This document shows positions 1-31,733 of a DNA stretch of 31,733 bases, piece after piece (positions within the stretch are counted from its first letter, which is position 1; each line of letters opens with the position of its first letter). The DNA is taken from the IMG/VR virus record IMGVR_UViG_3300021371_000066, positions 1 to 31,733 of that record; one strand, written 5' to 3'. The stretch is from a virus. Below the pieces are notes generated by a model. That model was given only the letters and a program-made list of their open reading frames with translations. It was not told the origin of the DNA and did not search any database. The position numbers were made by a program, and so were the translations under genes.

Positions 1-1191
1 AAAGCTGTGTTCCCTTCGTGGGAATCGGAGCTTAGAGAATGTGGTCTTGACCCTGTGTTTATTCTTAATGTTGAGAAGCTCCGTGCGGGCAAGACTGGAC
101 ACGTTGTTAAGATCGGTAAGAAAGGATTTGGTTGGGAGTTACCGAAAGACACCTTGGTTCTTGTGGATGAGATCCATAAGTGCAAAGGCCCTTGGAGTCT
201 CAATGCTAACTTGCTAGTGGCGTTGGTTCGGCAGGGATACCGTATTCATGGGATGTCCGGAACACCTTGCGAGTCTCCTATTGAGATGCGCCCGCTAGGA
301 TACATGCTTGGGCTCCACAACAACGATCAAAAGAAAGGTGGCAAGCCATCCTTCTTCAGTTGGCTTAACATGATGAAGTGCTATCGTGGGCACTGGGGTG
401 GATACGAAATGGAAAACCCCAAGTTCGCGCAGAAGAAACTTCGCGAGTGCATGTATGGGATCAACACGCATGGACTAACCGTAGCAGATTTCCCAGATTC
501 TTTTCGGGATAACCGCGTGGTGGTTGACCCTATCCAGTTTAAGAATAACAACAAGATTGTTCGTGCTTACAAGAACCTCAATATGGATGAGGAGGAGATC
601 CTTGAATACATAAACAACGGACGGATCTCTCCGAGAATGTTAGAGGATGACAATGAAGATCCGGTGATCGTTCGCATACTACGTGCCCGACAAGACAGTG
701 AGATGCACAAGGTGACCGACATAGTAGAAATGGCGCAGGATTCTGTGGCTGAAGGCTACTCCGTTGTCGTGTTCTTAAACTTTAAAGAGTCCCTGATGGA
801 GTGTGCCTCTATGCTGGAGTGTGACTACATCGATGGATCCGTTTCAGCTCATGAGAGAGATAGAATCATCGAAGAATTCCAAGCAGATCAAACTAACTGC
901 ATAGTAGTTAACGCCGCGACAGGGGGAACTGGTGTCTCTTTACATGACACACACGGTAACCGCCCCCGCTTATCTCTAATTAGTCCTAGCTTCAATGCTA
1001 AGGAGTTTGCTCAGGTGCTTGGCAGGATCCACCGTAACGGAGCTAAGACAGATGCTCTTCAGCGCGTCATGCTCTCCCATGGCAGTATCGAGGAGTATGT
1101 TATGAATGCTATCGCGACCAAACTTAAAGCGATGGACAACATCCACAAATCGAATATCTGCCAGCTAACTTCTAGCGTATACAAATCATGA
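1..1191 (+). CDS. Superfamily 2 (SNF2-like) DNA helicase, 5' end cut off by window
   Basis: The reading frame is open from base 1, so the gene starts left of the window and about 396 C-terminal codons are present. Helicase motif II is a DEIH box at bases 166-177, followed by motif III (SGTP, about 256-267), motif V (GGTGVSL, about 922-945) and motif VI (QVLGRIHRNG, about 1012-1041). The order and spacing fit two RecA-like domains of an SF2 ATPase of the SNF2/DEAD type. The Walker A motif (motif I) must lie outside the window. Such phage helicases remodel DNA or branched replication intermediates using ATP; the exact substrate cannot be read here. The stop overlaps the next start as ATGA, so it heads a translationally coupled run. 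I am confident of the superfamily but not of the specific role. Confidence 0.9.
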   Translation, partial: KAVFPSWESELRECGLDPVFILNVEKLRAGKTGHVVKIGKKGFGWELPKDTLVLVDEIHKCKGPWSLNANLLVALVRQGYRIHGMSGTPCESPIEMRPLGYMLGLHNNDQKKGGKPSFFSWLNMMKCYRGHWGGYEMENPKFAQKKLRECMYGINTHGLTVADFPDSFRDNRVVVDPIQFKNNNKIVRAYKNLNMDEEEILEYINNGRISPRMLEDDNEDPVIVRILRARQDSEMHKVTDIVEMAQDSVAEGYSVVVFLNFKESLMECASMLECDYIDGSVSAHERDRIIEEFQADQTNCIVVNAATGGTGVSLHDTHGNRPRLSLISPSFNAKEFAQVLGRIHRNGAKTDALQRVMLSHGSIEEYVMNAIATKLKAMDNIHKSNICQLTSSVYKS

Positions 1192-1505
1192 AAGAACCCA
1201 ACAATACATCAACTGAAACCTTGTTCATTAATGAGACAAGATTGCAGATCAAAGCCCGACCGGATGATTCCGACGTCAACCCTTCGGGGTGGTCTATCAT
1301 CGCGTTCACGCACAGCGCATCTATTCGGTGCGTTCGACCACACCAAGCAAAACACTTAGATCGATTTGTCCACGCCATAATCGCCCTATGCCATGACCCA
1401 AAGGCGGGCATAGGCAATGAACTAATAGGAGGAGACGTGGCTCTCCATGACCGTATCCTCGACACAATAATGAAAACAACTAACAACACATTTGCTAGCT
1501 CATGA
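1188..1505 (+). CDS. Hypothetical protein, 105 aa
   Basis: I do not recognise this protein. It starts at an ATG that overlaps the helicase stop (ATGA), and its own stop overlaps the next ATG in the same way, which supports it as a real gene in a coupled operon. The sequence is soluble-looking, with a middle segment of alternating hydrophobic residues (WSIIAFTHSASIRCV) and a helical part (LDRFVHAIIALCHD). No catalytic motif or membrane span is visible. An antisense frame of similar length covers the same bases but has no start or operon support. Confidence 0.7.
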   Translation: MKEPNNTSTETLFINETRLQIKARPDDSDVNPSGWSIIAFTHSASIRCVRPHQAKHLDRFVHAIIALCHDPKAGIGNELIGGDVALHDRILDTIMKTTNNTFASS

Positions 1506-1735
1506 ATAACGAGAACAAAATTAAAATGCTCCATGATTCCCGAATCCAGATCCGGAATCTTGATTCTCAATGGGTGGCCAAGAAGCGTGAGATATACGCC
1601 AACTTAAAGGACACCCTAGACTTGGGGCCAAAGCACGACAACACCCTATGGGATTACTTGGTGCATGGATTAGAATTCTTGCGGCACGATATTGCCGAAG
1701 CCCTAGAAAACAAAACCAAACAGAAAAATGGATAA
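1502..1735 (+). CDS. Hypothetical small helical protein, 77 aa
   Basis: This gene has no recognised family. It starts at an ATG sharing four bases (ATGA) with the preceding stop and overlaps the next gene by 8 nt. The protein is highly charged and probably all-helical, with a Lys/Asn-rich N-terminus and a C-terminal amphipathic segment (LVHGLEFLRHDIAEALENK). It lacks a signal peptide and membrane segment. No Shine-Dalgarno sequence precedes it, so translation probably depends on coupling. It may be one of the small accessory proteins common in phage early regions. Confidence 0.65.
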   Translation: MNNENKIKMLHDSRIQIRNLDSQWVAKKREIYANLKDTLDLGPKHDNTLWDYLVHGLEFLRHDIAEALENKTKQKNG

Positions 1736-1913
1736 GATAATTAGTGAAACCTTAGAGAAAGAAAAATATCTAAGCGAACGAGATGTTATGAGACTGGCCA
1801 TCCTCCGCGATGAGAAGCTCGTGCTTACTGGCAAGATCGAAAGGCTTGTGGTGATCCGAGATGAAATTAATCAGGAGATTAGCGACATCAGGGAAGGAGT
1901 GCTAGATGAGTGA
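1728..1913 (+). CDS. Hypothetical coiled-coil protein, 61 aa
   Basis: This short, very charged protein is predicted by eye to be one long amphipathic helix. Leu and Ile recur at heptad-like spacing from about residue 8 to residue 58 (EKYLSERDVMRLAIL, then KIERLVVIRDEINQEI). Family unknown. It overlaps the upstream gene by 8 nt and the downstream 32-codon gene by 8 nt, consistent with a compact operon. It could be an oligomerising adaptor or inhibitor, but nothing in the sequence decides this. A similarly sized coiled-coil gene lies at 20441-20623. Confidence 0.65.
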   Translation: MDKIISETLEKEKYLSERDVMRLAILRDEKLVLTGKIERLVVIRDEINQEISDIREGVLDE

Positions 1914-2004
1914 TTGGTTGTTCGATTTAGAGAGGGCAATTGGACTGTTAATATTGGTCTTGCTTGCTAAAGCCACATACCTATTCTCTTACCATGACTC
2001 ATGA
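1906..2004 (+). CDS. Single-span membrane peptide, 32 aa
   Basis: This tiny open frame starts at ATG 1906 and is preceded by AAGGAG at 1894-1899, six bases upstream. That is the clearest Shine-Dalgarno site noticed in the window. The peptide begins MSDWLFDLERAIG and continues into a run of Leu, Ile, Val and Ala (about residues 11-22) long enough for one membrane helix, ending SYHDS. It overlaps the preceding stop by 8 nt and runs past the next start by 11 nt. Function unknown; small phage membrane peptides can act on the host envelope or in lysis timing, which is only an inference here. Confidence 0.5.
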   Translation: MSDWLFDLERAIGLLILVLLAKATYLFSYHDS

Positions 2005-2314
2005 AGAATTATTGGCCCTTCATACTGCTACCAGTGAGCGTTGCCGCAGCATTATGGAGTCTAAAAACAAGGACTACACGGGCGGCAGCGAAGCGTGCGA
2101 CCCGTTCGCCAACTTCCGTGCGTCCGAAACCGTAGGCATCCACCCGATTAAAGGGATCCTGCTCAGGATGCAGGATAAGATTCAGAGGATTAATTCTTTC
2201 GCGAACGACGGTAAGCTAACCGTTAAGGAGGAATCAGTTAACGATGCCTGTGAAGACATCGTAAACTATGCGATCCTTATCAAGGCGATTGCCTCGGAAG
2301 AGCCTAGTCCTTAA
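1994..2314 (+). CDS. Nmad1/DUF1599-like protein, 106 aa
   Basis: The start is taken at ATG 1994 (MTHEELLALH), which gives a normal N-terminus; an earlier alternative start at 1964 only adds residues with no family character. The pattern K-x-KDY near 24-28, DPFANFR at 36-42, an ILLRMQDKIQRI block at 55-66, then EDIVNYAIL at 87-95 matches what I know of the nucleotide modification associated domain 1 (Nmad1/DUF1599) family. That family is common in phages and is linked by gene neighbourhood to hypermodified DNA bases; its biochemical role is not settled. The gene is last in its plus-strand run and overlaps the tail of the oppositely oriented giant gene by 11 bp. The family call is from memory of the pattern, not a search. 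Confidence 0.72.
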   Translation: MTHEELLALHTATSERCRSIMESKNKDYTGGSEACDPFANFRASETVGIHPIKGILLRMQDKIQRINSFANDGKLTVKEESVNDACEDIVNYAILIKAIASEEPSP

Positions 2315-5300
2315 GAGGAACGGTCAGGCTAGGGTATTTTGAATTAGAGTAGTTCATCTGCTTAATTTGACGTAGCCTGTCCCTAGAATTTGAAAAGTGC
2401 CTTTCAAGTTGGGGCTTGGTAGCTTGGGGTTTTAAACCTAAGCCGATAAGGGCGAGCTCATATCTCTGCTTTGATATCCCTGCTGAGTTTGCATCTCTTA
2501 GTTGCAGACCATAATTATATCCCATACCCTGTAGTCCGTTTATCAACCTATGTAATTCACGGTTGTAACGTCTTTGTCTCAGGAATGCTTTGTCGTAGTT
2601 AGCATAGATTTCTCCGTCTAACATTCCGTCAGACTTACCAAGATCTAAGAGTCCCTTATTCTCTCTGGTATCCTTAGCATTATCGCTAAACGCCTTCTGT
2701 GCTATCCTGTCTGGCTCAATTAAGAATGGTCTAAAGGGCATGAATTCTTTCATGATAATCCCCAATGGGCTTGAGAACATCCGCTCAGATTTATCTGAAT
2801 AAAGTGCTTTGCCTGCATCATAGATTGCTTTCCCTGACCTAGGCATATACGCGTTTTGAAGCATATAGTTTGCTTGGGCGGTTAGTTTGTTCTCGTCGGC
2901 TTCATCTATGATCCTTCTACCATATGTGTCTTCATTTAAAGCGACCACATCAATGAAAGATTTTGCAAATATTTGTTCTTGGATGAAAGGTTTTGCCAAC
3001 CCTGTCATCCCGAATATTTCGTTAGAGGTAGTCAACAGATCATCCCCTTTCGCGAAACTTTCAATCCCCCGCATGAAAGGTTCAATGTATGAACTTAACG
3101 GGTTAACAAAAGTGTGGTCAACTACATATCTAGATCCTCCGGATTCAAAGAAAGTTAAGCCCGCATCCCGCATCCATGTTGGAAGTCCCATTCTGGTAGT
3201 CCATGCTTGGTCGTCGGGGTCATCTCCACCCAGCAATAACTCACTCCCTTTCGTTACGGCTAGGGTGGCCCCCACAGTAGTTACATAACCGAATACTCTC
3301 CGACGCCCCCTCGCTTTAATAACGGGGTTGGAGCTCTCCAATTCTCTTTGAGCTTGAGCTAATCCGGAGAAGAAAATCCTCGGAGGTTCTGCTGCGAAGC
3401 GAATGAAAGTTCCAATGACGGTAGATAATGCGTTGTTGGTGAAGCTCTTCACCCAAGGCATAGCCTTGCTGTATGCCTGCGCTGTGTTCTTTACTATTTC
3501 AGCAGCCTGCTCCTCCAACGCGGCAGTAGGGACTATTTTCCCGTCCTCCTCAAAGATCATTTTACTAAGGGGATCGTTGTCAGGAGCGATTTTAGCTGCT
3601 TCAATTAGTGTCTGGAGCTCAAAATCATACAGACCAATTTTGAATACGCCATCAGAGGCTTGTGCTAAACGCCCACCAAGATCGATCAAAGCTTTTGATG
3701 CTTCTTTTACGGTGGAGTAGGATACGGCAGCCGGAACAATCCCATACTTGGCCATGATGTCTGAGACCTCAGTAGGTATTTTCTTACCTGAGCTTTTGTT
3801 TATTATCTCAGAAGCTTTTTTCTCAAGTCGCCCAATGGTTTTTATATCTTTTATTAACTGCTTTCTCGATACTCTCCCCGTTAACAAGTTTTTAATTACA
3901 TTTGCCTCTACTTCATCGCCGTAAACATCCATCGTTCTCAGCTTTGAAAGATAAAAATCCATATCTGCTGCATCACCTCTAAATGCTCTTAAAAAAAGAG
4001 AAGACTGCTCTTGCTCAGGGGTGAAGACTACTTCCTTTATTAACTTCGCAGGTTCTACTATGGCGTCTAAAACGCTGCCATAATAACCTTGAAGGGGGCC
4101 TAGAACGGAACCATTCCCCAGAAGGTTTCGTATGTAGAAACCGAAACCTCCCAGAGTGTTAACCGCGAGTGACAAACCCGTAGCCTGCTTTATATAGGAG
4201 CCTATCTTTCTAAAAAATCCTTCCCGCTCATTTTTAAGGTCCGTATATTCTTTTCTGCCTTGTTTAAATACGTCAGCGAAATCACGAATGATATGATCCG
4301 GAGCATACATATCTCGGAGAGGCATTAAATCACTGTCGCCTTGGTCATCCGCAACTTTATCCCAGTTTGCGTATTTATCTGGGTCGTCTGCGGGCGGGTT
4401 CTCATATTCTTCTTGTGTTATGAGCCATGGTTCCTGACTCTTGGTCCCTAATTCCTTGATCTTGTTGAAGAAAGATTGGTTCGCGACTAGGGATGAAGTG
4501 TGCAGTAAGGTGGCGCTTAAATTTTCAATACCCTCAGAGTCTCCATACTCTCCTAATACTGCTCTGATCTCGTCAGGAATATCTTTCTTTTCATTAATCT
4601 TCTCAGCAAGTGCCCGCATTGTTGGATCCTTGAATTGCTCAGGAATAACAACCTGTTGCTGCCCCGTTATGTTAGTGAGCTTGAGCTTCTTGCTGTTTTT
4701 GTTTTTCTCATATCCTTTTATGAAGTTTCTAACCATCTCCATGCCTTCCGACATGTGCTTAGAACTGTTCATGCTAATGTCTTGATCAATTCTGCGAGCA
4801 GCCTCTTGCGGAGAAATCCCCATTTTCTTAACCATTACGGGAACTTCCAGCATAGCTTTTTTGCGTGAGAAGAACATTGCAGCAGCCTCCCGCTCTTTCG
4901 AGTAAGTGTCGTCGGACATATCCAAGACTTGTTCTGCAAAGTCATTGTCTTCAAACATCCTATACCGTCGGGTGTAGTAGATGCCCCTATTGAAATCAAA
5001 AGCCATCTCAAGGTCATGTGGGTTCATACTCGGCCCAAACACCTCCATCGCTTTCAAAGAAAGTTTATCTTGCAGGTCTCTCATCCTCACAACAAGAGAA
5101 TACATTTTTGGAGACAACCTAAACAATTCGCTTAACGCCGCATCTCTCCGCTGTAGTAAGCTGTCGCGCTTGCCAACTCGTGCAGCTTTGGTTGCATTTT
5201 CTTTCTTTGTCTTAGCGGCATTCTCTGCTGCTGTTCTCGCTCCTCCGACTAGGCGTTTAGCTGCCTCAATATCGGACAAATAATCATTTTGGATTTGATC

Positions 5301-8300
5301 TATTTGAGACTGTGCAAGTTCAGTCCCTTTGCTTGCGCCGGAAGCAATAGCAATTAATTCAGCGGGGATATCAACACCCAACCTTTTGTTCTCCTCAGCT
5401 AATATGGTATCGTGCTCTGCTTGAAAAGAGGAGACAGTGTTCGCGATCTCCCTAGCGAAAGCTACCGATTTCATATAAAAAGAAACCAACCTACGATCCC
5501 CCCTGCGTGAGAATGTTTTGATTGCAGTCCTTTTTATTTTACGACTCCAGTTATTCTTTTCGGGGGCATCGATATCATACTTGGAAAAGTCCATGATGTT
5601 GACATCGAGGTGTGAGAACCAAGAACCAATTTCTTTTTCTTGTAACTCTACAGGTGTTAAGAACTGTGGAATTTTACTGTCCGACCCAAACTGAGATTCA
5701 AGGTCGAGGTTAGCCTGACTAAGCGTTTGTCGAGGGGCTTCTTTCTTAGGCCCTTTTGCTACAATTAAATTGGCTCCAACTTTTTCAACGCTATCAAAAT
5801 GACGTTCTATTTCAGAGATGTATTCCGAAGTCTTCTTAAAGTTCTGGAAACCTTTTTTAGTTTCTCTGGCGCCCTTTGCCTGATCCTCTTTACTACCTTG
5901 ATAAATCAAGAAATATGCGGAGCCGTTTTCTTTAACAGCATTAGCAGCCTGACGGACAACTTTATCCCTGTTTCCTGACTCCTGAATCACGTTCAAGACA
6001 CTGTTTACGGTAACGGTGTCCGCACCCCCATTCTCAATACGGGATGCAACTTCTTCGTTATGCTCTTTTGATCTATTGAACGGATCAAAGATTAAGTTTT
6101 CTACTCCATAAGTATCGTCTAGTTCTTCTGTTCCATTATCGAAACGACCTCCACCGATGTCTGCATTGACACCGCCCTCTTCAAACTTAACGACTCCCTT
6201 CTTAGCTAAACTACCAAAAGTAGCGGGCAGCTTGCCGCTGTTAATAGAAGTGTCACCACTACTAAACTCTTGGTCTGGTGTTGACCAAAGATCCTCATCA
6301 GTTTCTGTAGGTGGTGTGGCAGGCTCCGCGTTTTTAACTGGGGCTAGTTGCCTAGTCTCAGCGAATTGGCTGATCATCGTTTCAATGATCTGCTCGCTGT
6401 TCCTCATGTTGTATTCCATCTGCCCACTTGATGGACGATAGCCCAACTCCATCGCACGGATTTCGCGAACGACGTTGTTCACTGCCAACCTAGTCTCGTC
6501 AGACAACTGCTGCGAAGAGCGGTGATATACTAGTTTACTTAGGAGGGCTTTAAGATACTGAACGAATGTGGGTATCAAGCTTGGGTTCGTGCTAAGGAAA
6601 GCTATCTGTTGATTAGTTGTTGTCCCCCTTATGGCTCTACTAGCGTGCTCAACAATAAACTCGTTAGCTAACTTATATTTTTCTACAGAAGAAGTCTCGG
6701 GGTCTTCACTCCTTAATCTTTCGAGAGCTTCGGCCTGTTGGTCTTGAGGATAATAGGCTTCAAGAGCACGGACAAAATCATCTTCGACCATAGAGTTAGC
6801 CACTCCGAGTATCTGCTGATCTGTCAGCATTTGGTTTGCTGCTGCGTGCCCAATCTCCTCATTCATCAGAGCAGCCAGAACAGCTTCTTTCCGGCTATTA
6901 CTGAGCTCCATACTGTTAAGTTTAACAGCCGCTCTAATGGGGTTGAATATAAGTTGTCCTGTCTCATCATCTATCTTAGCGATGACGCGAGAAGTCTCAT
7001 CCACCTGCATGACAATCTCATCGGGGACGTAGTCCCTTGCGAAACTAAGAAGATTCTGTGAGTCTTCTAATAATTTAAGTTGAGCTTCTGCATCTCCTGA
7101 GATGTCTAGATCTTTAGCAATACGAGAAGCTCTTCCTGTGGAATAGAAAACTTGTTTTGAAACAGCTTTAGTAAATGTGTCTATGGTAAAGACAGAGTCC
7201 GAGGTATAAGCAAAAGCGGCTTCCAGACCTTCGTTAAGGGTGACGATCTTCTTATCTAAGAATTTGGCTATTGCTCTAACAATACTCTCAAACACACCGT
7301 GCTTTTTATTAGGCTCGGCAGTTACGTTTTGCACATAGGTTTGGAAATCCTTATCTGTAAGAATGTAAGCCACAAACTCTTCCATATTAGCTGTAGCTGT
7401 GCGTGCGTTTCTGTTGAAACCCATCGTGGCACGGCGGCGGACATACTTTCTAAGCCTATTTAGTTCTGCAAAAGCAGCGTCTTGAGTTTTAGTTCTCAGA
7501 TCTGCTCCGTAGAACATCATGTCTACAGTAAACGCGTGGATGTATTCGTGTAGTAGTGTCCCCTGTAATCCGTATTCCCCACTCGCTTTTCTTACTGGGT
7601 TAATCGTGACTGTCTTAGTCTCCGCATTATACATTCCCGCATAAGTCTCCAACGAAGATTCAATTTTGAACTTAACGCTCCGAATATATGCTTTGTTTTT
7701 CAAAAGCATTTTCGCAACTACCCGTAAAATCTTAGGTCCACTCTTCTCAATTTTTTCTAACGCAGCAATAACAGATTCCGGATCCCCACTAGCTAAACCT
7801 AGTTCTTCGATAGCCTCTCTGTTATCTTTGATGTTCTCTGAAATAGTCTTTGGATTGTTTTTTCCTGATCCAATGCGGAAGAACTGCCGCGATCCCTTCT
7901 TTATTCTAGTGTGAAAATCATCGATGTGTTTTTCATTAAGTGAGAAACCGAAAACTTCTTCAAATTTCTTACCAAGATAGGCACTAAACTCTGGGTCGGC
8001 GTCAGGGTCTTTACCAATCATTGGATTACCAATGCCTAAAGCCCGTATAGAAAAGTCTAATTGAGTGGCACTTTGATTGCCCTTGTCAGAAAGTTCTTTT
8101 AACTTTTGTAAGAAATCAACAACCTTTGAGTTGGATATGTTGTTACCTTGTGAAAACAAATAAACTACATTATCGGCTACACGACGTGGAGTTAACCCTG
8201 CGCTGACGAATGTTAGAGGCTCATCATACATTTCAGAGTCCAGCAATTCATCCACTAATCCCCGCAACTCAGCATCAGTTTCCAAAACGTCAACTATTTC

Positions 8301-11300
8301 ATCGTGCTCCCCATGAAGGAAATCATCAGTGCCCGTTTCATGTAACGTTGGGAGGGGATCCAGATCCACAGGACTGTCCGTATCTTCCGCTACTTCAGGT
8401 CCGATTTGATCTCCCCTGCGTGTAATCTTGCTGCCCTTGTCTATTAGTTGAGCGATAGTTTTTCCTGCTTGTTCAGCACGCGCTGCTGCAATTTTTGCAT
8501 TAGCTTCTACTTCTGCGTCGGCTAACTCTTTAATGTTAAAGCGGGGTCCATTTTTACCCTGCTCAATAGCTACCGCTGTCTGATAAATTCTTTTCTCAAG
8601 CTGCAGTCTAAATGTTATCGCGGCAGTTTTGTAATACCTATCCCTAACTTTTTTAGTCGTGCCAGATTCTTTTGTGTTTCTGATAGCCGCATTACGCTCA
8701 ACTAACCTCTTAGGCATAGTGCTTTCGGGGTCTTTAATAAGAGCTAAAAGATCAGAAAGACTGATCTCTCCATCTTGTGGGACACCCAAACGCTTCATAC
8801 CCGCGAAAGGATTCTTCACTTTCACGTCAGGAATAACTGTATCTTGAAGTCCTTTTACTTCATTAACTAGTTTTCGGACTGGGCGATAGTCAGAGATGTG
8901 GTCTACAACCTGATCTGGTTTTAAGTAGGATACGGCCGAGACTAAACCCCCCCGTGTTGAGATGTGGATATCAGTAACTTGCCACTGCCCGTCCACTTGA
9001 TTAAATTCAAATGCCGGATTGACCTGCGAGTTCTCTTGCTTAGATAGGTTAACAATCTCTTCACTAACTGGAATAGTAAAACCCCCACTAAAGAAAGTAA
9101 GCATTGATTGGGGGTCGTTATTAAAAATACCCGCCCCGTTCTCATCGAGGTAAACAAACCTTTGGCTTCGATCGGAGGAAAAAAGATCCGGCAATTTTAT
9201 GAGTGGGTTTTTCTTAGTGCTCTTAATTTTTATTGCGGGATACTTCTCTTCAATCTTATCTGAAATATATTTAGAAAGTTGCTTTAGATCTTTAGGCTCG
9301 GCTTTGTCTAAATTGAGATTAAACGCCGCTAAGTGCTCCATAATCAAAGACACCGGATAACCTGCTTCAATAAGCTCAGATACTTGTTGAGTATCTCCTT
9401 CAGTTATTGGCCCTTGTTCTTGTTCTTCGGTTGTTTCCCTATCAAATTGTTTGTCGATGAAACTACGCGCTTTGTCGGCGTCTGTGTCCGTCAATAAAAT
9501 TCCCCGAGACCTTAGCTCATTGATTTTATTTTCGACATCTTGTTTCTGATCATCGGGCAGAGAGTCGAGTAAGCTTTTAGCTTGGACATATAAATCATTA
9601 GAACGTTGGATCCTATCGTAGGCGTCGGCTTTTTTCTGCTCCGGTGTTCGGTAAGAGGTCACTCCGACAGGACCACCACCAAGTTCTTTCGTCAGGCTTT
9701 CTTTCCCAAGTAATTCTAAAATATCGGACAGGGCTTGATTGCCGGAAACTTCAGCGGTATCTGCTGATTCGTCCTCGTCCATTACCCGCTCAAGAGCGCC
9801 ACCTAATTCGTCTTTATCACTTGCAGCTTGAGCACTTTCAAGATCTGCTTTCAACTGTTTGGCTTCAGCATCTGCGAGATCCTGTGCTTTGTGCGTTGCA
9901 AGGGTTCCTCGGACAGAAATAAATTTCTGCTGCTGTTCATAGGACATAGCCTCCCAACGACCCGCGTCTATTTCTTCTTGAATATCCTCATTTAGTATGC
10001 GTTCTGCATCATCTAAAATAATCTTATCCTTTTGTGCTTTGTCCGTAGGTTGTTGCGGAAGTTTTGTCTCATTTGTAGAACTCTCATCCGTTTGATTTTG
10101 TGTTTCAGCAGTTGGAATCCCACGCTCTTGAAGAACAGCAAAAACTTGAGGCGCGTTTTTCTTTAGTTCATCGTATTTTTTAGCAAGCTCTGTGTCTTGT
10201 GCAGCTTTCTTTTGAACATTTTTATCAAATTGGACTATGAGATCCTTCTCCATTTGATTTAAAGCTTCCTTATCTAAAAGCTTGTTCCCAAGAAAAGGTG
10301 TTTTACTCGCACCGTATTTAAGCACGGGTCCCGCCGCACCCATAGCCATACCTATTTTAAAACCCATGAGTCCCCGCTGCATGATTACATGCATCGGTGT
10401 GGTTTCATTCGTGTAAACATCTTGGATCATGCTGTTTACAACTTCATCTAATCCTTCTTCAAAACCCTCTCCGAGAACAGAACCGACAAGAGTCGTCGCG
10501 CGCCCACCCATTCTTTTAGTGAATGTTTGCCGCATAGCCGTTTTCAACAAGCCTGTTAAACCTTTGTCTGTAACAGCGTATCCAGCCACACGGCTTGCGG
10601 CAGTTTTGAATTGCTTATAAGTGACCCCTTTAAGAAAAGCAGTTTCAAGACCGCCACTTCCTTTTAAGCCTTTAAAGGTTTTACCCCCGAATGTCCCACC
10701 CCCTGCAATACGGCCCATCCCCGCTGTTAAAAATCCAGTGAACGCACCACCAACTAAAAACCCGCTTTGCCCCCCTTCGTGGGCTTCTTCGTGAACTCTT
10801 TCTTTACTCCACCCTTCGTCCCACTGTCCATTTTTAAAATGCTTCTTTGTTAAGCTCTTTTCGAGCGAAGTATAAACAGCCTCATAAGTTGAACTACCAC
10901 TACGTAGTGCTGCCGGTACAAAAGTAGCAGTATCAATAGCTAAATCTTTTGCTAAATTAGAGCTATACGCTTTCAGAAAAACCGTCGCTTCTTTAGGAGA
11001 CAAAGAACTTAATGCCGCAATAGAGCTTGCGTCTATACCCGATTCTGCTGCGGATTTGTAAAAGGCTCTACTTGTAACCGATTTATACATGGTTTTCACC
11101 ACGGCCTTTGCGGAAGCTTTTGTGGTAAAGTATGTCGTGAGCCCCGCTAAAGAAACTCCTGCTGTTGGTTTGGCGGCTACCGCAGCAGTAGCGGAGACAA
11201 TCATGTCGGCAACCATTGGGGCCGCTTGCTCGGAAAGATCATACCCAAGACCCATTTCGACTCCGAATACTTCTGCTGCCTTCCTATTATTATAAACCTC

Positions 11301-12836
11301 CCTAGCATTTGCTTGTAATTCTCTAACAGCCGATTCGCTGCCTGCCATTGCTTTCACTCCATAATAAATGTTTTGATATGAGTGAACGACACTTTGCGCT
11401 AGTCCTCTGGTTTTAAAATTAAAGTCAGGGTTGTCTTTTACAAATTTTACAACAGATTCACCCCCGCTTAGACCTAGCCCCTTTGCCGCCTGTTTAGCCT
11501 CGGTCCATTCTTCAGAATATCTTTCAGACAAAACTTCATCTACTTCATCATAATTTAATTCATTATCAGCGATTCGTTTTGCATTAGCAAATTCTTGTAG
11601 CTCTTTAGGAACATCCGCTTGCTCCAACGCCTCCATGTATTGTTCAGGTTTGTAATTTAATTCACTTTTTACAATAGGTCCGAAAGAAGTAGTTTCAGTT
11701 ACGTTTTGTTTTAAATCATCTTCATCAAATAATAAAGTAGACTCAAAACCATAAGCTCCCCCCGCCCCATCATTAGTGATTTTATTTACGTAGTCCTCAA
11801 AAGCTATGTCAAAGTCTGGCCCGCTGCGACCAAGTCTGTAAGACAGACTATTTTTTACCGAGTTATAAAGCTCTTCTTGATTGAAATCTTCAGCATAATC
11901 TCTCTTATCTTTAAACTGACGCTGAAGAAGCATCTCAGTTGTGTTTACTTTAGCTTCATCCGAAAAAAGATTTTGAAGATCGCCTAATCCTTTACTAAAG
12001 TAGCCCAACGTTTCTGCACCAAATTCTAGAGTGCTATGTAAGGCGCGATCAGACCAACCCATTGATCTATCCTTACCCCTATTCATTGCAAGAGCTTGGA
12101 TCGAAGCTTTTGTTTTCCCAAATCGTTCCTCCTCAACAAGTGAATCAATGGCATGAACGTGGCTTTTTAGTCTGAAGCGGCTATAATTATTCTTATTGTT
12201 CGGTCCCCCTTCATTGGGCACCATGTTTGGTCTCAGGGAAAGAATATCTCTCGCGGCGGCCCCGAATGTTTCCCCACTTCTTAAAACATCTACTTCATTT
12301 GTGCCTTCAACAAAACCGCCTCCTAGCACCGTCCGCACACCTTTTTTGTCGTAGTATACGCCTATGGGTAACTCTTCGTTATTGAATTTGTATTTGACGA
12401 GATCTTCTCGCTTCGCCCGCATCCTTTCGCCAAAACTTTCTAAGAACCCTTCGGCATACTCCTCACTATCAGTTTGTTTTTTAAACTCCTCAATAAGCTC
12501 TTGGTCTTCTATGTTGAGAACATCTGCCTTGACGGAAAAATCTGTCCCTTTTATAGCATTTCTTTCTAAGAAATTTACATTTTCAGCCACAGTGGGAGTC
12601 CTTAATTCTTTTATTCTTTGTGTGATTTCTTGGGGTTCACCATAGCCGCTCCGCAAAAGCAAAAGATTTTGCTGCTCCTGCATCGCTGAATAAAGAAACG
12701 GGGTTAGTTTCCCCGCATTTAACAATTCATTAGTTGTGTAGTCATTATACTTGAGGCGGGCCTCAACCGCATCAGATGTTGGGTTCTGTGCGGACCATTC
12801 AGAAAATTTCTGAAGTTGTAGTTTGGGAGTTTCCAT
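2304..12836 (-). CDS. Giant 3510-aa polyvalent virion protein with peptidase-like and methyltransferase-like domains
   Basis: This single uninterrupted frame takes a third of the window. Roughly in order: a charged N-terminus; Ala/Gly-rich hydrophobic stretches near 540-560, 690-720 and 815-840; a low-complexity Gln/Asp/Glu region near 890-1130; a zincin-like domain with HEYIH at 1763-1767 and a likely third ligand in MEEFVAY near 1818; a second similar segment with EEIGH at 1993-1997; a class I methyltransferase-like fold from about 2210 to 2365 with ADIGGG (D2226), DPFNRS and a VTVNSVLNVI strand; long helical regions; and a C-terminus with IRNLLGN near 2900 and a hydrophobic stretch near 3190, resembling regions common in phage polyvalent proteins. 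Such giants are known or proposed to be packaged and ejected with DNA. It follows terL and two smaller genes on the same strand, which fits an internal virion protein. No RNA polymerase motifs of the N4 type were found. Confidence 0.85.
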   Translation of the reverse strand: METPKLQLQKFSEWSAQNPTSDAVEARLKYNDYTTNELLNAGKLTPFLYSAMQEQQNLLLLRSGYGEPQEITQRIKELRTPTVAENVNFLERNAIKGTDFSVKADVLNIEDQELIEEFKKQTDSEEYAEGFLESFGERMRAKREDLVKYKFNNEELPIGVYYDKKGVRTVLGGGFVEGTNEVDVLRSGETFGAAARDILSLRPNMVPNEGGPNNKNNYSRFRLKSHVHAIDSLVEEERFGKTKASIQALAMNRGKDRSMGWSDRALHSTLEFGAETLGYFSKGLGDLQNLFSDEAKVNTTEMLLQRQFKDKRDYAEDFNQEELYNSVKNSLSYRLGRSGPDFDIAFEDYVNKITNDGAGGAYGFESTLLFDEDDLKQNVTETTSFGPIVKSELNYKPEQYMEALEQADVPKELQEFANAKRIADNELNYDEVDEVLSERYSEEWTEAKQAAKGLGLSGGESVVKFVKDNPDFNFKTRGLAQSVVHSYQNIYYGVKAMAGSESAVRELQANAREVYNNRKAAEVFGVEMGLGYDLSEQAAPMVADMIVSATAAVAAKPTAGVSLAGLTTYFTTKASAKAVVKTMYKSVTSRAFYKSAAESGIDASSIAALSSLSPKEATVFLKAYSSNLAKDLAIDTATFVPAALRSGSSTYEAVYTSLEKSLTKKHFKNGQWDEGWSKERVHEEAHEGGQSGFLVGGAFTGFLTAGMGRIAGGGTFGGKTFKGLKGSGGLETAFLKGVTYKQFKTAASRVAGYAVTDKGLTGLLKTAMRQTFTKRMGGRATTLVGSVLGEGFEEGLDEVVNSMIQDVYTNETTPMHVIMQRGLMGFKIGMAMGAAGPVLKYGASKTPFLGNKLLDKEALNQMEKDLIVQFDKNVQKKAAQDTELAKKYDELKKNAPQVFAVLQERGIPTAETQNQTDESSTNETKLPQQPTDKAQKDKIILDDAERILNEDIQEEIDAGRWEAMSYEQQQKFISVRGTLATHKAQDLADAEAKQLKADLESAQAASDKDELGGALERVMDEDESADTAEVSGNQALSDILELLGKESLTKELGGGPVGVTSYRTPEQKKADAYDRIQRSNDLYVQAKSLLDSLPDDQKQDVENKINELRSRGILLTDTDADKARSFIDKQFDRETTEEQEQGPITEGDTQQVSELIEAGYPVSLIMEHLAAFNLNLDKAEPKDLKQLSKYISDKIEEKYPAIKIKSTKKNPLIKLPDLFSSDRSQRFVYLDENGAGIFNNDPQSMLTFFSGGFTIPVSEEIVNLSKQENSQVNPAFEFNQVDGQWQVTDIHISTRGGLVSAVSYLKPDQVVDHISDYRPVRKLVNEVKGLQDTVIPDVKVKNPFAGMKRLGVPQDGEISLSDLLALIKDPESTMPKRLVERNAAIRNTKESGTTKKVRDRYYKTAAITFRLQLEKRIYQTAVAIEQGKNGPRFNIKELADAEVEANAKIAAARAEQAGKTIAQLIDKGSKITRRGDQIGPEVAEDTDSPVDLDPLPTLHETGTDDFLHGEHDEIVDVLETDAELRGLVDELLDSEMYDEPLTFVSAGLTPRRVADNVVYLFSQGNNISNSKVVDFLQKLKELSDKGNQSATQLDFSIRALGIGNPMIGKDPDADPEFSAYLGKKFEEVFGFSLNEKHIDDFHTRIKKGSRQFFRIGSGKNNPKTISENIKDNREAIEELGLASGDPESVIAALEKIEKSGPKILRVVAKMLLKNKAYIRSVKFKIESSLETYAGMYNAETKTVTINPVRKASGEYGLQGTLLHEYIHAFTVDMMFYGADLRTKTQDAAFAELNRLRKYVRRRATMGFNRNARTATANMEEFVAYILTDKDFQTYVQNVTAEPNKKHGVFESIVRAIAKFLDKKIVTLNEGLEAAFAYTSDSVFTIDTFTKAVSKQVFYSTGRASRIAKDLDISGDAEAQLKLLEDSQNLLSFARDYVPDEIVMQVDETSRVIAKIDDETGQLIFNPIRAAVKLNSMELSNSRKEAVLAALMNEEIGHAAANQMLTDQQILGVANSMVEDDFVRALEAYYPQDQQAEALERLRSEDPETSSVEKYKLANEFIVEHASRAIRGTTTNQQIAFLSTNPSLIPTFVQYLKALLSKLVYHRSSQQLSDETRLAVNNVVREIRAMELGYRPSSGQMEYNMRNSEQIIETMISQFAETRQLAPVKNAEPATPPTETDEDLWSTPDQEFSSGDTSINSGKLPATFGSLAKKGVVKFEEGGVNADIGGGRFDNGTEELDDTYGVENLIFDPFNRSKEHNEEVASRIENGGADTVTVNSVLNVIQESGNRDKVVRQAANAVKENGSAYFLIYQGSKEDQAKGARETKKGFQNFKKTSEYISEIERHFDSVEKVGANLIVAKGPKKEAPRQTLSQANLDLESQFGSDSKIPQFLTPVELQEKEIGSWFSHLDVNIMDFSKYDIDAPEKNNWSRKIKRTAIKTFSRRGDRRLVSFYMKSVAFAREIANTVSSFQAEHDTILAEENKRLGVDIPAELIAIASGASKGTELAQSQIDQIQNDYLSDIEAAKRLVGGARTAAENAAKTKKENATKAARVGKRDSLLQRRDAALSELFRLSPKMYSLVVRMRDLQDKLSLKAMEVFGPSMNPHDLEMAFDFNRGIYYTRRYRMFEDNDFAEQVLDMSDDTYSKEREAAAMFFSRKKAMLEVPVMVKKMGISPQEAARRIDQDISMNSSKHMSEGMEMVRNFIKGYEKNKNSKKLKLTNITGQQQVVIPEQFKDPTMRALAEKINEKKDIPDEIRAVLGEYGDSEGIENLSATLLHTSSLVANQSFFNKIKELGTKSQEPWLITQEEYENPPADDPDKYANWDKVADDQGDSDLMPLRDMYAPDHIIRDFADVFKQGRKEYTDLKNEREGFFRKIGSYIKQATGLSLAVNTLGGFGFYIRNLLGNGSVLGPLQGYYGSVLDAIVEPAKLIKEVVFTPEQEQSSLFLRAFRGDAADMDFYLSKLRTMDVYGDEVEANVIKNLLTGRVSRKQLIKDIKTIGRLEKKASEIINKSSGKKIPTEVSDIMAKYGIVPAAVSYSTVKEASKALIDLGGRLAQASDGVFKIGLYDFELQTLIEAAKIAPDNDPLSKMIFEEDGKIVPTAALEEQAAEIVKNTAQAYSKAMPWVKSFTNNALSTVIGTFIRFAAEPPRIFFSGLAQAQRELESSNPVIKARGRRRVFGYVTTVGATLAVTKGSELLLGGDDPDDQAWTTRMGLPTWMRDAGLTFFESGGSRYVVDHTFVNPLSSYIEPFMRGIESFAKGDDLLTTSNEIFGMTGLAKPFIQEQIFAKSFIDVVALNEDTYGRRIIDEADENKLTAQANYMLQNAYMPRSGKAIYDAGKALYSDKSERMFSSPLGIIMKEFMPFRPFLIEPDRIAQKAFSDNAKDTRENKGLLDLGKSDGMLDGEIYANYDKAFLRQRRYNRELHRLINGLQGMGYNYGLQLRDANSAGISKQRYELALIGLGLKPQATKPQLERHFSNSRDRLRQIKQMNYSNSKYPSLTVPLKD

Positions 12837-12890
12837 AAAGCTTTAGTCTGACTTCGCAGAAGCGATAATTTTAGATCTGTGTGGTTGTAA

Positions 12891-14120
12891 CTAGTTGTTG
12901 GCCGCCTCTTGCATTTCTCTCAAAGCATCTAACTCGGCCTGAGTCACCCCTTGTTGTGGGGGTGTGCGGGCCTCTTGACTTTCAGCGGCTTGGTTCGCAG
13001 CTTCAACAAGCTCGCTCGTTGGTAGAGGAGTTACTGATGGAGTTACTGGTAAATCTTCTTGTCTAACTTGTTGCATAACTTTTTGTTGTGGGAGTTCAAA
13101 ATTACCAGAAGCGGCGGCGCTTTCCATAGCTTGGAGAGCGGTATTCAACTTCTCTATTCTCGTTTGGACAGTGTCGCCTTTTTGTATGCCTGTTGAGAAA
13201 GTGCCGTATGGGGTTTCGTAAGCTCCAATATTAAAGAGTTCAGCCACCATTTGCGTGTATTGTTCTTTGGCAGCAGCGGCATCAGCCGTGTTTGCTGTGT
13301 CTCTACCTGCCTCTTGCGCTATTTTTAGAGCCATTTCGCCCTCGGCTTTCGCTTGATTAACTATCTCCATCATGTCCTTTTGCCTGTCTTGCAAATTGCT
13401 TAAATCTTTTCTCCTAGAAGCAATTATATCGCTAAAGAAACCGCGCTGCTCATTGATTGTTTTTAGTTTAGCTGCCCGCCTTTTCTCATCTTGTTCAAAG
13501 TTATAGCGCCTAATGTTTGAATTAGTAATCCCCATAAGCAGATCTTTGGTTTCTCCGTCGGCCATATTCACCAACCAAGGAGCATCGGGGAAAAGATTGT
13601 AGGCAGCGGCTTTAAACCGCATATCCTGTTCTCGTCTTTGTGTAGCGGTTATTGCATCTTGTTCCCGTTCCTTGGTCCGGAAATCAGGAGCCAAACTAAA
13701 CGTGGAAGCCTCCATCAAAGTTTTACCCCAGCTTCCTTTTGCTAAAGTTTCGGCATTCTGAATCTTAATGTCTGCAATCCTTTTAGTCCGTTCATTAGGA
13801 TCCTCTATTTGTTGCGCTGTGTATAGTGCATCCGCTATGCCTCCGAGTTTACCATCCGCTTCTTGTTGCTCCTCATAAGCCCTTCTCTTTTGATCAATAG
13901 TAAGAAGAGCATCCTGATATGCTAAGTCTTGGGCTTGTCTTTTACGCTGGGCGTCTTGCAACTTCAACGTCCGTTCCATCTCTGGATACAGCGTCTTTTC
14001 ACGCGCACTTTGAACGACTTCAAACTCTTGAGGATTAAGATACTCTCTCTGAGGAAGGAAGTTGTTTTTGTTACGCAAAGGTGCAATATCTCTAGGGGGG
14101 TCAAAGTCTAATTCACTCAT
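12891..14120 (-). CDS. Coiled-coil probable internal virion protein, 409 aa
   Basis: This protein is rich in Gln, Glu, Ala and Arg and is mostly helical by eye. Extended coiled-coil stretches run about residues 35-90 (AREKTLYPEMERTLKLQDAQ) and 210-290. A less charged patch near 120-200 contains DAPWLVNMADGE, and a Pro/Thr-rich linker precedes the C-terminal helix (ELDALREMQEAANN). No enzyme motif is visible. It lies between the 336-aa protein (6 bp gap) and the giant protein (54 bp gap), all on the minus strand behind terL. This setting and composition fit an internal or ejected virion protein, or a scaffold-like partner of the giant. Family not recognised. Confidence 0.6.
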   Translation of the reverse strand: MSELDFDPPRDIAPLRNKNNFLPQREYLNPQEFEVVQSAREKTLYPEMERTLKLQDAQRKRQAQDLAYQDALLTIDQKRRAYEEQQEADGKLGGIADALYTAQQIEDPNERTKRIADIKIQNAETLAKGSWGKTLMEASTFSLAPDFRTKEREQDAITATQRREQDMRFKAAAYNLFPDAPWLVNMADGETKDLLMGITNSNIRRYNFEQDEKRRAAKLKTINEQRGFFSDIIASRRKDLSNLQDRQKDMMEIVNQAKAEGEMALKIAQEAGRDTANTADAAAAKEQYTQMVAELFNIGAYETPYGTFSTGIQKGDTVQTRIEKLNTALQAMESAAASGNFELPQQKVMQQVRQEDLPVTPSVTPLPTSELVEAANQAAESQEARTPPQQGVTQAELDALREMQEAANN

Positions 14121-14126
14121 AATACT

Positions 14127-15137
14127 TTAAGCAAGGGATGGGATGTTCACTCGATCAAAGCGGTTCTGATTCAAGTTGGTGGCCATAGCCGCCTTCATTA
14201 TTTCCATATTCAGTTGCTGTTGTTTCTGCGTATCCTTATTAATTTGTTCTAAAGATCTCCTTTGATTTACACTTTGAACTGCGGGGAAATCCGGACCCAA
14301 GGCATATCTCATCTCTAAAGCTCTTGCGGCCTCTGGCGCGCCTAGTCTTTTAAGCTTACGCGCGCGTATCAAATCTCTGTTTGGGGAATATGTTCTCCCT
14401 CGGGATCCATATCCGAGGCTGCGGTCGCTATCCAAAGGCCCCCTACTTGACCCTCCTCCAGAGCCTTGCGAACCATATCCGACTCTACGGTCACTATCTA
14501 AAGGCTTGCCGGAGGCACCCCCAGAGCCTTTAGAACCATATCCGACTCTACGGTCACTAGCCAACGCACCAGTGCCCCCGCCCACATCGGGTAGCTTTAT
14601 CTTCCTGTCTCTTTTATTTTTCGCTGTGATATCTATGATCCCCTTGTCATAAGTGAGCTGGGGGTTCTCAACTATAGGACCTCCTTTAAAGCCCTCAGTA
14701 ACAAAATTTGTAACTGGGTCTTTTTTGTTCAGGGCTTCCTCCCCTTGGCGAGTTGCTTCAAGCAACAGGTCTCGGGCTAAATCTCGATTAAATGTGCTTT
14801 TCTTTGGTTTCTCTTTGCCCCCCACCAAACTTAAAAAATTTTTATATTTTTCATCTCGGCTTTGCGGCGCCTGATTTGAATAACCTTGGAACCGTTTCGC
14901 TAGTTGCGCGGGGCTATCCGTAAGCTTATTAATCAAACCTGTCATTTTATCGACCGAACCTCTATAGTCTTGAAGTGAAACATATTGTCCGGCATCCTTA
15001 TCATTAGACCCTTTTTTTGGCTTCCTCCGAACAGTGGGGGGAATCGGAACCTCTTCATAAGGAAACATAGATTCCGCTGGGCGCATCGGTGGCGCGTTGA
15101 AAAAATTTTTAGTAAGATCTCCTTCCGTAAGTGCCAT
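14127..15137 (-). CDS. Glycine-rich repeat protein, probable virion protein, 336 aa
   Basis: The N-terminal third is polar and Pro/Lys-rich. The middle (about residues 190-255) contains three copies of a 21-22 residue Gly/Ser/Arg repeat with the core SDRRVGYGS. The C-terminus is helical and Gln/Asn-rich (INKDTQKQQQLNMEIMKAAM). There is no catalytic motif, signal peptide or membrane span. The ATG at 15137 is preceded by a sigma70-like promoter whose -10 box ends six bases before the start codon, with no Shine-Dalgarno site, which supports this start. It begins the apparent 336 aa, 409 aa, giant protein series. A role in the virion core or DNA ejection is inferred from position only. Confidence 0.6.
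   Translation of the reverse strand: MALTEGDLTKNFFNAPPMRPAESMFPYEEVPIPPTVRRKPKKGSNDKDAGQYVSLQDYRGSVDKMTGLINKLTDSPAQLAKRFQGYSNQAPQSRDEKYKNFLSLVGGKEKPKKSTFNRDLARDLLLEATRQGEEALNKKDPVTNFVTEGFKGGPIVENPQLTYDKGIIDITAKNKRDRKIKLPDVGGGTGALASDRRVGYGSKGSGGASGKPLDSDRRVGYGSQGSGGGSSRGPLDSDRSLGYGSRGRTYSPNRDLIRARKLKRLGAPEAARALEMRYALGPDFPAVQSVNQRRSLEQINKDTQKQQQLNMEIMKAAMATNLNQNRFDRVNIPSLA
14407..14559 (-). repeat. Three tandem coding repeats, 63-66 bp period
   Basis: Three copies of a related segment start at plus-strand positions 14407, 14473 and 14536. The right two share the block CCATATCCGACTCTACGGTC; the left copy differs at a few bases. Spacings are 66 and 63 bp, whole numbers of codons, so they encode 22- and 21-residue units (SDRRVGYGS-type) within the 336-aa protein. 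Confidence 0.85.
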
Positions 15138-15143
15138 GAGTTA

Positions 15144-15172
15144 AGTTTATCTTTTTAAGTTGACTATGTCAA
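15144..15172 (-). promoter_or_regulatory. Sigma70-like promoter for the 336-aa gene, leaderless geometry
   Basis: On the minus strand a perfect -35 TTGACA (15172-15167) is followed by a 17-bp spacer and a -10 TAAACT (15149-15144). The -10 ends six bases before ATG 15137, so transcription should start at or next to the A of the start codon. The -35 overlaps the terL stop codon and lies inside a short inverted repeat, TTGACATAGTCAA (15160-15172). Confidence 0.6.
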
Positions 15173-16956
15173 TCGAGTAGCATTGTCTCCGAATTAGACA
15201 GGGCGTTAGATAAATGTTTAATCGTGGTCCGGCGTAAGGGCTGCCCTAGGCTTTCCTTATCTGGGGGGTCCACTGCTACTAGACCCAACCGCTGACGGGC
15301 ACAGTCCAAGGCCAGAAACGCTGCATCTGCAAGGTCTGGGCTCCTTCCGAACCTAGCTTTAAACTCTGGTTTCGATTCGATCTTCATACGGAGAGTCCCG
15401 CTTTTGACCATATCATAATTCCTAGCAGTCATTTCTTGAGCTAGCTCAGAATTAATACCGAATATTTGTTTCGTCCGCATCAATTCCTTCCCTACAAACC
15501 ATAGCTCGGACACACGGTTAACATACAATTCCGCCCCTATTTTAGAACTGTTCGCGCTAACACGCTTGTCGCTGGCTTTCCCACCAAAGGAAATACGCAT
15601 AAACTTGTTTGACCATTCTCCAGCTAACACGTCACAGAATGGAGCCCCCGCACCCGTGGCATCAACACTTAGGTTCTCTGGCAACACACCATGCTTTTTA
15701 CATTCTTTCTTTACCTGCTCAACTATTTGGTAAGTTCTTGGGACAGCTTTATTTGTGGCATCGTCATTGAGATGAATAATTTTTCCAAATTCGATAACAT
15801 ACTGACCAGTAGTGTCATACCCACATTTGGCTAAAGCTAGGCACGTACGATCACCCCCATTCGTAAAACTGGGATCGAGGCCCGCTAACATAACCGAATT
15901 TCCTTGCCAGTTTACTTTCCCCAAAGAACCAGAAGACGTGAGTTCGTTCTCCGAATAAATTCCCGTGGTCTCATCACTGTCAAAAAACACAGCTCGGACC
16001 ATTCGCATATACCCCCGACTCTCAACCCCCAATAGGGCCTTATCTTCTTCAAGTTTTTCTTGGGTTGGGAGCCATGGATATATTGTTTCTCCAGCTAATA
16101 TGTTAGGAGATCTTTCCCCATCTAAGCGAATATACTTTCCATTCCACTTAGTATCCCACTCATCTTCAGTATTTGCGTCAATAGAATCCCAGCCATTCTT
16201 GGGCGTAGACCATTCACCGAAAGCATCAAATCGGCTGTTTGGGTTACTCATCCCAACCATCTGAAAATACGGGTTTTTTGATAAGTTACTGAGACCCGCG
16301 TTTAAGATGGCTGACGAGAGCTCACTGAGCTCGTCCGCTAAAAGTAGCACCCTGCGTTGTTTTAAACCGATAAATTTGCCGATTGCTTCCTTTGTTTTAG
16401 ACTTCTCAGCCGCGATCAAAGACAACCCTGCTCGTTCGATCAGGGTTCCCTTCTCATTGATGTAGGAGGCATTGCCTATTGAATCGCGTATCTTGATTGG
16501 TGCTCCGTCAATCACGGATAGCAAGGACATGACTGAACCCCAAATCCTTTTTCGTGCCTCCCGTAAGGTGGTTGATGTCATGAGAACCAGTGTGTCAGCA
16601 GGCTGACTCAACCAATTAATAATTCCCCATGCCGCCATGGTGTGAGATTTACCAGAGGACGCAGAACCACCAACGGCTAGATATTTATTTTCTATGGCTG
16701 CACGAATCATATACGTGGCCCATGGATGGCGAACCATTAAAGGCTCAGGTAAATCTTCGTGGTTCCATAGTTCATCGCAGCATCTCCAGAAGTAGTATTC
16801 CTTTGCAGAAGGAGACTCATGATGCGCGAAGCCGTAAAGCAACGCGGTCAATAAACTAGTAGGCGGAATTGTGAAGCCACCCACATCCATCTTTTTTGTG
16901 GTTGGATCTATTTTGGGTTCCAGTAACTGCTTGCCCCTAGTCTCATTTAAAGCCAT
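15169..16956 (-). CDS. terL: Terminase large subunit (ATPase and nuclease), 595 aa
   Basis: This is the DNA packaging motor, which cuts concatemers and pumps DNA into the prohead. The ATPase half has a Walker A motif GSASSGKS at residues 97-104 (K103), a Walker B LLLADE ending at D208-E209, and a MVGMSNP segment that fits the coupling motif. The nuclease half has the RNase H-like acidic residues: D361 in AGLDPSF, D432 in SVDATGAG, and D541/D544 in SPDLADAAF. Its length is normal for the family. The start codon is 17 bp from the oppositely directed small-terminase-like gene. A sigma70-like promoter lies upstream, partly inside that neighbour, and no Shine-Dalgarno site is present. Downstream are the 336-aa, 409-aa and giant genes. 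Confidence 0.95.
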   Translation of the reverse strand: MALNETRGKQLLEPKIDPTTKKMDVGGFTIPPTSLLTALLYGFAHHESPSAKEYYFWRCCDELWNHEDLPEPLMVRHPWATYMIRAAIENKYLAVGGSASSGKSHTMAAWGIINWLSQPADTLVLMTSTTLREARKRIWGSVMSLLSVIDGAPIKIRDSIGNASYINEKGTLIERAGLSLIAAEKSKTKEAIGKFIGLKQRRVLLLADELSELSSAILNAGLSNLSKNPYFQMVGMSNPNSRFDAFGEWSTPKNGWDSIDANTEDEWDTKWNGKYIRLDGERSPNILAGETIYPWLPTQEKLEEDKALLGVESRGYMRMVRAVFFDSDETTGIYSENELTSSGSLGKVNWQGNSVMLAGLDPSFTNGGDRTCLALAKCGYDTTGQYVIEFGKIIHLNDDATNKAVPRTYQIVEQVKKECKKHGVLPENLSVDATGAGAPFCDVLAGEWSNKFMRISFGGKASDKRVSANSSKIGAELYVNRVSELWFVGKELMRTKQIFGINSELAQEMTARNYDMVKSGTLRMKIESKPEFKARFGRSPDLADAAFLALDCARQRLGLVAVDPPDKESLGQPLRRTTIKHLSNALSNSETMLLD

Positions 16957-16959
16957 AAT
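16931..16959 (+). promoter_or_regulatory. Sigma70-like promoter for the terS-led plus-strand block
   Basis: TTGCCC (16931-16936), a 17-bp spacer and CATAAT (16954-16959) form a candidate promoter reading right. Its -10 box overlaps the terL start codon on the other strand, and ATG 16974 lies 14 bp past the -10. The -10 matches consensus at five of six positions; the -35 is weaker. Confidence 0.45.
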
Positions 16960-16965
16960 TTATTA

Positions 16966-16994
16966 ATAATACGATGAGTTTCAAATCAAATCAA
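16966..16994 (-). promoter_or_regulatory. Sigma70-like promoter for terL, overlapping the opposite promoter
   Basis: On the minus strand TTGATT (16994-16989), a 17-bp spacer and TATTAT (16971-16966) lie 9 bp ahead of the terL ATG. The -35 lies within the first codons of the divergent terS-like gene. The two -10 boxes are only 6 bp apart, so polymerases on the two promoters would compete. Confidence 0.45.
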
Positions 16995-17549
16995 GACATT
17001 CAGGAGAGGGCTGTCGAGCTATATAATCTTGATTGGAAGACGACGTCTATTGCTAAAGAGCTTGATGTTCATCCCGCGACTGTTCGTAGGTGGTTTAAGA
17101 AACGAGGCATCCCTCCTAGGCAACAAGGACTAACCTCCGCAGAAAAAACTGAGAATGCTCCTGTCGATAAATTGGGTGAAGATATTGAAAACAATTTAGA
17201 AAACATGACCGATGAGGCTATTCTAAGAGCAAAGCATGATGCTAGAATTGAGGAGGATGAGTCCATGTTGGAAATCGCTGAATCTCAAAGTAGCCCAGCA
17301 GAAAAGTATCAGCACTACATTGCAGCGGCAGGAATAAAACTACTTAGAGATAGTATGAAAAATTTAAAGGGGCCTAAATCTGTGCGAGAGTTATCTGAAT
17401 TAGACCAGTTAATCCGAAGAAATTTAGGACTGAATTCAAAAACAGGTGGTGGTGCCAGTAAAATGCAAATAGACATTTCTATTTTAAATAACAAAAAAGC
17501 CGATAGAGGAAAAGGAACTATTATAGACGTTGAATCAAATGATAAATGA
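16974..17549 (+). CDS. terS: Probable terminase small subunit, helix-turn-helix DNA-binding, 191 aa
   Basis: Residues about 5-48 form a clear helix-turn-helix of the Hin/transposase type (IAKELDVHPATVRRWFKKRG). A very acidic linker follows, then a helical segment (AEKYQHYIAAAGIKLLRDS) and a C-terminal block VRELSELDQLIRRNLGL followed by GGGASKMQIDISILN. This order, an N-terminal HTH plus a helical oligomerisation core, matches phage small terminases, which recognise the pac or cos site and load DNA onto TerL. It is head to head with terL, which supports the call, but it is transcribed with the replication genes. The alternative is a transcriptional regulator of the divergent promoters, and it could do both. 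No Shine-Dalgarno site precedes the start. Confidence 0.6.
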   Translation: MSFKSNQDIQERAVELYNLDWKTTSIAKELDVHPATVRRWFKKRGIPPRQQGLTSAEKTENAPVDKLGEDIENNLENMTDEAILRAKHDARIEEDESMLEIAESQSSPAEKYQHYIAAAGIKLLRDSMKNLKGPKSVRELSELDQLIRRNLGLNSKTGGGASKMQIDISILNNKKADRGKGTIIDVESNDK

Positions 17550-17886
17550 TTTTCATGGTTTTACAGGTGGGTATGATGAAGATAAAGATCCCTATGTTGG
17601 TAGAATAAATGGGCTATCAGATTATGAGTATACAAGTGAGCCAATCACAAATGATTCTTTTTCAGAGGTAATTTTCTTTAGTTTATTTGAAAACGCATTG
17701 TTAGGAGTTGTTGAACATTTTAATGGTGCTCCCTCTGCATGTTATTCACAATCGGCCACCATTGAAATCCTCAAGGAAGAGCAAGGTCTATCCGATGAGG
17801 ATGCCAAACTAGCTATCAATCAAATAATCAAAACAGATCTGGGGCCTTCTTCCCCGTGCTTCTTAGACACGTCCATTGTAACCTAA
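17539..17886 (+). CDS. Hypothetical protein, 115 aa
   Basis: Start chosen at ATG 17539, which overlaps the terS stop by 11 nt; an upstream TTG at 17530 is possible. The protein begins MINDFHGFTGGYDEDKD, is acidic, and has a helical middle (SEVIFFSLFENALLGVVEHF) and a segment EDAKLAINQIIKTDL near the C-terminus. No known domain or catalytic motif is recognised. The gene ends by sharing one base with the next start (TAATG), as expected in this coupled operon. Function unknown. Confidence 0.6.
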   Translation: MINDFHGFTGGYDEDKDPYVGRINGLSDYEYTSEPITNDSFSEVIFFSLFENALLGVVEHFNGAPSACYSQSATIEILKEEQGLSDEDAKLAINQIIKTDLGPSSPCFLDTSIVT

Positions 17887-18119
17887 TGAAATTATTTCCA
17901 GACAGAAAACTTGTTAAGAATCCTAAAGTTATTATTCGGAAGGATGACCATATCAAAAACGATTTTCATTTTGAAGTTCGTAAACTGAACGGATTATTTT
18001 ACAGAGTAATTCCCGCTAACGCTAAAGAAGTTTTTTTTATTCAAGGACTACCTAAAAATGTGTTTGTATATGTGCCCGATGAAGGAGATGGTTTAATACT
18101 AACACTAAATTTATTTTGA
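17886..18119 (+). CDS. Hypothetical small protein, 77 aa
   Basis: The ATG at 17886 overlaps the preceding stop (TAATG) and is preferred over a GTG at 17856 that would extend further into the upstream gene. The protein is basic at its start (MKLFPDRKLVKNPKVIIRK) and then reads as alternating beta-strand-like segments (FHFEVRKLNGLFYRVI, KNVFVYVPDEGDGLILTL), suggesting a small beta-fold domain. It sits directly before the RuvC-like gene with a four-base overlap. Function unknown; no motif identifies a family. Confidence 0.6.
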   Translation: MKLFPDRKLVKNPKVIIRKDDHIKNDFHFEVRKLNGLFYRVIPANAKEVFFIQGLPKNVFVYVPDEGDGLILTLNLF

Positions 18120-18598
18120 TTGTAGGAGTTGATAACGGATTAGATGGAGGGCTTTGTGCTGTCTCCGAGCACGGTCTAGTTATAGATAAAATAGTAATGC
18201 CTACAAAATGGGTGTGTAAGAAACGGGAGATAGATACAACAGAAATTAAAAAGTGGCTGTTGTTTTTGAATACGCCTTTCTTGTTAGCTGTCGAAGAACC
18301 CCTTGCCCATGCGAAGAGTTCTCAAGCCGTCAGGTCAATGGCCCTGAGCTTTGGAAAATTATGTGGTATGGCGGAAACATGTGGGTTTTCAATGTGCCGA
18401 GTTAGTGTCCATAAATGGCAGAAGCAGTTGCTGGGGTTTGTCCCAAAAGGAAAGACTAAAGAAGCAGCTTTAAAAAAGGCGGAACAACTCGCTCCACAAG
18501 AGTGTTGGATAAAAAATAAACGCTGCCGCAAACCGCACGATGGGATGGTCGATGCCTTTTTAGTTGCTACGTATATCTTGAATTCACAAAAAGATTGA
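18116..18598 (+). CDS. RuvC-like Holliday junction resolvase, 160 aa
   Basis: This is an RNase H-fold endonuclease expected to resolve branched replication and recombination intermediates before packaging. Acidic active-site candidates are in place: D6 in IVGVDNG, E60/E61 in LAVEEPL, and D142/D146 in HDGMVDAFLVAT. A conserved SFGKLCGMAE helix lies near residues 80-90. Its length is close to bacterial RuvC. The start appears to be TTG 18116, overlapping the previous stop by four bases. No good ATG exists before the first catalytic Asp, which makes the TTG likely. It belongs to the plus-strand replication block just upstream of the nuclease. Confidence 0.88.
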   Translation: MIVGVDNGLDGGLCAVSEHGLVIDKIVMPTKWVCKKREIDTTEIKKWLLFLNTPFLLAVEEPLAHAKSSQAVRSMALSFGKLCGMAETCGFSMCRVSVHKWQKQLLGFVPKGKTKEAALKKAEQLAPQECWIKNKRCRKPHDGMVDAFLVATYILNSQKD

Positions 18599-18606
18599 AA
18601 AATAAG

Positions 18607-18634
18607 TTGACGGGTTTTTTGCGATGTATATCGT
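18607..18634 (+). promoter_or_regulatory. Sigma70-like promoter ahead of the RecB-like nuclease gene
   Basis: TTGACG (18607-18612), a 16-bp spacer and TATCGT (18629-18634) lie in the only gap between the RuvC-like gene and the next gene. The -10 ends seven bases before ATG 18642, giving the same leaderless geometry as the promoters at 15144 and 27669. The -10 matches consensus at only four of six positions. Confidence 0.4.
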
Positions 18635-18641
18635 CGCGACC

Positions 18642-19763
18642 ATGACTCAAACACCAAACCATTCTGATAGGGGGCACGCCGAGTTTTCTCCTTCGGCTTT
18701 AAAATATTCTGCTGGCTGTGCCGGATATCAAGGCAGAGACGGGACTTCTGCCGCCGCCGAAATGGGGACTCGTATCCATGAGGCTATTGAAGTATTGGAT
18801 CCCTCAAACCTCCAATCAGAGGAGGAGGTCAGCATCTACAACGAGATCGTTTCTGATCAGGAAGAGTATCTTAAGAACTACAAAGAAACCCGCCGTGTAA
18901 CTGAAGAACAGGCTGAGATTCAACTAGACGTTGAATTAAATGGCACCAACACATATGGCACATGTGATTACTTGGTTATTTTTGATAACGTAGATGCATG
19001 CCTTATCGATTATAAAACAGGGATCTCATTAATTGACTCCCCTGAAAACAACTACCAAGCTAAAGCCTACACCATAGGTGTTTTTCAAAAATACCCTGAA
19101 GTATCTAGCATAGACTTTGTGTTCTTCGTTCCACAAAGGAATGAAATTTTATCCCATGTCTTTTATCGGGAGGAGATGGATAACTTAATTGAAGAATTAT
19201 CCAAAGTTATTCTTAGGGCAGAAAAAGTCAGACCTAAATGGGAGAATGGAACCCCTTTACTAGACGAGCTATCCCCAAATGTTAACTGTAGATTTTGCAG
19301 ATATGAAGATGTCTGCCCTTCTCTCGGAGGCATTGTTGTGGAAGTTGCTAAAAAACTTGATCCAATGCTTCCTGATGTTGACTTGGATGAAGTCGATGAT
19401 CCTGATGTCATTGAGAAGCTGTGGACTGTCCAAAAGATTGTAACTAACTGGGCGGACAGATTTAAAAAGAGAGCGGTTAAGCTCGCCCAAGAGGGTATGG
19501 AATTCCCTAATCTTACTTTAAAAACAATGTCAGGAAGGAAGACCGTCGTAGATAGACTGACATTTTTAGCGATTGCCGAAGCGCACGGCCTATCTAAAGA
19601 GGAAGTATTAAATGAAGTTAGCCTGCCCCTAGCAAAGATTAGTTCTGCTATAGGGGCTAAAGCAGAGAAGGGGCAGAAAAAAGCCGCCAGCGCACAATTT
19701 TCAGAAGCCTGCGACGCCGCAGGAATCGTAGAAAAATCATCTCCACGATACACATTATCGTAG
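18642..19763 (+). CDS. DUF2800/RecB-Cas4-like PD-(D/E)XK nuclease, 373 aa
   Basis: The N-terminus has the RecB-family pattern with a Cys (SAGC, C26) and MGTRIH (H46). The nuclease core follows, with D109 in GTCDYLVI and DYKTG (D123, K125). A Cys cluster, C216-x2-C219-x5-C225, lies further on, so the four Cys positions match the iron-sulfur 'staple' of Cas4/AddB nucleases. This fits the phage DUF2800 family, often found beside ssDNA-binding protein and PolA genes. A role in processing DNA ends during replication or recombination is likely. Start ATG 18642 is preferred over ATG 18624 because the promoter geometry and family N-terminus fit; neither has a Shine-Dalgarno site. A short inverted repeat, ACGATA-5-TATCGT, spans the stop (19745-19761). 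Confidence 0.82.
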   Translation: MTQTPNHSDRGHAEFSPSALKYSAGCAGYQGRDGTSAAAEMGTRIHEAIEVLDPSNLQSEEEVSIYNEIVSDQEEYLKNYKETRRVTEEQAEIQLDVELNGTNTYGTCDYLVIFDNVDACLIDYKTGISLIDSPENNYQAKAYTIGVFQKYPEVSSIDFVFFVPQRNEILSHVFYREEMDNLIEELSKVILRAEKVRPKWENGTPLLDELSPNVNCRFCRYEDVCPSLGGIVVEVAKKLDPMLPDVDLDEVDDPDVIEKLWTVQKIVTNWADRFKKRAVKLAQEGMEFPNLTLKTMSGRKTVVDRLTFLAIAEAHGLSKEEVLNEVSLPLAKISSAIGAKAEKGQKKAASAQFSEACDAAGIVEKSSPRYTLS

Positions 19764-19793
19764 AGAGTAAACAAGAAACAGAAAAACAGAAAC

Positions 19794-20444
19794 ATGAGCA
19801 ATAAATTAGCTAAAGCAGAAAACACAGCACTAAGCGTAAATGCGTTTAGTGCAAACATCGACAGTAACGACATCGACATCCCGAGGATAAACGTCGTGCA
19901 GAAAACTTCCGATATTTATGGACCCGATGGGGAGCCTGCTCCTTACGGATCTTTAGTTATCGATAAGACATACATCTTAGCGAAACCAGAAGAGGATGTT
20001 AGGTGTATCCCTCTTATTGCCTCCAAAGCTTGGCGGGAAGAGATTCCTTTTGACTCTGATGAAGTCCCAAGGATTGCAAACAGTGATGAGGAGCGTAAAG
20101 ATCTTGAAAGAGATTCGGATTACAAGTTCATTGAGTTTGCTGAAATCACTCTTCTTTTTAAGGGAGGGCATATTGATCCCGAAATGTTCCCGCTACCAAT
20201 TGGTAAAGATTACTATGCTATTGGGCGTATTAATACCGCCAAGGATGCATATCGTCAAACCTTCAAAAGGTTGTATACCTTTGCAACCTTTAACCCCAAA
20301 ACTCCTCTCCACACACGGGAGTGGAATTTCAAGTCAACTCTGATCAGCCGAGGTAAGTATAGTTGGTATGCCCCTATGCTTTCGGTCTCGTCAGATGATT
20401 CATCGCAGGATGTAGTTGATTTTGTAGAAGGGTTTTTAGTATGA
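19794..20444 (+). CDS. Possible phage ssDNA-binding or recombination protein, 216 aa
   Basis: I do not recognise the family with certainty. The protein has a disordered N-terminus, a conserved-looking IDIPRINVVQKTSD start of the folded part, beta-strand-like segments (YGSLVIDKTYILA, FAEITLLFKGG), an aromatic-rich centre (KDYYAIGRINTAKDAYRQTF) and a C-terminal tail with acidic residues (SSDDSSQDVVDF). In other phages the slot between a DUF2800 nuclease and PolA is commonly held by an ssDNA-binding protein, and an aromatic-rich beta protein with an acidic tail fits that role. This is inference from position and composition. No Shine-Dalgarno site precedes the ATG. The stop overlaps the next start (ATGA). 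Confidence 0.5.
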   Translation: MSNKLAKAENTALSVNAFSANIDSNDIDIPRINVVQKTSDIYGPDGEPAPYGSLVIDKTYILAKPEEDVRCIPLIASKAWREEIPFDSDEVPRIANSDEERKDLERDSDYKFIEFAEITLLFKGGHIDPEMFPLPIGKDYYAIGRINTAKDAYRQTFKRLYTFATFNPKTPLHTREWNFKSTLISRGKYSWYAPMLSVSSDDSSQDVVDFVEGFLV

Positions 20445-20623
20445 AGCTAGAAAGACGGGAAGTCATTTTAAAAGAGATTAATCAATTGTTAGACAATCAG
20501 GAAAAGTTGCGTGGCCTTGTCGCGGACACTGAACTGGCGATTCAAGCGAATGATTTTTTGATCGAAGGACTGCAAGAAAATCTTGCTAACCTCCCAGAGC
20601 AACTTGAAATAGACTCTGAGTAG
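20441..20623 (+). CDS. Small coiled-coil protein, 60 aa
   Basis: The ATG overlaps the preceding stop (ATGA). The peptide reads as one amphipathic helix (EVILKEINQLLDNQEKLRG, then LIEGLQENLANLPEQLEID) with a short break near residues 25-30, suggesting a helical hairpin or dimeric coiled coil. No family is recognised. It ends just before the leader-like region ahead of the polymerase. It could partner the preceding putative ssDNA-binding protein, but nothing in the sequence proves that. Confidence 0.6.
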   Translation: MKLERREVILKEINQLLDNQEKLRGLVADTELAIQANDFLIEGLQENLANLPEQLEIDSE

Positions 20624-20624
20624 T

Positions 20625-20693
20625 GTGATTTGGTATTGCGGCGGCAAGTGTGTTTGCTGGTTAGATTTCATCACCTTAAGGGTAACCGCATAA
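20625..20693 (+). CDS. Possible Cys/Trp-rich leader peptide, 22 aa
   Basis: A GTG at 20625, one base after the upstream stop codon, opens a 22-codon frame ending TAA 20691-20693. It begins MIWYCGGKCVCW, with three Cys and two Trp in twelve residues. A strong hairpin follows 14 bases after its stop, before the polymerase gene. It may be an attenuation-type leader or a chance frame; the GTG start and lack of a Shine-Dalgarno site keep confidence low. Confidence 0.25.
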   Translation: MIWYCGGKCVCWLDFITLRVTA

Positions 20694-20707
20694 AAGCCCT
20701 ATTACTA

Positions 20708-20747
20708 AGCTCCACCTCTTAGTCACCGAGAGGTGGAGCTAATTTTT
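20708..20747 (+). terminator. Rho-independent-type terminator or attenuator hairpin before DNA polymerase
   Basis: A perfect 12-bp stem (AGCTCCACCTCT at 20708-20719 pairing with 20729-20740) with a 9-nt loop is followed by AATTTTT at 20741-20747. The polymerase ATG lies at 20754, only 6 bases after the T run. As an intrinsic terminator it would end the upstream transcript or attenuate the polymerase operon. Confidence 0.75.
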
Positions 20748-20753
20748 ACTTAT

Positions 20754-22532
20754 ATGAAAACTTTTGCTATAGATTTTGAAAGCTATTACGATAAACAGTG
20801 TTCCATACGGACACTAGGTCCTTTAGGATATTTTAATCACCCCAAGTTTGACGCTTACATGGTGTCAGTAGTGGGGGATGAAGGGACAACTTTTGTTGGG
20901 CATCCTAAAGACTTTGATTGGTCAATACTGAATGGCAATATTGTTTTGTCGCACAACGCTAGTTTTGACGAAACACTATACTTATTTGGTGTCACTAAAA
21001 AGTGGTGGGAAAAATGTTTCCCTGCACAGTGGCATTGCACCGCAGACTTAGCCGCTTATTGCAGACTCCCAAGATCTCTTAAAGGATCAACAGCAGAACT
21101 TTTTGATCTTAAAGTAGATAAGTCTACGAGAGACAATATGTCGGGAAAAAATTGGGAGGAAATGGATGAGGATTTTAAATCCGAAGTTTCTGAATATGCT
21201 CTTAAAGATAGTGAGCTTTGCTTAAAATTATGGCAGGAACTTAACGAGCAATGGCCGGTAATAGAAAGAAGAATTAGTTCTGTTAATCGAAAAATTGTTC
21301 AAACGGGGATACCCATCGACACCAGCCTACTAGAAGAATCTCTCGTTATAATTAACAATGCTTTATTTGAAGCGGAAGGAAATATTCCATGGTTAGACGA
21401 ACGGCCTCTTTTAAGTCGCGCCGCTTTTGATGATCAATGCCGTCTTGTTGGGTTAACTCCCCCAACTAGTCTAGCTGAGAGTGATGAGGATGCTCAAAAA
21501 TGGTTAGATAAAAATGGCAGTAATCATAAATGGATTAGAGCCGTTAAAGACTGGCGTAGGATTAACGCCCTCAAAAAGAAACTAGAATCTTTTGACTATG
21601 CTACGATGCCAGACCAACGATTTTATGGGGGATGTATGTACTTTGGGGCCCACACGGGGAGATTTAGTGGATCAGGGGGCAATTTAAACTTACAAAACCT
21701 GCCAAGAAGCGATATGTTTGGGGTAAACCTGCGGCACATAATCTGCCCGAGCAAAGGTCACAAACTTATTGTGGTTGATCTTTCTCAGATTGAGGTCCGA
21801 ACTTTGTGTTGGCTCGCGAACGATAAGAAAATGCTACGAGAAATTGCCCACACCCCTGACATATATGAGGCTTTTGCAATCCGGTTTAGATTATGGAAGG
21901 CTGAGGATGGCGAACTTAAAAAAGAAAATCCTACCCTAAGACACTCCGTTAAAGCGATGGTTCTTGGGTGTGGGTATGGTGCAGGAGGCGAACGATTTGC
22001 TGCCATGGAGGGAATTGATGTGGGCCTAGCTATGGGCCGAGTCACACTTTACCGTGAAAAAATGAAGAAAGTCGTCGCCCTGTGGCGAGAATATAACAGG
22101 GACATTTCTGGAGCACATGAAGTAAATAAACAATGCCCCACAAATTTTACGGTGGAACTACCAAATGGCAGAGTTTTAAACTATGGGCCTATAACAACAG
22201 GGTTTGGTAAGTTAAAACGGAAAAGAGAGTTTTTAGCAAAGGTGCCTAGAAACGGTCGCAAAGTTGATGTCCGACTCTGGGGTGGTCTTGTTGCGGAGAA
22301 TGCGTCACAAGCACTGGCAAGAGATATTTTTTCAGACATGCTTCTAAGAATAGATGAAGCCGGACACAAAATTATTATGCATGTCCACGACGAAGTAGTC
22401 GTGGAGGCGCCGGAAAAAGACGCAGAGAAAACACTTACAGAAATTATTAAAATAATGTCCACCCCACCTGTGTGGATTCCCGACATCCCACTTGATGCGG
22501 AAGGAGATATTTTAACACGCTATCAAAAATGA
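20754..22532 (+). CDS. Family A DNA polymerase with 3'-5' exonuclease, Leu762 type, 592 aa
   Basis: This is the replicative phage DNA polymerase. The proofreading domain has Exo I (D7, E9 in AIDFES), Exo II (D72 in HNASFDE) and Exo III (Y148-D152 in YALKD). The polymerase domain has motif A (D342 in VVDLSQIEVR), motif B (K400...Y408 in VKAMVLGCGYG) and motif C (D546 in HVHDEVV). Aligning K400 and Y408 with E. coli Pol I K758 and Y766 places L404 at the position of F762, the Leu variant common in environmental phages. At 592 aa it is shorter than T7 polymerase. Start ATG 20754 (MKTFAIDFES) is used rather than GTG 20733, which lies in the hairpin. No Shine-Dalgarno site is present. Its stop overlaps the primase-helicase start (ATGA). 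Confidence 0.95.
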   Translation: MKTFAIDFESYYDKQCSIRTLGPLGYFNHPKFDAYMVSVVGDEGTTFVGHPKDFDWSILNGNIVLSHNASFDETLYLFGVTKKWWEKCFPAQWHCTADLAAYCRLPRSLKGSTAELFDLKVDKSTRDNMSGKNWEEMDEDFKSEVSEYALKDSELCLKLWQELNEQWPVIERRISSVNRKIVQTGIPIDTSLLEESLVIINNALFEAEGNIPWLDERPLLSRAAFDDQCRLVGLTPPTSLAESDEDAQKWLDKNGSNHKWIRAVKDWRRINALKKKLESFDYATMPDQRFYGGCMYFGAHTGRFSGSGGNLNLQNLPRSDMFGVNLRHIICPSKGHKLIVVDLSQIEVRTLCWLANDKKMLREIAHTPDIYEAFAIRFRLWKAEDGELKKENPTLRHSVKAMVLGCGYGAGGERFAAMEGIDVGLAMGRVTLYREKMKKVVALWREYNRDISGAHEVNKQCPTNFTVELPNGRVLNYGPITTGFGKLKRKREFLAKVPRNGRKVDVRLWGGLVAENASQALARDIFSDMLLRIDEAGHKIIMHVHDEVVVEAPEKDAEKTLTEIIKIMSTPPVWIPDIPLDAEGDILTRYQK

Positions 22533-24712
22533 AATACAAATACATAAAAAACCTAAAAGACAAAAGTTGCCGCACTACAGATAACCCATCAAAAATAGCG
22601 GTATCCAAAAAACCAAGTTTCCCAACAAAAGCAGCATACAGAGAATGGTGCGCGAAGAGTGATACCAACCACTGCTTCTACAGTTTGTTTGAGGGATTGA
22701 CGCCGACTTCAAGGATTGAAGGGGAAAACAAAATAGCTAAAATTTATGGTTTGGCTTTGGACTTTGACGCTCCACCTGATTGGAATAATATTGACGACAT
22801 CATAAAAAGTAAGTGCGCCAAAGCTTTGCCTACGTGGAGATCTAGAACACACAGCGGCTATGTCAGATTGGTCATGGAGTTTGAAGAGCCATTATCAATC
22901 CACCACAGCTTAGTAGCGGGATTTTTTACACAATTAAAATCTATCCTACAGTTCAACAAAATACTTGCTGGATACGACTCTAAGTCAGAGCAACCGTCTC
23001 AGTATTTTGAACTCGGCACTGACTGGGTGAACATGGGGGGTAAAATATCAAGTAAGATAGTCCAGACAGCTTTGTTTAAAGCGGCTAAAGATAAGCCCCC
23101 AGAATCATCTGACACTTCTATCCCCATCGAAGTTATCGCCAAAGAAGTTGAAACCCGTTTCCCTAATAGATGGATCGGAGATTTTGAAGTGGGCGCAAGG
23201 GGGCCGTTGTTTTGGTTAGATGATGGGATTGAAAGAGAGGGCTGTCAGGTATTTGAAGACGGAATGATTGTCTACTCTGATCGTGACCGAGGGTGGTTGA
23301 CTTGGAGAGATATCTTTGGTCCCGCTTTCGTAAAAGACTACGAAGAAGAGAAAATGGGTAATCTTCTAGATGAATATTGGTTCAACGGAAGGCAATTTTA
23401 TAAACAACTTGATGGCACCGCTAAACCAATTCCTAGAGATCAATTAGTCTTAGAGTTGAGGCAGAGGGGGTTTAAAAACAAACCAAAGAAAGGAGAATTT
23501 GTTTCAGAGGTAGACGCAGCTATTATCCTCGTCAGCAATCAAAATAGAATAGACGAAATAGCTCCTGTCGTGTTTAGAAGAAATACACGCATAGTTTCTT
23601 TTAATGGTATGCAGATACTTAACTCAGCCACAATTGAACCTATTCTGCCAGCAGATGACGGGGACTTTACTCAATGGCCCTTCCTCAATAAATTCTTTGA
23701 CCAATTTTTTGTGGACTCAAAAGAGACCAGAACTAAGTATTACTTTTTTGCTTGGCTACAAAGATTCTACAAAGCATTTCTTAAAAACCAAGAAGATCAA
23801 GGACAGGCGTGTATTTTGGTTGGCCCTGCTAAAAGGGGAAAAACGCTTATGTCCAATAAAATTATTGCTGCTCTAGTTGGAGGTTTTGCAGATGCTAGTG
23901 ATTATTTATCCGGAGGAACTAAATTCAATAAAGATCTTGGACGCGCAGCTTGTTGGGTCATTGATGACACTGTTTCGGCTGCTTCTTTCCAAGACCAACG
24001 CAAAGCTACTGAGCTAATTAAAAGAGGAGTAGCCAACCCAAAGATTCAATTTATGGCGAAATATGCTGACGCTGTAACACTTCCTTGGGCGGGGCGGATT
24101 ATTTTAAGCCTTAATGATGACCCTAACTCAATGTCAGTGTTACCCACAATGGACAGCAGCAATCGCGATAAACTCATGGCGTTCAAAGTTGCCCAAGAAC
24201 CTTTTAAATTTCCACCTAAAAGAGAACTGGAAGCGACTATTGATGAAGAATTGCCCGCCTTCGCTAAGTTCTTAGTTGATTGGAAGCCCCCCATACAAGT
24301 GTTGGACGATGATAGATTTGGTGTCAAAAGCTTCATCGACAGAAGTATATCTTATGCCGCATACGACAATTCAAGTAGGTCGCAAGTAGCCGAACTGATC
24401 GATTACTTTTCCAAAGCATGTCGTGAGCAAAATAATGATATTTCTTCTTGGCGCGGAACAATTACAGAGTTTCAAGTCGCACTACATACATACAACAATG
24501 GAAGATCATTAGGGGCATCAAACAAACTAGAGTTTGTAAGAAACGGTCTATCCCACCTTGAAGATGTCGGTAAGTCAGATGAAAGTGTTAGACCAATCCG
24601 GTCTATAGGAAAAGGCAGCGGCAAGGTTTGGATCATAGATGTCACACAACCTTATGACATCGATTCAGAACAAGTTACTTCAAAGAGTTCGCCCGCCGAA
24701 GCAACGATATAG
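22529..24712 (+). CDS. AEP primase-SF3 helicase fusion, 727 aa
   Basis: The N-terminal third resembles archaeo-eukaryotic primase/polymerase domains, with the metal-binding pair D78-x-D80 in LALDFDAP. The C-terminal half is a superfamily 3 helicase: Walker A GPAKRGKT (432-439), Walker B VIDDT (D479, D480) and motif C ending in N529 (SLND), as in D5-like phage primase-helicases. It should unwind and prime at the fork for the adjacent polymerase, forming a compact replisome. The start overlaps the polymerase stop by four bases. The last 38 bp overlap, in antisense, the end of the nuclease gene on the minus strand, with no visible terminator. The primase assignment rests on one motif and general layout, so it is less certain than the helicase. 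Confidence 0.88.
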   Translation: MKYKYIKNLKDKSCRTTDNPSKIAVSKKPSFPTKAAYREWCAKSDTNHCFYSLFEGLTPTSRIEGENKIAKIYGLALDFDAPPDWNNIDDIIKSKCAKALPTWRSRTHSGYVRLVMEFEEPLSIHHSLVAGFFTQLKSILQFNKILAGYDSKSEQPSQYFELGTDWVNMGGKISSKIVQTALFKAAKDKPPESSDTSIPIEVIAKEVETRFPNRWIGDFEVGARGPLFWLDDGIEREGCQVFEDGMIVYSDRDRGWLTWRDIFGPAFVKDYEEEKMGNLLDEYWFNGRQFYKQLDGTAKPIPRDQLVLELRQRGFKNKPKKGEFVSEVDAAIILVSNQNRIDEIAPVVFRRNTRIVSFNGMQILNSATIEPILPADDGDFTQWPFLNKFFDQFFVDSKETRTKYYFFAWLQRFYKAFLKNQEDQGQACILVGPAKRGKTLMSNKIIAALVGGFADASDYLSGGTKFNKDLGRAACWVIDDTVSAASFQDQRKATELIKRGVANPKIQFMAKYADAVTLPWAGRIILSLNDDPNSMSVLPTMDSSNRDKLMAFKVAQEPFKFPPKRELEATIDEELPAFAKFLVDWKPPIQVLDDDRFGVKSFIDRSISYAAYDNSSRSQVAELIDYFSKACREQNNDISSWRGTITEFQVALHTYNNGRSLGASNKLEFVRNGLSHLEDVGKSDESVRPIRSIGKGSGKVWIIDVTQPYDIDSEQVTSKSSPAEATI

Positions 24713-25211
24713 GTAAATGATACCCGCTCACTTTATATTGAAACCCATAACTGTCCGACTCTCCTCGACGTTTATAGTGTTTTTTATTCTGTATATATGA
24801 AGCTGTTTGCCACCCCAACAACCATGCAGTAGACATATCTTTTTTTACTCTAGTAAAGAAGTATGCTTTCGCGCCTAGCTTTTTAGATTTATTGCAATTA
24901 ACAGAGGCGGTATACTCGGGCTTGGGAATAGACGTGCAGGTCTTAGACTTCACGTCTATTGTCTTTTTGCCCAAAACGTAGTCGTGCGTAAAAGAACTAT
25001 CCCCCACATATTTAGCTAGTGGATATAGCTTTTCAAAAGCAATCTCCCCAATAAACCCTGTCATACGACCTGCTCCCCTCGTAAAAGAATTTGGCAAAAC
25101 CCCTAAATCTTCACTCCTCTCAAAAGCCTCTTTTATATCATCCCCCGTTGGTGTGAACACAAGCATTCCTTTTGCTCGTGTGAACTGTTGGGGAAGCTTC
25201 CTTCTACTCAT
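24675..25211 (-). CDS. PD-(D/E)XK nuclease-like protein, 178 aa
   Basis: Start ATG 25211 (MSRRKLPQQF) overlaps the upstream stop by four bases and has a purine-rich AAAGAG ahead of it; a longer frame begins further upstream inside that gene. Candidate active-site residues follow the restriction-fold order: E56 in GFIGEIAFEK, D77 in HDYVLG, then D86-V-K88 in TIDVKSK. Similar small phage proteins are endonucleases of the restriction or repair type. Its role here (host DNA degradation, resolution or packaging) is unknown. It is the last gene of the lysis-side minus-strand run, an unusual place for a nuclease, and overlaps the primase-helicase tail by 38 bp. Confidence 0.65.
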   Translation of the reverse strand: MSRRKLPQQFTRAKGMLVFTPTGDDIKEAFERSEDLGVLPNSFTRGAGRMTGFIGEIAFEKLYPLAKYVGDSSFTHDYVLGKKTIDVKSKTCTSIPKPEYTASVNCNKSKKLGAKAYFFTRVKKDMSTAWLLGWQTASYIQNKKHYKRRGESDSYGFQYKVSGYHLPISLLRRANSLK

Positions 25212-25501
25212 TCTAATCTCTTTAACAATCGGTCGTAGGCGGGAAAAAAAACTTCTTCCATACACCTTACCACAGCCTCTTGCTCAAAGTTTTCACAAAA
25301 ACCCACTCCAGATATACAAAGGCTCGCCTCCATCAATTCATGCCTCAAAGTCTCCTTTGCCGTCTTATAATCTAATTTATTGTGGACAAAAATAATCTTA
25401 CGGTCTGGGCTGTAGAACCCATAGCAATCATCATCGGAAAGATTCTTTTGAGAAATCTTAACAGTCTGCCCCGCAACCCGTATTGTTTTTGGTAAAGTCA
25501 T
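25208..25501 (-). CDS. Small zincin-like protein with HExxE motif, 97 aa
   Basis: The protein has a beta-like N-terminus (IRVAGQTVKISQKNL), a strand IIFVHNKLDY, and a helix KTAKETLRHELMEASL with H54-E55-x2-E58. This layout recalls small metallopeptidase-fold phage proteins related to the ImmA/SprT type. The second His of the usual HExxH is replaced by Glu, so zinc binding or catalysis is doubtful. It shares one base with the amidase stop (TGATG) and four with the next gene. Its role is unknown; a peptidase, or an inactive zincin-fold accessory protein, are the main options. Confidence 0.6.
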   Translation of the reverse strand: MTLPKTIRVAGQTVKISQKNLSDDDCYGFYSPDRKIIFVHNKLDYKTAKETLRHELMEASLCISGVGFCENFEQEAVVRCMEEVFFPAYDRLLKRLE

Positions 25502-26040
25502 CAGGCGAAATAATTATTTATCCCTTCCGCATAGACTCCCGCAAGTTTAGAAATATCAGAATGAATTAAGGCAACATCTTCGCTATTGGACCCGAAGAAT
25601 GGTTCAGCGATACAGGCAGGGCAAGGGGTCTTCCGCAAGAATAAAGCTCCTCGACTCCCCCGACCTTTCGCTTTTAGACCTCGCGAGGCTAGTTCAGGAT
25701 ACGCTTTATCCATCGCATTCTTGAATTGCGTAGCTAATGTTTTTCCACCCCTACTAGTTTCCCAATGTAGCCATTCATGACCCGTTGCTTTTGGACTAGC
25801 CGAATTAAAATGCAATTCAACACAAGCGTTGATCCCATCTCTCTTCATCTTACGAGCCACGTAATTCATAGCCCCCACATAACTAGATGCTTTGTAATCA
25901 TTGTAGACAACATAAGGAACTTTCAGCATAGATGTTATTAAGGGAATTAAGGCGTTATTAAACTCCCTTTCAGAAACAGAGTTAATGTCCCATGCACCCT
26001 GATCCCCGTATCGTGAATGACCTATCGCTATCCCAATCAT
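25501..26040 (-). CDS. N-acetylmuramoyl-L-alanine amidase (endolysin), 179 aa
   Basis: This matches the Amidase_3 fold. Zinc ligands are H8 in AIGHSR, a Glu at E24 or E26, and H77 in ELHFNSA; the catalytic Glu is E146 in IAEPFFGSN. It should cut the bond between muramic acid and the stem peptide. There is no signal peptide or cell-wall-binding domain, as expected for a single-domain Gram-negative phage endolysin that needs a holin. Its start overlaps the stop of the 55-aa membrane protein (ATGA), and the putative spanin pair lies just upstream, making a complete lysis cassette. Confidence 0.9.
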   Translation of the reverse strand: MIGIAIGHSRYGDQGAWDINSVSEREFNNALIPLITSMLKVPYVVYNDYKASSYVGAMNYVARKMKRDGINACVELHFNSASPKATGHEWLHWETSRGGKTLATQFKNAMDKAYPELASRGLKAKGRGSRGALFLRKTPCPACIAEPFFGSNSEDVALIHSDISKLAGVYAEGINNYFA

Positions 26041-26204
26041 TTACTTTTTAGCATTTTGTATACAGTCACAGCAGCGACCGCAATTCCCCCTACAAGGGAC
26101 AGGATCCGGAGCCAGTATTCAAGCTGCTCTTGATACGATAAAACCACAGCAACGGTGGGTGAGACGGCTCCTATAAGGGGAACTATTAAACTATCTTTCA
26201 TCAT
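26037..26204 (-). CDS. Putative holin, two membrane spans, 55 aa
   Basis: This short gene was read directly from the minus strand. It starts at ATG 26204, overlapping the lipoprotein stop (ATGATG), and ends at a TGA overlapping the amidase start. The product begins MMKDSLIVPLIGAVSPTVAV. It has a first hydrophobic segment at about residues 5-23, a polar turn (SYQEQLEYW) and a second hydrophobic segment at about 33-49, ending YKMLKSK. Two spans, small size, a basic C-terminus and the position directly before the endolysin fit a class II-type holin. A second tail-end ATG (26201) is also possible. An alternative is an antiholin or pinholin. Confidence 0.65.
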   Translation of the reverse strand: MMKDSLIVPLIGAVSPTVAVVLSYQEQLEYWLRILSLVGGIAVAAVTVYKMLKSK

Positions 26205-26443
26205 TTTGATCCAATAATAATTGCTCTGCGGTAACTATAGTCACTGTGGAATTTATGTTGTTGCCGCCCCGTTAATACACCCTCTACAAAATGATATTCG
26301 GTTCCTTCTATAAGAGTGATCGTAGGGGGATCATGTAGTGCGCTTGAGTTCACGATGGAGGCGTTTCGCGACCCGCTCAAGCCGCAGCTTTGCAGCAGGG
26401 CTGCCATCGGCAGCAAGCCCATCAATCTCATCTTCCAATTCAT
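26201..26443 (-). CDS. Small lipoprotein, possible outer-membrane spanin (Rz1-like), 80 aa
   Basis: The N-terminus is a lipoprotein signal: MNWKMR, a hydrophobic stretch LMGLLPMAAL, then a lipobox LLQSC with the lipidated Cys at residue 20. The mature part is about 61 residues, ending SDYSYRRAIIIGSK. The first 113 bp overlap the 61-aa gene in another frame, the classic Rz/Rz1 arrangement, and a holin-like gene and endolysin follow immediately. An outer-membrane spanin is therefore plausible. Unlike typical Rz1, the mature protein is not proline-rich. A superinfection-exclusion lipoprotein is the alternative. AGAAGA stands 8 bases ahead of the start. Confidence 0.65.
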   Translation of the reverse strand: MNWKMRLMGLLPMAALLQSCGLSGSRNASIVNSSALHDPPTITLIEGTEYHFVEGVLTGRQQHKFHSDYSYRRAIIIGSK

Positions 26444-26516
26444 AAACGTATCTTCTGTGTTTTAGTTTTATGTATAGAACATAAGCTTCTAGTGCAGCAG
26501 CGATGGCTCTAATCAT
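26331..26516 (-). CDS. Small helical protein, possible inner-membrane spanin partner, 61 aa
   Basis: The N-terminal 18 residues are moderately hydrophobic (IRAIAAALEAYVLYIKL) and may be a membrane anchor. They are followed by a charged helix (YVYELEDEIDGLAADGSP, then KLRLERVAKRLHRELKR). The C-terminal 113 bp overlap the lipoprotein gene in a different frame. N-terminal anchor plus coiled coil plus an overlapping lipoprotein is the Rz/Rz1 pattern. At 61 residues it is much shorter than most inner-membrane spanins, so it may instead be an unrelated small protein of the lysis region. It starts 1 bp after the 58-aa gene's stop. Confidence 0.55.
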   Translation of the reverse strand: MIRAIAAALEAYVLYIKLKHRRYVYELEDEIDGLAADGSPAAKLRLERVAKRLHRELKRTT

Positions 26517-26517
26517 T

Positions 26518-26694
26518 TTATTTCTTCGCTTGACCGAAATTTAACGCTGCCCATTCCAGCACGAGGTATAGCTTTCGGACAATGCCATCATCTTTAGGTG
26601 TGGGAGTCAGGGCGCAAATTGCGGAGGCCGCAGCCACGATAGCTGTGGCGACTGAAATAAGGTTTTCTTTGTTTTCTAGGATATAATTTAGCAT
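26518..26694 (-). CDS. Small holin-like membrane protein, 58 aa
   Basis: This gene was read directly from the minus strand between the 321-aa gene (2 bp after its stop) and the 61-aa gene. The product begins MLNYILENKENLISVATAIV, has one membrane segment at about residues 13-30, then the motif LTPTPKDDGIVRKLY and a C-terminal ALNFGQAKK. The TPTPKDD...LY...ALN pattern recalls small conserved membrane proteins found near the lysis genes of many phages. It could be a holin, antiholin or another lysis accessory. With the 55-aa protein it gives two holin candidates in one cassette. Confidence 0.65.
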   Translation of the reverse strand: MLNYILENKENLISVATAIVAAASAICALTPTPKDDGIVRKLYLVLEWAALNFGQAKK

Positions 26695-26696
26695 GG

Positions 26697-27662
26697 TTAC
26701 ATTACGTTAGGTATTCGAGAACCAGATCCAGTTGGATCAAAGTTCACTGCGGGTTTAGCCGAGCCTCGATAGGCGTCTAGCTCTTCTTCTAAAAGTTGTC
26801 TACACACATTCCAGTGATAGTTTGCCCGTTCCAAATCCGCATTGTCTTCTGCTACAGTCCCCAATAACCCATGTTTTATCGCGTTAATATTACTGGGTCG
26901 AACTACATCAAAGCTGTTAATAAGATTTTTGAACTTTCTTTTAACCAATACTCTGATTGTTTTCTTAGTGCCATTTGAAATGTCGTTACCCAACCGATAC
27001 CTACGGAAACTATTAATTTTATTTGCTTCTTGGACGGTTCCCAACTCCAGCTTGTTAGTAGCGTCAGCAATATTAACTGCTGTGATCTTTACAGGAGCGG
27101 ACAGAGACGAGTCCCCATTTCGTATTTCTGTAATCGTAGTGAACTGAACTGAACCTGACGTAATATTATTTGAAGCTGTGTCGAGATTAGGGGTGTATGT
27201 CTGCAAGACAGGGGTAGAAGCATTGTTCAGTCCCGTAATTGAAATAAAGTTAGTAGAAGTTCTGGGAATCTCAGTCGCAGGGGAAATGGGCTCGATACTA
27301 ATCGTATAGGCTTTAGAGGTTTCAAGTTCATTCACTGTCGGAGCGAACCCATCATCAACCAAACCATAACCATAGAGAGTAGAACCATCTCTATTTCTCC
27401 CAGTAATTCGATAGTCATGGAATTGTGCCTTTGCCCTAACAGGGTCGTTATCCACCATAGCTGATACGATAGACTCCGAATCATCGGGCAGGGTGAAGTT
27501 ACCATCAGTAGTCGAAATAGTAGTCTCGTATAATAAATCCCGCCACATCCCCATCGCGTAAAGCCGAGGCATAACAAGATTGAGTTCCTGAACGAACGAG
27601 GAACCTACAGTTTTATATTTAGAGAGGGCTTCTTCTACCCCCGCTACGGTAAGAGTAGCCAT
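26697..27662 (-). CDS. Probable virion structural or connector protein, 321 aa
   Basis: The N-terminus (VEEALSKYKTVGSSFVQELNLVMPRLYAMGMWRD) and C-terminus (ERANYHWNVCRQLLEEELDAYRG) are helical. The middle is Thr/Ser/Asn-rich and beta-like. This helix, beta domain, helix layout is typical of head-tail adaptor or tail tubular proteins of podoviruses, but I cannot name the family. It lies between the 828-aa structural protein and the lysis genes. A sigma70-like promoter with leaderless geometry and an inverted repeat precede the ATG, so it may begin a separate transcription unit that includes the lysis genes. Confidence 0.6.
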   Translation of the reverse strand: MATLTVAGVEEALSKYKTVGSSFVQELNLVMPRLYAMGMWRDLLYETTISTTDGNFTLPDDSESIVSAMVDNDPVRAKAQFHDYRITGRNRDGSTLYGYGLVDDGFAPTVNELETSKAYTISIEPISPATEIPRTSTNFISITGLNNASTPVLQTYTPNLDTASNNITSGSVQFTTITEIRNGDSSLSAPVKITAVNIADATNKLELGTVQEANKINSFRRYRLGNDISNGTKKTIRVLVKRKFKNLINSFDVVRPSNINAIKHGLLGTVAEDNADLERANYHWNVCRQLLEEELDAYRGSAKPAVNFDPTGSGSRIPNVM

Positions 27663-27687
27663 AAAGATATCTTAATTTAATATCTTT
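27663..27687. repeat. Inverted repeat abutting the 321-aa gene start
   Basis: AAAGATAT (27663-27670) and ATATCTTT (27680-27687) form an 8-bp inverted repeat with a 9-nt gap. It covers the -10 and part of the spacer of the promoter at 27669-27697 and touches the start codon. No T run follows, so an operator is more likely than a terminator. Confidence 0.6.
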
Positions 27688-27697
27688 AATCAGTCAA
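27669..27697 (-). promoter_or_regulatory. Sigma70-like promoter for the 321-aa gene and lysis cassette
   Basis: On the minus strand TTGACT (27697-27692), a 17-bp spacer and TAAGAT (27674-27669) end six bases before ATG 27662. No Shine-Dalgarno site is present. Spacing to the start codon is the same as for the promoter at 15144-15172, which supports both. Confidence 0.55.
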
Positions 27698-27704
27698 GGC
27701 GGGG

Positions 27705-30191
27705 CTAAGAACCACAATTTCCACATGTAGCGACGGATGAATCCCCATCCGGATCTATCGCCACTTTAATAGTAGCAGTATTTGATGGGGGCTCCAATAA
27801 ATCTCCTGACCAATCTGTGTTTTCTTTATATACAGTTACTGGAGAACCTACGTTGGGGATATTTACTGATGGTAGCGTAGCCTTAATAAACTCTGTAGTT
27901 AGTGATGCGCCAGAGACAACCGGATCAGTAGTGGGTGCAGACACAACGTCCGATATGGCAGTCATCGTATCAGCTTTCAATACTTTTATTTCGCCCACAG
28001 TGTCTGACCCCGAATCAGCTATCACGTTCTTTTGTGTAGCCCCGACCACACCTCCTGCATTAAAGCCAATCCCATTAATAACACTAACTTGTGAAGCCCC
28101 AACAATACCATTCGGATTGGTCGTCGCAGAGGTCAAAACAGTTTGGGCCTGTAAATCTTTTAACACCCCCGTAACCGCTGTTGGGTTTACCGCAAAGTTT
28201 GGCTTCGTGAATGCATCATTCCCATCCCCATCTTCTCTGGTGATTCCATACTTCGTAGTTGTCGCCGTTATAACATTCTGCAATGTAGCCCCAGAGGGAA
28301 CTGAGGCCGTGGTATCTACGCTGTTGTGAAATGCATTTGAAGCAATGTTTGTCCCAACAATACCCTGACCTAAATTCACACTTTCAACTCCATAACCAAA
28401 GGGAGTGAATGTTTGATTTGTTCCATCGGTTAAAAAATTGGGGAAAGTTGGCGCACTATGAGATTGTGGATCATTACTGGTCTCATAACCCATAACCCAA
28501 ACCCACTTAGTAGGAGTATTATCAGATCCTTCAAACTCAATAGGAATTGCTACTAAAGGTATTCCTGCGGCCTCAGTTTTTACACCCCCACGAACAAAAT
28601 CATTTTCATCATTAGCTGAAACAACAATATTATTACTATCTGAAGCCCCGCCTGTCCACGCATTCCCAGAACCCACACTCGTGATAGCCGCTGCTGTAGT
28701 TCCTCCTTGCCACGCTTGACCCGTAGTTGAACCCGTGACGACTTGCCCGACTGAACCGCCAGCCCAACCTTCTACAGAACCTGCATCCACTGTGTATATA
28801 GCCGCTGCGGATCCTCCGGTATAAGAATACCCCGTAGTTGTCGCAGTTACAACATTTGAATTACTCCCCTGCGCCCAAACATCAGACCGATTACCAGAAG
28901 AAGTAGCGACTTGGCTTAATGACCCACCCACGTATCCGTCCTGAGTTGAACCCCCTTTCCAAACATTAATTTTGTCCCCCGTAGTCGGTTCAGGTAATAC
29001 GGAAACAGGCGTATAATCTGTGTGTGCTTGTGTCGAAGAGTTCCCCCCAGTCCAAGCCGCCTGCTTATGACTTGAAAAGTCAGAAGAAGCAGCTTGTGCC
29101 TGAGTGCCTGAAGCCGCTTGAAGAACACTCGCGGTCTGTAAAGTTTTTTTACTTAACGTTTTAGTAGGTATACTTTTGAGACAGTTTACTAAACCATCTT
29201 CTACAACACCCATTCTGGAACCGCCGACAAGCCACTCTGCTTTATATCCATTACCCCTAACTACAATTTCATTCGCGTTGGCTTTATCGAAATTAGGATT
29301 TAAAGTGACGCCGTCAGCTTGATACTCTCCCTCGTAATGAACTCGTATTCTAGCTGTCCCACAATATGGGTTGTCGTTTGAGTCATACGAACCCCCTTTA
29401 TCTTTGATGGTCCTTAATTCTTTGTGATCATCTCCAACGATATAATTCCGGTATACATTCTTTCCAGACCCTACATTTTTAAGTTTATTGTAACCTGTGT
29501 TCCAAATTAAGGGGCCTCTTTGCCCCATAACACTACCCATAAGTCTAGCCTGCCGACCATCTTTAGACGCATCAAATTGACGTGCTTCTATTTTGCCATC
29601 TACAATCCAACAGATAGGTATATAATAATCACCATCACTACCATAACCGGAATGACTAGATGCTTCGGGGTCGTCTTCATTAGGTAATTCAAAATGAGTT
29701 GTATCGGGGAGATCACCACCTACTTCTAACCGATATACACCAGCTAGTGTATCCTTTATACGACCTTGATTATCTGTTTCAAAATGCCCATAAACAACCC
29801 CATTTCTTGGGCACTCAATAATTAATGGGTGAAGAGCATGTATTTTTACTGATGCATTTTTAGGATTTATTTCGTAGATGTTGGCAGCAGATATACAAAC
29901 CTGCATGTCTCCATTATTATTGAAACGATAAGGCTCATGCTCTTGTCGAAAATGCTCATCAACATGCTTTGCTTCTGCTGTATCTACCCTAGGCCCAGAA
30001 CCTCCGGTATAGAATCTTGATTCTGCCATATCAGCTACCCCCGCTAAAGGGTTAGCTATAAATGGTTTAGCTTCTTCAAGCTCGACTTCTTCCAAATTTT
30101 CTAAAGGCTCATCAAGTCTATCATTTAGACTGCCCTCTTCTCCCCCTCTAAAAGAGTCTACAAAGCGTTTAAAAAAATTTTCTTTAGCCAT
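27705..30191 (-). CDS. Large virion structural or tail-fibre-like protein with WxGG repeats, 828 aa
   Basis: The N-terminal third is globular and acidic (an EEVELEEAKPF stretch, then beta-rich segments such as VYRLEVGGDLPD). From about residue 379 to 535 the protein has repeats with the core W/Y-x-GG-S/T followed by Val/Thr/Ser-rich strands, spaced mostly 18-19 residues. A second low-complexity part (about 600-780) repeats GIVGxxxxxVI-like strands. The tail ends CGNCGS. There is no signal peptide or enzyme motif. The repeats suggest a beta-solenoid or fibre, so a tail fibre or surface decoration protein is possible. It lies between the 422-aa protein (3 bp gap) and the 321-aa protein. Family not recognised. 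Confidence 0.6.
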   Translation of the reverse strand: MAKENFFKRFVDSFRGGEEGSLNDRLDEPLENLEEVELEEAKPFIANPLAGVADMAESRFYTGGSGPRVDTAEAKHVDEHFRQEHEPYRFNNNGDMQVCISAANIYEINPKNASVKIHALHPLIIECPRNGVVYGHFETDNQGRIKDTLAGVYRLEVGGDLPDTTHFELPNEDDPEASSHSGYGSDGDYYIPICWIVDGKIEARQFDASKDGRQARLMGSVMGQRGPLIWNTGYNKLKNVGSGKNVYRNYIVGDDHKELRTIKDKGGSYDSNDNPYCGTARIRVHYEGEYQADGVTLNPNFDKANANEIVVRGNGYKAEWLVGGSRMGVVEDGLVNCLKSIPTKTLSKKTLQTASVLQAASGTQAQAASSDFSSHKQAAWTGGNSSTQAHTDYTPVSVLPEPTTGDKINVWKGGSTQDGYVGGSLSQVATSSGNRSDVWAQGSNSNVVTATTTGYSYTGGSAAAIYTVDAGSVEGWAGGSVGQVVTGSTTGQAWQGGTTAAAITSVGSGNAWTGGASDSNNIVVSANDENDFVRGGVKTEAAGIPLVAIPIEFEGSDNTPTKWVWVMGYETSNDPQSHSAPTFPNFLTDGTNQTFTPFGYGVESVNLGQGIVGTNIASNAFHNSVDTTASVPSGATLQNVITATTTKYGITREDGDGNDAFTKPNFAVNPTAVTGVLKDLQAQTVLTSATTNPNGIVGASQVSVINGIGFNAGGVVGATQKNVIADSGSDTVGEIKVLKADTMTAISDVVSAPTTDPVVSGASLTTEFIKATLPSVNIPNVGSPVTVYKENTDWSGDLLEPPSNTATIKVAIDPDGDSSVATCGNCGS
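28585..29054 (-). repeat. Coding WxGG repeat array, about 54-bp period
   Basis: W/Y-x-GG cores (one degenerate WAQGS, and a last VRGG) are encoded at about 29054, 28961, 28877, 28823, 28766, 28712, 28658 and 28595. Most inner intervals are 54 or 57 bp, i.e. 18 or 19 codons. Codons differ between copies, so the repeat is conserved at protein level more than at DNA level. Confidence 0.75.
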
Positions 30192-30194
30192 CTG

Positions 30195-31463
30195 CTACGG
30201 CATTTGAGGTTTATAAACTGTCCACGTAGTTCTTATATACCCACCCCTTCCGGATTCCTGTTTATCCCTAATCACTAAAGTATCAGGCCATGTTGGGGGA
30301 GAAGTAACAGGAAGTTCTTTTTCATATATGTTATATGAATAAACAGGATCTTCTGTGCCTGTGCTACAAGTAAACCCACCACCATTCATCAAACAAGGTG
30401 GAATGTTAATTCTCACATAAGGAGTCGTAAACGAAAAGGACTCTGGTAGCATCTGATACGCTTGAACATTGTCGTGGGAAACCGCTCGCCATTTAACGTC
30501 TACCCGAGCCTTACATGGACCAGAATACCCTTCTGGGTTCATGTGATACTCAGGCATAGTTTCTAACTGCCCATCATGTCTTTCCCAATCGGCAATATCT
30601 ATGGCCTCAAGAACAGGCGGGAAAGTGTGGTCAACCGTAGTAAAATAACTATCTACATTAATAACTGGATTAGTAGTCCCACCCCCATCACCACCTGCGA
30701 CTATTTCTTTTCTGATGATCTCAAACCAATCAGCAGATATTCTTTTCCCTTCTCGATACTTACCTATTTTAATACTAGAGTCATCAGAATCTGAAACAAC
30801 CGCGACCGCCCAATAAGCATGATCCGGATTGATAATTAAATTGTTAATCGTAACACTCTGTCCTGATGGCGTCTCACCTGTGTATAAATAACTAACAGAT
30901 GTTTTCAAATTTCGATGTGATAAATCATCCCATTTAAGAATATCTATAACTTTTCTAACAAAATAAATTCGCTGCTCTACAACAAAAACTCCATCTAATT
31001 CCCGATCCCCCAACCTTTTTTGAGTTCTCGACATTAAGATATAGCCCTTACCAGAAAAATTAGCCGCTGCTGGCTCAGTTGGCATTGCAGCACCAGCTAA
31101 TAACGCTGAGTCATCTTCTTTAAACTCAGATCTTAAACTCACATACGTCCTTACAACAGTATCAAATTTAGTATCCCCAAGGCTGGCCTGAGAATATTCA
31201 AAGTTATACTCATCCTGAGAAGCCCGAGTGTTGGCGTAATAATAATAGTAAAGCTGCCCATTAGGGTCAGCTTGCTTAACATAAGCTAATATATGGTCAG
31301 GGTAATTTACCGTATCAGGGTGTGCCGTCCCATATGCCGGAGGAACCTTCCCAACCCTTTGGGCATCAACTGTCTCGAAAAATAGTAAATCTTGAACATT
31401 TGGGGATACAAATGTTAAGACAGTCTGCCTTTGGGGGCTGGGTTGGTTTCTTTGAATAGGCAT
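30195..31463 (-). CDS. Probable virion structural protein, 422 aa
   Basis: The product is beta-rich and aromatic, with segments such as GQLYYYYYANTRAS, KGYILMSRTQKRLGD and RIYFVRKVIDILKWDD, and a C-terminal beta region with three Cys (NIPPCLMNGGGFTCSTG plus one earlier). It has no signal peptide or enzyme motif. The start shares a base with the preceding stop (TAATG). It lies directly before the 828-aa protein on the same strand, in a structural block. I do not recognise the family; a tail or capsid-associated protein is inferred from position and composition. Confidence 0.55.
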   Translation of the reverse strand: MPIQRNQPSPQRQTVLTFVSPNVQDLLFFETVDAQRVGKVPPAYGTAHPDTVNYPDHILAYVKQADPNGQLYYYYYANTRASQDEYNFEYSQASLGDTKFDTVVRTYVSLRSEFKEDDSALLAGAAMPTEPAAANFSGKGYILMSRTQKRLGDRELDGVFVVEQRIYFVRKVIDILKWDDLSHRNLKTSVSYLYTGETPSGQSVTINNLIINPDHAYWAVAVVSDSDDSSIKIGKYREGKRISADWFEIIRKEIVAGGDGGGTTNPVINVDSYFTTVDHTFPPVLEAIDIADWERHDGQLETMPEYHMNPEGYSGPCKARVDVKWRAVSHDNVQAYQMLPESFSFTTPYVRINIPPCLMNGGGFTCSTGTEDPVYSYNIYEKELPVTSPPTWPDTLVIRDKQESGRGGYIRTTWTVYKPQMP

Positions 31464-31678
31464 TAGCTCTGGTCGCCTTCGCCCTCACCTTCCTCAGCCG
31501 CTTCTTCTTGCAATGAGGCTCCAGCTTCTTGGAGCTTCTTTGTAAGGTGGACAGCGGCCTCAGCTACTTGAAGACCTGCGGCTTTCGTCGCAAGGTCAAT
31601 CAATTTGATTAGGGCGTTAGCTTCGTTTGTGTTTAAAGTAAGTTCAATATTTTCGTCCATACGGACAAAAGTTCGCAT
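31463..31678 (-). CDS. Small phage protein with acidic tail, 71 aa
   Basis: The start at ATG 31678 overlaps the preceding stop (TAATG); an internal ATG at codon 7 (MDENIELTLNTNEANALIK) is an alternative and better resembles the N-terminus of short phage proteins of this kind. Two helices follow (ALIKLIDLATKAAGLQ, then AVHLTKKLQEAG), then a Glu/Gly-rich acidic tail ending EGDQS. Small proteins of this sort often lie among structural genes. Role unknown. Its stop overlaps the start of the 422-aa gene (TAATG). Confidence 0.6.
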   Translation of the reverse strand: MRTFVRMDENIELTLNTNEANALIKLIDLATKAAGLQVAEAAVHLTKKLQEAGASLQEEAAEEGEGEGDQS

Positions 31679-31733
31679 TATTCTTCGTCGGTTGCAAGCG
31701 TTTCTTCGTCTTCCTCAACTGGCTCTGGCTCCG
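31678..31733 (-). CDS. 3' end of an upstream gene, acidic C-terminus
   Basis: A minus-strand frame enters from the right edge and stops at 31680-31678 (TAA), sharing a base with the next ATG. Only the last 17 codons are visible, reading EPEPVEEDEETLTADEE. The identity cannot be determined. The gene order and acidic tail would fit a scaffold or other structural gene. Confidence 0.4.
   Translation of the reverse strand, partial: EPEPVEEDEETLATDEE

What the first reader, a model, noticed from the sequence alone, without database searches (positions are those of the whole stretch)
2304..12836. A 3510-residue phage protein combining a zincin, a methyltransferase-like fold and hydrophobic segments
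One frame carries HEYIH (1763-1767) with a downstream Glu, an ADIGGG/DPFNRS/SVLNVI methyltransferase-like block (about 2210-2365), Gly/Ala-rich hydrophobic stretches and a polyvalent-type C-terminus. It sits behind terL with two helper-like genes. Known polyvalent phage proteins are thought to be injected with DNA to protect it or act on the host. This combination in a gene of 10.5 kb looks like a multi-enzyme payload.
Basis: partly seen in the sequence, partly recalled or inferred. Interest (0 to 1): 0.75.

Follow-up and report, generated by a model that had tools for sequence, protein, structure and literature searches.

The report
Injected phage protein with swappable payload slot
A giant phage protein, probably injected into bacteria with the phage DNA, has one fixed slot where related phages carry different enzymes, each bounded by a short repeated sequence that looks like a cutting site for a protease built into the same protein.

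Summary
The 3510-aa ORF, its HExxH zincin and its methyltransferase (MTase) block are real. The main result lies in relatives. In the closest relative (88% identical overall) the MTase block (aa 2173-2377) is replaced, with sharp DNA edges, by an ADP-ribosyltransferase-like domain. In 29 aligned family rows the same slot runs from empty (47-94 aa between anchors, 11 rows) to 2075 aa, holding MTase, ART-PolyVal, DUF7178, 2H-phosphoesterase-like and other cassettes. In 15 of 18 filled rows a short repeat, [LVI]x[ST]x(hydrophobic)[GA][AGS], lies at cassette edges; its copies are alike within a protein although their codons differ. A second, zincin-like domain (E-E-x-x-H...Y...E) is intact in all 15 repeat-bearing rows and has lost these residues in the 5 main-clade rows (2-3 lineages) without the repeat, where zincin-1 stays intact. 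The right-hand scaffold weakly resembles phage ejectosome/core proteins and matches polyvalent (LPD) proteins. Best reading: a virion-ejected, polyprotein-like carrier with an exchangeable payload slot, cut at the repeats by the second protease-type domain. Slot and exchange are shown; ejection is likely; cleavage is inferred. It belongs with the known polyvalent proteins (PMC5512222); the slot, repeat and coupled decay were not in what I read.

The parts
2304..12836 (-). Giant gene, 3510 aa
6321..12836 (-). Left scaffold, aa 1-2172, shared with the closest relative up to the slot edge
7332..7694 (-). Zincin-1, about aa 1715-1835
   Evidence: SprT-like 1.9e-5, PHROG 2206 1.1e-8, conservation
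7536..7550 (-). HEYIH, aa 1763-1767
6582..7028 (-). Second, zincin-like domain, about aa 1937-2085, E-E-x-x-H...Y...E
   Evidence: model topology, residue pattern; homology to zincin-1 not shown
6846..6860 (-). EEIGH, aa 1993-1997
5706..6320 (-). Variable slot, aa 2173-2377
   Evidence: sharp DNA edges against L002; slot in 29 rows
5745..6287 (-). Methyltransferase cassette core, about aa 2184-2364
   Evidence: pLDDT 95-98, Z 13.7
5679..5702 (-). Junction repeat LESQFGSD, aa 2379-2386, at the right edge of the slot
2577..5564 (-). Right scaffold modelled, aa 2425-3420
12891..14120 (-). 409-aa upstream gene
14127..15137 (-). 336-aa upstream gene
15169..16956 (-). Terminase large subunit
   Evidence: PHROG 2, 1.4e-10

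Best explanation
This is a virion-ejected, polyprotein-like carrier. A conserved scaffold (left part with two protease-type domains; right part like phage ejectosome/core proteins) travels with the DNA and carries a variable payload in one fixed slot. Phages exchange the payload (here a methyltransferase, in the closest relative an ADP-ribosyltransferase-like domain) by recombination at the slot. Copies of a short phage-specific repeat, [LVI]x[ST]x(hydrophobic)[GA][AGS]x, lie at the cassette edges. I propose that they are cut by the built-in second zincin-like domain (E-E-x-x-H...Y...E), which frees the payload enzymes during assembly or after entry, where they act on the host or protect the phage DNA. 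Shown: slot, exchange, repeat, protein-level conservation of the repeat, joint decay of repeat and EExxH residues. Inferred: ejection, cleavage, its timing, enzyme activities and targets.
For: Exchange: P0001 and L002 differ in cassette between near-identical flanks; the L002 cassette aligns to the Pfam ART-PolyVal stretch of L127. Slot: both anchors in 29 of 29 rows examined, 47-2075 aa between anchors. Cassette types. Repeat: 43 regex hits in slots (18,618 aa) vs 15 elsewhere (91,590 aa), 1.7 expected in shuffled slots; a search without the regex finds it as the top recurring 9-mer in 7 of 15 family proteins tried, with three or more linked copies in L119, L124, L130, L131, L135 and a pair in L116 and L121; copies within a protein more alike than between proteins, 0 of 2000 shuffles (33 copies, 12 proteins); slot length vs repeat count rho 0.85 in 23 rows. 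Protein-level constraint: 139 of 238 same-residue comparisons use different codons, 160 expected if independent. Joint decay: E1994, H1997, Y2028, E2059 are 15/15 in repeat-bearing rows; in L117, L118, L125, L142 they read Q/Q/E/Q, Q/N/R/H, T/N/H/S, K/K/K/A, while HExxH of zincin-1 is intact there. L127, L129 and L131 bear the repeat but have no HExxH in the sequence held. Ejection: top VIA match of the right scaffold is the phiM1 ejectosome; the right scaffold of L151 hits a virion structural PHROG at 3.3e-17; terL lies upstream in 13 of 13 kept loci that hold more than 2.3 kb upstream.
Against: No cleavage was observed. The second domain lacks the first zinc-ligand His in 28 of 29 rows, and hhalign does not join it to zincin-1 (probability 1%), so it may be a non-catalytic binding domain. 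Nine repeat-less rows keep EExxH-type residues (HELGH in L151, QEMAH in L156), eight of them with empty slots; an RFx[AD] word in 7 of those 8 empty slots is only a guess at an older site. L125, L142 and L156 have cargo without a matching repeat. A fifth conserved column, R2134, not an active-site candidate, is also changed in 3 of the 4 decayed rows. The joint decay rests on 2-3 lineages. The ejectosome match is weak (Z 6.4, model pLDDT 67). P0001 itself has one repeat copy, at the right edge only; nothing matches at its left edge. In L130 the copies are nearly identical in DNA too (4 of 24 codons differ).
Confidence: 0.55

Rival explanations
1. The second domain is a non-catalytic, zincin-derived binder and the repeat is its docking or anchoring site: the repeats hold each cassette on the scaffold, or order unfolding and ejection, without cutting.
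For: First His of HExxH is replaced in 28 of 29 rows; joint decay and within-phage similarity of the repeat fit binding as well as cutting.
Against: Three further residue types (E, H and the downstream E, with Y) stay invariant in 15/15 repeat-bearing rows, the pattern of an active site; L151 has a full HELGH.
Confidence: 0.25
2. The repeat is mainly a short homology linker that helps cassettes recombine into the slot; it has no role in the protein.
For: Repeats lie at cassette edges; in L130 the copies are nearly identical in DNA (4 of 24 codons differ).
Against: Overall codons differ in 139 of 238 cases, near the 160 expected if independent; the joint decay with the EExxH residues is unexplained.
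Confidence: 0.1
3. An ordinary polyvalent protein: the intact HExxH zincin-1 does the processing (or acts on host proteins), as proposed in PMC5512222, and the second domain and repeat are incidental.
For: Zincin-1 keeps HExxH in 23 of 29 rows at the aligned place and is related to the zincin of virion RNA polymerases.
Against: Repeat-bearing L127, L129 and L131 have no HExxH in the sequence held; zincin-1 stays intact where the repeat has decayed.
Confidence: 0.15
4. The payload serves the phage's own DNA (for example the methyltransferase shields it from restriction) or the virion, rather than attacking the host; the slot is an anti-defence cassette.
For: Exchange between close relatives and the mixture of nucleic-acid-type cassettes (MTase, 2H-phosphoesterase-like) fit an arms race with host defence.
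Against: ART-PolyVal cassettes are postulated in PMC5512222 to modify host proteins; substrate of the MTase unknown.
Confidence: 0.4

Closest known systems
Polyvalent proteins (Iyer et al. 2017, PMC5512222)
   Same: Large multidomain protein near late genes; zincin, ART and LPD-type parts in the family; proposed there to be injected and processed by metallopeptidase domains
   Different: Here one fixed slot, exchange between near-identical scaffolds, a phage-specific junction repeat, and a second EExxH domain that decays together with the repeat; I saw none of these in the sections and passages I read
N4-type virion RNA polymerase (PHROG 2206)
   Same: Similar length (profile of 3406 positions) and a related zincin (1.1e-8)
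   Different: No RNA polymerase match in the window protein; a slot with exchangeable cargo instead
phiM1 ejectosome protein (PDB 8vb2) and E1004 core protein (9vvp)
   Same: Right scaffold aligns over 249 and 269 residues (Z 6.4 and 4.8)
   Different: Weak structural similarity only; the window protein adds a payload slot and two protease-type domains
Polymorphic toxin systems (as contrasted in PMC5512222; otherwise recalled)
   Same: Exchangeable effector modules on a constant delivery scaffold
   Different: Slot is internal, not C-terminal; carrier is a phage protein; junction repeats at cassette edges
Polyproteins of eukaryotic RNA viruses (analogy drawn in PMC5512222)
   Same: Proposed cutting of a chain at repeated sites by a built-in protease
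   Different: Unrelated domains; exchangeable cargo; cleavage not shown here

Membership tests
Polyvalent proteins (phage type) | Several disparate domains in one chain | tested here: met
   zincin, EExxH domain, MTase cassette, large conserved scaffold
Polyvalent proteins (phage type) | Located near virion/late genes | tested here: met
   terL directly upstream in the window and in 13 of 13 kept loci with more than 2.3 kb upstream
Polyvalent proteins (phage type) | Carries domains of the polyvalent set (MPTase, ART, LPD) | tested here: met
   zincin related to the N4-polymerase type; ART-PolyVal in relatives L127, L129, L131; LPD-named structural matches
Polyvalent proteins (phage type) | Packaged and injected | not testable with these tools
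   only indirect:
Zincin metallopeptidase (zincin-1) | HExxH plus downstream Glu | tested here: met
   present in P0001; 20/20 HExxH and 19/20 Glu plus one Asp in A5 rows; SprT-like just under cutoff
Zincin metallopeptidase (second domain) | HExxH plus downstream Glu and zincin fold | tested here: inconclusive
   EExxH with Y and E in most rows, HELGH in L151; hhalign to zincin-1 1%; Pfam SprT-like 0.16 in L151 only
Class I SAM-dependent methyltransferase | Rossmann-like MTase fold | tested here: met
   pLDDT 95-98; Z 13.7, 157 residues, rmsd 3.2 to 7bgg
Class I SAM-dependent methyltransferase | SAM binding and methyl transfer | not testable with these tools
   conserved ADIGGG, DPFNR, VLNVI
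ART-PolyVal (cassette of relative L002) | Match to PF18760 and H-Y-D pattern | tested here: inconclusive
   no direct Pfam hit (nor for L115); aligns at 1.2e-7 to the PF18760 stretch of L127; H, Y, D read by eye
N4-type virion RNA polymerase | RNA polymerase module | tested here: not met
   no RNA polymerase family match to the whole protein in Pfam, PHROGs or NCBIfam

The most novel reading that the evidence does not exclude
Phages inject a self-processing effector polyprotein: a constant ejection scaffold with a plug-in slot, phage-specific cleavage sites at the edges of each plug-in enzyme, and a dedicated EExxH-type metalloprotease domain that evolves and decays together with those sites.
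Probability: 0.45. Interest if true: 0.9.

Novelty: new variant of a known kind. Interest (0 to 1): 0.8.

Why it matters
PMC5512222 predicted that giant phage proteins are injected, may be cut by their own zincins and, for one kinase locus, may vary by cassette recombination. This family gives a defined slot, a set of interchangeable cassettes, candidate cleavage sites that mass spectrometry can look for by sequence, and a candidate protease with natural loss-of-function variants. It also offers a simple way to find new phage host-takeover or anti-defence enzymes: read what lies between the repeats.

Tried and rejected
N4-type RNA polymerase: only the zincin is shared; no RNAP match. Membrane segments: none above the threshold in P0001. 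Repeat as recombination seed alone: codons diverge. Homology of the two protease-type domains by profile: not significant. PDB by sequence for the MTase, zincin and ART slices: only hits with E 0.046 or worse to unrelated proteins, or none. NCBIfam gave no usable name; Pfam and PHROGs gave none for the second domain. tblastn of aa 1-1000 against phages: no match. Eighteen unrelated giant MTase-bearing ORFs searched for comparable repeats: only single pairs, except three copies of an Ala/Pro-rich word in L034. Family member L148 also shows a three-copy Pro/Glu-rich word.

Rows dropped: 15 of the 43 loci L114-L156 were left out before the counts (same contig, near-identical or cut: L123, L132, L134, L141, L143-L147, L152, L155; short ORFs with a weak C-terminal match: L137-L140); 28 kept plus P0001 = 29 rows. 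Near-duplicates remain among the 29 (P0001/L114, L117/L126, L133/L136, L148/L149, L127/L129/L131). Two of the 43 in-slot regex hits lie inside cassettes (L119 2705, L130 2964); they count and were removed. The regex was written after reading several slots; L135 (5 hits in the slot, 1 elsewhere) had not been read and is the only fairly independent hold-out; L129 and L131 had not been read but are close to L025, which had. The regex misses a clear copy at the right edge of L128.
Full report
Observation. The ORF is as described: 2304-12836 on the minus strand, 3510 aa, behind a terminase large subunit and two other genes. The window is a 31.7-kb virus record with matches to DNA polymerase, helicase, primase, exonuclease and endolysin families. 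HEYIH is at 1763-1767 with E1820. The Pfam SprT-like match is 1.9e-5 on the slice, just under its cutoff, and the slice matches the virion RNA polymerase PHROG at 1.1e-8; PMC5512222 reports an HEXXH zincin in N4-type polymerases (passage). The MTase block folds at pLDDT 95-98 and matches class I SAM-methyltransferases at Z up to 13.7. No 19-residue window of P0001 reaches mean hydropathy 1.4.

The swap. The closest relative, L002, has a 3539-aa protein, 88% identical overall: BLAST gives 91% over aa 1-2244 and 84% over aa 2347-3510. Between P0001 aa 2173 and 2377 the two are unrelated. DNA identity is 29-30 of 30 bases in the last blocks before the left edge (27-30 over the last 200 bases or so), 8-11 of 30 inside both edges, and 30 of 30 again from the right edge. 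The replacement is ART-like: it aligns at 1.2e-7 (24% over 231 aa) to the stretch of L127 that Pfam calls ART-PolyVal at 3.2e-21, although Pfam does not call it directly. Which state came first is unknown.

The family. Scans of viral contigs with the MTase, right-scaffold and left-scaffold alignments gave relatives. Of 43 loci were dropped as duplicate, cut or weak; 28 remain, 29 rows with P0001. All 29 have the left and right anchors. The stretch between anchors is 47-94 aa in 11 rows ('empty') and 281-2075 aa in 18 (P0001's 281 includes about 76 scaffold residues). Cutting slots at the repeats and clustering the pieces gives recurring cassettes: MTase (P0001, L121, L125, L127); DUF7178-type (L128 at 3.5e-31, L120 at 7.5e-11, L116 at 0.0036, below cutoff); ART-PolyVal (L127, L129, L131); a 2H-phosphoesterase-like one (L116, tRNA_lig_CPD 1.2e-6); and several unnamed ones, of which L130's ART-clustered piece has no Pfam call. 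L127 and its close relatives L129 and L131 also differ in cargo, a second case of different cargo on near-identical scaffolds.

The MTase as a module. Of 91 loci with the MTase (80 viral, 11 genome contigs), 47 carry it in reading frames of 1000 residues or more, up to 4252, and 8 in frames under 250 (frames run stop to stop and some are cut by contig ends; a few loci are duplicates of one contig).

The junction repeat. The regex [LVI][QEHKLRY][ST]x[LIFWYVMH][GA][ASG]x occurs 43 times in slots (18,618 aa) and 15 times elsewhere (91,590 aa); shuffled slots give 1.7. 15 of 18 filled slots have it, 0 of 11 empty ones. A search that did not use the regex finds the repeat as the top recurring 9-mer in 7 of the 15 family proteins tried (L116, L119, L121, L124, L130, L131, L135), five of them with more copies than any shuffled protein. 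Copies in one protein are more alike than copies in different proteins (0 of 2000 shuffles; 33 copies in 12 proteins), so the repeat follows the resident protein. Same-residue positions use different codons in 139 of 238 comparisons against 160 expected under independence (L130 is an exception with 4 of 24), so selection acts mainly on the protein. P0001 has one copy, LESQFGSD at 2379-2386, at the right edge of its slot.

The second protease-type domain. The model shows, after zincin-1, another run of three short strands and a helix carrying N-E-E-I-G-H. E1994, H1997, Y2028 and E2059 are invariant in all 15 repeat-bearing rows. In the main clade's repeat-less rows they are lost: E1994 reads Q/Q/E/Q, H1997 Q/N/R/H, Y2028 T/N/H/S and E2059 K/K/K/A in L117, L118, L125, L142 (L126 equals L117). 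Of 18 columns conserved in at least 14 of 15 repeat-bearing rows, these four and R2134 are the ones changed in three or four of the four; the other 13 mostly stay. Zincin-1 stays intact in these rows. In the tree they form two or three lineages, so the Fisher values (12/0 vs 0/5, p 1.6e-4; 11/0 vs 0/4, p 7e-4) overstate independence. Read by eye, the corresponding repeat positions in these rows look eroded rather than deleted. L127, L129 and L131 have the repeat and the EExxH domain but no HExxH in the sequence held, which lacks their N-terminal ends. Against: nine repeat-less rows, eight of them empty and outside the main clade, keep EExxH-type residues; seven of the eight empty ones have an RFx[AD] word in the slot, which might be a single older site but is close to guesswork. 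L151 has HELGH. Profile comparison does not join the two domains.

Delivery. The right-scaffold model is of moderate quality (pLDDT 67). Its top VIA match is the phiM1 ejectosome (Z 6.4, 249 residues), and the only other listed match with over 200 aligned residues is the E1004 core protein (Z 4.8, 269 residues); such Z values are weak. Viral-library matches include many proteins named 'large polyvalent protein associated'. L151's right scaffold matches a PHROG 'virion structural protein' at 3.3e-17 and L148's at 0.0012; the window's own does not. phi14:2 g065, weakly similar to the zincin slice (E 0.3), is annotated from MS/MS proteomics. Ejection is therefore likely but not shown.

Literature. 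Of PMC5512222 I read the abstract, sections 8, 9, 31, 32 and 34, and passages. It proposes injection, zincin processing, and possible cassette recombination for one kinase locus; I saw no junction motif, fixed slot or EExxH domain there. Of PMC11654794 and PMC10504331 I read passages; the first is on the Pseudoalteromonas phage whose ART-annotated protein matches aa about 3108-3314 of P0001 at 28%. Searches listed no paper whose title or shown abstract start describes this; most subscription literature and all preprint servers except what PMC holds are outside the library.

Verdict. A new variant of the polyvalent-protein theme. My odds: exchangeable slot about 0.95, ejection about 0.8, cleavage at the repeats by the EExxH domain about 0.5.

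Noticed in passing
L017, L018, L020 (about 9428-16333) and L019: Other viral contigs carry a 2302-residue frame (cut in L019) that shares aa 1690-1864 of the window protein at 20-22%, next to a 2505-residue frame.
   Followed up: no
L156:1670-16780: 5037-residue family member whose 655-residue slot content clusters with no other cassette.
   Followed up: no
window 27705-30191: 828-aa protein with GGS-type repeats; the L002 relative is 973 aa, so repeat number seems to vary.
   Followed up: no
L119, residues 2850-3193 of its giant ORF: Cassette with a below-cutoff match to DUF5591 (0.0011), a domain I recall from archaeosine-type enzymes.
   Followed up: no
L021:5500-6525 and L022:5941-6573: MTase relatives on large Vibrio and Photobacterium replicons, annotated hypothetical protein or class I SAM-dependent methyltransferase.
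   Followed up: partly
L025 residues about 1645-3087: About 1440-residue slot with, in order, ART-like, ParB-like and 2H-like stretches (read by eye), then ART, MTase and ART-like stretches.
   Followed up: partly
window 24675-31678: No portal or major capsid protein was recognised; the proteins of 321, 828 and 422 aa have no PHROG or Pfam match at E 0.01.
   Followed up: no
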